The position numbers and the translations under genes are program-made. A stretch of 64,000 nucleotides of DNA from Phaeospirillum sp. (GTDB lineage: Bacteria > Pseudomonadota > Alphaproteobacteria > Rhodospirillales > Magnetospirillaceae), in NCBI GenBank assembly GCA_030824585.1, contig JAVBXM010000008.1, forward strand, positions 1 through 64,000, read 5' to 3'. Below the pieces are notes generated by a model. That model saw nothing but the letters and a program-made list of their open reading frames with translations, was not told the DNA's origin and made no database searches. Shown in pieces: positions 1-64,000 of the stretch; within the stretch, counting starts at the first letter, position 1; every line of letters begins with the position of its first letter.

Positions 1-216
1 GTGGCGGCCTGCATGGGGCGGGCGCGGCCTGAACCGGTTCCGGCCTGCGTTTGTCCCACTTTACCCGCCCTTTACGATGAGCGGGGTATTCTCGCGGCGC
101 CGTACCTCGGCTATAACCGGGTTGGTGCCGCTCGGGTACTGGTTGGTCTGCGCCCCGCGCCGACCCATGTTCTGACCGTTTCCGCTTGTGCCGGCGGGAA
201 ACGGCATTATCTGTAG
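1..216 (+). CDS. tilS: tRNA(Ile)-lysidine synthase, C-terminal end (partial)
   Basis: The reading frame enters from the left edge and stops at a TAG at 214-216. The motif [15 protein letters not shown] fits the C-terminal substrate-binding domain of TilS, which converts the CAU anticodon of tRNA-Ile2 by adding lysine to C34. The tail after that motif is short and looks little conserved. tilS directly before ftsH is a common order in alphaproteobacteria, and this context carries much of the call. Only about 71 residues are visible, so the catalytic P-loop part cannot be checked. Confidence 0.6.
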
Positions 217-259
217 ACGACACGTACCGGACAGAGCACTAGACGGGAAGGACGCTACC

Positions 260-2171
<1,912 letters not shown>

Positions 2172-2179
<8 letters not shown>

Positions 2180-3323
2180 GGCCGCCGTCTCTTCCGCCTT
2201 TACCCGAAGCCCCGCTCTCCCGCGGGGCTTCGATGTCTCGGGGGGCGGTCTCTATCTGCTGCCCGCCGGTCTGGTGTGGGGCGAGCAGGCCGCCGCCGCG
2301 GTGATCGCCGGCAACGGCTGGCCGCTGGCCGACGGCTGGGCGGCCTTCACCGCGCTCGGCGTGGTCACCCGCCGGGCGGGAGGCGGGGCCGATCTGGCCG
2401 TCGCGTCCTTCGCCGAGGTGGTGGACTGGGCCGAGGGCGAGGACCCCGCCTTGGCCCGCCTGGTGGCCGAGGCCATCCACCGCATGGGCGCCGGGCGCGG
2501 GAAATGGGGCGGGCTGGACATGGACCGGCCGCGTATCATGGGCATCGTCAACGTCACGCCCGACAGTTTTTCTGATGGCGGTCTGGCGTTCGAGACCGGG
2601 GCCGCCATCGCGCGCGGCCTCGCCCTGGCCGAGGCCGGGGCCGAGATCATCGACGTGGGCGGCGAATCCACCCGGCCCGGCGCCGATCCGGTCAGCCCGG
2701 AGGAGGAGGCGCGCCGCGTTCTTCCCGTGGTGCGCGCCCTGGCGGAAAAAGGCCTGTGCGTCTCCATCGACACCCGCCACGCCAGCGTCATGGGGGCGGC
2801 GGTGGAAGCGGGGGCCAGGATCATCAACGACGTCACCGCCCTGCTGGGCGACGCGGATTCGCCTCGGGTGGCGGCCGAAAGCGGCGCCGATCTCTGCCTG
2901 ATGCACATGCAGGGCGACGATCCCCGCACCATGCAGGCGGCTCCCGTCTATGCCTGCGCTCCCCTGGACGTCCTCGACCATCTGGCCGGGCGGGTGCGCG
3001 AGTGCGAAGCGGCCGGTATCGCCCGCGACAGGATCTGCCTCGACCCCGGCATCGGTTTCGGCAAGACGCCGGAACACTGCGCCCAGGTGATGGGGGCCCT
3101 CGCCCTGCTGCACGGGTTGGGCCTGCCGCTGCTGCTGGGCGTCAGCCGCAAGAGCTTCGTGGCCCGGCTCAGCAAGGGCGAGGCGCCCGACGGCCGCCTG
3201 CCCGGCACCCTGGCCGCCAATCTGGCGGGGCTGGATGCCGGCTATCAGGTGCTGCGCGTCCACGATGTGGCGCAGACTGCCCAGGCCCTGGCCATCTGGC
3301 GGGCCATGCGGGCGGGAGCCTAG
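2172..3323 (+). CDS. folP: Dihydropteroate synthase with N-terminal extension
   Basis: Condenses p-aminobenzoate with 6-hydroxymethyl-dihydropterin diphosphate in folate synthesis. The catalytic core starts with [17 protein letters not shown], then [30 protein letters not shown] and GVSRKS, all signatures of DHPS. Start taken at GTG 2172, which overlaps the end of ftsH by 8 bases and suggests translational coupling; an upstream ATG at 2049 lies wholly inside ftsH. The 383-residue product carries about 115 residues before the core ([15 protein letters not shown] and following), longer than the usual 270-280 residues of FolP. The extension has no motif I can name. The 3' end overlaps the convergent gene at 3320 by 4 bases. 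Confidence 0.95.
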
Positions 3324-3841
3324 TCCAGCGGCCTCGGCTGCGGTTGCGGTGGCAGGACGATGGTGAACAGCTCGCCCGGCTGGCTGTGATGGAACGAGGC
3401 CAGGACGGCGAGGCTGTCGTCGGGGGTGGCGTTAATGCCCCGCTGTTTCAGGCGGGCCAGCACCTGCTCGGTGGTGCTGCCGATCACCGGTGCCAGTTGG
3501 GCAATGGGCGCCCGTTCCGCCGCCCGTGCCAGGCGGATCAGGGGATTGCCCGGCGGCTTGGGCGGCGCCAGGGTGGCGAAGGCCGCGACGCCCAGGGTGG
3601 TGGCCCCCGCCAACACCTGCATGTGCCGCTGGCGCAGCATCTGGGCAAAGGAACCGCGATGGCGGGCCACGTGCAGGATGGCCAGGGCGGCGAAGGCCAT
3701 GCCCAGCCATTCATGGATGGCCTCTACCGGCCCCTTGGCCAGATGGAAGAACAGGATCACCCCGGTGACCCCGACCACCACCGACAGAACGGCGGTGCCG
3801 GGGGTGGCGTAGCGGCGCAGCGCGCCGTCCAAACATTTCAT
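3320..3841 (-). CDS. Small membrane protein, DUF4405-like
   Basis: 173 residues. Hydrophobic segments near 15-34 (TAVLSVVVGVTGVILFF), 45-60 and 78-93, with histidines near the membrane (FFH, IHEWLG, LHVARHR). This layout resembles DUF4405 membrane proteins, some of which are cytochrome-b-like. The C-terminal 70 residues are soluble and include APVIGSTTEQVLARLKQRGI, a short helical segment like those that follow such domains in electron-transfer proteins. Start ATG at 3841 has GAGGG just upstream. Convergent with folP, overlapping by 4 bases. Function unknown. Confidence 0.6.
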   Translation of the reverse strand: MKCLDGALRRYATPGTAVLSVVVGVTGVILFFHLAKGPVEAIHEWLGMAFAALAILHVARHRGSFAQMLRQRHMQVLAGATTLGVAAFATLAPPKPPGNPLIRLARAAERAPIAQLAPVIGSTTEQVLARLKQRGINATPDDSLAVLASFHHSQPGELFTIVLPPQPQPRPLD

Positions 3842-3975
3842 GATGCCCTCTCGGTCGATAATTGACCGGCGCAGGCTAGGCCAGGGCGGTAACGCCGTTA
3901 TGTCGGGTTTGTGGCGGGACGGTAATAAAGTGTTTCAGGCCTCGGGCGCCGCCATGCTCCCGTGGCTACGGCGGC

Positions 3976-4009
3976 GATCGGATGCCGCGTGGTGGCGAGG
4001 CATCCGATC
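3976..4009 (-). terminator. Strong hairpin after the small-protein operon
   Basis: GATCGGATGCC at 3976-3986 and its exact complement GGCATCCGATC at 3999-4009 form an 11-bp perfect stem with a 12-base loop. It lies about 40 bases beyond the stop of the reverse gene ending at 4051. No T-run follows on the reverse strand, so it may be an RNA 3'-end stabiliser rather than an intrinsic terminator. Confidence 0.5.
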
Positions 4010-4050
4010 CCCCGTTCCGACGGTGGTGATCTGGTGGGGGACGGGCGCCG

Positions 4051-4254
4051 TTACTTGCGCCCGATGACCACCACCCTGCCGGTCTGGATTTCCGAGACCG
4101 TGCCGCCTGCGACGAAGGTCTGTCCGTCGTAGGAGAACGTGGCGACGGAGTCGGTGGTGATGTTGGCTTCCGCGAAGCCGCTCCGCTTCAGGAACTCCTT
4201 TGCCGCAAGGGCGGAGTCCGAGGAATCGCAAACGATGACGACCATGGCAGTCAT
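4051..4254 (-). CDS. Small hypothetical protein
   Basis: 67 residues, no signal peptide. It starts MTAMVVIVCDSSDSALAAKEF, which looks like an alternating beta/alpha start, and later has a beta-rich half (SYDGQTFVAGG). It starts 12 bases after the stop of the lipoprotein gene ending at 4267, so it is probably the third gene of a reverse operon 5561-4051. I do not recognise the family. It may be a small alpha/beta protein working with the two upstream lipoproteins. Confidence 0.5.
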   Translation of the reverse strand: MTAMVVIVCDSSDSALAAKEFLKRSGFAEANITTDSVATFSYDGQTFVAGGTVSEIQTGRVVVIGRK

Positions 4255-4266
4255 GGGGACCTCGCT

Positions 4267-5214
4267 CTATTGAGAGGTTGCCGCGGCCAGGGCTGCGGCG
4301 GTGGGGGGGCTGAGAGACAGCAGGCCGAGAACCTCGGCGACCGTGTTGCATCCGTTCAGGGACGCGATGGTCTGGGGGGGCAATGCGGCGGACGCCTTGG
4401 CGGTGAGGGCGGTCAGCTTGCCCTTGTCGAGCGATCCGTCGGCCGCGACGATGGCGGCCTTGACGGTGTCCGACTCGGTCTTGACCTTGGCGACCAGCGC
4501 GGTGGCCTGTTCCGAAGCCTTGGTGACGGCGGTGGACTGGGACAGCACCTTGAACGCATCGCGGATGGCCGGATTGATCGCCAACTGGTCGGCGGCGGTG
4601 CCGGTGGCGAAGAATTGCCGCGAGTCGAGGCCGGTCGTGGTGATGAGACTCATATCGGACGCGGTGTCGATCGATGCCAGTACCGAGGCGTAGGTATCGA
4701 CCTGCTGGTTGGGAGGACAGGTCGGGTCCGTGCTGTTCGCCCCGCATGTGATCGTTCCGACGGGAATGATCGACGCCTCCTTGCGCTTGAACCCGAACGT
4801 CACGCTGTCCGGATGCCCGGTAGGGGCGAAGCCGACCTTGAAGCCGAGCGTGGTGGCGGTCCCGAAGAACATTATCTTCTTTCCGCCGCCGAGCGGCTGG
4901 TCTTGGATGGCTCGGGCATTTGCCGACGTCGCCAGCTTGGCCGCCGACCCGGTGGCATAGACCTGCCGGATCTTCGGGTTGAACACCGTTCCGCCGGTTT
5001 CCAGGGAGGCGACCACCGGCGGCACCGCGCCGTTGTCGTAACGTGGGGCGATATAGCCCTCCATCCGGTCATAGGCGATGGCGGCGATGGGCGGCGTGCC
5101 GCCCACGTCGATGCCGATGGAGGTATTGGTGACGAACACCACCGAATCGGGATTGGCGCAGCCGCAGACGAGTGCGACGGCGGCCAATGGGGCGAAGCGG
5201 ATTGCTGAGGTCAT
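4267..5214 (-). CDS. Predicted lipoprotein of unknown function
   Basis: 315 residues. The N-terminus is a lipoprotein signal, with a hydrophobic stretch (FAPLAAVALVCGC) and a lipobox cysteine at about residue 19. The next part (VVFVTNTSIGIDVGGTPPIAAIAYDR) looks like a beta-rich outer-membrane-attached domain. The C-terminal third is alanine/lysine-rich and probably helical, with a cysteine near the end (LNGCNTVAEVLGLL). Its ATG overlaps the stop of the upstream lipoprotein gene in an ATGA arrangement, so both are translated together. No known family recognised; a cell-envelope role is inferred only from the signal. Confidence 0.65.
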   Translation of the reverse strand: MTSAIRFAPLAAVALVCGCANPDSVVFVTNTSIGIDVGGTPPIAAIAYDRMEGYIAPRYDNGAVPPVVASLETGGTVFNPKIRQVYATGSAAKLATSANARAIQDQPLGGGKKIMFFGTATTLGFKVGFAPTGHPDSVTFGFKRKEASIIPVGTITCGANSTDPTCPPNQQVDTYASVLASIDTASDMSLITTTGLDSRQFFATGTAADQLAINPAIRDAFKVLSQSTAVTKASEQATALVAKVKTESDTVKAAIVAADGSLDKGKLTALTAKASAALPPQTIASLNGCNTVAEVLGLLSLSPPTAAALAAATSQ

Positions 5215-5561
5215 GGAGTGTCCTTTCCCCGGTCTGGAACGGCTCCGGTCCCCAATGCGCAGGGCCCCGGCAGATTGAGATCGATGCAGGCTTGGTCGGA
5301 GACGGTGACGAAGATCGTCCGGCTGTAGCCGAGGACCACCCCTCCACCATCCGCGTCGTCGGAATAGGCCGAGAGGCCCAGCCCGGTTACCTGGACGGCA
5401 CTGGCTCCCTGGTTCCGCTGGACCGCGACGTCGACGAATCCGATGACATGGCGGACGTTGTCGGAATCCACATAGCTGACCGATACGCAGCCGCTTTGGC
5501 CGATTGCCGCCAGTGCGGCAATGGCCAGCAAGGGACGCCTGGGCGAATGTGGGCCGGTCAT
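5211..5561 (-). CDS. Small predicted lipoprotein
   Basis: 116 residues with a lipoprotein signal (PLLAIAALAAIGQSGC), the lipobox cysteine being at about residue 25. The mature part is short and beta-rich (VSVSYVDSDNVRHVIGFVDV) and contains two more cysteines (ACIDLNLPGPCALG) that could form a disulfide in the periplasm. First gene of a three-gene reverse operon, overlapping the next lipoprotein gene by 4 bases. No family recognised. Confidence 0.6.
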   Translation of the reverse strand: MTGPHSPRRPLLAIAALAAIGQSGCVSVSYVDSDNVRHVIGFVDVAVQRNQGASAVQVTGLGLSAYSDDADGGGVVLGYSRTIFVTVSDQACIDLNLPGPCALGTGAVPDRGKDTP

Positions 5562-5861
5562 GGGCAGGCTCGGGCTGTGTGTGGGAAAGCCTTATTATGT
5601 TTGAGTGTATTATGCCTGGTCATACTCGTTCAATGGATAATATGTATCATGTTTATAATCCATTGGTAGATTTTGCCGTGGGATAACGATGTATGGGGGA
5701 AATTTTCCGGCCTCCGCCGGTTCCCGAAGGCGTTGCCGCACGGGTCGTGGCGCGGGGCGGCGGGCGTGGTCCTTCCTTTCTCCTTCCCTTCGCTTCCCCG
5801 GCTTGCTATCCAATCCCTCTTTTGGGCCAATCCCTCTTTCGGGCAAAGGAAACGCAACGGG
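5562..5861. other. Intergenic region with AT-rich patch
   Basis: 300 bases between divergent genes. Bases 5590-5665 are clearly more AT-rich than the surroundings and include several TATAAT-like stretches (for example around TATTATG and GTTTATAATCC). Promoters for the lipoprotein operon (reverse) and glmM (forward) must lie here. I could not fix a single -35/-10 pair. No gene seen. Confidence 0.4.
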
Positions 5862-7217
5862 ATGACGCGCAAGCTGTTCGGCACCGACGGGATCAGGGGC
5901 ACCGCCAATACCGACCCCATGACGGCCGAAACGGCCATGAAGCTGGGCATGGCGGCGGGCAGGCACTTCACGCGCGGCGACCATCGCCATGTGGTGGTGA
6001 TCGGCAAGGATACCCGCCTGTCGGGCTATCTGCTGGAACCGGCGCTGACGGCGGGCTTCATCTCGGTGGGCATGGACGTGGTGCTGCTGGGGCCGTTGCC
6101 CACTCCCGCTGTGGCCATGCTGACCCGCTCCATGCGCGCCGATCTGGGCGTGATGATCTCGGCGTCGCACAATCCCTATCAGGACAACGGCATCAAGCTG
6201 TTCGGCCCCGACGGCTTCAAGCTGTCCGACGAGGACGAGTTGACCATCGAAGCCTCCATGTTCAACGGCCTGGAATCCTATCGGGTCGGCTCGGACCATC
6301 TGGGCCGCGCCAAGCGCCTGGACGACGCGGTGGGCCGCTACATCGAATACGCCAAGTACACCTTCCCGCGCGGCCTGCGCCTGGACGGCCTGAAGATCGT
6401 GGTCGATTGCGCCAACGGTGCCGCCTACAAGGTGGCCCCCACCGTGCTGTGGGAACTGGGTGCCGAGGTGATCCCCGTGGCGGTCACTCCCGACGGCTTC
6501 AACATCAACAAGGGCTGCGGCTCGCTCTATACCGAGACCATGCGCGAGCAGGTGGTGGCCCATGGCGCCCATCTGGGCATCGCGCTGGACGGCGACGCCG
6601 ACCGGGTGGTGCTGTGCGACGAGCAGGGCCACATGATCGACGGCGACCAGCTCATGGCGCTGATCGGCGATCTGTGGCACCGCTCGGGCCAGTTGAAGGG
6701 CGGTGGCATCGTCGCCACCGTGATGTCCAACCTGGGGTTAGAGCGCTTTTTAGGGCAGCGTGGGCTGAAGACCGTCCGCACGGCGGTGGGCGACCGCTAT
6801 GTGCTCGAGCACATGCGCCGCGAGGGCTTCAATGTCGGCGGCGAGCAGTCGGGCCATATCATCCTGTCCGACCATTCCACCACCGGCGACGGGCTGGTGG
6901 CCGGGCTGCAGGTGCTGGCGGCGCTGGTCCAGTCGGGCAAGCCGGCCAGCGAGATGCTGCGGCTGTTCACGCCGCTGCCCCAGGTGCTGAAGAATGTGCG
7001 GGTCGCCAAGGGCTCGGTGGCCGAGGTGTTGGCCGCGCCGGCCGTGGCGGCGGCCATCAAGGACGCCGAGGCCAGACTGGACGGCAAGGGCCGCCTGCTG
7101 ATCAGGAAGTCGGGGACCGAGCCGCTGATCCGGGTGATGGCCGAAGGCGAGGACGAGACCCTGGTCGAGGCCACCGTCGACGGCATCGTGGAAACCATCC
7201 GCCGCACGGCGGGCTGA
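5862..7217 (+). CDS. glmM: Phosphoglucosamine mutase
   Basis: Converts glucosamine-6-phosphate to glucosamine-1-phosphate on the way to UDP-GlcNAc for peptidoglycan and LPS. Start at ATG 5862 with AAAGGA upstream gives [13 protein letters not shown], the family's standard N-terminus; the frame is open further upstream but without family sequence. 451 residues, typical. The phosphoserine loop [12 protein letters not shown] has the catalytic serine at about 102, the metal loop is LDGDADR, and the C-terminal phosphate-binding loop is [11 protein letters not shown]. In related genomes glmM directly follows folP; here a reverse four-gene block separates them. Confidence 0.97.
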
Positions 7218-7222
7218 GGATA

Positions 7223-7247
7223 CGAAAAAGGGGGCTTCTGCCCCCTT
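7223..7247 (-). terminator. Intrinsic terminator between glmM and the reverse small gene
   Basis: AAGGGGGC (7228-7235), loop TTCT and GCCCCCTT (7240-7247) form an 8-bp stem. Read on the reverse strand it is followed by a run of Ts (the A-run from 7225). It therefore terminates the reverse gene at 7263-7454 best and may also stop glmM transcripts. Confidence 0.75.
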
Positions 7248-7262
7248 GCCGGTCCATAGGTC

Positions 7263-7454
7263 CTAGGCCGCGGCCGTTGCGGCCTCGGGAGCGAAGCGCT
7301 CCACCACCCGGCTCATGGTCCGGGCGATGTCTGGACACAGCCGGGTCAGGCGTTCGGCCAGATCGCGGGCGCGATCGGTGTCCACCGGGTGGCCGGCGGC
7401 TTCCGCTTCAAGAATCTCGGCAAGCTGATCGATTTCTTCCCATCTGTATTGCAT
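7263..7454 (-). CDS. Small hypothetical protein
   Basis: 63 residues from an ATG at 7454, chosen because GAGGAA lies 6 bases upstream; longer in-frame starts lack such a site. The protein is helical and acidic (YRWEEIDQLAEILEAEAAGH), then has TDRARDLAERLTRLCPDIA. It is convergent with glmM and ends at a clear terminator. No family recognised. Size and charge suggest a small regulatory or adaptor protein, which is only inference. Confidence 0.55.
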   Translation of the reverse strand: MQYRWEEIDQLAEILEAEAAGHPVDTDRARDLAERLTRLCPDIARTMSRVVERFAPEAATAAA

Positions 7455-7644
7455 GACGTTCCTCGTGGGATGTGTAACCATGCTTTCGTATAGGCGAATA
7501 TACGCACCCGTATTGCGGCGCACAAGAGGGTGAACACCTGATTTTGCCTGCCAACATAAGATGTCATCCGGATGCAGCATATGGGTGGCGGTTTTAAGAA
7601 TGGGTCAAAAGCATTAAATCCATCGATTGAATTGGAGGTCTGCC

Positions 7645-8457
7645 ATGCGAGGAAGGGTTCTGATCATCGCCGGATCGGATTCGGGCGGGGGCGCCGGCAT
7701 CCAGGCCGACATCAAGGCGGTGACCTGCCTGGGGGGGTTCGCCGCCACGGCGGTGACGGCGCTGACCGCCCAGAACACCCATGGGGTGAGCGGCATCCAC
7801 GAGGTACCGCCCGACTTCGTGCGGGCGCAGATGGAAGCGGTGCTGAGCGACATCGGCGCCGATTGCATCAAGACCGGCATGCTGGCCTCGGCGGCCATCG
7901 TCGAGGCGGTGGCCGAGGGGCTGGCGGCGCTGGCTCCGGAAGTGCCGCTGGTGCTCGATCCGGTGATGGTCGCCAAGGGCGGCGCCGCCCTGCTGGCCGA
8001 CAGCGCCGCCGGGGCTCTGGTGTCGCTGCTGGTGCCGCGCGCCCGTCTGCTGACCCCCAACATTCCCGAGGCCGAGGCGCTGCTGGGCCGTTCCATCGGC
8101 GGCGTGGCCGACATGGAGCGGGCGGCGCGCGACCTGCTGGCCCTGGGGCCCCGGGCGGTGCTGCTCAAGGGCGGGCATCTCGACGGCGATGATCTGGTGG
8201 ACGTCCTGGCCGAGACCGGCGGCGGCCTTTGCCGCTATGTGGGGCGGCGCATCGTCACCCGCTCGACCCATGGCACCGGCTGCACCCTGGCGTCGTCCAT
8301 CGCCGCCGGGCTGGCCCAGGGCCTGGGGCTGGGCGACGCGGTGGAGCGGGCGAGGGCCTATCTGGTCAAGGCCATCGAGACGGCGCCCGGCCTAGGCGGC
8401 GGCCACGGCCCCCTCAACCATGGGCATCCGCTGGCGGCACCCCGAGGGTGCGGATGA
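7645..8457 (+). CDS. thiD: Hydroxymethylpyrimidine/phosphomethylpyrimidine kinase
   Basis: Phosphorylates HMP and HMP-phosphate in thiamine synthesis. Ribokinase fold: GRVLIIAGSDSGGGAGIQAD at the N-terminus binds substrate, ALTAQNTHGV follows, and DPVMVAKGG and the C-terminal anion hole STHGTGCTLASSIAAGLA are the usual ThiD motifs. Start at ATG 7645 with GGAGG upstream, giving 270 residues. It has its own promoter region after the reverse small gene. The last 44 bases overlap the 3' end of the convergent histidine kinase gene. Confidence 0.95.
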   Translation: MRGRVLIIAGSDSGGGAGIQADIKAVTCLGGFAATAVTALTAQNTHGVSGIHEVPPDFVRAQMEAVLSDIGADCIKTGMLASAAIVEAVAEGLAALAPEVPLVLDPVMVAKGGAALLADSAAGALVSLLVPRARLLTPNIPEAEALLGRSIGGVADMERAARDLLALGPRAVLLKGGHLDGDDLVDVLAETGGGLCRYVGRRIVTRSTHGTGCTLASSIAAGLAQGLGLGDAVERARAYLVKAIETAPGLGGGHGPLNHGHPLAAPRGCG

Positions 8458-10219
8458 TGGAGCGGGTCAGCAACTGAAAATCCACCGGCTTGACCAACTG
8501 GTCGTTCATGCCGGCGGCGATGCACATTTCGCGGGCCGAGGCGAAGGCGTGGGCGGTCAGGCCGATGATCGGCAATTCGTCGCGGCTCAGGTGGGCGCGG
8601 ATGGCCCGCGTGGCGTCCAGGCCGCTCATCTGGGGCATTTCCATGTCCATGAGGATCAGGTCGGGGCGCCGGACGGGGTCCAGCGCGCGGGGCACCACCT
8701 GGGCGCCGTTGTCCACCCGGATGACCTCGATGCCGTTCATGCCGAGGAATTCGGAATAGATTTCCGCCAGTTGCGGATTGTCCTCGGCCAGCAGCACGCG
8801 GCGCCCGGCCAGGGTCTTGAAGTCCGGAGACAGGATGGCCTCGGCGCCTTCGGCTTCCGCCAGGGCCTCCATGGCGGGGGCGATGCCCAGCAGGGCGGAA
8901 AAGCGGAAGACGCTGCCCTGGCCCGGCCGGGATTCCACGGTGATCTCGCCGCCCATCATCTCCACCAGGGTGCGGCATACCGACAATCCCAGGCCGGTGC
9001 CGCCGTAGCGCCGGGTGGTGGTGCCGTCGCCCTGGGTAAAGGGCTCGAAGATGGCCTCCAGCCGGTCGGCGGGAATGCCGATGCCTGAATCCGCCACCTC
9101 GCATTCCAGCAGCAGGCTGATCTCGTCGATGGGCAGGGTGCGGACATTGACGCGGATGGTGCCCCGGCCGGTGAACTTGACGGCGTTGCCCACCAGGTTG
9201 ATGAGGATCTGTCCCAGCCGCAGGGCGTCCCCCACCAGATGGATGGGCGAACCCTCGGCCCGGCGGATGGACAGGGCCACGCCCTTTTCCTCGGCCAGGG
9301 GACGGGTCAGGTCCTCCACATGGCCCAGCACCTCGTCCAGGTCGAAGGGCGCGAGGTCGAGGGCGTACTTGCCCGCCTCGATGCGCGAGATGTCCAAGAT
9401 GTCGTCGACGATGGACAGCAGGTGGCGGGCGGCCCGCCCCACCTTGGGCAGCATGGCCCGGGCCCGGGCCAGGGTGGGGGCCATGTCGGTCAACTGGACG
9501 AAGCCGAGGATGGAGGCGATGGGAGTGCGCAGCTCGTGGCTCATTACCGCCAGGAAGTCCGACTTGGCGCGATTGGCGCTTTCGGCCTCGGCCGTGGCCT
9601 GGCGTAAATCCTTGATCAGGCGTTCGTTCTCGAAGCGCAGGCGGATGGACTGGACCAGCACCCGCTCCGCCGCCCGGCACGACAGGGTCACCACCACCAG
9701 GAAGACGGCGGCCATCACCGCCAGGATCACCATCATCCGTTCGCCCGACATGGCGACGGGAATGATGAAGCCGGAAATGGTCGGCAGGGCGAAGGCCATC
9801 TGGCCGGGGAAATAGGCCGACAGGCTGGCCAGGGAGGCCGCCGTCAGCCCGGTCAGGATGACGGCGATGAACAGGGCGTGGCTGGAATCGTGGGCGGCAA
9901 AGGCCGCCAGCCCGAAAATCAGCCACATGCCGCCCGACAGCGCCAGGTTGAAGGCCATGTAGGGCCCCCAGAAGTCCGGTCGCTTGTCGCGGTCGGCGAC
10001 CTTCCAGTAGAAGCGCACCATGCCCAGCCGGAGCGCGGCCACCGCCACGAAAGCCCCGGCCCACCACCAGACCATCTCGCCGGCCACCGGCGCGGCGCCC
10101 AGGGCGGCCAGCAGGGCGATGGCGGTGCCGGTCAGCGCGGTGAAGGGCAGGTTGCGGGCCAGCACACGGATCTGTTCGGCCCGCACCCTGATGTCGATGG
10201 AGGCCGCCTCAGCGTCCAT
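8414..10219 (-). CDS. Membrane hybrid sensor histidine kinase with receiver domain
   Basis: 601 residues. Residues 26-182 hold about six membrane helices with no large outside loop, so the sensing is likely within or at the membrane. A short coiled coil (about 185-220) leads to the HisKA domain with phospho-acceptor H228 (FLAVMSHELRTPI). The ATPase domain has the N box around N345 (LVGNAVKFTG), G1 DSGIGIP near 378 and G2 GGTGLGLSVC. A receiver domain (473-590) has Asp525 as acceptor (LILMDMEMPQMSG) and a Lys in LVKPVDF. No DNA-binding part is present, so output must go to another protein. Its start overlaps the stop of the Cys-cluster gene by 11 bases. The stimulus is unknown. Confidence 0.93.
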   Translation of the reverse strand: MDAEAASIDIRVRAEQIRVLARNLPFTALTGTAIALLAALGAAPVAGEMVWWWAGAFVAVAALRLGMVRFYWKVADRDKRPDFWGPYMAFNLALSGGMWLIFGLAAFAAHDSSHALFIAVILTGLTAASLASLSAYFPGQMAFALPTISGFIIPVAMSGERMMVILAVMAAVFLVVVTLSCRAAERVLVQSIRLRFENERLIKDLRQATAEAESANRAKSDFLAVMSHELRTPIASILGFVQLTDMAPTLARARAMLPKVGRAARHLLSIVDDILDISRIEAGKYALDLAPFDLDEVLGHVEDLTRPLAEEKGVALSIRRAEGSPIHLVGDALRLGQILINLVGNAVKFTGRGTIRVNVRTLPIDEISLLLECEVADSGIGIPADRLEAIFEPFTQGDGTTTRRYGGTGLGLSVCRTLVEMMGGEITVESRPGQGSVFRFSALLGIAPAMEALAEAEGAEAILSPDFKTLAGRRVLLAEDNPQLAEIYSEFLGMNGIEVIRVDNGAQVVPRALDPVRRPDLILMDMEMPQMSGLDATRAIRAHLSRDELPIIGLTAHAFASAREMCIAAGMNDQLVKPVDFQLLTRSIIRTLGVPPADAHG

Positions 10220-11000
10220 GGCCCCTGGCCTTCCTGTCCTTGCCGCCGCCCGGCCTTTGCACCGGCGGGAACCAGTCGTGCAGGCGGGCCTCGGCGGGGA
10301 AGACCTGGTCGCCCCGCCACCAGGCCTGCACCGCGTCCGACCGGTCGATGACCGCCTTCAAGGCCGGAATGAAATCCACGCCGGGGCAGTCGCGGCCGGC
10401 CATGTGCAGGGGATGGGCCAGGCCGAACACCGCGCCGTCGAACACGTCCTTGGGCGCGAGCTGGAATTCGGGGCTGGGGGCGGGGCCGAACAGCGGCGCG
10501 TCCAGCTTGGCGAAGGTCGACATGCACCAGCGGACATCCACCTGATAGACGCCCCGGCACTTCATGGGCCGGAGGTCGTAGATGGAGCAGGCGTTGTCCA
10601 CCAGGAAGACGCAGGGCCGTCCGCCGTTCCACGACTTCAGGCGCTCGACCAGTGGCGCCGCGCCGGGTCGGCTGCGCAGGGCTTGGGCGATATACAGCAC
10701 CTCGGTCGCCGTGGCTCCCACCCGCTGGTGGCAGCACCAGCCGCACCCTTTGCCGCAGGCGGCCTTTGGCGTGCCGAGAGCGAAGGCCGGAGTGGCGCGG
10801 ACCTGGGTCCACAGGCGCTCGACCTGGGCCTGGGCTTCGCCCACCGCCGCGATGACGGCCTCCGGCCCCTTGGACAGGGTGGCGCCGACCAGGGTCCGCA
10901 CCGCCTCGAACGAGGCGTCGCGGATGGGGGAGGTTCCGCCTTCCGATGCGGTCGAGGTCATGGAGCGAAGCGCGGCGGCGGCGTCGAAAGGAGTATTCAT
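10209..11000 (-). CDS. YkgJ-type cysteine cluster protein
   Basis: 263 residues from ATG 11000; an upstream extension lacks family sequence. The motif ACGKGCGWCCHQRV followed by CSIYDLRPMKCRG matches the UPF0153/YkgJ family, whose clustered cysteines are thought to bind zinc or iron. A helical N-terminal part of about 95 residues precedes the cluster. The gene overlaps the downstream hybrid histidine kinase by 11 bases, a coupling that suggests a shared job, perhaps metal or redox sensing. That link is inference from position only. Confidence 0.75.
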   Translation of the reverse strand: MNTPFDAAAALRSMTSTASEGGTSPIRDASFEAVRTLVGATLSKGPEAVIAAVGEAQAQVERLWTQVRATPAFALGTPKAACGKGCGWCCHQRVGATATEVLYIAQALRSRPGAAPLVERLKSWNGGRPCVFLVDNACSIYDLRPMKCRGVYQVDVRWCMSTFAKLDAPLFGPAPSPEFQLAPKDVFDGAVFGLAHPLHMAGRDCPGVDFIPALKAVIDRSDAVQAWWRGDQVFPAEARLHDWFPPVQRPGGGKDRKARGHGR

Positions 11001-11164
11001 CGGCGCGAGGATAACAAGGCCTCGCGGGGGGCGCCATACACCGGCAAGGAATATGCGCGCCGGATAAATGCTTCGTTGCGAATCCCCCTTCGCCCTCATA
11101 CACTCCGCCCGGGCCACGGTCCCCCAACGGGCCGCGTCCCTTCTGCGAGGGAGGGTTACATCTT

Positions 11165-12343
<1,179 letters not shown>

Positions 12344-12361
12344 CCCGATAATACCGTGAAC

Positions 12362-12393
12362 CGGGCGCCGCTTTTTCCAAAAGGCGGCGCCCG
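12362..12393 (+). promoter_or_regulatory. Hairpin between serC and serA
   Basis: GGGCGCCGC (12363-12371) pairs with GCGGCGCCC (12384-12392), extended by one outer C-G pair; a T-run faces an A-run inside the loop. The stem is very GC-rich but no T-run follows it, so it is not a standard terminator. It may stabilise the serC message, or lower or regulate readthrough into serA. Confidence 0.55.
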
Positions 12394-12431
12394 AACTCCA
12401 TGTGAGCCCTTTTCCACTCGAGGAACTCCAG

Positions 12432-14012
12432 ATGCCCAAGGTTCTCATCAGCGACAAGTTGAGCCCCGCCGCCGTTCAGATCTTCAAGGATCGCGGCATT
12501 GAAACCGACGTGAAGACCGGCCTCGCCCCCGACGAGCTGAAGGCCATCATCGGCCAGTACGACGGTCTGGCCATCCGCTCCAACACCAAGGTCACCACCG
12601 AGATCCTGGCCGCCGCCACCAACCTCAAGGTTGTCGGCCGCGCCGGTATCGGCGTCGACAACGTGGACGTGCCCGCCGCCACCGGGCGCGGCATCGTGGT
12701 GATGAACACCCCCTTCGGCAATTCCATCACCACCGCCGAGCACGCCATCGCCATGATGTTCGCCCTGGCCCGCGAAATCCCCGAGGCCAATGCCAGCACC
12801 CACGCCGGCAAGTGGGAGAAGAACCGCTTCATGGGCGTCGAGCTGACCGGCAAGGTGCTGGGCATCGTCGGCTGCGGCAATATCGGCGCCATCGTCGCCG
12901 ACCGCGCCCAGGGGCTGCGCATGCGGGTCATCGCCTATGATCCCTTCCTGTCCGTCGAGCGCGCCAAGGAGCTGAACGTCGAGAAGGTGGAGCTGGACGA
13001 GCTGTTCCCCCGCGCCGACTTCATCACGCTGCACACGCCCTTGACCGACGCCACCCGTAACATCATCGACGCCAAGGCCATGGCCAGGATGAAGAAGGGC
13101 GTGCGCATCATCAATTGCGCCCGTGGCGGCCTGGTGGTCGAGGAAGACCTGCTGGCGGCGCTCGAATCCGGCCAGGTGGCCGGCGCCGCGCTCGACGTGT
13201 TCAAGACCGAGCCGGCCAAGGAAAACGCCCTGTTCGGCAACCCCAAGGTGGTCTGCACCCCGCACCTGGGCGCGTCGACCTCGGAAGCGCAGGAGAACGT
13301 CGCCCTGCAGGTGGCCGAGCAGATGGCCGACTACCTGCTGACCGGCGCCGTGACCAACGCTCTCAACATCCCGTCGGTGTCGGCCGAGGACGCGCCCAAG
13401 CTGCGTCCCTACATGACGCTGGCCAACCAGATCGGCAGCTTCGCCGGCCAGTTGACCGAGACCGGCATCAAGGACGTCAAGATCGAGTATCTCGGCCATG
13501 TGGCCACGCTGAACACCAAGCCGCTGACCGCCATGGTCCTCGAAGGGCTGCTCAAGCCCATGAACGAGGCGGTTAACATGGTCAACGCCCCCGTGGTGGC
13601 CAAGGAGCGCAACATCAAGGTGTCCGAGGTCAAGTCGGAGAGCGAGGGCGACTACCACACCCTGGTCCGCCTGACCGTCACCACCGACAAGCGCGAGCGC
13701 TCGGTGGCCGGCACCCTGTTCGGCGGCGACAAGGCCCGCGTGGTGGAGATCAAGGGCATCTCCATCGAGGCCGAGCTGGGTAGTCACATGCTCTACGTCA
13801 CCAACCAGGACAAGCCGGGCTTCATCGGCGCGCTCGGCACGCTGCTGGGCGCCAACGGCGTCAACATCGCCACCTTCCACCTCGGCCGGTCCGAGGCGGG
13901 CGGCGACGCCATCCTGCTGACCCAGGTGGACCAGCCGGTCTCCAACGAGCTGCTGGAGAAGGTCCGGGCCCTGCCGCAGGTGGTGCAGGCCAAGTTCCTG
14001 ACCTTCGCCTGA
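12432..14012 (+). CDS. serA: D-3-phosphoglycerate dehydrogenase
   Basis: First step of serine synthesis, oxidising 3-phosphoglycerate with NAD+. Start at ATG 12432 behind GAGGAA gives MPKVLISDKLS and 526 residues, the long SerA form. Substrate domain at both sides of a Rossmann domain (GKVLGIVGCGNIGAIVADRA at about 146); catalytic Arg in INCARGGLV, Glu in FKTEPAKE and His in TPHLGASTSEAQ. After residue 310 comes the extra allosteric-substrate-binding domain, then a C-terminal ACT domain (YVTNQDKPGFIGALGTLLG) where serine usually gives feedback inhibition. Likely cotranscribed with serC and ended by the terminator at 14034. Confidence 0.97.
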   Translation: MPKVLISDKLSPAAVQIFKDRGIETDVKTGLAPDELKAIIGQYDGLAIRSNTKVTTEILAAATNLKVVGRAGIGVDNVDVPAATGRGIVVMNTPFGNSITTAEHAIAMMFALAREIPEANASTHAGKWEKNRFMGVELTGKVLGIVGCGNIGAIVADRAQGLRMRVIAYDPFLSVERAKELNVEKVELDELFPRADFITLHTPLTDATRNIIDAKAMARMKKGVRIINCARGGLVVEEDLLAALESGQVAGAALDVFKTEPAKENALFGNPKVVCTPHLGASTSEAQENVALQVAEQMADYLLTGAVTNALNIPSVSAEDAPKLRPYMTLANQIGSFAGQLTETGIKDVKIEYLGHVATLNTKPLTAMVLEGLLKPMNEAVNMVNAPVVAKERNIKVSEVKSESEGDYHTLVRLTVTTDKRERSVAGTLFGGDKARVVEIKGISIEAELGSHMLYVTNQDKPGFIGALGTLLGANGVNIATFHLGRSEAGGDAILLTQVDQPVSNELLEKVRALPQVVQAKFLTFA

Positions 14013-14033
14013 TCCCAGGCCCAGGGCATAAAG

Positions 14034-14067
14034 AGGAGCGGTGGTCCGCGGCCCGCCGCTCCTTTTT
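14034..14067 (+). terminator. Intrinsic terminator of serCA
   Basis: AGGAGCGG at 14034-14041 pairs with CCGCTCCT at 14056-14063, with five Ts at 14063-14067. It lies 22 bases after the serA stop. Confidence 0.85.
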
Positions 14068-14208
14068 CCTGTCCGGCATGGAAACCTTTGCTGTTGGCCG
14101 CAATTATGTTTGCCCCTGGGGGCCAAACGCGATACATCGGCAGATGCCAGATAACCGGGCGAGCATCCTTCGGGCGCCCTTCCCTTGTTCCAGGTTGCGA
14201 CATCACAG

Positions 14209-15354
14209 ATGACCGAGTCCGCCAATCGGGCCCTGCTGCCCGCCGGCCTGCGCGACATGCTGCCCCCCGACGCGGAGTTCGAAGCTTCCGTCGTCCACAG
14301 TCTGATGAGTCACTTCGCCCGTCAGGGCTATGACCGGGTCAAGCCGCCGCTGATCGAGTTCGAGGAAAGCCTGCTGGATGGTGCCGGCGGCGGAACCTCG
14401 TCCCAGACCTTCCGGGTCATGGACCCCATGAGCCAGAAGATGATGGGTCTGCGCGCCGACATGACGCCGCAGGTGGCCCGCATCGCCGCGACCCGTCTGG
14501 GCGCCCAACCCCGGCCGCTGCGCCTGTCCTATGCCGGGCAGGTGCTGCGGGTGAAGGGCAGCCAATTGCGCCCCGAACGCCAGTTCGGCCAGGCCGGCAT
14601 CGAGCTGATCGGCTCGGCCGACGCCACCGCCGACGCCGAGGTGCTGGTGATGACCGCCGAGGCCCTGGCCGACCTCGGGGTATCCGGCGTGTCCGCCGAT
14701 CTGGCCCTGCCCACCCTGGTGCCGGCGGTATTCGCCGCCTTTGGCATCGGCGGCGAGGCGGCCGAGCGCTTGCGCGCCGCCCTCGACCACAAGGACACCG
14801 CCATGGTGGCCGCGCTGGGCGGAGCCGCCGCGCCGCTGCTGCAGGCGCTGATCGCCGCCGCCGGCCCGGCCGAGCGCGCCCTGTCCGCCCTGACCGCCAT
14901 CGACCTGCCGCCCGCCGCCGCCGCCGAGCGCGAGCGCCTTGCCCGGGTGGTGGAACTGGCCGCCGCCGATCTGCCCAGCCTGACGCTGACCGTCGATCCG
15001 GTGGAGAACCGCGGTTTCGAGTATCATACCGGCCTCAGCTTCACCCTGTTCGCCCGCAATATCGGCGCCGAGCTGGGGCGCGGCGGGCGTTATCAGGGCG
15101 GAGGAGGCGAGCCGGCCACCGGCGCCACGCTGTTCATGGATTCGGTCCTGGCCGCCCTTCCCGGGCCGCGCCAGACCAAGCGGCTGTTCGTGCCGGCGGG
15201 GACGCCCCGGACCTGGGCCCAGGCGTTCCGCGCCCAGGGCTGGGTGACGGTGTCGGGGCTGGACCCCGCCGCCGATCCGCTGGTGGAAGCAAAACGTCAG
15301 GGCTGCGGGCATCGCCTCGGCCCCGACGGTATCGTTGACGTGGAATTAGGTTAG
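14209..15354 (+). CDS. hisZ: ATP phosphoribosyltransferase regulatory subunit
   Basis: HisRS-like regulatory partner of short HisG in the first step of histidine synthesis. 381 residues from ATG 14209. Class II synthetase-like core: [17 protein letters not shown] at the N-terminus, [26 protein letters not shown] (motif 2-like), then [19 protein letters not shown] and [12 protein letters not shown] in motif 3 position. It lacks a tRNA anticodon-binding domain of full HisRS, and the short C-terminus fits HisZ. An upstream TTG at 14185 would add eight residues. Ends 10 bases before purA; hisZ-purA is a frequent pair in alphaproteobacteria. hisG is not in the window. Confidence 0.93.
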
Positions 15355-15364
15355 GGGACGAGTA

Positions 15365-16654
<1,290 letters not shown>

Positions 16655-16745
16655 TTTCGCAGGGACTTGATTGTAGGACGGCCTTTCCGCCTTTAGACTG
16701 AGAAACAGTCCGGCCCACCATGGGGCCGGCCCATGGAAGGGGCAA

Positions 16746-18830
16746 ATGTCGGAAATCGACGAGGCCGAGGTCGATATCGATCCGGCCGAGGACGGTGATG
16801 GCGATGACGTCAAGGTGGAGGTGGTCAAGCAGACCGGCCCACCCGGGGTGCTGCGCGACCGCTACACCATCCGCTCCAACCAGCCCCTGCCCGAATTGTC
16901 GACGCCGTCGGCCGACGCCTTCGTCGCCGAGGATAAGCGCGATCCCAGCCGCGCCCTGTTCGGCCTGATCTGCAAGCCGGAGCTGCCGCCCCGCGTCAAC
17001 GCCATGCGGGCGCTGAAGGGCGTATCCACGCCGGGCCTGATGCAATTGGTGGAGTGGGGGCCCATGAACTGGCCGCCGGCCGGCCGCCAGTGCATGACCG
17101 TGGTCTACGAGCGTCCGGGCGGCAACCGGGTGATGACCAATCCGCGCTCGGACGTGCCGCGCATCGACGAGTACCAGATCACCAAGCGGGTGATCGAGCC
17201 GCTGACCGCCGCGCTGAAGGAAATGGACTCGCGCGGTGTTCCCCACCGCTCCATCCGGCCGACCAACCTGTTCTACGCCGACAGCAACGGCGAGCGCCTG
17301 GCCTTTGGCGATTGCGTCTCCACTCCGCCGGCCTTCGACCAGCCGGTGCTGTTCGAGACCGTGGAATCGGGCATGTGCACCCCCATCGCCCGGGGCAGCG
17401 GCAATCATACCGAGGATTTCTATTCCCTGGGCGTCACCGTCGCCTTCCTGATCCTGGGGCGCAATCCGGTGGCGGGGCTTTCCGACGACGCCATCCTGGG
17501 CATGAAGATCCAGCAGGGCAGCTACAACATGCTGATCGGCGACGAGCGGCTGCCCCTGCCGATGATCGAGTTGCTGCGCGGCCTGCTGTGCGATGACGGC
17601 GACCAGCGCTGGGATGCCGAGGATCTGGACCTGTGGCTGTCGGGCCGGCGCATGTCGCCGCTGCAGCCCAGGGGCGAAAAGCGCGCGGCGCGCGGCTTTC
17701 CCTTCATGGGCAAGGAGTACTTCAACGGCCGTGAGCTGTCCCAGGCCATGGCCAAGAACTGGGACCAGGCCATCCCGCCGGTGGTCGAGGGCAAGCTGGA
17801 ACTGTGGCTGCGCCGCGCCGTCGAGGACAAGGACAAGGCCAACGTGGTGGCCGAGGTGGTGCGCATGGCGCTCAACTCGACCACCGACAAGAAAAGCTCC
17901 ACCGATCTGATGCTGTGCAAGGTCCTGATCCTGTTGGATCAGGCCGCCCCCATCCGCTACAAGGGCTTCAACGCCATGCCCGACGGCTTCGGCTCGGCCT
18001 TGGCGGCGGTGATGGCCAGCCGGGGCGACACGAGGCTGCTGACCGAGATCATCCTGCGCGAGGTGCCGCGCCTGTGGTTCGAGATGCGCGGCGAGTACCA
18101 GCCCGACAACTCGCTGATGGAATCCAATTTCAAGGAATTGCGCTCCTACCTGTCCCAGACCGGCATGGGATACGGGCTGGAGCGCTGCCTGTACGAACTG
18201 AACGATGCGCTTCCCTGCCAGAGCCTGTTGCTGGGCGAGGAATACGTGGTCGAGGTCAAGGAACTGCTGCCGGCGCTCAACGTCGCCGCCTCCAAGCGCG
18301 CCGACGGCAAGCAGATCCCCGTCGACCGCCACATCGCCGCCTTCCTCGGCGCCCGCATGCGCTCGGATATCGACCGCAACCTCACGGCGCTGAGCGATTC
18401 CAACCCGAGCGTCGCCATGATGGGGGCGCTCAATCTGTTCGCCGTGCTGCAATACCGCCTAGGACCGGAATCCCTGCCGGGGTTGGCGGCCTGGGTCGGC
18501 GTGATGATCGCTCCCATCGTCCAGGGTTTCCACGGCCGGGAAAAGCGCCGGGAGCTGGAAAAGGAAGTCCCTCGCATGGTGCGCAAGGGGTCGGTGGTGG
18601 AAATCTACAATCTGCTGGAAAACTCCGAGGAGCGGGTGCGGGACGAGCAGGAGTTCGCCTTCGCCCAGGCCCAGTACTCGGCGGCCGAGGAAGAGATCAA
18701 GCACATCATCACCGAGACCGAGGAGCGTTCCGTCGAGGCCGACAAGATCGGCCGCCAGACCGCGGCGGTGACCGGCATCATCGTCGCCATGATCACCGCT
18801 TCCATCGTGGTGATTTCGGCGGTTTTCTAG
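16746..18830 (+). CDS. Tail-anchored degenerate protein kinase
   Basis: 694 residues. Residues 40-300 follow a Ser/Thr kinase plan: a lysine in LFGLICK could be the ATP-binding one, and the catalytic loop reads VPHRSIRPTNLFYAD where active kinases have HRDLKPxN. The catalytic Asp is thus Ser, and the metal loop is FGDC rather than DFG. A DFYSLGVTVAFLILG stretch matches the DxWSLG helix. Residues 310-640 are helical and unknown, with a possible coiled coil at 615-665 (EERVRDEQEFAFAQAQY). A single membrane helix ends the protein (TGIIVAMITASIVVISAVF). I infer a membrane-bound pseudokinase or atypical kinase facing the cytoplasm. SD GAAGGGG is just upstream. Confidence 0.75.
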   Translation: MSEIDEAEVDIDPAEDGDGDDVKVEVVKQTGPPGVLRDRYTIRSNQPLPELSTPSADAFVAEDKRDPSRALFGLICKPELPPRVNAMRALKGVSTPGLMQLVEWGPMNWPPAGRQCMTVVYERPGGNRVMTNPRSDVPRIDEYQITKRVIEPLTAALKEMDSRGVPHRSIRPTNLFYADSNGERLAFGDCVSTPPAFDQPVLFETVESGMCTPIARGSGNHTEDFYSLGVTVAFLILGRNPVAGLSDDAILGMKIQQGSYNMLIGDERLPLPMIELLRGLLCDDGDQRWDAEDLDLWLSGRRMSPLQPRGEKRAARGFPFMGKEYFNGRELSQAMAKNWDQAIPPVVEGKLELWLRRAVEDKDKANVVAEVVRMALNSTTDKKSSTDLMLCKVLILLDQAAPIRYKGFNAMPDGFGSALAAVMASRGDTRLLTEIILREVPRLWFEMRGEYQPDNSLMESNFKELRSYLSQTGMGYGLERCLYELNDALPCQSLLLGEEYVVEVKELLPALNVAASKRADGKQIPVDRHIAAFLGARMRSDIDRNLTALSDSNPSVAMMGALNLFAVLQYRLGPESLPGLAAWVGVMIAPIVQGFHGREKRRELEKEVPRMVRKGSVVEIYNLLENSEERVRDEQEFAFAQAQYSAAEEEIKHIITETEERSVEADKIGRQTAAVTGIIVAMITASIVVISAVF

Positions 18831-18886
18831 CGGGCTCGGCCTGATCCCGGGTACCTGCCGCATTGCCATCGGCGGGCGGTGATGCC

Positions 18887-19396
18887 ATGCTTCGGCCCAT
18901 GGCGAAGAAAATATCGGCAGTGGATCGGGCGCGGGCCGCGGCGGCGGCCAAGAAAGGCGGCAGCGCACCGGCGGGCATCAACCGGGGCGTGGTCCTGATG
19001 GTCCTGGCCGCCCTGGTGCCGTTTTCCCTGCCCACCGTGGTGCTGGTGGGGTTCGGCATGTTGCCCACCCTGGCGTCGTGGGCCACCGAGAAAGGGCCCA
19101 ACAAGTATGCCTTCCTGTGCGTCGGCGGCCTCAATTTCGCCGGCGTGTTCCCCTATCTGTTCAGCCTGTGGTTCGGCGTCCATACCCTGGATGACGCCTT
19201 CCGCATGCTGACCGATCCCATCATGCTGATGACCGCCTATGGCTGTTCGGCCATCGGCTGGGGCATCTATGCCGGCATGCCGCCCATGGTGGCCAGCTAT
19301 CTGGCCGCCAGCAGCCAGCGCCGCGTCAACAACCTCAAGGCGGCGCAAAAGAAGCTGATCGAGGATTGGGGCGACGAGGTCTCCAAGAAGGGCTGA
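18887..19396 (+). CDS. Membrane protein of unknown function
   Basis: 169 residues. ATG 18887 is preferred because GGTGAT precedes it at the right spacing; ATG 18899 is an alternative. A basic Ala/Lys start (AKKISAVDRARAAAAAKK) is followed by about three to four membrane segments: VVLMVLAALVPFSLPTVVL, KYAFLCVGGLNFAGVFPYLF, IMLMTAYGCSAIGWGIYAG and PMVASYLAAS. The tail is soluble. It begins 56 bases after the pseudokinase gene and is probably cotranscribed with it, so both may belong to one membrane complex. No family recognised. Confidence 0.65.
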   Translation: MLRPMAKKISAVDRARAAAAAKKGGSAPAGINRGVVLMVLAALVPFSLPTVVLVGFGMLPTLASWATEKGPNKYAFLCVGGLNFAGVFPYLFSLWFGVHTLDDAFRMLTDPIMLMTAYGCSAIGWGIYAGMPPMVASYLAASSQRRVNNLKAAQKKLIEDWGDEVSKKG

Positions 19397-19419
19397 GGCG
19401 GCGGCCCGGCCCGAGAGGA

Positions 19420-19502
19420 TTCACCGCGAAGGCGCGAAGGATCACGAAGGGAGAAGGCTTTCCTTCTCTTGTCCTTCCTCTTCGTCGCGCCTTCGTGGTG
19501 AA
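19420..19502. repeat. REP-like imperfect inverted repeat
   Basis: The left arm begins TTCACCGCGAAGGCGCGAAG and the right arm ends CGCGCCTTCGTGGTGAA, so the arms (about 35 bases each) are imperfect complements around the perfect centre GAGAAGG-CTTT-CCTTCTC at 19451-19468. It resembles the intergenic TTCACCACGAAGGCGCGAAGG palindromes seen in many bacterial genomes. It sits between convergent genes. Confidence 0.65.
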
Positions 19503-19521
19503 TTCGTCCGTTCCGCGCGGG

Positions 19522-19554
19522 AAACAACCCCCGACCATGGGCCGGGGGCTGTTT
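19522..19554. terminator. Bidirectional terminator at the rpoH 3' side
   Basis: CCCCCG (19528-19533) pairs with CGGGGG (19543-19548), extended by AAACA/TGTTT outside, giving T-runs in both directions. It lies 11 bases beyond the rpoH stop and also faces the forward gene ending at 19396. Confidence 0.75.
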
Positions 19555-19564
19555 CTAAAGGGGC

Positions 19565-20455
19565 TTACGCCCGGTTCTGGGACTCGGCCTGGGCCGAGGC
19601 GGTCTTCACCGATTTCTGCAGCTTCTCGAAGGCGCGCACCTCGATCTGGCGCACACGCTCGCGCGAGATGCCGTAGCGCTGGGACAGGTCCTCCAAGGTG
19701 GCCGGGTCCTCGGTCAGGCGGCGCTGGATCAGGATGGCCCGTTCGCGGTCGTTCAACGCGGACAGGGCGCTGGTCAGCATCTGCCGGCGCTGGCCCAGTT
19801 CCTCGCGCTCGCCCAGTTCGGTTTCCTGGTCCTCGTGGTCGTCCACCAGCCAGTCCTGCCATTCCCCCTCGCCCTCGGCGCGCACCGGCGCGTTCAGCGA
19901 ATGGTCGGGGCTGGACAGCCGCCGGTTCATGGTGATCACCTCGTCCTCGGTGACGTCCAGCTTGGTGGCGATCTTGGCCACGTTCTCGGCGGACATGTCG
20001 CCTTCCTCGATGGCCTGCATCTGGCCCTTGAGCTTGCGCAGGTTGAAGAACAGCTTCTTCTGGGCGGCGGTGGTGCCCATCTTGACCAGCGACCACGAGT
20101 GCAGGATGTATTCCTGGATGGCGGCGCGGATCCACCACATGGCGTAGGTGGCCAGCCGGAAACCCCGTTCGGGATCGAAGCGGCGCACCGCCTGCATCAT
20201 GCCGACATTGCCTTCGCTGATCAGCTCGCCCAGGGGCAGGCCGTAGCCGCGATAGCCCATGGCGATCTTGGCCACCAGCCGCAGATGGCTGGTCACCAGC
20301 CGGTTGGCCGAACTCAGGTCGCCATGCTCGCGGAAGCGCTTGGCCAGGAGGTATTCCTCCTCGGGCGGCAGCATGGGGAACTTGCGGATGTCTTGCAGAT
20401 AGCGCGTCAGATTGCCTTCGGGCGCGAGCGACAGACTGGAAGCGATTGCCGTCAT
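19565..20455 (-). CDS. rpoH: RNA polymerase heat-shock sigma factor
   Basis: 296 residues. The N-terminus ends region 1 with NLTRYLQDIRKFPMLPPEEE; region 2 is LRLVAKIAMGYRGYGLPLGELISEGNVGMMQAVRRFDPERGFRLATYAMWWIRAAIQEYILHSWSLVK, here quoted by its parts AYRFD-type core and the -10 recognition helix WWIRAAIQEYI. The RpoH box sequence lies around QKKLFFNLRKLK. Region 4.2 ISRERVRQIEVRAFEKL contacts the -35 element. Start ATG 20455 has GAGGAG 8 bases upstream. Recognises heat-shock promoters; the FtsH encoded at 260-2179 is its usual degrading protease. The rluD-like gene is upstream in the same direction. Confidence 0.96.
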   Translation of the reverse strand: MTAIASSLSLAPEGNLTRYLQDIRKFPMLPPEEEYLLAKRFREHGDLSSANRLVTSHLRLVAKIAMGYRGYGLPLGELISEGNVGMMQAVRRFDPERGFRLATYAMWWIRAAIQEYILHSWSLVKMGTTAAQKKLFFNLRKLKGQMQAIEEGDMSAENVAKIATKLDVTEDEVITMNRRLSSPDHSLNAPVRAEGEGEWQDWLVDDHEDQETELGEREELGQRRQMLTSALSALNDRERAILIQRRLTEDPATLEDLSQRYGISRERVRQIEVRAFEKLQKSVKTASAQAESQNRA

Positions 20456-20582
20456 GTCTCATCTCCTCTTACGGCGCGGAGGGTTTTCCCTCGTTTTCGG
20501 ACCAACCCGTCAAGGGGGATCCGCCGTGCACCGGCTGATGAGACGATAATGTCATAGCTCCGAGCTCAAGTATAGGCGATTT

Positions 20583-21566
20583 TTATAGAACCTCTAAAAT
20601 CTGGATCAATGCATTGATATCAGGTGGCATACAGCTTTCGAATCGGACATCATATCCTTTAGTAGGGTGGGAAAAACCAAGTAGGTAGGCGTGAAGGGCC
20701 TGGCGGGGGAAGGCGCCGAGGGCCTCCCGCGCCCCAGGTGGTAGGACCACCCGCTTGCTACTGCGAATGCGCCCATAGACGGGGTCGCCGATCAGGGGGT
20801 GGCCCTGATTGGTCATGTGGACGCGAATCTGGTGGGTGCGGCCGGTGGCCAGGCGGCATTCCACCAGGCTGACGGCGCCGCCGGCAAAACTTTTCAGCAC
20901 CCGGTAGCGGGTGAGCGCCGGCTTGCCGCCGCCTTTGACCACCGCCATCTTCTTGCGGTCGTTGGGGTTGCGGCCGATATTGCCCTCGATCTCGCCCTGG
21001 CGGGGCGTCGGTGTGCCCCAGACCAGGGCCCAGTAGGCGCGCTCCAGGGTATGCTCGGCGAACTGGGCCGCCAGCCCGCGATGGGCGGCATCGGTCTTGG
21101 CGGCGACCAGCAGGCCGCTGGTATCCTTGTCGATGCGATGCACGATACCGGGGCGCCGGACGCCGCCGATGCCGGCCAGGGACTCGCCGCAATGGGCCAG
21201 CAGGGCGTTGACCAGGGTCTCGTCGGGATTGCCGGGGGCGGGGTGGACCACCATGCCGGCCGGCTTGTCGATGACGATGAGGTCTTCGTCCTCGTAGACC
21301 ACATTCAGGGCGATGTCCTGGGCCTCGGGCTCGGCCGGGGCGTCGGGGGGCACCTCCACCACGAAACACTGGCCGGGTTTGACCCTCAGCGAGGCGTCGG
21401 ATATGGTCGTCCCGTCCTGGCTGACCCGGCCGTCCTCGATCAGCGCCTTGATGCGGGTGCGCGAGAGTTCGGGCAGGCGGACCGCCAGCCAGCGGTCCAG
21501 CCGGGTGCCGGCCTCCTCGGCCTCGACGGTGGGCGGGGTCAGGCGTTGGGACACGGATACGTCCAT
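20583..21566 (-). CDS. rluD: RluA-family pseudouridine synthase, RluD-like
   Basis: 327 residues. An S4 RNA-binding domain (GTRLDRWLAVRLPELSRTRI) is followed by the pseudouridine synthase domain: VIDKPAGMVVHPAPGN, then GIVHRIDKDTSGLLVAAKT with the catalytic Asp, and the C-terminal GRTHQIRVHMTNQGHPLIGD. S4 plus these motifs fits RluD, which modifies helix 69 of 23S rRNA. rluD before rpoH is common in alphaproteobacteria. Start at ATG 21566 has no strong ribosome site. Exact target (RluD rather than RluC) is inferred. Confidence 0.88.
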   Translation of the reverse strand: MDVSVSQRLTPPTVEAEEAGTRLDRWLAVRLPELSRTRIKALIEDGRVSQDGTTISDASLRVKPGQCFVVEVPPDAPAEPEAQDIALNVVYEDEDLIVIDKPAGMVVHPAPGNPDETLVNALLAHCGESLAGIGGVRRPGIVHRIDKDTSGLLVAAKTDAAHRGLAAQFAEHTLERAYWALVWGTPTPRQGEIEGNIGRNPNDRKKMAVVKGGGKPALTRYRVLKSFAGGAVSLVECRLATGRTHQIRVHMTNQGHPLIGDPVYGRIRSSKRVVLPPGAREALGAFPRQALHAYLLGFSHPTKGYDVRFESCMPPDINALIQILEVL

Positions 21567-21593
21567 CCACGAACAGGGATTGAAGCTGGGACC

Positions 21594-21911
21594 ATGAGAG
21601 CGATCAAGGGATTGGTGGTGTTCCTGGGGGTGTTGCTGCTGGCCGGTCTCGGCCTCCTCGGCTATGGGCTTTACAGCAAAGCGCCGGTGAAGGGAACGCC
21701 CTCGGCGGCGTCGGTCGCCCCGGTGGCCGATTTCGGCCAGTTGGCGGTGCCGGTTCCCGCCGGTTCCCGGATCGAGCAGATGATGGTGGCCGGCGAACGG
21801 GTGGTGCTGCGCCTGTCCGGCGGTGGGCCCGAGCGCATCCTGGTGCTCGATCCCGGCCAGGGCAAGGTGGCGGGCGGTTTCGTCCTGACCCCCGAGCCGG
21901 CCATCCGCTAG
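21594..21911 (+). CDS. Small single-span membrane protein
   Basis: 105 residues: a membrane helix at about 5-25 (GLVVFLGVLLLAGLGLLGYGL), then a periplasmic beta-rich part with VRLSGGGPERILVLDPGQGK-like strands (VVLRLSGGGPERILVLDP). Start ATG 21594 follows a CTGGGA site. It is divergent from rluD with 27 bases between the starts and ends 17 bases before the JAMM protease gene, so these two are likely one operon. The periplasmic half looks like one blade of a beta-propeller, but no family is certain. Confidence 0.65.
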   Translation: MRAIKGLVVFLGVLLLAGLGLLGYGLYSKAPVKGTPSAASVAPVADFGQLAVPVPAGSRIEQMMVAGERVVLRLSGGGPERILVLDPGQGKVAGGFVLTPEPAIR

Positions 21912-21928
21912 GGGCGGGGAGGGGCGCC

Positions 21929-22399
21929 ATGCTGGTCCTCTCGGCGCGGCAAATGGCCTCCATCGCCAGCGCCGCCGAGGCCGCCTGGCCGGCCGAGGGC
22001 TGCGGCCTGCTGATCGGCAGGGGGCGGCGGGTCGTCACCGTCACCCGAGTCATGGACGCCGACAATCTCCTCAAGGCCGAGGGCAACGACCGCTTCGAGC
22101 TGGACCCGGCGGTCCGCTTCGCCGCCGAGCGATCGGTGCGCGGCACCGGCGAGCGGGTGATCGGCCACTGGCATTCCCATCCCGACGGCAGCGCCAAGCC
22201 GTCCGCCACCGATCTTGCCCAAGCCTGGGAGCCCGATCTGATCTGGCTGATCATCGGAATCGCCGCCGATGGCGAGGGCCGCCCCCAGGCCGTCCAGATG
22301 CTGGCTCACCGCCTGGACCGCGAGGCGGGCAAGGTGATTCCGGTCCGCATGGAAACGGCGGAAAAAAGAGCTTGCCAGGGCGCCGTCTTTCCGACATAA
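21929..22399 (+). CDS. JAMM/MPN+ family zinc metalloprotease (M67)
   Basis: 156 residues with an intact JAMM site: Glu23 in WPAEGCGLLIG, then GHWHSHPDGSAKPSATD with zinc ligands H80, H82 and D95 and Ser92. Such bacterial proteins remove C-terminal extensions or process ubiquitin-like sulfur carriers in thiamine, cysteine or molybdopterin metabolism. No ThiS/MoaD-like gene is next to it, so the substrate is open. ATG 21929 has GGAGGGG upstream. Last gene before the tRNA used by the integrated element. Confidence 0.88.
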   Translation: MLVLSARQMASIASAAEAAWPAEGCGLLIGRGRRVVTVTRVMDADNLLKAEGNDRFELDPAVRFAAERSVRGTGERVIGHWHSHPDGSAKPSATDLAQAWEPDLIWLIIGIAADGEGRPQAVQMLAHRLDREAGKVIPVRMETAEKRACQGAVFPT

Positions 22400-22419
22400 A
22401 GCGGGCCTCGCGCCTCGAC

Positions 22420-22495
22420 GTCCCCATCGTCTAGAGGCCTAGGACACCGCCCTCTCACGGCGGTAACCGGGGTTCGAATCCCCGTGGGGACGCCA
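22420..22495 (+). tRNA. tRNA-Glu (anticodon CTC)
   Basis: 76 bases including encoded CCA. Acceptor GTCCCCA pairs with TGGGGAC; D-arm region AGAGGCCTAGGACA; the anticodon stem CCGCC/GGCGG encloses CTCTCAC with anticodon CTC; T-loop GGTTCGAATCC. The gene is whole and serves as insertion site of the 37-kb element: its last 46 bases belong to the attL repeat. Confidence 0.97.
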
Positions 22496-22496
22496 A
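22450..22496 (+). repeat. attL direct repeat (47 bp)
   Basis: It begins in the anticodon arm with CCCTCTCACGG and ends one base after CCA. The identical copy is at 59475-59521. The crossover probably lies in the anticodon loop or further 3'. Confidence 0.88.
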
Positions 22497-22855
22497 TATT
22501 TTCAAGCGCTTAGCTTGGCCCTTAAGCGCATTTCCCACAGATTTCCCACAAAGTCGCCCGCGAACGAAGGCGGATTTCGGCGGCTGTCACCGTCCTTCGG
22601 AGTGGGAATAATCGGTGGTGGCCCATTGGCGACGATTTCCAAGGCTGCCGGAATTCGCCAGCCGACCGTATGAGGACGCGGAACAAGCTGTCGCATCCCT
22701 TCTCAAGGTGGTGAAGGATGATCTGCGCAAGGATGATGCCTGTGTCCACGGAGGCGGGGCCAAGCACGCCCCCCCCCAAAATAGCGTTGGGCCGAAAATG
22801 ACGAAAATCCGAACGCGATCCGGATTCCGATTGAAAACAAGGATTTATAACAGAA
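22497..22855. other. Left end of the element, non-coding
   Basis: Between attL and the hairpin at 22856 I see no convincing gene. The region holds the repeated 20-base motif (22532-22551) and a stretch of C residues near 22770. A short reverse frame here encodes peptides resembling the leader of the integrase gene (LWEM, LWEICGK) because the DNA motif is shared. Probable recombinase or excisionase binding region. Confidence 0.5.
22532..22551 (+). repeat. End-motif copy 1, possible arm-type site
   Basis: TTCCCACAGATTTCCCACAA, itself two copies of TTCCCACA. It differs by one base from the motif at 59348-59367 just upstream of the integrase gene, in the same orientation. Confidence 0.6.
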
Positions 22856-22895
22856 CGGGCCATTCGGGATGGTACTCTCCATCCCGAATGGCCCG
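22856..22895 (-). terminator. Perfect 17-bp hairpin after the AAA ATPase gene
   Basis: CGGGCCATTCGGGATGG (22856-22872) and its exact complement (22879-22895) flank a 6-base loop. It lies 16 bases beyond the stop of the reverse operon and is followed on that strand by T-rich sequence (GTTCTGTTATAAAT), so it is a likely terminator. Confidence 0.7.
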
Positions 22896-22911
22896 CTATG
22901 CCCCCGAATGC

Positions 22912-24528
22912 CTATGCAGTGGGGATTTCCTCTGCCTTCCGGTGCGCGATTAGCCGCTCCAGTTCTGCCTCAAAGGCGGCTTTTTCAGTGCCAATGAGTT
23001 TTTCTGCCGCCTTGTGGTAATCATGAGCCGTGCTGGGAGAAATGCTATAATTGTCTTTGATCTCCTCGAAGGTGAGGCCCGCATGGTTCCTGGCAAATAC
23101 AACTTGAGCGATCCGCCGTACTCGCTCTGATGCGACGGGTGGAGGGGGAGCTTGGTCATCCAGGACACGGAGAACGAAGCTATCCTTGGTAAAAGTCTTT
23201 TTTAGCTGAAAGGGCTTAGCATCGTCGCCATAGAGTCGTCGGGCAACCGGGAACTCCACCTGAATACGACCGTCTTCCTTGGCCTCGTCATCGGGGTAGC
23301 GAATGGCAATACTCAGATTTGCCAGCCGTTCCTTGGTGATGCTGCCCTGAAGGTCGCCATCGCGGTTTGTGTGGTCGATAGCCAACACCGCGATACGGTC
23401 ATTCATCAGGTCCATGAACAAAGGACGGAGCGAGGTGATCACATTCACCCGGTTGTCGGTAAGGGACTGGATGTTGTCGAAGATCACAAGCTTCTTACCC
23501 TTCGCGGCCTTTTTGATGTGGTCCTGCCAGATAGGCTCAGCGATATCAATCACACCCTCAGGTTGACTGCGAGCGCAGATAATGTCGAAGGGAGCATGGC
23601 CTGGGGCGCGTCCCGCCCCAGCCATGACCATGCGAATTGATTGTGCAAGCTCATCTGGCAGATTTTCCCCGTCCACGAGGAGCACATCGCATGGTTCCGA
23701 CGACTTCCACCGCGCGAGCGTGGAATTCCCCGTCGCGACGGCATCGGCGATGGACCAAGCCATCCACGACTTGCCCGACTTGGGCTCGCCGTACAGCCAG
23801 ATCAGGTAACCTTCGCGGATGATCGGATCGAGTAGCATCCGGCGCAGGTCATTGCCGCCGAGCAGGGCTTGACCTGCTGAGGCGACGACAACGGAGGAGC
23901 CGCCCACCGCCGTGTCATTGGTGGGAGTTAGCAGAAGATCAATTCCAAGCTCTGCCGCTGTCTTTTCCAGAGTCTCGAACGACACGGGCGTGTCGTTGTA
24001 GTCTGAAATGAAGGATGCTGTGGCAACCCTTGCATTGAGCAGGGCATGATGGATTCTTCCGCTCCATGGGAGCGTTTCCACCCCCAGGACGACCACCACA
24101 TTTCGGTCACGCAACGCCGCAAGATCGGCCAGGGCCAGATTTGCAAGACCATCGGGAACTGTGCTGTATATTCGCTCTCTGTCTGTCCCTGCCCAGGCCT
24201 GCGCCTCGGTCTCGACGAGGACCACAGGATCGCGAGGATAGCGGTGCAAAAAATGTAAATTGAACAATGGGTATGGGGCTTGCGGGAAAATCTCGGCCCA
24301 CTGATTTGCATGCCCGCGACGATGGCGTTGCAGCGTCCGATATATGCGAACAAGATGCCCACCGGGTCTTGGGTATAAAAATGACTCCAGAAAAGGATGT
24401 CCGGAATTACTAAGGTATGAATATACGTCACAGCTTGATGGGTAGCACGGAGGTATTTGCGGCAATTGTTTGGAGTTGAGGGGATTTCGATCCTCAACCC
24501 ATTGCATGGTGTATTTAGAATATTTCAT
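22912..24528 (-). CDS. AAA-family ATPase, RepA/AAA_25-like
   Basis: 538 residues. The N-terminal 100 residues are unusual, with proline and histidine-rich stretches. The 105-215 part has VLGVETLPWSG and may be a primase- or TOPRIM-like fold seen before such ATPases, but this is uncertain. The ATPase core has Walker A GEPKSGKSW at 247-255, Walker B-like KLVIFDNIQSL and AIDHTNRDGDLQGS, typical of RecA-like hexameric helicases of the RepA type. The C-terminal part has a helix-turn-helix-like LTFEEIKDNYSISPSTAHDYHKAAEKL. It overlaps the upstream gene by 14 bases. Such genes often drive replication of integrative elements or phages, which I infer here. Confidence 0.75.
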   Translation of the reverse strand: MKYSKYTMQWVEDRNPLNSKQLPQIPPCYPSSCDVYSYLSNSGHPFLESFLYPRPGGHLVRIYRTLQRHRRGHANQWAEIFPQAPYPLFNLHFLHRYPRDPVVLVETEAQAWAGTDRERIYSTVPDGLANLALADLAALRDRNVVVVLGVETLPWSGRIHHALLNARVATASFISDYNDTPVSFETLEKTAAELGIDLLLTPTNDTAVGGSSVVVASAGQALLGGNDLRRMLLDPIIREGYLIWLYGEPKSGKSWMAWSIADAVATGNSTLARWKSSEPCDVLLVDGENLPDELAQSIRMVMAGAGRAPGHAPFDIICARSQPEGVIDIAEPIWQDHIKKAAKGKKLVIFDNIQSLTDNRVNVITSLRPLFMDLMNDRIAVLAIDHTNRDGDLQGSITKERLANLSIAIRYPDDEAKEDGRIQVEFPVARRLYGDDAKPFQLKKTFTKDSFVLRVLDDQAPPPPVASERVRRIAQVVFARNHAGLTFEEIKDNYSISPSTAHDYHKAAEKLIGTEKAAFEAELERLIAHRKAEEIPTA

Positions 24529-24931
24529 TGGTTGTCGCCAGTCCTGCCTCTCCGGCTATAGCTTGAATTCCCTTAACATACGACGTGTCATGTACCTGGG
24601 CATAAAGTTCTACGAGGTTCTCGCCGTAGACCTCCGTCCTCAAGCAAGCCCACCCTCCTCGGTCTAGCGTCCGACCAATCTCCTTTACGTATTCTCGATT
24701 CAAGGCAACGATATAGAAGCCATCCCGGAATAGGCGGCCTTCCCTCTTGCCCCCGTCCAGGATTTTTTCCGCAACACGAGATACCTCGGTCAGGCAATAG
24801 CGATGCACGTTTGACCATAGATTCCGCTCGAAGATGGAGTTCGGTGGTTGGTAACACAGGGCAGGGCGCATGCGGGAGAGACGTATATATTCGTCCAGGA
24901 TGCCTTCATGGAGACGGAAATGGCGGCCCAT
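24515..24931 (-). CDS. Hypothetical protein of the xis-AAA operon
   Basis: 138 residues from the ATG at 24931, which overlaps the stop of the excisionase-like gene (TAATG) and has AGGGAA upstream. Helical and charged: HFRLHEGILDEYIRLSRM, then RDGFYIVALNREYVKEIGRTLDRGG. No family recognised. Its place between a small DNA-binding protein and a RepA-like ATPase suggests a role in replication or excision of the element. Confidence 0.6.
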   Translation of the reverse strand: MGRHFRLHEGILDEYIRLSRMRPALCYQPPNSIFERNLWSNVHRYCLTEVSRVAEKILDGGKREGRLFRDGFYIVALNREYVKEIGRTLDRGGWACLRTEVYGENLVELYAQVHDTSYVKGIQAIAGEAGLATTNEIF

Positions 24932-25215
24932 TACAGATTTCCCTGCTGGAGTTGCCAGAGGAACGCCGCGACATCCTGAGCCAAGAATATAGTGCGGCGG
25001 CCGCATTTTGTTTTTTGCAGCTTGCCGTCACGAATCAGCTCGAAAATTTTGGTCCGTTTTAGCGGGATCAGCGATAGAAGTTCATCGAAGTCGTAGATGG
25101 GTTTGGTCAGGCCATAGGTTTGGGGAGATGGCGCTTCTGGCGTCCTCGTCCAAGGTTGCGGCATCAAAGGCAATTGATCGTGATCAACGAAACGATTATT
25201 TGGGCAAAGTTCCAT
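24931..25215 (-). CDS. Excisionase/AlpA-like helix-turn-helix protein
   Basis: 94 residues with IYDFDELLSLIPLKRTKIFELIRDGKLQKTKCGRRTIFL, here summarised as a winged-helix MerR/AlpA motif: a first helix (DELLSLIPL), a recognition helix (RTKIFELIRDG) and a wing with GRRTIFLAQD. Such proteins direct excision or control the integrase. First gene of a reverse operon of three, with GGAG 8 bases before ATG 25215. It lies about 2.7 kb from attL, while the integrase is at the opposite end. Confidence 0.75.
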   Translation of the reverse strand: MELCPNNRFVDHDQLPLMPQPWTRTPEAPSPQTYGLTKPIYDFDELLSLIPLKRTKIFELIRDGKLQKTKCGRRTIFLAQDVAAFLWQLQQGNL

Positions 25216-25310
25216 TACTTTTCTCCGTTTCTGTCTGTGGGTGGGAAACCCGAAATGGAGAATACAGGGGCACGGACACTGATGAAAAAGCGCATATCAG
25301 CATGAACTTT

Positions 25311-25798
25311 GCGCAGTTGCTGCCCGCCATGCACCGCGTCGAAGATGTCGTCGAGGTCCAGTGTGATCCGTTTGGGCACCTGGCGGAACGAGTCGCAGTA
25401 AATATCGACCATGGCCCGGCCCAGGCGCAGCGACGTCCGAACGCCGGGCAGATTTTCCAGCCGCGAGATGGTCGATTGTGAGCACGGTGCCCGGCCCTAT
25501 TCCGGCAATTGGTCGAGCGTCATCTTGAGGCCGGTGGCGTCTTTGCCGTCCTCGTATCCGGCGGCGATCATCAGTAGGCGGAAGCGGATGATCTCGGGAG
25601 CAGATGCACCACCCGATCCGGGGCGCGCGGATCGTCCAGGCAAGTGGCCAGCCGATCCGCAACACCAAGCCGCGACTCGATCTCGCGCAGGGCCAGCACC
25701 CCGGCATCCGAGGACACTTCGCCGCCGTCGAACCGGGCCACGACGGCCCAGCCTTCAATGGGTGACAGCCACGGCAGCGGCAGAGTAGGCTCAATCAT
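25311..25798 (-). pseudogene. IS1380-family transposase, N-terminal fragment, frameshifted
   Basis: VVARFDGGEVSSDAGVLALRE starts the fragment as in IS1380 transposases. A lost base after VVHLLP shifts the frame; the next piece (RFRLLMIAAGYEDGKDATGL) is in another frame, and MVDIYCDSFRQVPKRITLDL in turn follows after a short internal deletion. Similarity stops at HGGQQLR (25311), so at least half of the gene is missing. Inverted repeats of the IS are not seen. Dead element. Confidence 0.8.
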
Positions 25799-25967
25799 GG
25801 CGGGCGTGACCTCCGGAAATGGCGGGGATCGGCCTATACAACAAAATCCCATGCCAAATCAGCAGGTTAATCTACATCCGCCAACCCCGATGAATTTTCC
25901 GGGCTAGTGTTTTTGGTAGGGTTTGGGTAAATTTTCAGAATTACTCGCATAATGCTGAGGGTGGGTT

Positions 25968-26765
25968 ATGCGCAGAGAAAAAATGGAAGAATTTTACAGA
26001 ATAGTTGACGCTTCTTACGAGGAATTCGCGGCCATAATTGATCGCGCACTAGATGATGATCTTTCAAGTAACATTTTTAATATATCTAGCTACTTTGCAG
26101 ATTGCAACGGCGACAAGGTGAAAAATGCAAGGACGGTGTTTGGATTAATGCTTTGCGCCAGAGTATTGGCGGACTTTATTGATCTCCAAATACCAGAATT
26201 AATTAAGAATTTTTCCGAAGGAACGGTATACGGAGACGGTACATGGAGGCATCTTCCACCAGAGATAAAGCGCAACATTCTTGAGCAATATCTTCGCACG
26301 ATTGGTGATTGGAGAGATTACTTTGTGAATGATGGAGCCGGAAGTAAGTTCTCGGGCTTTTTTGAACTTGCAGAAGCGCTTCAGGCGCTTCGCCACGGAG
26401 AAACTCAGCTGCTGCTTGAAGCAAAAACCACAGGGAATCAAGGAGAATCTTATTCGCTCTGGAACTTAAGAAAAGATGCGGTAAGATACGTGATCTACAA
26501 AAATGAACGGCACCCTAAAAAAAGGGGAAAAGAAAAAGCCAGAGCTGATGTGGCTGAATTATTCGGAGTCAGCTCAAGAACTGTCCGCTCATGGGAGGAA
26601 AGACTCCCTAATTTTCTTGGTGAAAAGAATTATAAAATTTTCATAGAAAGCGTGAAGGATTTTACTTTAAATACAAGTTTTTTTGATAGACGCTTCACAA
26701 AAGAAGAGCTAGAAAAAGTATCAATCAAATACAAAATCCACCAACGCAACGGCTATCGTGGGTGA
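25968..26765 (+). CDS. AT-rich orphan gene with helix-turn-helix-like region
   Basis: 265 residues, clearly lower GC and different codon use than all neighbours, so recently acquired from another source. The N-terminal 170 residues are helical (MEEFYRIVDASYEEFAAIID). Near 190-215, KARADVAELFGVSSRTVRSWEERL reads like a transposase- or MerR-type helix-turn-helix. ATG 25968 follows GAGGGTGGG. No family recognised. It may be a regulator or a phage-derived protein of the element. Confidence 0.6.
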   Translation: MRREKMEEFYRIVDASYEEFAAIIDRALDDDLSSNIFNISSYFADCNGDKVKNARTVFGLMLCARVLADFIDLQIPELIKNFSEGTVYGDGTWRHLPPEIKRNILEQYLRTIGDWRDYFVNDGAGSKFSGFFELAEALQALRHGETQLLLEAKTTGNQGESYSLWNLRKDAVRYVIYKNERHPKKRGKEKARADVAELFGVSSRTVRSWEERLPNFLGEKNYKIFIESVKDFTLNTSFFDRRFTKEELEKVSIKYKIHQRNGYRG

Positions 26766-27308
26766 GAAAGTAAAATGATTGATGATTTTTAGACTCTAAT
26801 CTCGTAGAAAGCATATTCCGACAAACTGATGCCCTGTGCTGTCCTGAATCTCCAAGTCGGAACCACCGCTGCGGCAGAGCGTCTGGTAAGGGCATCAACA
26901 AGTTGGCCCGAAGCCTTGGGGCAAGCCATCCCCTGACAGCAGTAGCCCAGATGCAACATGCCGTTTGCGCTGCGGGGAAGGATTGCCCCGGTCAATGCCG
27001 ACACGAAGGCACCTCCCTGACGATGGCGGGCCAGATCTCGGTTCAACCGGATGAATGGGGCGCGCCGGGGATGTTGCGGATAGCAATGCAGCGCTGGTTT
27101 CCGGCATCGGCATCTCGCTACCGGGTACGTTGCTCGGACACCGGCACGCGGGGCAGCTTGACGATGCTGCATTCGATAGGAGCAATCAACTGTAAGTTGC
27201 TGAATGTTCAGGGATTTGAGGGCATTATTGGCCTTGCGGGTTCCCTCCAGCATCGGCTTGCTCCTGGGCGGGACTTGCGGTGTAGGGTCGCCATCTCACA
27301 GCGATGCG
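26766..27308. other. Stretch of decayed sequence
   Basis: No intact gene. The reverse strand between 26890 and 27253 switches between frames that each look coding for a short way (for example GGAFVSALTGAILP and NGMLHLGY), weakly like a PilZ domain such as those at the C-terminus of some chemotaxis receptors. I treat it as a heavily decayed gene whose identity is not safe. Confidence 0.35.
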
Positions 27309-27342
27309 CATATCGGGGAGGTCATGTGACCTCCCCGATATG
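27309..27342. terminator. 16-bp perfect inverted repeat
   Basis: CATATCGGGGAGGTCA (27309-27324) and TGACCTCCCCGATATG (27327-27342) are exact complements with a two-base centre. It lies 6 bases after the end of the broken reverse gene, so it probably was its terminator, although no T-run follows. Confidence 0.6.
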
Positions 27343-27348
27343 GCCTTA

Positions 27349-27863
27349 TTATCGCATTGATTTCGGGTCTGCCAGGATGCTGGATGGGATCTCATTTTCC
27401 AGATTGCCGACAGGTAGGCCGACGCACTAGATGCTGATTGGTTTCTTCCCGCGCCGTTCCACGTCGATGCCGGCATCTTCGCCACGCTGTCCAACGTAAT
27501 CGTGGACGATATCGCGTGTGTCTCCTTTGGTGAAGGCGATATACGCCGCCACCGCCGGAGAATGAAGTCGTGCCCCTGACCATACCTTCCCGAGATGCGG
27601 GATTTTCCGGCAGCACGATATCGGGAGTGCTGCCCGACTTTCCGGAGCGATACTGGACGGCCCCGGATGCATCAGTTTAACAAATCGAAACCATCTTCTT
27701 GCCGGTGCTGCACGAGAAGATGACCTTCTCCGTGCCAGAGCACAGCTTTTCCTTCACGACGCCTTGAGGCTTGGTCTCGACACTTCCAGCCAAGGCAAGG
27801 GGGGATTATCGCTGCCATGACAGCCGCGACAATAAGTGTCTTACGAATGGTGTACGGGCTCAT
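27349..27863 (-). pseudogene. Secreted small protein gene, broken
   Basis: It begins with a signal peptide (SPYTIRKTLIVAAVMAAII) at ATG 27863. Following the best frame through shifts gives VKEKLCSGTEKVIFSCSTGKK, then PDIVLPENPASREGMVRGT, TSFSGGG, YIAFTKGDTRDIVHDYVGQ and GEDAGIDVERRGKKPISI, in the order expected for a family of secreted proteins of about 140-160 residues of unknown function. At least two frameshifts and two in-frame stops (after MVSIC and after KKPISI) break it. The end at 27349 is followed by the palindrome. Confidence 0.65.
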
Positions 27864-27917
27864 TTTCGGACCCGTTCTGATCATCCCCCCTCCTGATCTG
27901 TGGCATCATCATCGCTC

Positions 27918-28736
27918 TCAGGCAGGAAATCTGCATTTTGGCATTCTCTTCGCCGCATCCCGCCAAAACTCCACCCACCCGTCATCGTGACTGGTACCGC
28001 CGACGTGGATCATCGCCGCGCAGCGGGTGTCGCCCATGGCGTGCAGATAGCTGGCGCTGACCAAGGGCGGCACCACCTTGTCACGATCCCCGACGTAGTG
28101 AAACTGCGGCAGCCCCACCAACTGTTGCGCCACATCCCTGGGATTGAGCGATCCCACCATGGGGCTGACATCGTGATAAAGGCTCAAGGCGTCATGATCC
28201 AGGTTGCCCGCCACGGTGCGTAGGCTCAGCACGTCGGCTCGACGGGCCGCGATCATTGTCGCCACCGCGCCACCACCCGAATACCCCACCAGATGGATGC
28301 GCTGCCCAGGCCGGATCAATGCGTCGATGGCGGCGGACATTGATCGAATAACGTCCTCGGCAAATCGCCGATCCGTCCAATATGTCACGTCACAAGCTGC
28401 GACTCGCACGTACTGGCACGGTCGGGCCAGATAAATGACGTTGGGTCCATGGTCTTCCGCCGCCAGCCGCAGCCCGACAGGATTGCGTGGCGTCGGGTCC
28501 AGGGATGGCTGAGAGCGGGAAATCCACGCCAGCCCATCGCCCTCGATGTAGATGACGACGGGGTTGCTCGGGTCGGAATTGCGGACATATGCCGCCAAGG
28601 TGAACGGCGGCGCGGTGACCGAGATCGCCCGCAGATCGGCACGCTGAGCAATCTCGTTCGCCGTCTGAAGGCGAGCTTCAGGACTGGCGCATCCCGTCAT
28701 CACCAGTGCCAGCACCATGGCAAAGACCAACCGCAT
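27918..28736 (-). CDS. Lipoprotein alpha/beta hydrolase
   Basis: 272 residues from ATG 28736, which has a GGGGGGA stretch upstream; longer frames lack a signal. Lipoprotein signal with lipobox (FAMVLALVMTGC). Alpha/beta hydrolase core: VVIYIEGDGLAW (oxyanion side), IHLVGYSGGGAVATMIAA with nucleophile Ser in GYSGG, FHYVGDRDKVVP with the acid Asp, and GGTSHDDGW with the likely catalytic His. Substrate unknown. It lies 16 bases after the terminator of the autotransporter gene, so it is probably expressed separately or by readthrough. Confidence 0.78.
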   Translation of the reverse strand: MRLVFAMVLALVMTGCASPEARLQTANEIAQRADLRAISVTAPPFTLAAYVRNSDPSNPVVIYIEGDGLAWISRSQPSLDPTPRNPVGLRLAAEDHGPNVIYLARPCQYVRVAACDVTYWTDRRFAEDVIRSMSAAIDALIRPGQRIHLVGYSGGGAVATMIAARRADVLSLRTVAGNLDHDALSLYHDVSPMVGSLNPRDVAQQLVGLPQFHYVGDRDKVVPPLVSASYLHAMGDTRCAAMIHVGGTSHDDGWVEFWRDAAKRMPKCRFPA

Positions 28737-28751
28737 GCTTCCCCCCCAAAC

Positions 28752-28776
28752 AAAAAGGGTCGCCCGAAGGCGACCC
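28752..28776 (-). terminator. Intrinsic terminator of the autotransporter gene
   Basis: On the reverse strand GGGTCGCC-TTCG-GGCGACCC is followed by TTTTTGTTT. It lies 25 bases after the autotransporter stop. Confidence 0.88.
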
Positions 28777-28800
28777 CATGCTGCACGAACCAATGCCGGA

Positions 28801-31761
28801 TCAGAAGTCCAGACGCACCTGAAGCGTACCATTGTGCCCCACATAGCCGTCCTTGAGTTCGGCATCGTAATTGGCGGACACGCTGACCTGATCGGCGGTG
28901 GCGATGGTCAGGCCGGTGCCCAGCACGGCGCTGTCCTGTGCGGGCTTCACCCCGGTGTTGGTGAAGGCCGAGCCGCCGGCCGAGAACCGGGCGGTCTGGC
29001 TGGGGGCGTTGTCGCGGAATTCGTGGAACCACGTCGCCCGCAATTCGGGAACCAGACGGGAGGTCCCGTTGCTGAACGACTTTGCGGCCTTCACCCCCAG
29101 GCCGCCGCGCAGCGAAATGGCGGTCTGCTCCTCCACCGACAGATTGGCCCCCGGCGCCCCGGTTTCCTCGTAGGCCTCCTGCCGCAGCAGGCTGTAGGCC
29201 AATGAGGCATTGGGGGTGATCAGCGTGTTGGCGATCAGCAGCGGATAGCCGCCTGCCATCTGGGCAGTGTACTGGTTGCCGTAATAGCTGCCCTTGGCCT
29301 CGGTTCCCAGGAAGTTGATGGCGCGGGTGCTGTCGTAGTGGTGACGGCCATAGACCAGGGTGGCGTCCACATACCAGGGCGCGCCGGTGTAGTTGGCGTA
29401 GAGCGTGCCCTGATAGCTGTCGATGTCGGAGCCGCTACCCGAGGAACCGCCCTTGGCGTCCACCTTGGTGCGGGCATAGGAGAACGCCGCGCCGAGACGC
29501 AGCGGACCGGCGACCTGGACATCGCCGCCGACAGCCAGGCCGCCGGTGGTGGCGTCGAAGCCGTCCTGTCCCTTGCGGCTATCCTGGCTGCCGGTGAAGC
29601 CGAGCCCTTGCATCCACAGTCCCAGGCCGCGCAGGCTTTCACCGCTGGCGATACCCGTCACGCCGCCCGCCTGGGCGGTACGCACATTGGCGGCGCGGGT
29701 GGTGACGGTGTTGACGTTGGCGGTGGTGGCCGCCGTCGATCCCGAGGTGGTGGCGGCGGCGACGCTGGTGTTGGGCGCCAATTGCTTGACCGCCTTGTCC
29801 ACTTCGGCCTGCGAGGACAGGTTGGAAATGATGTTCACAATCCGCTGCACGCCCGCATTGCTGGAAGAGGCGATGGAGGTCAGGGCGCTCGCTGCCCCTT
29901 GCGCTCCGGAACTGCTGACCAGCGAGGTCAGTTCCTTCTTGCTGGCGACCAGATAGACGTCGCTAATGTCCTGGCCCAGGCTGGCATCGTCGCCGCGCAG
30001 CACCGACCACGACACCAGGGCGCTGTTGGTCGCCGTCACGGTGCCCACGCTCGCCGTTCCGGTGCCGTCCACCAGGATGTAGCGGGCGCCGTTGGAAATG
30101 GTCAGCGCGTTGACCGTCGGCGTCACGGTGGTGCCATTGCCCAGCGTTGCCACGCCGGCCGCCGTGATATGGGTGATGTTGCTGGTATTGCCCGCACCCG
30201 AGGTGTTGCCGTCGCCGCCGATGGCGAGCTTGATCACGCTGCCGGAAGTGGTGGTGAACGCTCCGGTCGAACTGTTGGAACCGGCGGCCAGGGTAGTGGT
30301 GCCGCCGCCGTTGATGAGGTTCAGCGTACCGCCGTTCAGAACCAGATCGCCGTGCAGGGTGTCGCCCGACGAGCAGCCGTTGGCGCTGCACAGGCCCAGG
30401 GTTGCGCTGCTGTTCACCGTGGTGGTGCCGACATAATAGCTGCTGTTGTCCAGATCGACCGAGCCGCCGTTGAGGATGACGGCTTTCAGGCTTTTGCCAT
30501 TCTGCCCCATGTCGGCATAGATGTTGGTGCTGCCGTCGAAGGCCACGGTGCCCTGCCCATTGGTGTTGGCGGTGACGGCGCCGTAGATGGTCTTGCCGCT
30601 ACCCATGGTCAGGGTGTGGTCGCCGCCGAACGTCACCGGAATATTGATGGCGGTCGTGCCGATGGTGCCGTTGACGGTGGAGTTTCCGCCGACCGCCACC
30701 GCTGTACTGCCGCTCTGGCCGGTGACGTTGCCGGCGATGGTGCCGCCGTTGACATTGAGGGTATCGCCGCTGCCCAGCTTGACGTTGCCGCTGATGGTGC
30801 CGGTATTGGTGACGGTGATGTGGTTGGTGGCCGAGGTGTTGCCGGTCAGGTCGATGGCGCCGCCGCCGCTGCCGGCGGTGATGGTGCCGGCATTGGTGAT
30901 GGTGCTGGCCCCACCGACATTGCCGACCACCATGATGGCGGTGCCACCAGCCCCCAAGGCTTCAATGGTGCTGCCCGCATTGTTCGTAACCTGAAAAGTC
31001 GGGGCAAAGGCCGGTTCGTCAGAGTGGCCGATCTGAATGGCGTTCCTACTTAGCCCCGTGATCCTGCTCGCCGTGGTGCCGTTGCCGTTCGTGACGGTGA
31101 TGGCACCGTTTGTGGCAAGGGCAACGCCGTAACCACCCTGCAGCACCCCGTTCACGTTGTTGATGGTAACATCACCCGTGGCGTGGGAGAGGACGGCGGC
31201 AGAATCGCCGTTTGCCACCAGGATCTGCCCGGTCGATGTGGCCGATCCCTGATTAAGAACAAGGCCGCCAGCGGTTGCGGAACCACCATCAATCCCGATT
31301 CGGATGCCGGTGCTGGATGTGCCAAGCGCCTGGATGGTGGCGTTGCCTATGGTGCCATTGTTGATGGTCGTCACGCTCGATCCAGCGAGGTTGATGACCG
31401 CATTGGAGCTGTGGCCGTTCGCGATGATGCCCTGATTGTTGATCGTGCCGATATTGGTGCCGCCGGGGGCCGAATAAACAGCGACCCCCAGGGGGGCATC
31501 ACTGCCTGCATCACGGTTCACGATACCCGCCCCGTGATTTACGGTCAGGGTACCGCCGTTTCCAACGATTTGGTTGACCGCCGTGGCGGGCGAGGTTGCC
31601 GAGTCGGCAACCGATTGATTGATGTCGCCCGTGCCGCCCGTCACATCGACGGTGCAGTCTTGGCCTGCCGCCATTGCTCCTGGGGTACAGATCGCATAAG
31701 CGGGAGCCGTAGCCAGCAGCGCAAGCGCCGACGATCCACCAAGCAGAATTTTTCTGAACAT
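28801..31761 (-). CDS. Autotransporter (type Va) outer-membrane protein
   Basis: 986 residues from ATG 31761 (another ATG three codons upstream is too close to the GAGGAAG site). Signal peptide FRKILLGGSSALALLATAPAYA. The passenger (25-690) is Gly/Thr/Asn-rich with repeated beta-helix rungs such as VNGTIGTTAINIPVTFGGDH and NAGTITAGSGG, followed by a helical linker near 640-680 (SSQAEVDKAVKQLAPNTS). The C-terminal 280 residues form the 12-strand barrel, beginning near RGLGLWMQGLG and ending in the terminal Phe of TLQVRLDF. It likely acts as an adhesin or surface protein. Only one cysteine pair is in the passenger (GLCSANGCSSG). Ends at a clear terminator. Confidence 0.92.
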   Translation of the reverse strand: MFRKILLGGSSALALLATAPAYAICTPGAMAAGQDCTVDVTGGTGDINQSVADSATSPATAVNQIVGNGGTLTVNHGAGIVNRDAGSDAPLGVAVYSAPGGTNIGTINNQGIIANGHSSNAVINLAGSSVTTINNGTIGNATIQALGTSSTGIRIGIDGGSATAGGLVLNQGSATSTGQILVANGDSAAVLSHATGDVTINNVNGVLQGGYGVALATNGAITVTNGNGTTASRITGLSRNAIQIGHSDEPAFAPTFQVTNNAGSTIEALGAGGTAIMVVGNVGGASTITNAGTITAGSGGGAIDLTGNTSATNHITVTNTGTISGNVKLGSGDTLNVNGGTIAGNVTGQSGSTAVAVGGNSTVNGTIGTTAINIPVTFGGDHTLTMGSGKTIYGAVTANTNGQGTVAFDGSTNIYADMGQNGKSLKAVILNGGSVDLDNSSYYVGTTTVNSSATLGLCSANGCSSGDTLHGDLVLNGGTLNLINGGGTTTLAAGSNSSTGAFTTTSGSVIKLAIGGDGNTSGAGNTSNITHITAAGVATLGNGTTVTPTVNALTISNGARYILVDGTGTASVGTVTATNSALVSWSVLRGDDASLGQDISDVYLVASKKELTSLVSSSGAQGAASALTSIASSSNAGVQRIVNIISNLSSQAEVDKAVKQLAPNTSVAAATTSGSTAATTANVNTVTTRAANVRTAQAGGVTGIASGESLRGLGLWMQGLGFTGSQDSRKGQDGFDATTGGLAVGGDVQVAGPLRLGAAFSYARTKVDAKGGSSGSGSDIDSYQGTLYANYTGAPWYVDATLVYGRHHYDSTRAINFLGTEAKGSYYGNQYTAQMAGGYPLLIANTLITPNASLAYSLLRQEAYEETGAPGANLSVEEQTAISLRGGLGVKAAKSFSNGTSRLVPELRATWFHEFRDNAPSQTARFSAGGSAFTNTGVKPAQDSAVLGTGLTIATADQVSVSANYDAELKDGYVGHNGTLQVRLDF

Positions 31762-31975
31762 TTGCCCCATCTTCCTCTGTTTCTATGCGTGTGGGCGACC
31801 ACCACCCACCCGAAAGCTACCGCCCCATCCCCCCCAGATTTCGGCGGGCCTTAGAGGTCTTTGGGCCTGCAACGCTCGCAATCGGCGGTTTTAATGCCGG
31901 GATGCTATCAGCAAACTCGCATAACAGAAAATATATTTTCTCGTCAGGCGACGTTGATGCTCCTCAGATTTCGAT

Positions 31976-32257
31976 GTGAACGCTCAGCAACATTTCGGAA
32001 CGGCGCTGCGACGCCTGCGCACCGACCGCGACCTGACCCAAGAGGAGGTCGCGTTTCGGGCCGGTATCTCAGTCCCCTATCTGCGGGGATTGGAGGCGGG
32101 GCGGTATAACCCCACGCTCAACGTGATTTTCGATCTTGGCAGGGCGCTGGATATTCATCCGTCAGCGCTATTGGAAGGCATCCCGAAGGACGCCCCCACC
32201 CGAGACCCTGACCGCAAACGGCCAGGACCGCCTGAGGGAACGGTGCGGAAATCCTAA
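31976..32257 (+). CDS. XRE-family transcriptional regulator
   Basis: 93 residues from a GTG. Helix-turn-helix of the Cro/C1 type: FGTALRRLRTDRDLTQEEVA, recognition helix SVPYLRGLEAGRYNP, then LNVIFDLGRALDIHPSALL. The charged, proline-rich tail is variable. It lies divergent from the autotransporter gene (205 bases between starts) and convergent with the Gp2-like gene, so it could control either. Its operator cannot be pointed to. Confidence 0.85.
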   Translation: MNAQQHFGTALRRLRTDRDLTQEEVAFRAGISVPYLRGLEAGRYNPTLNVIFDLGRALDIHPSALLEGIPKDAPTRDPDRKRPGPPEGTVRKS

Positions 32258-32307
32258 TGGTCAGGCGCAAATGTCTGTCCCAAGGATTGGCCCTTTGCGC
32301 ACCATCG

Positions 32308-32892
32308 CTACCTGAGTTGTGAATACCCATACTCCCGCACCCGGTACGGGGCATTACCCTTGGTGTGGGTCTTCGCCAGATAGGATGCGCGGGACAACAC
32401 ATAGGCGCGAGAGTTGTCAAACTCCTGACTTTGTTCGTCAAATTCTTGGCCGGAAGCCTTGTCCCTCGGTCGGAGGAGCATGATGCCGTTGTAAGCCGCA
32501 ATCCCGTTGTGGTCATGGTTGCAATGGTCAATCAGTCCCCTTGCACTGACACCAATGATGTTCCCCCAGAGCCGCTCGGCTGCGCTGAAAATCCTGTATG
32601 GGCTCGTCACTTCGTGTCCATCCACGAATACCATGAGGTGATAGTGTGGATTTTCCGATGTCTTCTGCTCCCGTGTCCATATGTACTGAACTTCAATGCC
32701 GTGGAAGCCTAAGCCTTCCCTTAGTCTCTTGGTCATATCCCCGATTTCTCTATTCAATCCGTCATGGGGGTAGTCAGCAGGAAACCTAACGTCTATCCGA
32801 ACACAAAGAACTCTGGAAAATCGCTCAGTCATCCTATCGCAGGTATTTTCGATGACATCCATGATGTCTCGCCTTATTCTCCGATCAATCAT
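32308..32892 (-). CDS. Inovirus Gp2 / YagK-YfjJ family protein
   Basis: 194 residues from ATG 32892, which has AAGGGAG 8 bases upstream (ATG 32919 has none). The core VLCVRIDVRFPADYP, then EVQYIWTREQKTSENPHYHLMVFVDGH and ERLWGNIIG matches the YagK/YfjJ C-terminal family (inovirus-type Gp2) found in prophage islands. HYH within PHYHLMVF looks like the HxH metal site of HUH replication initiators; a Tyr in the following NSRAYVLSRASYLAKTHTKG could be the nucleophile. A rolling-circle or prophage role is inference. Confidence 0.75.
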   Translation of the reverse strand: MIDRRIRRDIMDVIENTCDRMTERFSRVLCVRIDVRFPADYPHDGLNREIGDMTKRLREGLGFHGIEVQYIWTREQKTSENPHYHLMVFVDGHEVTSPYRIFSAAERLWGNIIGVSARGLIDHCNHDHNGIAAYNGIMLLRPRDKASGQEFDEQSQEFDNSRAYVLSRASYLAKTHTKGNAPYRVREYGYSQLR

Positions 32893-33129
32893 TGGCTTAA
32901 CTCCCTTGCTAGTTTTCATAGTATGAGGGAGGTTATCACCAGTAACTCTGAGCTCGTTTCTTGATGTTATTGATGGCTATTACAAATAACCCCTCACAGT
33001 CACAAGCGTCATGGGCGGCAAAAGTCGGCTGGAATCAGCAATCCAGCGCGATTTTTGGGCTATAAATGCGCGTTTTATCGCGTTTTGCGGATGTGCGGAT
33101 GTCCGCGACTTAACTCTTCGACTCCCCCC

Positions 33130-33161
33130 AAAAAAAGACGGCCTGGGCTCTCCCCAAGCCG
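33130..33161 (-). terminator. Intrinsic terminator of the VWA gene
   Basis: CGGCTTGGG and CCCAGGCCG (one mismatch) form a hairpin on the reverse strand, followed by TCTTTTTTT. It starts 6 bases after the stop of the reverse gene at 33167. Confidence 0.8.
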
Positions 33162-33166
33162 CCCCC

Positions 33167-34654
33167 TTACACGAGCGTTTGCTCCAACATGGAAAAGACC
33201 GCCCTCGGCAATTCGCCGATGGTCGCGATCACCCGGCTGCGACCGGGCAGCAGGGTGGTGATGTGAGAAGACTCGATGCCGAGGCCATAGACCTCGACGC
33301 CCTGGGCCGCTGCTGCTTTGATGGCGGCCCGAACATTGGCGGCGCCATCGGGGCTGCCATCGGTGATGATCAACACCATGCGGCGTTGTTCCGGCAGGAT
33401 GGACAGTCGCTGCAGCACCCACCACAGGGCTTCGCCCATGGGAGTCATGCCCCTGGCTCCCACATCCTGGTATTGGCCCGGACGCTCCCCGTGTCGAAGC
33501 AGAGGAACCACCGTGCCGGGTTCGCCGCCGGGAAAGGCGGTGATCCCCACCGACACGCCAATCAGGGCCATGGCCTGGGCCACAGCGCGGCAGCACTGGT
33601 TGGCAAGGCCGATCCGTTCCCGCATGGAGCCGGAAGTGTCCAGCAGCACATGCAGAGCGGTGTTGATGGCGGGGCGAGCCTGATGGGTGGCGAATACCCG
33701 TGGATTTCCCACGGCCACACCATGGAGACGGCGGGTGTCGATTTTCCCGGCTCTGGCGGGTTTGTGCCTGACCATCCGGGATGATTGCACCAATCCATGC
33801 AGGCGTGCCCGCAGGCCCGCAATGGCATGGTCGATTGCGGCACGATCCTTGGCGTCGGTGGGCAGACGAGGTTTGTTTCCCACAATGGCGACGGTGAGGC
33901 GATTGATCTCCGTCGCGTTCCGCCCCAGAGATTTCCTCAGCACTTGCCCGAAATCGTCGGGGAGATCGTTTTCCCCGGCGGAAATCAGGCTTTGAATATC
34001 GGTACTGATCGCCAAATCCGGGGATGGATTTTGCCCAGGAGACGGAGCTGAATCCTTCAGGCAGCGGATGATCTGGCGGGCATAGTCCAGGCAGGCCAGG
34101 CTATCGGGACAGTGACCGCGCATCCGGTCCAGGACCACTTCCACATCCGGACGCAAGCCCGGCCACTGGCGGTCGATCACGGCAACGGCCTCCCGGCACC
34201 GGGTTGCCAATTCCGGCACGCTCCAGGAGCGAACCGTCAGCAGCAGCCAATCCAGAACCACGGCCACCCCCGAAGGGAGCGTTGACGCCCCCTCCAGGAA
34301 CAGGTGGCGGATCAGCCAGGTAAAATTTTGTCGGCAGCCGGGATAATATGCCGCCAGCTTGGCTTCGACCCGCCAATCCTCGAAGATGTTCCAGATGTGC
34401 CGCTCCAGCGGGGTGGTGTCGGCCTGGGAAATGGCCCGGAACTCGGTGAAGCGGACATGCGCCGCCTCGTGGTCGATATAGCCGCGCACCAAACCCAGGA
34501 AGGCGGCATCGGCTTCAGCGGGAAGGCCGGGAAGGCGGATGACCTTGCCCGTCGTGTAGGCGTCGGTGCCGCCGATCTCGACGGCAACGCCATAAGCCCG
34601 CCCCAGGGCATCGGCCAGCAGGGGCAGGCTTTGCAGGATGGCTGAATTGTGCAT
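33167..34654 (-). CDS. CobT-like VWA-domain protein
   Basis: 495 residues. An N-terminal part has DHEAAHVRFTEF (HEAAH at 62-66, a zincin-like site) and FEDWRVEAKL around 91-100, the pair of motifs seen in CobT-like proteins. The C-terminal VWA domain (from about 333) has a MIDAS site DTSGSMRE at 339-346, with the later Thr in ARGMTPMGEAL and Asp in IITDGSPDG. Encoded 15 bases after DUF3150 and with a MoxR-type ATPase gene before it: such pairs form chelatase-like machines in which the ATPase acts on the VWA protein. It is not a plain cobalamin gene here, as no cob genes are near. Confidence 0.85.
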   Translation of the reverse strand: MHNSAILQSLPLLADALGRAYGVAVEIGGTDAYTTGKVIRLPGLPAEADAAFLGLVRGYIDHEAAHVRFTEFRAISQADTTPLERHIWNIFEDWRVEAKLAAYYPGCRQNFTWLIRHLFLEGASTLPSGVAVVLDWLLLTVRSWSVPELATRCREAVAVIDRQWPGLRPDVEVVLDRMRGHCPDSLACLDYARQIIRCLKDSAPSPGQNPSPDLAISTDIQSLISAGENDLPDDFGQVLRKSLGRNATEINRLTVAIVGNKPRLPTDAKDRAAIDHAIAGLRARLHGLVQSSRMVRHKPARAGKIDTRRLHGVAVGNPRVFATHQARPAINTALHVLLDTSGSMRERIGLANQCCRAVAQAMALIGVSVGITAFPGGEPGTVVPLLRHGERPGQYQDVGARGMTPMGEALWWVLQRLSILPEQRRMVLIITDGSPDGAANVRAAIKAAAAQGVEVYGLGIESSHITTLLPGRSRVIATIGELPRAVFSMLEQTLV

Positions 34655-34669
34655 GGGAGTTTGAAGCCC

Positions 34670-35665
34670 TTACCATAGGCCGAGGGAGTCCAGCGTGGAG
34701 GCGGGTTCCATCGGCAGATCAGAGGGAAGGTCGTCGTCGTTGAAATCGGGAAAGCGATCGGCGTCCATGTCCGGAGTCTGATCCGCAGCCGGCAGGGCCA
34801 CCAGCCCGAGCAAGGCACCGTTGGGATTCTGGCCTTCGATGATCCGTTGACCGTGTTCGACCATGGCGGCGGGATCGCGGAGCAGGCAGACCAGCCCCTG
34901 AAGCCCCACCAAGGCGGTGCCGGTGATCGGCCCCTTATGGGGCACAGCCGCCAAGGCCGCGTCGATCACATCCACCAGGGGCGTCACCCGAGGCTCGACG
35001 AAGGACAGCCCGGCCAACTTGTGCCGCAGGTTTTTGATGGGAGACAGAGCCTTGGCCGTGACCTCGGCTTTCCCGGCGAAGCTCTTGTGCCACGCCTCAT
35101 CGGCCACCTTGGCGACTTCCCCGAACAGCGAACCGCCGAGGGCATTGACCGCCTCGGTCAGAGTCTGCCCGGCCTGGCCTTTGGGTGGCACGACCTTGAA
35201 CATCTGCCATGCGAAGCCCAGCCGTGCCCGCACGGTGTCGATACCCACCAGCGAGTGGGCGATCAGCGATTCCCAGCCGGGATTGTTGCCGACCCATTCC
35301 TGGATGGCCTGATCGTAGCGGGCGAGGAAGGAGTCCTTGGCGGCGGCGAAATCGGTTGCGATGACTTTCAGTCCCTCGCTCACCGGCTTGACGGCGTTTT
35401 CGGGAATCGCCCAACCGCCGAGGAACCGCATGCCGTGGCGGTCCAACAGCGCAATGGCGCGGGCCTTGAGGGTGGAGAACACCCGCAAATCCTCGGGATT
35501 GCAGACCTTCTTGCTCCCCAGCGAGGCCAGTTTTTCCGGGGGCAAATCCAGGGTGCCGAAATCGGCGGGGGTCAGTTTCTTCCTGGCGGACCAGATATTG
35601 ACATCCAGCCGCAGGGCGATGAGCTGCTTCAAAACGGTGATGTCGGTGGAGATGGCATTGGTCAT
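34670..35665 (-). CDS. DUF3150-like protein
   Basis: 331 residues, soluble, largely helical (DITVLKQLIALRLDVNIWSA at the start, LRVFSTLKARAIALLDRHGM). An acidic C-terminal tail (DMDADRFPDFNDDDLPSD) precedes the stop. The sequence and its place between a MoxR/CobS-like ATPase and a VWA protein match DUF3150 proteins of integrative elements. It starts 200 bases after the ATPase gene and is followed after 15 bases by the VWA gene. Role unknown; likely the third part of the ATPase-VWA system. Confidence 0.75.
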   Translation of the reverse strand: MTNAISTDITVLKQLIALRLDVNIWSARKKLTPADFGTLDLPPEKLASLGSKKVCNPEDLRVFSTLKARAIALLDRHGMRFLGGWAIPENAVKPVSEGLKVIATDFAAAKDSFLARYDQAIQEWVGNNPGWESLIAHSLVGIDTVRARLGFAWQMFKVVPPKGQAGQTLTEAVNALGGSLFGEVAKVADEAWHKSFAGKAEVTAKALSPIKNLRHKLAGLSFVEPRVTPLVDVIDAALAAVPHKGPITGTALVGLQGLVCLLRDPAAMVEHGQRIIEGQNPNGALLGLVALPAADQTPDMDADRFPDFNDDDLPSDLPMEPASTLDSLGLW

Positions 35666-35732
35666 GGCATTTTTCCTTTAGCAGGGTGCGGAAAAACTCC
35701 GCTTCGCGGTCGGGCGACTGCCCGAACCCGTT

Positions 35733-35841
35733 CGGAGGCGCAGCCTCCGAGCCTCCAGTTTGTTTAAAATCAATAATTTAAAAGCTGGAGGGTTGGGGAG
35801 GCTGCGCCTCCCGATTGGGGGATCGGGGGCAAAAGCCCCCG
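35733..35841. repeat. Cluster of three hairpins between the ATPase and DUF3150 genes
   Basis: CGGAGGC/GCCTCCG at 35733-35749, GGGAGGC/GCCTCCC at 35796-35812 and CGGGGGC/GCCCCCG at 35824-35841 are three stem-loops with three- or four-base loops, around an AT-rich core (TTTAAAATC to ATTTAAA). The two first share the GGAGGC core. They may set the level of downstream genes in the operon. Confidence 0.6.
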
Positions 35842-35865
35842 AATTTTGAGTTTTTCCGCAGCTTG

Positions 35866-36840
35866 TTACGAAGCGGAGGGAAACAGCCGCTGCCCCAGCT
35901 CGTGGAGCAAAGCGCGGGTGGGCGGAGAGGCGCGAAACCCCAGCGCCCGGTCGAGGGCATAGGTCACGGGCTGGATGCCCGCGCGGGCCAAGGGCTGGAA
36001 CCGCTGGGTCAGATCGGCCCAGCGGATCAAGGTGCGGGTGGAAAAGGTGACTTCGATGCTTTGGTGCCGGCCGTCGCTGTCGCCGATGAACAGGCGGCGA
36101 ACCTCGTTGGCGAATTCGACCATGGTGGAACGCAGATCGGCAGGCAGAGCCGGAGCCCGGCGTTCGAGAATCTGGAGTTCCGCCGTGGAGTCTGGGTAGG
36201 CCACCTCGCACAGCCAGAACCGATCCATGAAGGCGAGGTTCTGGCGAAGCGTGCCCTGGTAAAGCCCGGTCCCATCGGACCCGCCATTGGTGTTGGCGGT
36301 GGCGACGAAGCGGAACATCGGATGGGGCGGAATCACCTCGCCGCCGTTTTCCGGGATGCAGAGCGGCGCACCATCCAACACCCCGTTGAGCCCGGCTGCG
36401 GTGGCCGGGTCCAACAGGTCGATCTCGTTGAGCAGAAACAGCCCGCCGTGCTTCATCGCCAGGGCCAGCGGCCCGTGCTCGAAGCGCATGGAGCCGTTGT
36501 CCACGGTCAGGTGCCCGGCCAGGTCCGGGAACTCCAGCCGTCCGTGGCCGGTGACATCGAACACCGGGTAATTCAGCCGCGCCGCCACTTGGCGGACCAA
36601 GCTGGTCTTGCCGCTGCCGGTGGGACCGAAGAGGTAGAGGGGATCGCTCCCGCTCATGAACCACACCACCAAATCCCGCATGATCGCGGGGAACAGGTAG
36701 TCGGGATCAACGGCGGGAGTGTGCCGGCAGGGAGAAGCGTAGCCCTTGATTTTGCGGCCCGAAGGCTGGCCGCTGAACAAGGCTCCGGCATCGAAATCGG
36801 CAGCCGAAAGGCTGCCGATCTCCGCGAGGGGATCGGTCAT
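35866..36840 (-). CDS. MoxR/CobS-like AAA+ ATPase
   Basis: 324 residues from ATG 36840, which has GGAG 8 bases upstream. Walker A GPTGSGKTS at 72-80, Walker B with LLNEID at about 136-141, sensor 1 FVATANTNGG and an Arg-rich end region (FSTRTLIRWADLTQRF) as in MoxR/CobS ATPases. It starts an operon with DUF3150 and the VWA protein. By analogy with MoxR-VWA pairs it should remodel or load metal into a target together with the VWA protein; the target is unknown. Confidence 0.85.
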   Translation of the reverse strand: MTDPLAEIGSLSAADFDAGALFSGQPSGRKIKGYASPCRHTPAVDPDYLFPAIMRDLVVWFMSGSDPLYLFGPTGSGKTSLVRQVAARLNYPVFDVTGHGRLEFPDLAGHLTVDNGSMRFEHGPLALAMKHGGLFLLNEIDLLDPATAAGLNGVLDGAPLCIPENGGEVIPPHPMFRFVATANTNGGSDGTGLYQGTLRQNLAFMDRFWLCEVAYPDSTAELQILERRAPALPADLRSTMVEFANEVRRLFIGDSDGRHQSIEVTFSTRTLIRWADLTQRFQPLARAGIQPVTYALDRALGFRASPPTRALLHELGQRLFPSAS

Positions 36841-36946
36841 GGAATACTCCATTGAGAAGATGTGGAAATGGGGCAAACCATTGCCCCTCTTGGCATTACC
36901 GTCCGGCCTGCCTAAAATGACCCCGACCAATGCACCCGAGGGATTC

Positions 36947-37306
36947 ATGGGATCGGCATTGAACGCCAAAGGCGTCGGCACAGCCAACGCCGAAACGGTT
37001 AATGATCGTGCCAAGCTGCTGATGCACCGCTTGATCGCGCGTCGCATCCGCTCGCGCCCAGACCTCATCGAATCTGCGAAGATACGGATTGCCCAGAAAC
37101 GGCAGGCCGGGCCGTTGTTCGATTACATTCCGGAGTGGGAAAGCTTGCTGTCCCAGGACGCCGAAACCCTGTGCCGCTCCATTACCAGCCGGGGAGAAGC
37201 GATGGTGCGCTTGCGCCTTAGCTCTCCTCTGGTCGATGTCGTGGACTTCCGCGATCCTCAACTGCGTCGGCGTATCTGGCGCAAGGCCAAGCAGGGTTTG
37301 CGCTGA
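36947..37306 (+). CDS. Small protein paired with a nucleotidyltransferase
   Basis: 119 residues from ATG 36947 (GAGGG 4 bases upstream; ATG 36917 lacks a site). Helical and basic: RAKLLMHRLIARRIRSRPDLI, then FDYIPEWESLLSQDAETL, and a tail of VDFRDPQLRRRIWRKAKQGL. Its stop is one base before the ATG of the nucleotidyltransferase-like gene. This spacing is typical of toxin-antitoxin pairs, with this as likely antitoxin, but the family is not recognised. Confidence 0.6.
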   Translation: MGSALNAKGVGTANAETVNDRAKLLMHRLIARRIRSRPDLIESAKIRIAQKRQAGPLFDYIPEWESLLSQDAETLCRSITSRGEAMVRLRLSSPLVDVVDFRDPQLRRRIWRKAKQGLR

Positions 37307-37307
37307 C

Positions 37308-37874
37308 ATGTCGGGGCAGAGGACGGCTGATGATCTTTACCGGGCGGTCCGGGCGCTATCGTACCATTTCAAAACGGATACCGTGATCGTGGTCGGCAGC
37401 CAGGCGGTTCTTGTCGGCTGGCCCGAGGCCCCGGCGCTTCTTCGGATGTCCGAGGAAATCGACGCCTATCCGAACAATTACCGTGACTGGGAGCGTGACC
37501 ATCCCGGCGAAGAAGCGTCCGAGGAGATCAACGCCCTCTTCGGGTGGGGATCGCAGTTTCACGACACCCATGGCTTTTATATCGACGGCGTGAACGACGG
37601 GACGGCCAAGCTGCCGGAAGGGTGGATTTACCGCGCCGTGCGTGTCCAGGTCCGGGATGGGGACCATACCGTTTTCGCCGTGGCTCCCTGTCCCGAGGAC
37701 CTGACCGTCTCCAAGCTGTTCCGTATGGCGGAAAAGGACGAGGCGTATATCCGGGCTTGGCATGAAATCCGCCCCTTGGATGTCGAGACGGTTCTTTACC
37801 GCTTCCTCTCCATGTCCCCCGACCCGGCGATTGAAGCGCGGGCTGTCCGGTTTCTAAAAACCATTCCAACCTGA
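37308..37874 (+). CDS. Nucleotidyltransferase-like protein, DUF6036-type
   Basis: 188 residues. TVIVVGSQAVLVGWPEAPAL followed by SEEIDAYP gives a G-S...(E/D)xD pattern of minimal nucleotidyltransferases; the first catalytic acidic residue is in EEID. Later DLTVSKLFRMAEKDEAYI and a helical end fit AbiEii/DUF6036-like proteins. It follows the 119-residue gene after one base. Known relatives act as toxins that modify tRNA ends, or as their partner; for this one it is inference. Confidence 0.65.
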   Translation: MSGQRTADDLYRAVRALSYHFKTDTVIVVGSQAVLVGWPEAPALLRMSEEIDAYPNNYRDWERDHPGEEASEEINALFGWGSQFHDTHGFYIDGVNDGTAKLPEGWIYRAVRVQVRDGDHTVFAVAPCPEDLTVSKLFRMAEKDEAYIRAWHEIRPLDVETVLYRFLSMSPDPAIEARAVRFLKTIPT

Positions 37875-37936
37875 CCGCTACAGCGTGATGCCGTTGCTGC
37901 GGGCCAGTACGGATATGATGGTCTGGGCCATTGTCG

Positions 37937-38794
37937 TCACCACCAGCCGCTGAAGATGCTGCCGATCTTACCGGCAACCCAATCGACCGCTTTGGCAAGC
38001 GCCGTTCCGGCGACCTCGACGATCACGTCGAGAATCCCCTTTTCCGCATCCCTCTTTGCTTTTTTCGAACGGTATTCCTTCTGTACCTCGCGCAACACGC
38101 CGACCCGCTTTTCGGCAGGCAGGGCGTGAACGATGCCGTCCACCAGTTCCACCAGACCGTATTTCTCTGCGGCGGAAGCGGCCAGAACCTGACCGGGAGG
38201 CAGGCCGAAGAACCCCGCCACCACGCGGCATTTTTCCTCGATATTGGCCGCTTGGCGGGAGCCGGGTTGATGCGCCTTTTCGTCCCATTCCCGGAACGGT
38301 TCGATCTTGTCCACTTGGCTGAGGACCACGAAGAAGGGCTTGCCCACATCCAGATACGGCCTGACCAGCCGTTTGAAGAAATCCTGGTCCACGGCCAGGG
38401 CGCGATCATCGGCCTTGACGATCCACAGCACCAGATCGAGCTTGGGCAGCCATTGCCGATAGAGCGCGTCATATTCGGCGTCACGATCTTCGCTCTCACC
38501 CACGCCGGGAACGTCGAGCAGGGTCATGCCCCTGCCCACAAGGTTGAGCCTGACCTGTTGGGGCGTGCGGGTGCAGGCGGCAATGTCGCTGATCGGGCAT
38601 ATGTCCCTGCCGAACAGGGCATTGCACAGGCTGGACTTGCCCGCCCCGGTCTTGCCGAAGACCCCGACCATCGGTTCGTACTGGATGATGTCGTTGAGCC
38701 GCGACGATATTTGGGTCCGGTATTCCGCAGGGATGTCGATGCCCTGGCGAGCCAGGGCATCGAGGAAGGATTCCACATTGTTCACGTCGATCAT
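37937..38794 (-). CDS. YfjP/YeeP-like GTPase
   Basis: 285 residues from ATG 38794 (AGGAACG upstream). GTPase domain: G1 GKTGAGKSSL at about 47-56, G2 Thr in CTRTPQQV, G3 DVPGVGE, G4-like SQVDKIEP and a G5-like ASAAEKYG. The C-terminal 60 residues are helical with a hydrophobic end (AVDWVAGKIGSIFSGWW), perhaps a membrane-tethering helix. Such 50S ribosome-binding-type or Era-like GTPases are frequent in CP4-type prophage islands. No partner gene is evident; it stands alone between a nucleotidyltransferase pair and a phage remnant. Confidence 0.8.
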   Translation of the reverse strand: MIDVNNVESFLDALARQGIDIPAEYRTQISSRLNDIIQYEPMVGVFGKTGAGKSSLCNALFGRDICPISDIAACTRTPQQVRLNLVGRGMTLLDVPGVGESEDRDAEYDALYRQWLPKLDLVLWIVKADDRALAVDQDFFKRLVRPYLDVGKPFFVVLSQVDKIEPFREWDEKAHQPGSRQAANIEEKCRVVAGFFGLPPGQVLAASAAEKYGLVELVDGIVHALPAEKRVGVLREVQKEYRSKKAKRDAEKGILDVIVEVAGTALAKAVDWVAGKIGSIFSGWW

Positions 38795-39084
38795 GGTCGT
38801 TCCTGTCTTATGTGAGGGGGGAGTTCGCCCATTTCGGGCGAGGACAGAATCCCTCCTGTCATCATCGTTCCCTCCAAAAGTGAGACGCCCTGCATCCGTC
38901 AGGAAGGCAGGGCGTCGGTTGCTATCGGAGAGGTAATATGTGTCTGAAATTATTTGGAATATTTTGGAAATAACTACCGAACACATCCTAACGCCGACGG
39001 GCGCCAGTTGGAGATTTGATGTCGGCTTTGCGCCCTTGGCGGCTGCTCTGAGGGTTGGCGTCAGTCCCCGGCAGCGGACACTGC
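38795..39084. other. Intergenic region with a 10-bp stem-loop
   Basis: No gene seen. GACGCCCTGC (38884-38893) and GCAGGGCGTC (38907-38916) make a perfect stem. An AT-rich patch follows at 38935-38975 (GTGTCTGAAATTATTTGG), a likely promoter area for the reverse GTPase gene. Confidence 0.45.
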
Positions 39085-39107
39085 AATTTAATGCACTGTC
39101 ACCATAA
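39085..39107. repeat. Inverted repeat, left copy
   Basis: 23 bases containing TGCACTGTCACC. It matches the complement of 40590-40612 at 20 of 23 positions, with the 441-residue gene in between. Similar GGTGACAGTGCA motifs are, from memory, seen with REP-associated transposases. Confidence 0.65.
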
Positions 39108-39115
39108 TTTCCAAG

Positions 39116-39232
39116 GTGATCGCCCCGCCCGCGACTGGGCTGTACCCGGTCGGCGTGGCCATCACCGCCGCCGACAATGGCACCGCCATGGTGCGGGTGC
39201 GTTTGGACGGTGTGGCTACCGCTGCCGAGTAA
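39116..39232 (+). pseudogene. C-terminal remnant of a DUF2190-type phage capsid protein
   Basis: The last 38 codons (YPVGVAITAADNGTAMVRVR, LDGVATAAE, stop) look like the conserved end of DUF2190 phage decoration proteins. No start or upstream part is present, since the inverted repeat at 39085 cuts just before it. It overlaps the 3' end of the reverse gene at 39216 by 17 bases. Confidence 0.5.
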
Positions 39233-40541
39233 GCGACCCAGCTCCCCAATCGAAATCCAGATCAAAGACGAGATAGTCGTCATCCTCATCCGTTCCGCCG
39301 GTCTCGAAACGGGCTGCCTGGATCGTGTGCCCCCGGGTCAGCTCGTTATCGAACATATTCGGATGGTCTCCGAAGGCATGACGCTTGAATTCATCGAGCT
39401 GCAGACGCCCGGCCAGATACTCCTGGACCAACCGTGACGAAATTTTGATGGTCATCTGCCCTCCCCCCGTCGTAACAACCGTAGCAAGGTACCATCCACG
39501 TTTCTCGGGGCCAAAGGCGCCTTGACGGTGAAGGTCTCTGGCCTGGTACCCCTCAAACCGCGGCGGTGGCAACTGAGCGGCGAGGGCCGTCAGCCGTTCA
39601 TATTCGCCCGTCGGCACGCTCTCCCTCCGATCGAAGCAACTCACCTTCCAGAAGATGCGGGATTCAGGGACGAGCCACATCTGCCGCTCCCGGTACGGCG
39701 AAAACACGCAAACCACGTCGATGCTGCTGTGCTTGCGCAGCCAGTGGCGGATAATTTCTTCCCCGCCGACCTCCTGGCCGGCTGAACTGATGGGACGCAT
39801 TCGGCGCAGCAGGTCGCAGCCAGCATCCACCAGGAAAACGCATTTCAGCGTACCGGCTCCCGCATCTCGGACCTGGCTGGCCTTCTGCTTCAGTGCCTTG
39901 TAAATCGGGTTGTCTTCAAGATCGTATGCGACAGGCGGCATACGGCAGAAGACTCGAAAATGCGGGGATGGCGCGTCCCGACGGCTCACGACGACATCAG
40001 TCTTTCCCTCGACGATGCGGATGGACTCTGCGCCCGCCCCACCATTCGGTGCAAACCACCAATCAATGGCCTTCTGTACTGCCGGGGTCAGTTTGAAGCC
40101 CGGATCAACGCATCGCTCACGATGAAACCGTCGGTCCCAGTAACTTCGCTCCATGAACTCGAAGTACAGCCGCCGTCCAGCCCCCTTGCTCACCCGATCC
40201 GCATAATTCGCAATGATGTTTGCCGTCCGGTCCATGGCCTCCTTGCCGGAGAAGCTGTCATCGGACAGGGCGCGAACCTCGACAATAGCGGGGGCCGATG
40301 CAAAGAGGTTTTCCGAAAAGGCATCAGGGCGACGCGCAGTGCTGGACAGATCCGGTTCGACGGTCACATCGGCAACGCGCGAAACAGCCCAGAGCATTGC
40401 CAGTTCGGCCTCTGCACCGAGAGCTGCGTCGGTGTTCCTGTTCTCCAGACGCCCCAACAGGTCATGGACCTTGCGCGCATCAAGTGATGCGGACAGGTCG
40501 TCAAGCATGGATCGTAGTCGGCGTCGGGCAAAAATCGGCAT
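39216..40541 (-). CDS. Hypothetical protein with possible PD-(D/E)XK nuclease site
   Basis: 441 residues. Near the N-terminus: Glu44/Glu46 in LGAEAELAMLWAVS, Asp73 in RRPDAFS and Glu88 in PAIVEVRAL, spaced like E-(x)-D-(14)-ExK nucleases, although the lysine is Arg90. The rest has alpha/beta segments (KCVFLVDAGCDLLRRM, SSIDVVCVFSPYRERQMW) and no known domain. The gene is framed by 23-base inverted repeats and lies next to, and divergent from, the helicase-nuclease gene. It could be a defence or restriction-type protein. The acidic C-terminal end (GGTDEDDDYLVFDLDFDW) is unusual. Confidence 0.6.
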   Translation of the reverse strand: MPIFARRRLRSMLDDLSASLDARKVHDLLGRLENRNTDAALGAEAELAMLWAVSRVADVTVEPDLSSTARRPDAFSENLFASAPAIVEVRALSDDSFSGKEAMDRTANIIANYADRVSKGAGRRLYFEFMERSYWDRRFHRERCVDPGFKLTPAVQKAIDWWFAPNGGAGAESIRIVEGKTDVVVSRRDAPSPHFRVFCRMPPVAYDLEDNPIYKALKQKASQVRDAGAGTLKCVFLVDAGCDLLRRMRPISSAGQEVGGEEIIRHWLRKHSSIDVVCVFSPYRERQMWLVPESRIFWKVSCFDRRESVPTGEYERLTALAAQLPPPRFEGYQARDLHRQGAFGPEKRGWYLATVVTTGGGQMTIKISSRLVQEYLAGRLQLDEFKRHAFGDHPNMFDNELTRGHTIQAARFETGGTDEDDDYLVFDLDFDWGAGSLTRQR

Positions 40542-40589
40542 GCCGTGATGATGCCACAGTTTTCTGCACGCGGCACGCGCAGGCAGGGG

Positions 40590-40612
40590 TTACGGTGACA
40601 GTGCACTCAATT
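40590..40612. repeat. Inverted repeat, right copy
   Basis: TTACGGTGACAGTGCACTCA begins the copy; complement of 39085-39107 with three mismatches. Lies 48 bases upstream of the start of the 441-residue gene. Confidence 0.65.
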
Positions 40613-40876
40613 CAAAGTCTGCTTTACCGCTCCCGTCTCCGAAACCGGACTGTCCCCTCCCGGCCCACAGTTTCCGTTCCGCTTCGCGCCCATGTTAGAC
40701 ATTCGGTGAGACTCGACCGTTGCTTGATAGCGGACTGGCCGCTGCCGAATATGACCGCGATTGAGTGGAAAATGCTCTAGCGCTATTGAGAGTGTCGCGG
40801 CTTGCTTGTAGCATCAACGCGTGCGGCCGGGCGCATTGCGGCACATTGCATTGACTAAACACCGGGGGGGGGCATC
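40613..40876. other. Intergenic region before the helicase cluster
   Basis: 264 bases, no gene seen. It should hold the promoter of the helicase gene; a possible -35 TTGAGT at about 40763 is followed by no good -10. The 3' part is C/G-rich and ends in a G-run that may act as ribosome site for the TTG start at 40877. Confidence 0.4.
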
Positions 40877-43408
40877 TTGGACTTTGATGACATCGACTTC
40901 TCTGGAGAGGTCGCTCGACCGACCAACCCCATCGAAATTTTCGAAGCTCTGCCAAGGTTGCCGGACACGCCAAATGACCTATGGCGAGGCCAAGCGCGAG
41001 CGCTAGAGGAGTGGCATTCGGCGCGCGCTAAGCGCGACGTCCTGGTGTCTCTAAACACCGGTGCGGGAAAGACGCTCGTTGGATTGCTAATCGCACAAAG
41101 CCTGGTTCATGAGGGCATTGAGAACGTCGTTTATGCCTGCGCGACGATAGACTTGGTGGAGCAGACAAAGAGAGAAGCAGAGCGTATTGGGATCTCCTGC
41201 ACCACCCGTGTTCGACAAGGGTTTGACAATGACCTATTCGAGACCGGAAGGGCGTTCTGCATTACAACTTATCAGGCGCTATTTAATGGCCATAGTGCTA
41301 TTGTTAGTCGATATTTCCCTGGAGCGGTCATCCTGGATGACGCGCACGTTGCTGAGTCGGTTATGCGAAGTGCGTACACCTTGCGTCTCCAAGGTGAGCA
41401 GACTGCAGCACTTCAGAAGGCTATTGTAGAACTCTTTGAGCCCGACTTTGCGGCACTCGAAAAGCGGGGCGAATTTCAGGATGCCGTGGCTGGCCGGTAC
41501 GGCAAGATAGTCCTTGCCCCTGCGCGCTCAGTCCGAGAACGCAGCGCTCGACTGCGAGCTCTTCTCGAAGAACATGGTGTGCAAGACGGGGATTTGTCCT
41601 ATCCCTTCGCACACCTTCGGGACAAAATAGACAGGTGCGCGGTTCTTTTTGGCTACGGCTGTGTAGAAGTAACGCCACCATTCCTTCCCGCGCTGGCCCA
41701 TCCGATTTTTGAGCGGAAAATCAGGCGTATCTACCTCTCTGCGACTTTAAAATATAAGGCGGACTTGGCTCGAGCGTTTGGTCGGTTGCCTCAACATACG
41801 GTGGAGCCAGACAGTGACGCAGGTAATGGCGAGCGTTTAATATTGCAGTCGCGGTTGCTGGACGCTTCGAAGAAGGAAAAGAAGTTCGGCAAGGAGTTAA
41901 TTAAGCAACTGGCAACCACGCGGAAGGTGGTAGTGGCCGTTCCGACTTATACTGACGCAGAGGAATGGGCTGAAGTAGGAAATCCGCCAACTCCTGACCA
42001 ATTCTCGGCAGAGCTTGAGAAATTCCGCAAGGATCCAGCTGGTTCATTCATTCTCGTTAACCGCGTGGACGGCATCGATCTGCCCCACGACACCTGCCGC
42101 ATCATGATAGCAGAGGGGTTACCAAAGGGCGGTTCGCTCCTAGAGCGCTTCCAGTGGGAATTTTTGCGCATGCGGCACTTCCAAGCGGCACGCATAGCCA
42201 ATCGGGTCGTCCAGCTCTTTGGTCGCATCAACCGCGGTCGTAGCGACTTCGGTACGGTCTTAGTCAGCGGCGAAGAGTTTAATTCGTGGCTAGCGACCGA
42301 GCGAAATTTGGCGCTGCTTCCTGATCTCCTGCGCAAGCAGATCCAGCTTGGCGCAATAGTGCAGGAGCGGATGGAGATTAAGAATGACGCTAAAGTCACC
42401 GATATAGTCGATCGGGTAATTAACCGGGATAAGGGTTGGCTTGATCTGTACGCTCGCTTCTTCGGGCAGGTTAAAGTAGCTGAACGACATGTGGAGCGCA
42501 CGGAGATCGCGGAGAATGGTCTCGCAAATGCTGCGTTGGCCGAGGCGGAGTTCGCCCAATTGTGTTGGGACGGGGATTGGGGCGCGGCAAGGAACGTGTT
42601 TGAGGAAACTATTGAGAGTACTGTGCAGGCTGATGAGTACTTGGCGGGGTGGCACGAATTTTGGCTTGCGGCATGTCATGATCAAGAGGGGGACCCTGAA
42701 GGAGCTCTTGTCGCCTACCGTAAGGCCCGACATAGACTTGGTTCTAATTTGTATATACCGCGAGGAGGAATAGGAGGGCAGGATGAGAATGCCGTAGCTC
42801 TGACGCCTTTTGCGCAAGCTTTGGACAGAGTTGTTTCTCTTACCGCCCATAAGCAGTTTGAGAAGGTTTTCGAGAAACTGCGCGCTGCAATGACCCACTT
42901 GGATGGGGGTACGCCAGGCCAAATGGAGGCTGCTTACCGAGCTCTTGGCGAAGCTCTTGGCTTCATATCTACGCGTCCTGATAACGACGCCGGAACTGGT
43001 CCAGATGTACTTTGGGATTCCCCGGATAATCAATGTTGTCTTGCTATTGAGCTTAAAACGGATAAGAAAACACCCGCCCGGTACACAAAGGACGACATCG
43101 GGCAAGGGCACAACCACCTAGAATGGGTAGCCGCCAACTTTCCTGATAGGAAATGCTTGGGGCTCATTTACGTTGGGCCGGAGGGCGTATGCACCGAAGA
43201 GGCCAGCCCTTCGAAAATGATGTTTCAGGGGACGCCCAGCAACGCCGTTGTCGTCCGGGATCGCCTTTTTGCCTTGATTTCTGACCTCCGGAAACTGCTT
43301 CCGCTCGAGCGCCCCAATGCCATGAAGGAGGCTGCTTCACTAAACCAATGGTCTCTAGCTGCGCTCGTCAGCGAACTGGGCCCGCATGACCTAAAAAATG
43401 GCGCATGA
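40877..43408 (+). CDS. DEAD/DEAH-type helicase fused to a PD-(D/E)XK nuclease
   Basis: 843 residues from a TTG behind a G-run. SF2 helicase core: Q-like region LWRGQARALEEWHSARAKRD, motif I NTGAGKT at 60-66, Ia VVYACATIDLVEQT, motif II DDAH at 154-157, motif III LSAT, and motif VI in QLFGRINRGRSDFG near 445-458. After a helical middle comes a C-terminal nuclease site: Asp710 in GPDVLW and Glu725-x-Lys727 in CLAIELKTDKK, a PD-(D/E)XK pattern. Such fusions occur in restriction and anti-phage systems. Ends 96 bases before the metallopeptidase gene and 1.4 kb before the Hsp90-like gene, all in one direction. Confidence 0.85.
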   Translation: MDFDDIDFSGEVARPTNPIEIFEALPRLPDTPNDLWRGQARALEEWHSARAKRDVLVSLNTGAGKTLVGLLIAQSLVHEGIENVVYACATIDLVEQTKREAERIGISCTTRVRQGFDNDLFETGRAFCITTYQALFNGHSAIVSRYFPGAVILDDAHVAESVMRSAYTLRLQGEQTAALQKAIVELFEPDFAALEKRGEFQDAVAGRYGKIVLAPARSVRERSARLRALLEEHGVQDGDLSYPFAHLRDKIDRCAVLFGYGCVEVTPPFLPALAHPIFERKIRRIYLSATLKYKADLARAFGRLPQHTVEPDSDAGNGERLILQSRLLDASKKEKKFGKELIKQLATTRKVVVAVPTYTDAEEWAEVGNPPTPDQFSAELEKFRKDPAGSFILVNRVDGIDLPHDTCRIMIAEGLPKGGSLLERFQWEFLRMRHFQAARIANRVVQLFGRINRGRSDFGTVLVSGEEFNSWLATERNLALLPDLLRKQIQLGAIVQERMEIKNDAKVTDIVDRVINRDKGWLDLYARFFGQVKVAERHVERTEIAENGLANAALAEAEFAQLCWDGDWGAARNVFEETIESTVQADEYLAGWHEFWLAACHDQEGDPEGALVAYRKARHRLGSNLYIPRGGIGGQDENAVALTPFAQALDRVVSLTAHKQFEKVFEKLRAAMTHLDGGTPGQMEAAYRALGEALGFISTRPDNDAGTGPDVLWDSPDNQCCLAIELKTDKKTPARYTKDDIGQGHNHLEWVAANFPDRKCLGLIYVGPEGVCTEEASPSKMMFQGTPSNAVVVRDRLFALISDLRKLLPLERPNAMKEAASLNQWSLAALVSELGPHDLKNGA

Positions 43409-43504
43409 GACGCTCTGTATTCGGTTGGGAACCCCTGAGCGACACCACTCAGGGGCCTCCAGATGTTTGATCAAAGGGCCGGCGCGGCTCCAGGAATGCA
43501 TTAG

Positions 43505-44452
43505 ATGACCATTCTCCCGTCGATTTTCGCCGCCTTTCTCGAGCCGATTAAGCTCGTCTACGTGGGGGCATGTACAGACCTTGGCACTGATCCCACTGAG
43601 ATTGGGTTAGCAGTGGAGGATCTGTCCTTCAACAAGGGGGGGTACGAAGGCGAGTTTGCGGCTGTCGAACAACCACCGCAGGTGCGAATTACGTGGAACG
43701 GGCTCGCGAGCCTCTGGGCTTTCAGCCAGGCGGCTGCTCGAGTAGCGCGAGCGATGTTCGAGGCGCAGCGAGCTGCCGATCCAGAAGGACCTCCGCCCGA
43801 GTTGCCAATCGAAGGCGATCTGAAGATGGGTGTTGACATGTTTGAACTGTCAGTTCGTCTCGCTCGGCATCGTTTCGATTCTTGGGTTGATTGGGCGCCT
43901 AAGCCCGACGCCCTGGCAAAAAGTGGCGGAGACGCTGAAGGCAACCAGCTATTCCTCGGGGCGCTGGGTTGGATAATCCGCCATGAGCTCGCCCACCACG
44001 TACTCAGGCATCATGCGCGCCGATCGATTATTCCGGACGAAAATAAAGCACAGGAACTCGAAGCTGACGACCAGGCCACCCGCCAGATGAAAGGGAGCTA
44101 TAAGGCTGATCAAGGACGGGCATACGGCGTCAGGCCCTCTCCGAATGAGATGGAACTCGAACGCCGTGCTCTGGCGATGTTTGTCGGGATGATTTGGGTG
44201 GTGCAGTTCGAACTCGGACCGCATGGCGAGAGCGCAACGCACCCCGATTCTGCCCGACGACTGCGTGGATTAGTTGATAGTCTCGCCCTTTCTCCGGACA
44301 GCTTCGCGGCCGAGATCCTCTCATACCTCGTCAAGGTTCTGATCGACCCTGAAGGCGATTGGCCCGCGGACACAGAGGAAGCAACATCGGGCGACGCAGC
44401 GATTAACGCAATGGTCATGATAACCCGCCACATTAACGCGCAAACGTGGTGA
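43505..44452 (+). CDS. Metallopeptidase resembling U49/Lit
   Basis: 315 residues. The catalytic helix IIRHELAHHVLRHHARR has HELAH at 160-164; the third ligand is probably Glu184 or Glu186 in KAQELEADDQATRQM, spaced as in gluzincin-type HExxH proteases. The first 150 residues form an N-terminal domain with no known name; a hydrophobic segment lies at 226-238 (LAMFVGMIWVVQF). This plan resembles peptidase U49, whose known member Lit cleaves EF-Tu and blocks phage T4. The similarity is by motif order, so the family is tentative. Its place between the helicase-nuclease and the Hsp90-like ATPase suggests joint action. Confidence 0.7.
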   Translation: MTILPSIFAAFLEPIKLVYVGACTDLGTDPTEIGLAVEDLSFNKGGYEGEFAAVEQPPQVRITWNGLASLWAFSQAAARVARAMFEAQRAADPEGPPPELPIEGDLKMGVDMFELSVRLARHRFDSWVDWAPKPDALAKSGGDAEGNQLFLGALGWIIRHELAHHVLRHHARRSIIPDENKAQELEADDQATRQMKGSYKADQGRAYGVRPSPNEMELERRALAMFVGMIWVVQFELGPHGESATHPDSARRLRGLVDSLALSPDSFAAEILSYLVKVLIDPEGDWPADTEEATSGDAAINAMVMITRHINAQTW

Positions 44453-44771
44453 TGCAGCAGCAGTTGGATCAACGTTTTTTCGGAAGCGGTTCTTACCGAC
44501 TGGGAAACAGCCCCACGCCAGATCCGCGGGGTGATTGTGGATGGCACTGCGGGACGGCATTAACAATGCCACGCTGATTTTCTGTCAGTGAGAAGGCTAC
44601 TGACCTGCATTGGGAAAATTCCTCCAGTTTGAAGTAGAGTCCGGCCCCTCAGAGGACGGACGACATGAAGCGCAGCAGGTTTATCTAATTCAAAAGCGGA
44701 CCGCACATATTGCGTCGCCCCCGGCGACATGCGTCTATGTTCGTTCGTCGGACTGTGTAGAAGTAAGCACC
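44453..44771. other. Intergenic stretch before the Hsp90-like gene
   Basis: 319 bases. The Hsp90-like frame is open from 44610, but ATG 44772 is the better start. No other gene, repeat or terminator seen. A promoter for the last gene may be here, so the three genes are not necessarily one transcript. Confidence 0.4.
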
Positions 44772-47390
44772 ATGGGGATGTTCGAAGATACCGGAATTTG
44801 GACCCGTTCGATGGATAGGGGAACCGCGCGGGATGACGCTGCGAGGGAGAGACTCCGAGTCGCGTACCGCACCTTTTGGGATAACGCGGTTGTTTTATCG
44901 CGCGAAATTCAGCGCGATATTTCGAATCTCACGCTCCACGACGAAGCCCATTTCGAGGCCCTTTGGAGCAGAGCTGACCAGATTGCGGGACCTAGCCTGT
45001 CGCTCACTCCACTTGAGGCGTTTGTGCTGGGAGGAGCGATCCTGCTGCACGACAACGCCAACTCGCTCGCGGCGTTCGAGGGCGGGCTGGAAGCGCTGAA
45101 GGTTACGCCAGAATGGCGAGATGCGGCGGCCGAATGGCTCGAGCGGGCAGTTGACGAGGCCAAACCTCCGGCGGTTCCGCCGGAGGCAGTCCCACAGGTG
45201 TTGTTTGATGTACTACGTGGCTTGCATGCTGAGAGGGCGCGCACGCTTGCCAGTATGACCGTCAACGCAGGTGGAAAGACATTTCACCTCCTGCCCGATG
45301 ACCAATTGAGAATCCATCTGGGCGATCTCATCGGTGAAATCGCGGCCAGTCACCATTGGGATATTTCGACCCTCCCGGACCGCCTCCCACCGCTTGTAGG
45401 AACCTTAGCTGGAATGCCGGCAATGTGGACGATCCGTCCCGTGCTTCTCGCATGCCTGCTTCGCTGTGCGGACGCCGTTCAACTCGACCAACAGCGCGCT
45501 CCCGACTTTTTGTATGCGATGCTGCGGCTGAGGGGCGTGTCCGAACTGCACTGGCGTGCGCAGAACAGGCTGGCGACGCCGGTTGTGGCGCCAGACGACC
45601 CCTCGGCCCTGATCTTCAGCTCAACGATGCCCTTTAGAGCGGATGATGCGGAAGCATGGTGGGTTGCCCATGACGCCATTCAGGTTGCAAACCGCGAGCT
45701 TCAGGCCTCGAACTCTCTTTTGCGAGACCTCCGACTGCCCCCTTTCGCGGTGAACAGGGTGGAAGGTGCGCGCTCCCCCGCGGCTCTCGCGCAGCACATG
45801 CGCGTTGTCGGCTGGAGGCCGGTCCAAGCTGAGGTGAAGATCACGCAAGTCGACAAAGTTGTGGAGATGTTTGGCGGCGCCGAGCTGTACGGGCAGGATC
45901 TTTCGGCTGCCCTACGTGAACTCATTCAAAACGCCGCTGATGCCATCCGCTTCAGACGTGAACTAGAGCCACCGACTGCCGATTACAATGGGAGCATTAT
46001 CCTTCGAATGGGACCTTGCTCTGGCCAAGGTGGGGATGTCTGGCTGGAGGTAGAGGACGACGGCTTGGGCATGTCCGAGGCGGTGCTCACGGGACCACTA
46101 ATCGACTTCGGCTCAAGTTACGTCTCATCAGCCCTTGTGAAATCCGAGCGCCCAGGGCTGCTGTCCAAGGGACGGAAAAGGATCGGAAAATTCGGCATTG
46201 GCTTCTTCTCGAGCTTCATGCTCGGGGACGAGGTGATCGTTACGTCCCGACCATTCGATGCCGGATTTGACCAAATACGCACTCTTCATTTCCGCCAAGG
46301 TATAGGCCATCGTCCTCTGCTGCTTGACGATCGTCCGTCTGATCTTGGGTGCAACACCTCGACGCGCGTACGACTTCGGTTGACGCCGGAACGATGCGAA
46401 GAGTTACTGAGGATGCCGGGAGGTTTTGGGGAGAAATTACCGCTTACCCTAACTGACCTAGTGGGAATGCTCTGCCCGATGCTGGATGCCGACATCTATG
46501 TCGAAGTCGGGGGCATGCGGCGTATGGTCCACTCCCGCCGCTGGATGGACGAGGATCGCCTCTCATGGCTTCGGCGGATCACTGGGGCCGATGCCCGCAA
46601 CGAAACGCATCTCGACGAAAATCTCATTGCGGCCGCTCCTCTCCTTACTTTTCTCGATCCGAACGATCCGAACGCTGGCCTTGCCTGCATTACGGGATCA
46701 CCCGGTGCGGGTGTTATAGCGGTGGGGACTTTGAGGGCGAGTATGGTCTTCAATCGCTTCTCGGATGACTTCGTTGGAGCGATAGACCACCTGCCGGACA
46801 ACCCGCGGCGTAGTCACGGAAAGCCAAGATTGGATGCGCATCTGGCAGAATGGGCCTCGGATCAGGCCCTCCGTAACCACGATATAGGTACTCCCGTCCC
46901 CCGCCGCATTTACGCTGCCGAGCGCGTTGCTCAATTCGGCGGCGACGCAACACCGATCGCGATGGTCCGGCTGAACCGTGAGTGGGTCGATCTCCAAACA
47001 GTACTCGACCAGCTAGCTGCGTCAGGACCGATCTATGCGCCATTGAAGCTTTCCGGCCATGAAAAACGATTGATGATGACCGTCGTGCGCGAGCGACACA
47101 CTGGATTCCTCGACAACTATCTTCCCGGTGAATTGGAATATTTGATCCCAACGATTGAGACGAGCTCCGATGATAAAGCGCTTTATGCAGTACCAACCGA
47201 GGAAGATTCGGCCGAGAACGGCATCTGCATGCTTCTTACGAGGCTTGCGCTTTCTCGTGGACTAACTGTCAAAGGTGAGATTCAGCAACGTGTTGACTTC
47301 GCGCGCTATGTTGGACCGGCTTCCCCCCGGGAGGGTTTGGAACCCGGGAAGCTTATCGGTTGCAGCGGCCTCCGCTTATGGGTTGAATGA
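44772..47390 (+). CDS. HD-domain protein fused to an Hsp90-like ATPase
   Basis: 872 residues from ATG 44772 (an in-frame TTG at 44610 would add 54). Residues 40-330 look like an HD phosphohydrolase-type domain: H56-D57 in LTLHDEAHFEALWSRAD, H93-D94 in GGAILLHDN and a later RCADAVQLD. Then the Bergerat ATPase: N box ELIQNAADAIRFRR (Asn387), D box VEDDGLGM (Asp430, Gly431-x-Gly433), the lid GKFGIGFFSSFMLGDEV and the Thr region STRVRLRLTP. The rest (from about 570) resembles the Hsp90 middle part. HD plus Hsp90-like ATPase fusions are known among conflict systems. The end is not the C-terminal dimer domain of HtpG. Confidence 0.8.
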   Translation: MGMFEDTGIWTRSMDRGTARDDAARERLRVAYRTFWDNAVVLSREIQRDISNLTLHDEAHFEALWSRADQIAGPSLSLTPLEAFVLGGAILLHDNANSLAAFEGGLEALKVTPEWRDAAAEWLERAVDEAKPPAVPPEAVPQVLFDVLRGLHAERARTLASMTVNAGGKTFHLLPDDQLRIHLGDLIGEIAASHHWDISTLPDRLPPLVGTLAGMPAMWTIRPVLLACLLRCADAVQLDQQRAPDFLYAMLRLRGVSELHWRAQNRLATPVVAPDDPSALIFSSTMPFRADDAEAWWVAHDAIQVANRELQASNSLLRDLRLPPFAVNRVEGARSPAALAQHMRVVGWRPVQAEVKITQVDKVVEMFGGAELYGQDLSAALRELIQNAADAIRFRRELEPPTADYNGSIILRMGPCSGQGGDVWLEVEDDGLGMSEAVLTGPLIDFGSSYVSSALVKSERPGLLSKGRKRIGKFGIGFFSSFMLGDEVIVTSRPFDAGFDQIRTLHFRQGIGHRPLLLDDRPSDLGCNTSTRVRLRLTPERCEELLRMPGGFGEKLPLTLTDLVGMLCPMLDADIYVEVGGMRRMVHSRRWMDEDRLSWLRRITGADARNETHLDENLIAAAPLLTFLDPNDPNAGLACITGSPGAGVIAVGTLRASMVFNRFSDDFVGAIDHLPDNPRRSHGKPRLDAHLAEWASDQALRNHDIGTPVPRRIYAAERVAQFGGDATPIAMVRLNREWVDLQTVLDQLAASGPIYAPLKLSGHEKRLMMTVVRERHTGFLDNYLPGELEYLIPTIETSSDDKALYAVPTEEDSAENGICMLLTRLALSRGLTVKGEIQQRVDFARYVGPASPREGLEPGKLIGCSGLRLWVE

Positions 47391-47808
47391 CTTCAAAGCG
47401 CCCCTTGATGCGCCCCCAAGAAGATGACCGCTTTCCATGACCCAGTTCACCTAAACAGACCTGCCCATTTCGGCCCATTGATGACGGCTCCGCGCCCATC
47501 TCGGTCATTCAACTCGTCCGGACTATTCTTCCAAAGCGGACCTCTGACTGAATCGCAGATACGGCTGCTGGCTGACTGGCCCACCATCATCTCGCCACAA
47601 TCGATCTTTCAAATAACGTTGTTCAGAAAGATTGATTTGTGGAGGCAGGCATGCATTCGGGCAGCCAGGACCATCCGGAAAGCCGCTGGAACACTAAGGA
47701 AAGGGTATGGGCTGAAGCAGCCCCTGCCCACACTCCGCCAACTCGGCCACCAGATTTGATCCACCCCTGTCGGACTTTCGTCACGTCCCGGCGGTAGCGG
47801 AGGGTGCC
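47391..47808. other. Intergenic region at the border of the stress cargo
   Basis: 418 bases without a convincing gene. The sequence changes here from the mixed-GC defence cluster to GC-rich, host-like genes. GGGCTG-AAG-CAGCCC (47710-47724) is a small hairpin. The promoter of the trehalose operon probably lies downstream of 47620, in the AT-rich part GAAAGATTGATTTG. Confidence 0.4.
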
Positions 47809-48405
47809 ATGTGGCTGGAATTTATGACGAAATGGCTGGGAGGTCGGGCCGCAAGGCGCATGGGCACGGGCGTCCTCATCGTTTCGATGGCGATGGCGAC
47901 CGGTGCAGCATCTGCGAAGGTCATCGTCTGCCCTCCATCGATAGCCCCTCAACCGAATATTCAAGCTCGCGTCATGGCCTTGGAGGACATTCAGGCGCTG
48001 CCGAACAAGCCCGACCCGAAGGTTGAGGGGCTGGTCGTCGTGACCGAGGGATACCTCATCCGCGCGATTTCCATCCGCCCGACGGTATCGCGATGCGGAG
48101 CCCGGGTTGAGCGCAGCTACCGTCTCCGCTTGCTGCCCAAGAAGCCGTCCTCTCTGAAGGGGCGTTTCAGTTTTCGTCACGCTGTCGTGGCGACCGTGCC
48201 AGCCAGATTGGTGGAGGGCCGCGTGGACGCCAACGGGGCGCCCATCGCCCTGGTGGGCAAGCGGGTTCGCCTTTCCGGCATGCTGACCTTCGCCGCGACG
48301 AGCAAGGAGAAGCTGAACAAAACCCAAGGCACCCTGTGGGAGTTGGTTGCCGTCTCCCATATCACTTCCTGCCCCACGGGCGCTTGCCCCGCTACAGGTC
48401 CATAG
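47809..48405 (+). CDS. Exported protein of unknown function
   Basis: 198 residues from ATG 47809 with GGAGGG upstream. After a short basic start a signal peptide follows (GTGVLIVSMAMATGAASA). The mature part has three or four cysteines (VIVCPPS, SRCGARV, HITSCPTGACPA) and beta-strands such as VEGLVVVTEGYLIRAISI and GKRVRLSGMLTFAATSK, so it may be an OB-fold-like periplasmic protein. It ends 12 bases before otsA and may be the first gene of that operon. No family recognised. Confidence 0.7.
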   Translation: MWLEFMTKWLGGRAARRMGTGVLIVSMAMATGAASAKVIVCPPSIAPQPNIQARVMALEDIQALPNKPDPKVEGLVVVTEGYLIRAISIRPTVSRCGARVERSYRLRLLPKKPSSLKGRFSFRHAVVATVPARLVEGRVDANGAPIALVGKRVRLSGMLTFAATSKEKLNKTQGTLWELVAVSHITSCPTGACPATGP

Positions 48406-48417
48406 AGGAGAACATCC

Positions 48418-50658
48418 ATGCGAATGGCAATCCGGTTCGTCCTCCCCCTTCTCCTCGTGCTCGGCGGCATCGCCTGGGGCGGAGCGCCGCTGGTCGGCTC
48501 GCTGGTGGAGCGTTGGTTCCGCGCCGACGTGGAGATGCGCTCGCAGCTGGTGTTCAACTCGGTCCAGGAATCGGTGACCGGGCTGGTCCTGGCCAAGGCC
48601 GACCGCAAGATCGACGCCCTGTTCAAGCACATCACCCAGGACGAGCGCCTGCTCGCCCTGGGCCTGTGCACGCCCGATGGGCAGTTGGCCCAGAGGTCCA
48701 CGGCATGGCCGAAAGCCCTGGCCTGTCCCCCGGCACCCGTCCTGAACCATGCCTTCGCCGTCCAGCACATCGACGGCGGGCCGGTCCTGGTCGCAACCTT
48801 CGCCCTGGCCGCTGACAACACCTATCTCGGCCGCCTGGTCATTCTCCACGATTTGCGCTTCATCGAACGGCGCAGCGACAGCGCCGAGCTTTATCTCGCG
48901 GGCTTTCTCGCCCTGCTGGGATTGGGGGCGGCGGGCGTGACCGTGGTGGTCGCCCGGCTGACGCTTCGCGGCTGGATCAAGGCGGTGCGCAAGGGATTGG
49001 CGGGGAACAGCGACGGCAAGGACGATTCCGCCCTTTCGTCAGATGTGGAGCCGCTGGTGCGCGAGATGCGCAAGATCCTGCGCGATCTCGACACGCCGCG
49101 CGTCCTGACCGAAGCCATCCGGGTGGATTGGAGCCCTGACAGCCTGCGCAGCGTGTTGCGCGACGAGTTGCCCGGGGCCGAGGTGATGGTCATCTCCAAC
49201 CGCGAGCCCTACATCCACAATCTCGAGGACGGCAAGGTGGTGCTGCAACGCCCGGCCAGCGGTCTGGTGACGGCGCTGGAACCCATCATGCGGGCCTGCG
49301 GCGGCACCTGGATCGCCCATGGCAGCGGCTCGGCCGACCCGTCCATGGTCGACGAGAACGATCATCTTCAGGTGCCGCCGGACGCGCCCGCCTATACCCT
49401 TCGCCGCCTGTGGCTGTCGGACGAGGAACAGGACGGCTATTACTACGGCTTCGCCAATGAGGGCATGTGGCCGCTCTGTCATATCGCCTTCGTGCGGCCC
49501 AGCTTCCGCGCGGCGGACTGGGAGCAATACGTGGCGGTCAACCGCAAGTTCGCCGATGCCGTGGTGGCCGAGGCCAAAACGCCCAATCCGGTGGTCCTGG
49601 TCCAGGATTACCACTTCGCCCTGCTGCCCAGGATGGTGCGGGAACGCCTGCCCGAGGCGACCATCATCACCTTCTGGCACATTCCCTGGCCCAATCCCGA
49701 GGTCTTCGGCATCTGTCCATGGAAGGAGGAGATTCTGTCGGGACTGTTGGGCTCGTCCATCCTGGGCTTCCACACCCAGTTCCACTGCATCAATTTCCTG
49801 GATTCGGTGGACCGCTTCCTGGAAAGCCATATCGACCGTGAACACAGCACGGTGCGGGCCGGAAACAGCACTACCCTGGTGCGCCCCTATCCCATATCCA
49901 TCGAATGGCCGCCCAGCGCCCTGGCCAGCCAGCCGCCCGCCGAAAAGTGCCGCGAGAGCGTGCGGCACAAATACGGCATCGCTCCCGAGACCAAATTGGC
50001 GGTGGGCGTCGAACGGTTCGATTACACCAAAGGCATTGCCGACCGCTTCCATGCGGTGGGCAGCCTGCTGGCCGCCCATCCCGAATGGATCGGCCGCTTC
50101 ACTCTGCTGCAGATCGCCGCGCCGACGCGCTCGCGCCTTGCCGCCTATCGCGACACCCAGGTCGAGGCGGAAAGGGCTGTCGCCGATGTCAATGCATGCT
50201 TCGGCCGCAACGGCTGGGTGCCGATCATCCTGGTGCCCAAACATCATGAGCCCGAGGACGTGTTCACCCTGTTCCGCGCCGCCGATGTCTGTCTGGTGTC
50301 CAGCCTGCACGACGGCATGAATCTGGTGGCCAAGGAATTCGTCGCCGCCCGGGACGACGAGGACGGCGTGCTGGTGCTGTCCACCTTTGCCGGGGCGTCG
50401 CGCGAATTGCTGGAGGCGCTGATCGTCAATCCCTATGACGTCCAGGCCATGGGCGAGGCGCTGCATACGGGCCTGTCCATGCCCGCCGTGCAGCGCCGCG
50501 AACGCATGCGGCTGATGCGCGAGATGGTGGGAGAGAACAACATCTACTTCTGGGCGGGCCGGATGCTGCTGGATGCCGCCCGCATGCGCAAGCGCCGTCA
50601 TATCGAATATCGCATCGAAGCGGTGACCCAGGGCGCCATCATGGTGGGGAACACATGA
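48418..50658 (+). CDS. otsA: Trehalose-6-phosphate synthase with membrane sensor domain
   Basis: 746 residues. Uncommon: residues 1-180 form a membrane sensor unit, with helices at about 5-23 and 156-180 around an outside loop of 130 residues that contains [18 protein letters not shown] and [13 protein letters not shown]20 synthase follows (255-730): [52 protein letters not shown] (Arg and Lys for phosphate) and [18 protein letters not shown]. It makes trehalose-6-phosphate from UDP-glucose and glucose-6-phosphate. The gene overlaps otsB by 4 bases. The fusion suggests direct control of synthesis by an outside signal, for example osmolarity, which is inference. SD GAGGAG. Confidence 0.92.
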
Positions 50659-51416
50659 TGGGTGGCCTTCCTCTCTCGGCGGACCAGGCCGGGTGGGCCT
50701 TGTTCCTGGATATCGACGGGACCTTGCTTGACCTGGCGCCCACTCCCGACGGGGTGGTCATTCCCGAAGGGTTGCCGCAAGTGCTTGACTCCCTGGCCCG
50801 CGCCTTGGGGGGCGCCTTTGCCCTGGTCAGCGGCCGGTCTCTCGACAGTATCGACAGTCTCTTTCCCGGCCCATGGGATGCGGTGGGCTGTCACGGCGCG
50901 GAATGGCGCCTGGGCGGCCAGAGGTTCACTCCGCCGCCGCCCTGGCCCGACGGCCTTGTCGCAGGGATCGAGGCCGCCCGGCGCAGGCTTCCCGGCGTCA
51001 TGATGGAGCGCAAAAGCCAGTCCCTGGCGCTCCATTTCCGCGCCGCTCCCGAGCAGAAAGCCGCCGTCCGTACCCTGGCCGCAGCCGCCGTCGCAACGGA
51101 TGCGCATGGCCTCGACCTGCTGGAGGGAAAATCGGTGATGGAGATCATTCCCGCCGGAAACAGCAAGGGCCTGGCCATCGAGCGCTTCATGCGACTACCC
51201 CCCTATGCCGGTCGGCGGCCGGTCTTCGCCGGCGATGATGTGACCGATGAAAGCGGTTTTATCACCGTCAACGCCATGGGCGGACTGTCCATTCATGTGG
51301 GTGACAGCCCAACGACCCAGGCGCTGTTCCGCTTTCCCGATCCCCGGGCCATGCGCCATTGGCTGAACGGACTCGATACCGCAATAGGAGGACACCAAGA
51401 CCATGAGCACCCTTGA
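50655..51416 (+). CDS. otsB: Trehalose-6-phosphate phosphatase
   Basis: 253 residues, HAD fold: nucleophile motif LFLDIDGTLLDLAPTPD, motif II FALVSGRSLDSIDSLF and motif IV RPVFAGDDVTDESGF, with the cap motif GCHGAEWR. Removes the phosphate from trehalose-6-phosphate. It overlaps otsA (ATGA-type, 4 bases) and the GH15 gene (14 bases). The length fits bacterial OtsB. Confidence 0.93.
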   Translation: MMGGLPLSADQAGWALFLDIDGTLLDLAPTPDGVVIPEGLPQVLDSLARALGGAFALVSGRSLDSIDSLFPGPWDAVGCHGAEWRLGGQRFTPPPPWPDGLVAGIEAARRRLPGVMMERKSQSLALHFRAAPEQKAAVRTLAAAAVATDAHGLDLLEGKSVMEIIPAGNSKGLAIERFMRLPPYAGRRPVFAGDDVTDESGFITVNAMGGLSIHVGDSPTTQALFRFPDPRAMRHWLNGLDTAIGGHQDHEHP

Positions 51417-53181
51417 TCTCGGCGTCATCGGCAATTGCAACATTGCAGCCCTGGTGGACGCGCAAGCCACCATCGTCTGGGGGTGTTTCCCCCGCATGGA
51501 CGGTGACGCGGTGTTTCATGCCCTACTTAACGAAGGAAAGGGCGATGGAATGTTCTCCATCGAACTGGTCGACCAGCTTCATTCGGAACAGGCTTACCTT
51601 CCAAATTCGGCCATCCTGCGCACGACGCTTTATGACCATCATGGCGGTATTGCCGAGGTGGTGGATTTCGCGCCTCGCTTCGCCTTGTACGAGCGCATCT
51701 TCCGCCCGCCCATGATCGTCCGGCGGATCAGGGCGATCCAGGGGCGGCCGCGGGTGCTGGTGCGGCTGCGGCCCGGTTTCGAGAATGGCGGGCTGAAGCC
51801 CCAGCTCACCCGGGGCAGCAATCATCTGCGCTATGTGTCGCCCGCCCAGACGCTGCGCCTGACCACCAATGCGCCGGTCTCCTACATCACTGAGGAACGG
51901 CCCTTCGTCCTTGACCGGCCCATCGACATGCTGCTGGGCAGTGACGAAAGCCTTCAGGCCGGGGTGGAGACCACGGCCCGCGACCTGTTCGAGCGGACGC
52001 TGGACCATTGGCGCAGTTGGGTCCGCTCGCTGTCCATTCCCTTCGAGTGGCAGGACGCGGTGATCCGTGCGGCCATCACCCTGAAGCTGTGCAATTTCGA
52101 GGAAACCGGCGCCATCGTCGCGGCGCTCACCACCTCCATCCCGGAAGCGCCCGAGACCCAGCGTAACTGGGATTACCGCTTCTGCTGGCTGCGCGACGCC
52201 TATTTCGTCATCCATGCCCTGAACCGTCTCGGCGTCACCCGGACCATGGAGGACTACCTGCGCTTCATCAACGACATCGTCGAGGAAGCCCAGGACGGGG
52301 AGTTGCGGCCGGTCTACGGCATCACCCGCGACACCTCCATCGACGAGATCACCATTCCCCATCTGGCCGGGTATCGGGACTTCGGGCCGGTGCGGGTGGG
52401 CAATCAGGCCCATATCCAGATCCAGAACGACGTCTATGGCAGCGTGGTGCTGGCCTCGACCCATGCCTTCTTCGACCAGCGCCTTGCCCATCCGGGCAAT
52501 GCCGCCCTGTTCGAGCAGTTGGAGCGCCTGGGCAATCGCGCCGTCGCGGTGTTCGACAAGCCCGACGCGGGGCCGTGGGAGTTGCGCACCATCGCCTCGG
52601 TCCACACCTTCTCGTCCGTGATGTGCTGGGCCGCCTGCGATCGCCTGGCCAAGATCGCGCGCCATATCGGCCAGACCGACCGCGCCATCTACTGGCGCCG
52701 CGAGGCCGACCGCCTGCACGCCATCATCTGCCAGCGGGCCTGGAATGCTGAAAAGGGCTGCTTCGCCTCCACCTTCGACGGCGACGAGTTAGACGCTACC
52801 CTTCTTCTGCTCCACGAAGTGGATTTCCTGGCCGCCGACGACCCGCGCTTCGCCGCCACGGTGGATGCCGTCGCCGGCACCTTGCGCACCGGCGACTTCC
52901 TTTATCGCTATGTGGCCGAGGACGATTTCGGCCGCCCTTCGACCGCCTTCCTCATCTGCGTCTTCTGGTATATCGACGCTCTGGCCGCCCTGGGGCGGCA
53001 CGACGAGGCCCGCGCCCTGTTCGAGACGGTGCTGGCGCGTCGTAATCCGCTGGGGCTGCTATCCGAGGATATCGACCCACGCAGCGGTGAATTGTGGGGT
53101 AATTTCCCCCAGACCTATTCCATGGTCGGGCTGATCAACTGCGCCATGCGGCTGTCCAGGAATTGGGAGGACGCTTTCTGA
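51403..53181 (+). CDS. GH15-family glycoside hydrolase, possible trehalase
   Basis: 592 residues. N-terminal beta domain (VIGNCNIAALVDAQATIVWG) as in GH15; the alpha/alpha barrel shows RNWDYRFCWLRDAYFVIHAL near the first catalytic region, and the C-terminal LLSEDIDPRSGELWGNFPQ contains a likely second catalytic Glu. GH15 enzymes act on alpha-glucans or, in some bacteria, on trehalose. The neighbouring otsAB make trehalase a good guess; glucoamylase is the alternative. Overlaps otsB by 14 bases and the next gene by 1 base. Such a gene would balance trehalose synthesis against use. Confidence 0.88.
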   Translation: MSTLDLGVIGNCNIAALVDAQATIVWGCFPRMDGDAVFHALLNEGKGDGMFSIELVDQLHSEQAYLPNSAILRTTLYDHHGGIAEVVDFAPRFALYERIFRPPMIVRRIRAIQGRPRVLVRLRPGFENGGLKPQLTRGSNHLRYVSPAQTLRLTTNAPVSYITEERPFVLDRPIDMLLGSDESLQAGVETTARDLFERTLDHWRSWVRSLSIPFEWQDAVIRAAITLKLCNFEETGAIVAALTTSIPEAPETQRNWDYRFCWLRDAYFVIHALNRLGVTRTMEDYLRFINDIVEEAQDGELRPVYGITRDTSIDEITIPHLAGYRDFGPVRVGNQAHIQIQNDVYGSVVLASTHAFFDQRLAHPGNAALFEQLERLGNRAVAVFDKPDAGPWELRTIASVHTFSSVMCWAACDRLAKIARHIGQTDRAIYWRREADRLHAIICQRAWNAEKGCFASTFDGDELDATLLLLHEVDFLAADDPRFAATVDAVAGTLRTGDFLYRYVAEDDFGRPSTAFLICVFWYIDALAALGRHDEARALFETVLARRNPLGLLSEDIDPRSGELWGNFPQTYSMVGLINCAMRLSRNWEDAF

Positions 53182-54020
53182 TGCCGCCGGCCGGGCTGGA
53201 ATACCTCTATGCCAGCCTGATCGTGGCCGTCGCCCTGGCCGCCTTTGTGGTATCGGTGCGGCTGATGGTATGCACGGCGCGGTGCCGGGCCCGCAATGGC
53301 CGCCTGCTGATGATGCTGGGCGGTATCGCGACTCTGCTGGCCCTTGGCCTCGCCAATCTGTTCGACGCCTTCGACAATGTGGTTTGGCACCGGGAGGTGC
53401 CGATCATCCCTTCGGCCTGGCTGTCGGGCATTGCCGGCGCGGTCATCGTCCTGTGGTTCGAGGTCTTCGGCCGTTATGCCGTGGAGCGTGCCGAATTCGA
53501 ACGCCAGCTGGAAATTCTGGCGACCACCGATCCCTTGACCGGTATTCTCAACCGCCGCGCCTGCCTGGAGCGCGGCAAGGCTCTGACGGAATCCGCCAAG
53601 CGCTATGGCCACCCCATGACCGTGATGATGTTGGATATCGACCACTTCAAGCGGATCAATGACCGCCACGGCCACGACACGGGAGACGAAGTTCTGCGTC
53701 TATTCGTCGCTGTGGTCGCCAAGTGCCTGCGGCAGGTGGACGTCTTTGGCCGCATGGGGGGCGAAGAATTCGCGGTGCTGATGCCGGAAACGGCGCAAAA
53801 AGGTGCCCAGATCGCCGCGGAACGCATCCGCCAGGCGGTGGAGAAGGGAAAACTGAACCAGGGCGGGCAAGAATTGTCCGTGACTGTCAGCGTGGGCGCC
53901 GTGGTCGGCACCCACAGTGTGGACGACGCACTGAAACTGGCCGACGAGGCCCTTTACCGTGCCAAGCGTGAAGGCCGCAACCGGGTGGTCATGACCGAGG
54001 CCCAAGGAGAAAATATTTGA
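53181..54020 (+). CDS. Membrane diguanylate cyclase
   Basis: 279 residues from ATG 53181, overlapping the GH15 stop by one base. Three membrane helices at about 6-28, 42-60 and 75-95 (ASLIVAVALAAFVVSVRL, LLMMLGGIATLLALGLA, WLSGIAGAVIVLWFEVF), then a short coil and a GGDEF domain with GGEEF at 193-197. The inhibitory site RQVD (184-187) stands five residues before it. DxxG-type DHFKRINDRHGHDTGDE is intact, so it should be active and make cyclic di-GMP. Stop overlaps nhaD by 4 bases. A cyclase in a trehalose/antiporter operon is unusual. Confidence 0.92.
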   Translation: MPPAGLEYLYASLIVAVALAAFVVSVRLMVCTARCRARNGRLLMMLGGIATLLALGLANLFDAFDNVVWHREVPIIPSAWLSGIAGAVIVLWFEVFGRYAVERAEFERQLEILATTDPLTGILNRRACLERGKALTESAKRYGHPMTVMMLDIDHFKRINDRHGHDTGDEVLRLFVAVVAKCLRQVDVFGRMGGEEFAVLMPETAQKGAQIAAERIRQAVEKGKLNQGGQELSVTVSVGAVVGTHSVDDALKLADEALYRAKREGRNRVVMTEAQGENI

Positions 54021-55330
54021 CCGAACACCTGCCCGATCTGACCGGCCATTGGGTCGGACTTGCCGCCGTGGCGGTGTTCGTCTTCGCCTATGCCTTGGTG
54101 ATCACCGAGGAAACCACCCATCTGCGCAAATCCATTCCGGTGGTGGTGGCGGCAGGGATCCTGTGGGTGATGATCGCTCTGGCCTTCAACGCCCAGGGCC
54201 TTCCACACGCACTGGAGGTGCCGATACGCCACGTCTTCCTGGAATATGCCGAGCTGATGCTGTTCCTGCTGGCAGCCATGACCTATGTGAACTCGCTGGA
54301 GGAACGCCGCGTGTTCGACGCGCTCAGGGCCTGGCTGGTCCGCTCGGGCTTTGGCTACCGCGCCCTGTTCTGGCTGACGGGCACCCTGGCTTTCTTCATC
54401 TCGCCCGTGGCCGACAATCTGACCACCGCCCTGGTCATGTGCGCCGTGGTGCTGGCGGTGGGCAAGGATTCACCCCGCTTCGTCGCCATGGGCTGCGTCA
54501 ATATTGTGGTCGCCGCCAATGCCGGTGGCGCCTTCAGCCCCTTCGGCGACATCACCACCCTGATGGTCTGGCAAAAGGGTGTGGTTCAGTTCAACGAGTT
54601 CTTTCTCTTGTTCCTGCCGTCGGTGGTCAACTTCGTGGTGCCCGCCGCCCTGATGCATCTGGCACTGCCCGGCGGCCGGCCGGAGGCCAGTGACGATGTG
54701 GTGAAGCTGAAGCCCGGCGCTTGGGGCGTCCCGGTCCTGTTCGCCCTGACCATCATCACCGCCATCTGCTTCCATAACTATCTGCATTTGCCGCCGGTGA
54801 TCGGCATGATGACCGGGTTGGGCTATCTGTTGCTGCTGGGCTATTACCTGCAAAAGACCCATGGCCGCCGGGGAGCCTCCACCGAGAACCCCTTCGACGT
54901 GTTCCGCAAGATCGCCCGCGTGGAGTGGGACACGCTGCTGTTCTTTTACGGTGTGATGATGTGTGTCGGTGCGCTGGGCGTGCTGGGCTATCTGTCGGTG
55001 ATGTCCAACCTGCTCTACGGCCAGCTGGGCGCCACGGCGGCCAACGTCATCATCGGCCTTCTGTCGGCCATCCTGGACAATATCCCGCTGATGTTCGCGG
55101 TCCTGACCATGCAGCCCGACATGCCGCTCGGGCAGTGGCTGCTGATCACCCTGACCGCCGGTGTAGGCGGCTCGCTCCTGTCCATCGGCTCCGCCGCCGG
55201 GGTGGCGCTGATGGGCCAGGCGCGGGGCGTCTATACCTTCGGCTCACACCTGAAATGGAGCTGGGCGGTGGCGGCGGGCTATGTGGCCAGTATCGTCACC
55301 CATCGGCTGATCAACACGGGCACGTTCTAG
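54017..55330 (+). CDS. nhaD: NhaD-type Na+/H+ antiporter
   Basis: 437 residues with about eleven membrane helices. TTG start at 54017 with AAGGAG upstream; overlaps the cyclase stop. Motifs: VITEETTHLRKSIPVV, FFISPVADNLTTALVMC, NIVVAANAGGAFSPFGDITTLMVW with the buried acidic Asp and Asn residues, and the later SAILDNIPLMFA and GSLLSIGSAAGVALMG repeats. These fit the IT superfamily NhaD. It exports Na+ (or Li+) in exchange for protons at high pH or salt. Last gene of the overlapping operon 48418-55330. Confidence 0.9.
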   Translation: MTEHLPDLTGHWVGLAAVAVFVFAYALVITEETTHLRKSIPVVVAAGILWVMIALAFNAQGLPHALEVPIRHVFLEYAELMLFLLAAMTYVNSLEERRVFDALRAWLVRSGFGYRALFWLTGTLAFFISPVADNLTTALVMCAVVLAVGKDSPRFVAMGCVNIVVAANAGGAFSPFGDITTLMVWQKGVVQFNEFFLLFLPSVVNFVVPAALMHLALPGGRPEASDDVVKLKPGAWGVPVLFALTIITAICFHNYLHLPPVIGMMTGLGYLLLLGYYLQKTHGRRGASTENPFDVFRKIARVEWDTLLFFYGVMMCVGALGVLGYLSVMSNLLYGQLGATAANVIIGLLSAILDNIPLMFAVLTMQPDMPLGQWLLITLTAGVGGSLLSIGSAAGVALMGQARGVYTFGSHLKWSWAVAAGYVASIVTHRLINTGTF

Positions 55331-55458
55331 CCAACAGTATAGATCTTTAATTTATGATGCTCTAATGTGGTTACAAAATAGTAATTCACATGGCGGCGTC
55401 ATGTCATCTCGGCTTCGTATAGTGGTCCGCTCTCTTCTATCGAGGAAAGATCACAATC

Positions 55459-55959
55459 ATGAGAATCTCTGGTTACATCGGTACTGTTGGCATCGTCGGT
55501 ATGATCCTGGCGAATTCCGCCTTCGCCAATGACAGGGGCGTAGTCAACCCGAGCTGCAAGCCGGAACCGGAGAACCAGTGCGCCTTCGGTGAGCTTCGCA
55601 AGGCAAGTCTTGCCGGCAAAGACCTTCACAGCGGCAATTACGATACCGCCCGCATGGATGAAGCGAATTTGGCCGGTGCCGACCTCAGCGATTCCTCCAT
55701 GCAGATCGTCAATCTGACCCGCGCCAATCTGGCCAAGGCCAACCTGAAGCGCGTTCATCTGCATGCGGCGAATCTGAGCAATGCCAATCTGGCGGAAGCG
55801 AATTTGAGCGGCGCCACCTTGACCAAGGCATCCCTTCGTGGGGCCAATCTGAGCGGCGCCAATCTGTTGAAGGCCTCGCTTCAGGGCGCGGACCTCTCCG
55901 GTGCCACCTGGATCAACGGCCGCGTCTGCGCCGAGGGCTCCATCGGCGGGTGCAAATAG
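55459..55959 (+). CDS. Secreted pentapeptide-repeat protein
   Basis: 166 residues: signal peptide (YIGTVGIVGMILANSAFA), then a cysteine-linked start (PSCKPEPENQC), and from about residue 45 ten or more pentapeptide repeats (A-N-L-x-x type: ANLAGADLSDSS, ANLSGATLTKASLRG) forming a right-handed beta-helix. The end has two Cys residues (VCAEGSIGGCK). SD AGGAAAG upstream. No gyrase-protection features can be claimed; an envelope or periplasm role is inferred from the signal. It follows nhaD by 128 bases. Confidence 0.88.
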   Translation: MRISGYIGTVGIVGMILANSAFANDRGVVNPSCKPEPENQCAFGELRKASLAGKDLHSGNYDTARMDEANLAGADLSDSSMQIVNLTRANLAKANLKRVHLHAANLSNANLAEANLSGATLTKASLRGANLSGANLLKASLQGADLSGATWINGRVCAEGSIGGCK

Positions 55960-56028
55960 GCGATCGGGGGGAGGATCGAGCCACTCCTGGAAGGTTGGAC
56001 CGGCTCCGGCGCCGTTTAAAGCGAATGG

Positions 56029-57336
56029 CTAGACCCTGTCCATTCGGGGCTCGCGTCGGATTCCCCGCTCGATGAACGCCTCGGCCAGGGTGCGATACAT
56101 GGGATTGGGGCAAACCAGCCGCGACACGCCGTAGGCGATCACCGCCGCCGCCATCAGGGGCAGGGTCAGCGACTGGCTGCTGGTCATCTCCATGACGATG
56201 ACCACGGCGGTGATGGGCGCCTGTACCACGCCGGTGAAGTACCCAACCATCCCCAGAATCGCCAGGGCGCCGATGGGAGCGCCCGGGAGCCACGGCACCA
56301 GATTGGCGCCGAGGCCCGCTCCGACCGCCAGCGATGGGGCGAAGACGCCGCCAGGAATGCCGCTGACATAAGACAGCATGGTGGCGGCCAGCTTCATCAG
56401 GCCAAAGCTGGCGCTCAACTCACTCTTGCCCTCGATCAGCCCCTTGGCCTCCTCGTAGCCGGTGCCGTAGATGCTGTTGCCGGAGCTCATGCCCAGAACG
56501 GCCATGCCCAGGCCGCAGAGGGAGGCGAAGACAAAGGGATGGTCCTTGACCCATTGGCCTGCCCGACCGGGCAGCCCCAGCGTGACGGCGATCAAGATGC
56601 GGGCGAACAGGCCGCCCAGCAATCCGCCGCAGATGCCGCAGATCAACACCGGCCGCCAGGCCGCCGCCAAATCCAAGACCGCATCGGTACGGCCGAAATA
56701 CGTGTAGTTGCCTACCACCGCCATGGCGGTAACGCCGGAGACGATAACAGTGGTCAGCACTGTGCCGCTGGTGCGCTCCTCGAATGAGCGCGACAACTCC
56801 TCGATGGCGAAGACGATTCCGGCCAAAGGGGTGTTGAAGGCGGCGGCAATTCCGGCGGCGCCGCCGGCCAGAATCAGGGTACGGTCGATCTCTTGGATTG
56901 GCAGCCGGATCCAGCGCCCCAGGGCATGCATGATGGCGGCGCCGATCTGGACCGTCGGGCCTTCACGGCCCACCGAAGCCCCGACACAAAGGCCAAGGCT
57001 GGTCAGCAGCACCTTGCCGGCCGCCAAGCGTAGAGACAGCACGGAGTTGCGATCGGCCAGGACCGGAAGCTTCATGGCGGCGATGGTCTGGGGGATGCCG
57101 CTGCCTTGGGCACCGGGAAACACCCGCCGGGTCAACCACAACACCCCGACAAGCCCCAGGGGCGTGATGACAAAGGCCAGAGCCGGATGAATGGCGATGG
57201 CTTGGCTGAACAGGTGATTGCCCAGGGTGCTGGTGCGTTCGAACAGCATGGCGGCCAGGGCCACAAGCACCGCTCCGCCCCAGAACAGCATGCGGTGCAG
57301 CCAGATCTTGAGCGAGAATTTGGGGTAGCGGATCAA
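56029..57336 (-). CDS. clcA: ClC-type chloride/proton exchanger
   Basis: 435 residues with ClC motifs: GSGIPQ at 78-83, GREGP at 123-127 with gating Glu125, NTPLAGIVFAIEEL with proton Glu180 (equivalent of Glu203 in E. coli ClcA), and GIPGGVFAPSLAVGAGLG for anion binding. Presence of both glutamates points to an H+/Cl- exchanger rather than a channel. Used in acid or osmotic stress. The gene is convergent with the pentapeptide gene, with 70 bases between ends. Confidence 0.92.
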   Translation of the reverse strand: MIRYPKFSLKIWLHRMLFWGGAVLVALAAMLFERTSTLGNHLFSQAIAIHPALAFVITPLGLVGVLWLTRRVFPGAQGSGIPQTIAAMKLPVLADRNSVLSLRLAAGKVLLTSLGLCVGASVGREGPTVQIGAAIMHALGRWIRLPIQEIDRTLILAGGAAGIAAAFNTPLAGIVFAIEELSRSFEERTSGTVLTTVIVSGVTAMAVVGNYTYFGRTDAVLDLAAAWRPVLICGICGGLLGGLFARILIAVTLGLPGRAGQWVKDHPFVFASLCGLGMAVLGMSSGNSIYGTGYEEAKGLIEGKSELSASFGLMKLAATMLSYVSGIPGGVFAPSLAVGAGLGANLVPWLPGAPIGALAILGMVGYFTGVVQAPITAVVIVMEMTSSQSLTLPLMAAAVIAYGVSRLVCPNPMYRTLAEAFIERGIRREPRMDRV

Positions 57337-57596
57337 GCGGCGCAGGCGGTGGGTTATTTTGGCAATCCTCTGACTGGCTGGCCGTCTCCACGCTTACAGG
57401 ATCTGGTCTTCGCACCGAGTGCCTTGAAATCAACCCTTCCGTTTACATGACAACTCCGCGCCCGTGGTGGTTACCCGGCCTGAAGCGGCTTGCCATTCCA
57501 CCGCCCGATCCTCTACCACCTGGGGCAGCGACAACCTCCATTTGCCGACCCGCTTGGGCCATCGCTCCAGGGCCACAATCGTCGCTTCCGTCTGGC

Positions 57597-57840
57597 GAAG
57601 CTGCTCAAGCTGCCGCGCTGGTTCAAGATCGACACCCCCATCGGCCAGTACAATCCCGATTGGGCCTTTGTCACCGAACGGGATGAACGCCTCTATTTCG
57701 TGCGGGAAACCAAGAGTACGCTCGACAGCGAGGAGCGTCGCACCAAGGAAAACCAGAAAATCCATTGTGGACGCCGCCACTTCGAAGTGATCGGCGCCAA
57801 TTTCGACGTGGTCACGTCCTTGGCCGAGGTGGGATTCTGA
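57597..57840 (+). pseudogene. Type III restriction endonuclease, C-terminal fragment
   Basis: LLKLPRWFKIDTPIGQYNPDWAFV and YFVRETKSTLDSEERRTKENQK is the C-terminal nuclease end of type III Res subunits, including PD...ETK. No helicase part, Mod gene or start is present, so it is a remnant. Before 57597 the frame no longer fits. Its TGA overlaps the ATG of a 26-codon frame (57840-57920, MTDYDVEEKTVSEG...) of doubtful value. A few codons of unknown origin (about 58000-58081) abut the integrase stop. Confidence 0.8.
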
Positions 57841-58053
57841 TGACTGATTACGACGTCGAGGAGAAAACCGTTTCCGAGGGAGATTATGAGCCTGCCGATG
57901 CGGGCGCCTCCGTAGGCTAAATCTTGCATTTCAATTCGCCAGAAAGAGCAATAAGCCCTCACCGCTCCCTCGTCACAAACCCCGCAACCACTTCCTCCTG
58001 ACTGATGAACCCGTGATGCGACTGCCCTTCACCGGAAAGGAAAAGCGCACTTC

Positions 58054-59340
58054 CTATGCCCGCTTCAGCGCCACCACCGTTCGGGGTTGAACGATCCCCA
58101 ACTTCGGTAGAGCTGCCCGGATGGCCGTGGCGATGTGGGACGGAGCCAGATGGGCATAGTGCTTTTCGGTCATCCGGGTGTCGGCATGCCCCAGGTTGGC
58201 GGCAATAACCGAGAGGTGGGCTCCGGCCTGGACCAGATGGCTGGCATAGGTGTGGCGCAGGATGTGAAAATTGGCGGGAGGCACGATATTGGCGGCTTCG
58301 CAGGCGTCGGCCAATGGGCGGAACTGATGTGACTTCCCCCAGGCCGTCCCATCTGGCCGGGCGAAGACCAAAGCGTTGCTGGCGCGTCCAACAATGTGAT
58401 CGGTAAAGAACGCAGCGCCGTCGTCACCGAGAACGACATGCCGGGGCTTACCTCCTTTGCTGGCACGAATGGCAATGGTCTGGGCGGTTTCGTCAAAGTC
58501 GGAGCAGCGCAGAGCCGTCAATTCCCCATAGCGGCACCCAGTCAGTAATGCGGCCTGGACGAGGGGGCGGAAGGATTCACCGCAGGCATTGACCAAGCGG
58601 ACGCATTCATCGGGCTTCAGATAGCGGATTTTTGCCGAATCGGCCTCTCGAAACGGCTTGACCCGACGCCACGCGATATCGGACTGGATTTTCCCTTCAT
58701 GAAAAGCGTAATTCAGCGCCGCCTTTAGGGCGGTCAGCGTGCGGTTGGCGGTGGCTTGCCGACGCCGAAGGGCGTCATGATCCTCGGAGGTGTCTCGGTA
58801 TTTCTGGTCATCCCCCTTTCTCGTGCGAAGGCGAGGCGGTGTGGCAGCGACCTCGGCGTGCCAATCGCGCAGGCGCTTTGTCGTCAGCTTTTCGAGCGTC
58901 ACATCCCCCAATTTGGGGAGGATGAAGGCATTGATCCGACTTTCCAACTCCTTCAGGGATTTGCCGCCCTTTCTTTTGTATTCGGAAACATAATCCTGCA
59001 TCACCACCGTGATCGTGGCCTTGCCGGGTGTCATGGTCCTCTCGCCGACGGCCTCCATGGCCGACGAGGAAAACCATTCACGCGCTTTGGTTTGGGCATG
59101 GACATAGTCGAGAGCGGTGAGGCCATCGGCGTCCATCACATCATCAGCGGGGCCGAGCGAGACCTCGCGGCGAAAGCCCTCCTTCACGAACTTTGCGATC
59201 CACATCCCGCCCTTTGCCCCCTTGCGATAGCCGAGGGCGCAACCGGGGGCGATCGTGGTCCAATGGATGGTCTTCCCTGTCGGCAGTTTGGAGCGGGCGG
59301 AGCGAGTGTCAATCTTGGCGTTGCGGACGGTACGGGCCAT
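58054..59340 (-). CDS. int: Tyrosine recombinase (phage-type integrase)
   Basis: 428 residues from ATG 59340 (GGGAAG upstream). N-terminal arm-binding-like part (GYRKGAKGGMWIAKF), SAM-like domain (SLKELESRINAFILPKLGDV), then the catalytic domain with Arg in LTGCRYGELTALR, His-x-x-Arg in FHILRHTYASHLVQAGAHL and LGHADTRMTEKHYAHL with the nucleophile Tyr. It belongs to the DUF4102-free long integrases of tRNA-inserted islands. It reads inward from attR, 135 bases away. It should recombine attL/attR or attP with the tRNA-Glu end. Confidence 0.94.
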   Translation of the reverse strand: MARTVRNAKIDTRSARSKLPTGKTIHWTTIAPGCALGYRKGAKGGMWIAKFVKEGFRREVSLGPADDVMDADGLTALDYVHAQTKAREWFSSSAMEAVGERTMTPGKATITVVMQDYVSEYKRKGGKSLKELESRINAFILPKLGDVTLEKLTTKRLRDWHAEVAATPPRLRTRKGDDQKYRDTSEDHDALRRRQATANRTLTALKAALNYAFHEGKIQSDIAWRRVKPFREADSAKIRYLKPDECVRLVNACGESFRPLVQAALLTGCRYGELTALRCSDFDETAQTIAIRASKGGKPRHVVLGDDGAAFFTDHIVGRASNALVFARPDGTAWGKSHQFRPLADACEAANIVPPANFHILRHTYASHLVQAGAHLSVIAANLGHADTRMTEKHYAHLAPSHIATAIRAALPKLGIVQPRTVVALKRA

Positions 59341-59347
59341 TGCGAGC

Positions 59348-59367
59348 TTCCCACAAATTTCCCACAA
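59348..59367 (+). repeat. End-motif copy 2, possible arm-type site
   Basis: TTCCCACAAATTTCCCACAA, one base different from 22532-22551, in the same orientation. It lies immediately upstream of the integrase start, overlapping its ribosome-site area, so binding here could also control the integrase gene. Confidence 0.6.
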
Positions 59368-59474
59368 TTATGTACCCGAACGGTGCCGATCTCACAAGGA
59401 CAAATATACACTAACTCATTGATTTTAAATTATTCGCTAGCGTTCGCCGGCGTCCGGAAAGTCACGTTTAGTCC

Positions 59475-59521
59475 CCCTCTCACGGCGGTAACCGGGGTTC
59501 GAATCCCCGTGGGGACGCCAA
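59475..59521 (+). repeat. attR direct repeat (47 bp)
   Basis: Exact copy of 22450-22496, holding the anticodon-loop-to-CCA part of tRNA-Glu. No 5' half is present, so it is the displaced tRNA end and not a second tRNA gene. Confidence 0.88.
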
Positions 59522-59780
59522 GCGATTTTTCCAATAAAATCGATCAGGTAACCGCTAGTGAAAACGGCGTTGCGAGTGCATTTGTGAGCGTCTTCGGTGA
59601 CGCCCTCGGTTGCTCTTGAACGTCGGTTTACGGCGCTCCAGTACTGCCGGCGTGGGTAATTGTGCTCCAAGTGGAGCGGTCCGGCCAAGCCTGAGACCCA
59701 GCCAGAGCGGCGCCGCAGACCAATAGGCTGGCGCCCGGCAACGCGCCCATGGCCTGGAACAAGGTTTTCCCCAGGGATCG

Positions 59781-60356
59781 TCAGCGTAGGGTGAACATCT
59801 TGTTCAGGGTTCCGTGCCCGGCGAACTGGTGGAGTATCCCGAGCAGCGGATGGACGATCAGGTAGGTCCACATCACCGGCGCCATGGCTTCGTGCACCTC
59901 CTTCACGGCCCGCAGGGCCGGGGACAGGCCGCCGTCGGGAGCCATGCCGATAGCCAGGGCAGTGCCGGTCGCCGCCATGCCCAGCGCCAGCAGCAATCCG
60001 GCTCCCTGCACCGCGGCGGGCAGGGGCCTGGGCCCGTCACCGGCGGGCAGGCGTCCGCGAAGCGCCTGGCGGGCGGTTTCCCCGACGTCGCGGCCAAGGT
60101 CGGCCCGCCGGGCCTTGGAGAACCACGGGAACAGCATCATCGCCTCGCCCCGGGCCAAGCTGCGGCCCAGAGCCCACAGCCAGTGGACGGACACGATCCC
60201 CAACAGCCCGATACCCAGCCCTTCGTGGACTTCATACCATTGGTTGGGTAGGCGTCCGGGCTTGGGGTAGATCATCACAAGGCTGGTGATCATCTGCAGC
60301 GAAACGCCAAGGGCGACGCACAGGTGAAGAATTCGGGTCAACGGGTCGTATTTCAT
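59781..60356 (-). CDS. Cytochrome b561-like membrane protein
   Basis: 191 residues with four membrane helices: HLCVALGVSLQMITSLVMIY, GLGIGLLGIVSVHWLWALG, GAGLLLALGMAATGTALAIG and MWTYLIVHPLLGILHQF. Histidines at helix ends (TRILHLC, EVHEG, VHWLW, KEVHEAM, VHPLL, LHQFAGHG) fit two b-type hemes. It is likely a membrane electron carrier of the b561/Ni-Fe-hydrogenase cytochrome family; partner unknown. Its ATG is 270 bases from the divergent GGDEF-EAL gene. First gene of the host part to the right of attR, with nothing seen in the 260 bases between. Confidence 0.8.
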   Translation of the reverse strand: MKYDPLTRILHLCVALGVSLQMITSLVMIYPKPGRLPNQWYEVHEGLGIGLLGIVSVHWLWALGRSLARGEAMMLFPWFSKARRADLGRDVGETARQALRGRLPAGDGPRPLPAAVQGAGLLLALGMAATGTALAIGMAPDGGLSPALRAVKEVHEAMAPVMWTYLIVHPLLGILHQFAGHGTLNKMFTLR

Positions 60357-60626
60357 GGGGACCTCCAGATCAGGGGCGGGGCTTGGCCGTCCAGGCGGTC
60401 ACCCGCCATCCGGCCGATTCCGGGCCCGATTACGAGCGGCCCGGACCGTCGCCAATATCCTGCTGTCCTCCAGGCTAGGGCATTCCACCTGAATGGATCG
60501 GGACTCGGCCGTTCATGCTGGAGTCATGTTCGGCCGGCCTTCCCGTTTGGGGCATACGTATGTTTACCTGATGGACCTAGTCAAAAAGTGATAAGAAAAA
60601 TTCCAGTTTGATGAACCCAGAAAACC

Positions 60627-63479
60627 ATGGCGATGCCGGCATTTTTTCAGAACCTTGATCTCAAGACCAAAATCGTCGCCGCCAGCATCGGCATGTTCGT
60701 GGCGGCCATCTGGCTGCTGGCCCATGACGTGGTGGAGGAGGTGCGCGACGACGTCAAGGCGGTGGTCGCCGCCGAGCAGACCGCCCTGGTCGAGCACATC
60801 ACCGACAGTCTCGAGGAAGAGGCCAAGCTCCGCATCAACACCCTGAAGGACGTGGCGTCGCTGATCTCCCCGGAGCTCATGGCGAATCCGGAACGCCTGG
60901 GCACCAGGCTCGGGGAGCTCAAATACATCGGGCGGCTATTCAATCTGGGCGTGTCGGTGATTTCCCCCGAAGGAACCGGCCTGGTGGATTTTCCCGTGCT
61001 GAAGGGGCGGAGCGGATCGGATTTCTCCCAACTGGACTATTTCCAGGGCATCGTGGCCGGCGAGGAGGTGGCGGTCAGCCGTCCGCGCCTGGGACGGTTC
61101 AGCAAGCAGCCGGTGGTCCTGATCGCCGTTCCCATCCGCAATGCGGACGGCCGGATCATCGGCGTTCTGGCCGGGGCCAATTCGGTTTCGGACAGCGACT
61201 TCTTCACCGAAATCATTCCGCGCCAAAGCCGTCTGGACGGGGAGTTCCACATCGTCTCTCCCCGCGATCGTCTTTTTGTCGCCTCCACCCGCAAGGACCG
61301 CCTCCTGCAGCCCCTTCCGGCGGCGGGCGTCAACCGCATGCTCGACCGCTACGCCCAGGGATACGAGGGGTCCGGGGTCTCGCTCAATGCCGAGGGTGTC
61401 GAAACCCTCAGCTCGTCCAAGCGCATCGAGAGCACCGGCTGGGCGGTCATCGCCACCATGCCGACCGCCACCGCCTTTGCTCCCATCCGGCGGCTGGAAT
61501 TCGAGATCTACAAGGATGCCGCGCTGGCCTCGGCCTTCATCGGCGTGTTGCTCTGGCTGTTCGTCCGGCGCCAATTGCTGCCGCTGGAGCATTCGGCCGA
61601 GATGCTCAACGCCATGGCGACCGGCGGCCGCCCCCTCAGCCCGCTGCCGGTGGAGGGCGGGCCGGAAATCCGCCAGTTGTTGGACAGTTTCAACAAGCTC
61701 CACGAACGCATCGGCGCCCAGAAGCAATCCCTTCAGGACAATGCCGAGCAGTTGAGACTGGCGGCATCGGTGTTCGACGGCACCAGCGAGGCCATCGCCA
61801 TCACCGATTCCGACGGCCGGATCATCAGCGTCAATAAGCCGTTCTGCCGCCTGACCGGCTACGAGCCCGGGGAACTGGTCGGCCAGAATCCCAGCCTCCT
61901 GAAGTCGGGTCGCCACGACGCCGCCTTCTACGCCGAGATGTGGCGCTCGCTCACCGCCACCGGCAATTGGTCGGGCGAAGTGTGGAACCGCCGCAAGACC
62001 GGCGAGATCTATCCCGAACGCCTGACCATCTCCACCATCTACGATGCCCAGGGGCAGGTGCAGCGCCGTGTGGCCATCGCCTCGGACATCACCGCGCAGA
62101 AGCAGGCCGAGGACATCATCTGGCATCAGGCCAACCACGACCTGCTGACCGGCCTGCCCAACCGGCGGCGGTTCCTGGAACTGCTGGAGGGGGAGCTGAC
62201 CCGGGCGGACAGCCTGGACATGGTGGTGGGCGTTCTTCTCGTCGATCTCGACCGCTTCAAGGAGGTCAACGATACCCTGGGCCACGCCATCGGCGACCGG
62301 CTGCTGCTGGAGGCCGTGCGGCGGATCGCCACCTGCCTTTCCGAGGGCGACGTCATGGGCCATCTGGGGGCCGACGAATTCATCATCTCGCTGCTGGACG
62401 GCCAGGATACCGCCCGGCTCGAGGCGGCGGTGGCCGCCATCCGCATGGTCATCGCCCAGCCGTTCCGTTCGGATGCGGATACCATCCACCTCACCGCCAG
62501 CATCGGCATCACCGTCTATCCCACCGACGGCAGCGACATCGAGGAACTGCTCCGCAACGTGGACCAAGCCCTGCGCGAGGCCAAGGACGGTGGCCGCGAC
62601 CGCTCGAGCTGCTTCACCGAATCCATGCGGGAGGCGGGGCAAACCCGGCTGCAACTGGCCAACGACCTGCGCGGGGCGCTGGCCGCCGGGCAATTCGAGG
62701 TCTACTACCAGCCCATCATCCACATGGAGACGCGGGCCATCGTCAAGGCCGAGGCCCTGCTGCGCTGGCGCCACCCCGAGCGCGGCTTCGTCAGCCCCGC
62801 CCTGTTCATTCCCATCGCCGAGGAAACCGGCCTGATCTGCGACATCGGCAATTGGGTGTTCCGCCAGGCCTCGGCCGTGGCCAGGCGGCTGTGCGACCGC
62901 TGCGGCTACATGCTTGACGACGCCTGCCGCCGGGAATTGCTGGCCAGCCCCTCGGCGCCCTGTCCGTTCCAGATCGCCGTCAACAAGTCGCCCCGCCAGT
63001 TCTTTTCCGGGTTCAGCCATCTGGAATGGCCCGAGCACCTGCGCGACCTGAACATCTCGCCCCGATGCATCTCCATCGAGGTCACCGAAGGGCTGCTGCT
63101 GGGCCAGCACGCCGAGGTGACCGAGCGGCTGACCAAATTCCGCGAGGCCGGCATGCAGGTGGCCCTGGACGATTTCGGCACCGGCTATTCCGCCATGTCC
63201 TACCTAAAGCGCTTCGACATCGACTACATCAAGATCGACCAGTCCTTCGTGCGCGACATGACCACCGATTCCAGCGATCGCGCCATTGCCGAGGCGATCA
63301 TCGTCATGGCCCACCGCCTGGGCATGAAGGTGGTGGCCGAAGGCATCGAGACCGAGGAGCAATACGCCCTGCTGGCCGCCGCCGGCTGCGATTTCGGCCA
63401 GGGCTACCTGTTCGCCCGGCCCATGCCGGCCGAGGAATTCGAACCCCTGATCGGCGCCCTCGGCCCGCGGGAGGCCTGA
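60627..63479 (+). CDS. Membrane Cache-PAS-GGDEF-EAL protein
   Basis: 950 residues. Helix at about 14-32, a large periplasmic dCache-like sensing domain (35-290: RLFNLGVSVISPEGTGLVDF, VVLIAVPIRNADGRIIGVL), a second helix near 295-310, a HAMP-like stretch, PAS (385-500: SVFDGTSEAIAITDSDGRII), a GGDEF domain whose signature is GADEF at 581-585 (second Gly to Ala), and an EAL domain with EAL at 709-711, DDFGTGYSAMSYL and KIDQSFVRDM. The EAL motifs are intact, so it is probably a cyclic di-GMP phosphodiesterase; the cyclase half may be weak or only bind GTP. Confidence 0.93.
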   Translation: MAMPAFFQNLDLKTKIVAASIGMFVAAIWLLAHDVVEEVRDDVKAVVAAEQTALVEHITDSLEEEAKLRINTLKDVASLISPELMANPERLGTRLGELKYIGRLFNLGVSVISPEGTGLVDFPVLKGRSGSDFSQLDYFQGIVAGEEVAVSRPRLGRFSKQPVVLIAVPIRNADGRIIGVLAGANSVSDSDFFTEIIPRQSRLDGEFHIVSPRDRLFVASTRKDRLLQPLPAAGVNRMLDRYAQGYEGSGVSLNAEGVETLSSSKRIESTGWAVIATMPTATAFAPIRRLEFEIYKDAALASAFIGVLLWLFVRRQLLPLEHSAEMLNAMATGGRPLSPLPVEGGPEIRQLLDSFNKLHERIGAQKQSLQDNAEQLRLAASVFDGTSEAIAITDSDGRIISVNKPFCRLTGYEPGELVGQNPSLLKSGRHDAAFYAEMWRSLTATGNWSGEVWNRRKTGEIYPERLTISTIYDAQGQVQRRVAIASDITAQKQAEDIIWHQANHDLLTGLPNRRRFLELLEGELTRADSLDMVVGVLLVDLDRFKEVNDTLGHAIGDRLLLEAVRRIATCLSEGDVMGHLGADEFIISLLDGQDTARLEAAVAAIRMVIAQPFRSDADTIHLTASIGITVYPTDGSDIEELLRNVDQALREAKDGGRDRSSCFTESMREAGQTRLQLANDLRGALAAGQFEVYYQPIIHMETRAIVKAEALLRWRHPERGFVSPALFIPIAEETGLICDIGNWVFRQASAVARRLCDRCGYMLDDACRRELLASPSAPCPFQIAVNKSPRQFFSGFSHLEWPEHLRDLNISPRCISIEVTEGLLLGQHAEVTERLTKFREAGMQVALDDFGTGYSAMSYLKRFDIDYIKIDQSFVRDMTTDSSDRAIAEAIIVMAHRLGMKVVAEGIETEEQYALLAAAGCDFGQGYLFARPMPAEEFEPLIGALGPREA

Positions 63480-63482
63480 GGC

Positions 63483-64000
63483 TCAGGCGCCGACCCGGAC
63501 CCGGGCGCCGAATTCGGCGATGGTCCGCCGCAGGGTATCGGACTGGCTGGACAGCGCGTGGGCCGACGACAGGACCTTGTCGGCGATGGCGCCCACGTCC
63601 TCGGTCTCGCGCGTCACGGCGCCGATATTGGCGGCGACCTCCTGGGTGCCCCTGGCCGCCTGCTCGGCGCTGCCGGCGATCTCGCCGGTGGCGGCGCGCT
63701 GCTGTTCCATGGCCCGCGCGATATCGGTGGAAATCTGGTTGATCTCCCCGATGATGGTGACGATGCCCTGGATGGCGTCCGCCGCCTGGGAGGTGGCGGC
63801 GCGCACCGACACCACCTGACGGCCGATATCCTCGGTGGCCTGGGCGGTCTGGCTGGCCAGATGCTTGACCTCGCCCGCCACCACGGCAAAGCCTTTTCCC
63901 GCCTCTCCCGCCCGGGCCGCCTCGATGGTGGCGTTGAGCGCCAGCAGGTTGGTCTGCCCGGCAATGGCGTTGATCATGCCCACCACCTCGTCGATATGGG
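63483..64000 (-). CDS. Methyl-accepting chemotaxis protein, C-terminal part (partial)
   Basis: The gene runs in from the right edge and stops at 63483. It holds the signalling hairpin tip [40 protein letters not shown], quoted in parts as [20 protein letters not shown] and [19 protein letters not shown], then the descending coiled coil with adaptation-type Ala/Glu repeats and a short end ([16 protein letters not shown]). It signals to CheA/CheW. The sensor part is outside the window. It ends three bases after the convergent GGDEF-EAL gene. Confidence 0.95.

Follow-up and report, generated by a model that had tools for sequence, protein, structure and literature searches.

Which protein reads the 20-base motif that recurs near both ends of a mobile island in the window, that is, in the whole stretch of 64,000 nucleotides analysed here? 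The initial annotation had proposed arm sites for the integrase or the excisionase. The island spans 37 kb, is inserted in tRNA-Glu and is bounded by a 47-bp repeat of the 3′ half of tRNA-Glu(CTC). At the left junction, the tRNA-Glu (CTC) gene used as integration target is intact (22420–22495, plus strand, detected with ARAGORN). attL (22450–22496, plus strand) extends from the anticodon loop of the tRNA gene as far as its 3′ end and is repeated exactly in attR (59475–59521, plus strand), which carries the tRNA 3′ half. Judging from the start of the att repeat, the recombination core would lie in the anticodon loop of tRNA-Glu. A tyrosine integrase of 428 residues (Phage_integrase) is encoded near the right end, at 58054–59340 on the minus strand. 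Its catalytic RKHRH pentad and tyrosine are present, R270, K295, H359, R362, H385 and Y395 being invariant or nearly so in 67 sequences.

A doublet at both ends of the island

The motif was verified at both places. TTCCCACAGATTTCCCACAA occupies positions 22532–22551 and TTCCCACAAATTTCCCACAA positions 59348–59367, both on the plus strand. The left (distal) doublet is made of the half-sites TCCCACAG and TCCCACAA, and the right (int-proximal) doublet of two copies of TCCCACAA. Within each doublet, the half-sites are 11 bp apart, which corresponds to one DNA turn. The claimed distances to the att repeats also hold, with 35 nt between attL and the left doublet and 107 nt between the right doublet and attR. 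A gap of 7 nt separates the right doublet from the ATG codon of the integrase (59340, minus strand).

In the 64-kb window, the two 20-mers are the only matches at up to 3 mismatches, with 0 expected by chance. A pattern search at 0 mismatches found the two-half-site pattern exactly twice in the whole 4.94-Mb genome. At 2–3 mismatches, 2 further matches appeared, which is the background level as judged from the reversed-pattern control (3 matches). The TTCCCACA octamer by itself is fairly common, with 7 copies in the window versus 1.7 expected. The signal therefore lies in the pairing of half-sites 11 bp apart, at both ends. The half-site kept among the closest relatives is TCCCACAA, not TTCCCACA.

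Spacing, words and the integrase N-terminal domain

Relatives of the integrase, mostly 45–61% identical, were collected from public genomes and viral contigs. When the first relatives were searched for exact TTCCCAC, no shared doublet was found. Comparing spacing instead of sequence, however, revealed doublets in the relatives. A near-perfect direct repeat (at least 8 of 9 bases) at exactly 11 bp, no more than 90 nt upstream of int, was observed in 54 of 76 non-redundant relatives, as compared to 0–1 in the controls (coding sequences, shuffles). The next commonest spacing upstream of int, 10 bp, occurred in 8 relatives and other spacings in fewer, while a few relatives (for example L035/L006) were without a clear doublet at the expected place. 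Overall, the search of related islands suggested in the initial annotation yielded about 70 islands with the same layout, most of them at tRNA-Glu-like targets. Their doublets lie at the same place as those of the window and usually carry another word. These words differ widely (TACGGAAA, TTTGCCTAA, TTTGGGTAA, TTCTCCAA, TGTCCAAT, TGGCTAAT and others). The TCCCACAA word is also found with the three closest non-redundant integrases, G405 (61% identical), G765 (59%) and G255/G256 (56%).

Both att ends were found in 17 elements (12 plus five more), and in all of them the element's own word recurs inside attL, with both half-sites in 16 elements and one clear half-site in L058. This count covers the elements whose far end was located; an eighteenth, L138, with the repeat in the opposite orientation, was set aside. 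For the first 12 elements, the own-word score was 0.877 versus 0.614 (sd 0.039) with ends reassigned. The maximum with reassigned ends was 0.813 in 100,000 permutations and the value of 0.877 was never reached. In G256, the far copy is located on a different contig, adjacent to an intact tRNA-Glu; that genome contains no copy besides these two.

The distance from the doublet to the tRNA T-loop is nearly constant (median 149 nt, IQR 148–150, 64 elements) whereas the distance to the int ATG varies from 7 to 71 nt across relatives. This indicates that the doublet is positioned by att and not by the gene, as one would predict if the site has to be within reach of the core. On the far arm, distances cluster at 59–61 or 68–74 nt, one helical turn apart. 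As is characteristic of arm-type sites, the doublets are short repeated sites inside the element, flanking the core on both sides and having a fixed geometry to it. Exact island ends can also be marked simply, by looking for an 11-bp doublet at the appropriate distance from att.

We then considered the integrase itself, whose start (MAR...) is kept in relatives. The AlphaFold model has a mean pLDDT of 90.9, with well-predicted N-terminal strands at residues 25–31, 34–40, 45–53 and 56–65, followed by a well-predicted helix at 79–97. When the N-terminal domain was modelled alone, its best match in the PDB, with a probability of 0.98 and an E value of 0.058, was 3jtz; this entry is the arm-type binding domain of HPI integrase. 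The predicted model therefore has the N-terminal arm-binding fold, a beta-sheet plus a helix, of AB-domain integrases. The Pfam Arm-DNA-bind model (PF13356, DUF4102, Arm-DNA-bind_3) gave no match in the window integrase, so that membership of the P4/IntSXT (DUF4102) subgroup is not claimed. The Pfam arm-domain model matches 5 of 67 family members weakly (best E 0.0013).

Distances between words were correlated with distances between integrase residues 1–85 when the catalytic domain was allowed for (partial Mantel r 0.25, p 0.0005). Conversely, the catalytic and core-binding domains added nothing significant once the N-terminus was allowed for. The nine most associated of the 428 positions, T24, R57, A35, E59, K53, A31, T29, V52 and C34, span residues 24–59, and the covarying residues lie on or beside the N-terminal strands. 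With 35 phylogenetically independent pairs, the partial r was 0.71 for the N-terminal domain (permutation p < 0.0002) and 0.08 for the catalytic domain; the relatives are not independent, and the paired test deals with kinship only in part. Overall, the word tracks the integrase N-terminal domain, as judged by covariation. The AlphaFold strands, the covarying residues 24–59 and the 3jtz match designate the four-stranded N-terminal beta-sheet, residues 25–65 (59146–59268, minus strand), as the putative reader of the arm word.

Particular sequences illustrate this relationship. Between integrases L121 and L116, 22% of the positions in the catalytic domain differ (78% identical) and 73% of those in the N-terminal sheet, and their words are unrelated; the L121 word is common to L146/L147. 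This pair likely reflects a natural swap of the N-terminal module. Gln57 is found with TACGGAA words in 12 of 13 cases and Arg57 with TACGGCA words in 4 of 4. Arg57 is also found in all four TCCCACAA integrases, counted ungapped in two where the alignment put a gap. For the TACGGCA and TCCCACA words taken together, Arg57 thus totals 8 of 8, with these two sequences counted ungapped. This residue-57 pattern was spotted post hoc and is to be taken as a lead. A protein–DNA recognition code in this integrase family is possible.

Neighbouring sites and readers of the doublets

Other sites lie between the doublets and the att repeats. A putative IHF-binding site, TTTCAAGCGCTTA, with 1 mismatch to WATCAANNNNTTR, is located at 22500–22512 (plus strand), and an exact IHF consensus, AATCAATGAGTTA, at 59412–59424 (minus strand). 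All 17 elements have an IHF-like site on the far arm (0.6 expected), at a constant position shortly beyond the end of the tRNA. On the int-side arm, it is found in 27 of 63 relatives versus 6.7 in shuffled sequences. A cluster of 10-bp phased repeats, candidate excisionase sites, lies beside the right doublet (59376–59401, plus strand), and a second 10-bp phased cluster (GCGTTCGCCGGCGTCCGGAAAGTCACG; 59440–59466, plus strand), possibly with the same function, is inverted with respect to the first. Such 10-bp phased repeats between the doublet and attR were observed in 39 of 58 relatives versus 4.6 in shuffled sequences. They form two clusters in opposite orientation (p 0.001) with an A+T-rich centre between them. 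The phased clusters are candidate sites for an excisionase filament. A winged-helix excisionase occupying about 10 bp per subunit, like RdfS (PMC11963761), would be the natural reader of such repeats.

In the island, the candidate excisionase (RDF) is a small AlpA/HTH_17-like protein encoded at 24931–25215 on the minus strand. Its match to PF12728 HTH_17 (E 1.4e-4, 22.5 bits) is below the curated cut-off of 27, and a search for this protein in the relatives gave only 8 weak matches. Fragments of a DDE transposase (PF13701) are found at 25215–25852, adjoining this gene. Near the right end of the island, a promoter-like site for int, GTGAGA-17-CATAAT, matches the consensus at 59367–59395 (minus strand), and its –10-like hexamer ends at 59367, touching the right doublet. 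Across relatives, there was no strong sign of a –10 hexamer shared by all beside the doublet, the highest proportion at any one offset being 17%.

Taken together, the sequence comparisons indicate that the tyrosine integrase encoded by the island very probably uses the doublets as its arm-type (P and P′) sites. The integrase part of the initial proposal is strongly supported by the agreement between the words at the two ends, the fixed att distance and the N-terminal covariation. In contrast, the excisionase is unlikely to be the main reader, since the word follows the integrase N-terminus and a separate phased set is present. That the doublets are sites of the AlpA/HTH_17 RDF, with the integrase using other sites, is very improbable. 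Such a protein is indeed encoded in the island, and excisionases such as RdfS bind near att and the int promoter (PMC11963761). However, covariation links the word to the beta-sheet at the integrase N-terminus, the presence of equal doublets in the two arms suits the integrase better and the repeats of an excisionase are expected near a 10-bp phase. A second protein may nevertheless share the doublets, which would be compatible with the covariation alone. Even less probable is a main function as operators for integrase autoregulation, the far copy being a relic or a second operator. The contact of the –10-like hexamer with the right doublet would fit this function, as would the self-repression of KplE1 IntS by binding to arm sites near the –10 box (PMC2951348) and the reduction by ICEMlSymR7A IntS of its own expression (PMC11963761). 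But the far copy, inside attL and up to tens of kb from int, is kept in 17/17 elements, and it is the att distance that is fixed while that to the gene start varies.

Least credible of all is that the doublets serve a host protein, either as DnaA-box-like sites or for some other universal factor, or that they are replication iterons. TTTCCCACA lies two mismatches away from a DnaA box. However, related islands have entirely different words (TACGGAAA, TTTGCCTAA, TTCTCCAA, TGTCCAAT), each matching within its own island, which contradicts a universal host factor. DnaA boxes, iterons and chance were all rejected as the source of the doublets.

From the computed features, namely the matched doublets, the geometry and the N-terminal covariation, we infer that the integrase binds and bridges these sites, that IHF and the excisionase take part and that int is autoregulated. 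In the circular island, the att core would have a doublet on each side, one about 35 bp beyond the tRNA end and, towards int, one at a distance of about 107 bp. The N-terminal domain of the integrase (residues 1 to ~70) would grip the half-sites, with its beta-sheet in the major groove, while the catalytic domain acts on the core. Together, bending at the IHF-like sites of both arms and the 10-bp phased candidate excisionase sites of the int-side arm would let the integrase link arm to core and would set the direction. As the putative int promoter is in contact with the right doublet, integrase bound there probably represses its own gene. Autoregulation through the right doublet, also suggested in the initial annotation, is plausible; as the position of the doublet is set by att and not by the gene start, it would be a by-product.

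Known systems, tandem islands and cargo

Arm-type sites are usually identified by footprinting, element by element. The about 70 related islands constitute a natural data set of co-varying arm words and N-terminal domains, which makes two questions testable: the way in which DNA is read by an integrase arm domain, and a possible role of arm specificity in preventing neighbouring islands from excising each other. Pairs of 11-bp repeats are already known as arm-type sites (PMC3203893), as are cases in which the word varies along with the N-terminal part of the integrase (PMC3203893; PMC8074189), in small sets. The present comparison adds, as a well-supported picture, a larger scale, a doublet with strict 11-bp spacing whose reach to att is fixed, and co-variation of word and arm domain over a shared target.

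Lambda-type AB-domain integrases (PMC8138268) similarly have short repeats on both attP arms, an N-terminal beta-sheet domain, IHF-like bends and excisionase candidates on one arm. The predicted system described here differs by two tandem half-sites per arm, strict 11-bp spacing and no Pfam arm-domain match for the integrase. The attP of ICEMlSymR7A in Mesorhizobium (IntS/RdfS; PMC11963761) also belongs to an alphaproteobacterial element and has arm-type motifs near int, but it contains five P sites with the consensus TGKTGGTATC, as compared to two doublets of a different word here. In that system, IntS exerts negative autoregulation and the winged-helix RDF occupies about 10 bp per subunit (PMC11963761). 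In cluster K mycobacteriophages (PMC3203893), pairs of 11-bp repeats likewise flank the attP core and the arm word changes alongside integrase N-terminal residues 17 and 19. There, however, few phages were compared, the target is tmRNA, one pair is inverted in CrimD, and 11 bp is the length of the repeat whereas it is the spacing here. Oenococcus prophages (PMC8074189) share direct repeats as putative arm sites and tRNA targets, and their integrase changes are concentrated in the N-terminus, but their repeats are of about 10 bp, in 4–6 copies, in one bacterial species. Finally, in KplE1 (IntS/TorI; PMC2951348), the int promoter overlaps the arm-site region beside the tRNA, as here; negative autoregulation was established by experiment in KplE1, whereas it is a prediction for the window integrase.

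In eight relatives (L044, L048, L050, L123, L139, L140, L221 and L068), a second doublet with a different word was observed beyond attR. Its position is that expected for the left arm of an adjacent island, as for islands in tandem on the same tRNA-Glu. Tandem neighbours differ in arm word in 8 of 8 clear cases. As evidence for exclusion, this proves little, since only about 9% of random pairs (211/2415) share a word. Tentatively, and with somewhat less than even confidence, we suggest that the arm word and the N-terminal domain could form an interchangeable, fast-diversifying lock-and-key module. Such a module could be swapped onto a similar catalytic domain (L121 versus L116) and would obey a residue–base code (Gln57-A, Arg57-C:G), letting islands on one tRNA-Glu stack in tandem without cross-reaction.

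The island also carries trehalose-related cargo at 48418–53181, with a GT20 synthase, a trehalose-phosphatase and a GH15-like enzyme. An HD-CE + HATPase protein (44610–47390) and a ResIII/DEAD helicase (40877–43408) are possible defence cargo. At 33167–37068, a CobT/VWA protein, a DUF3150 protein and a CbbQ-like AAA protein are encoded consecutively and may form a MoxR/VWA-type module.
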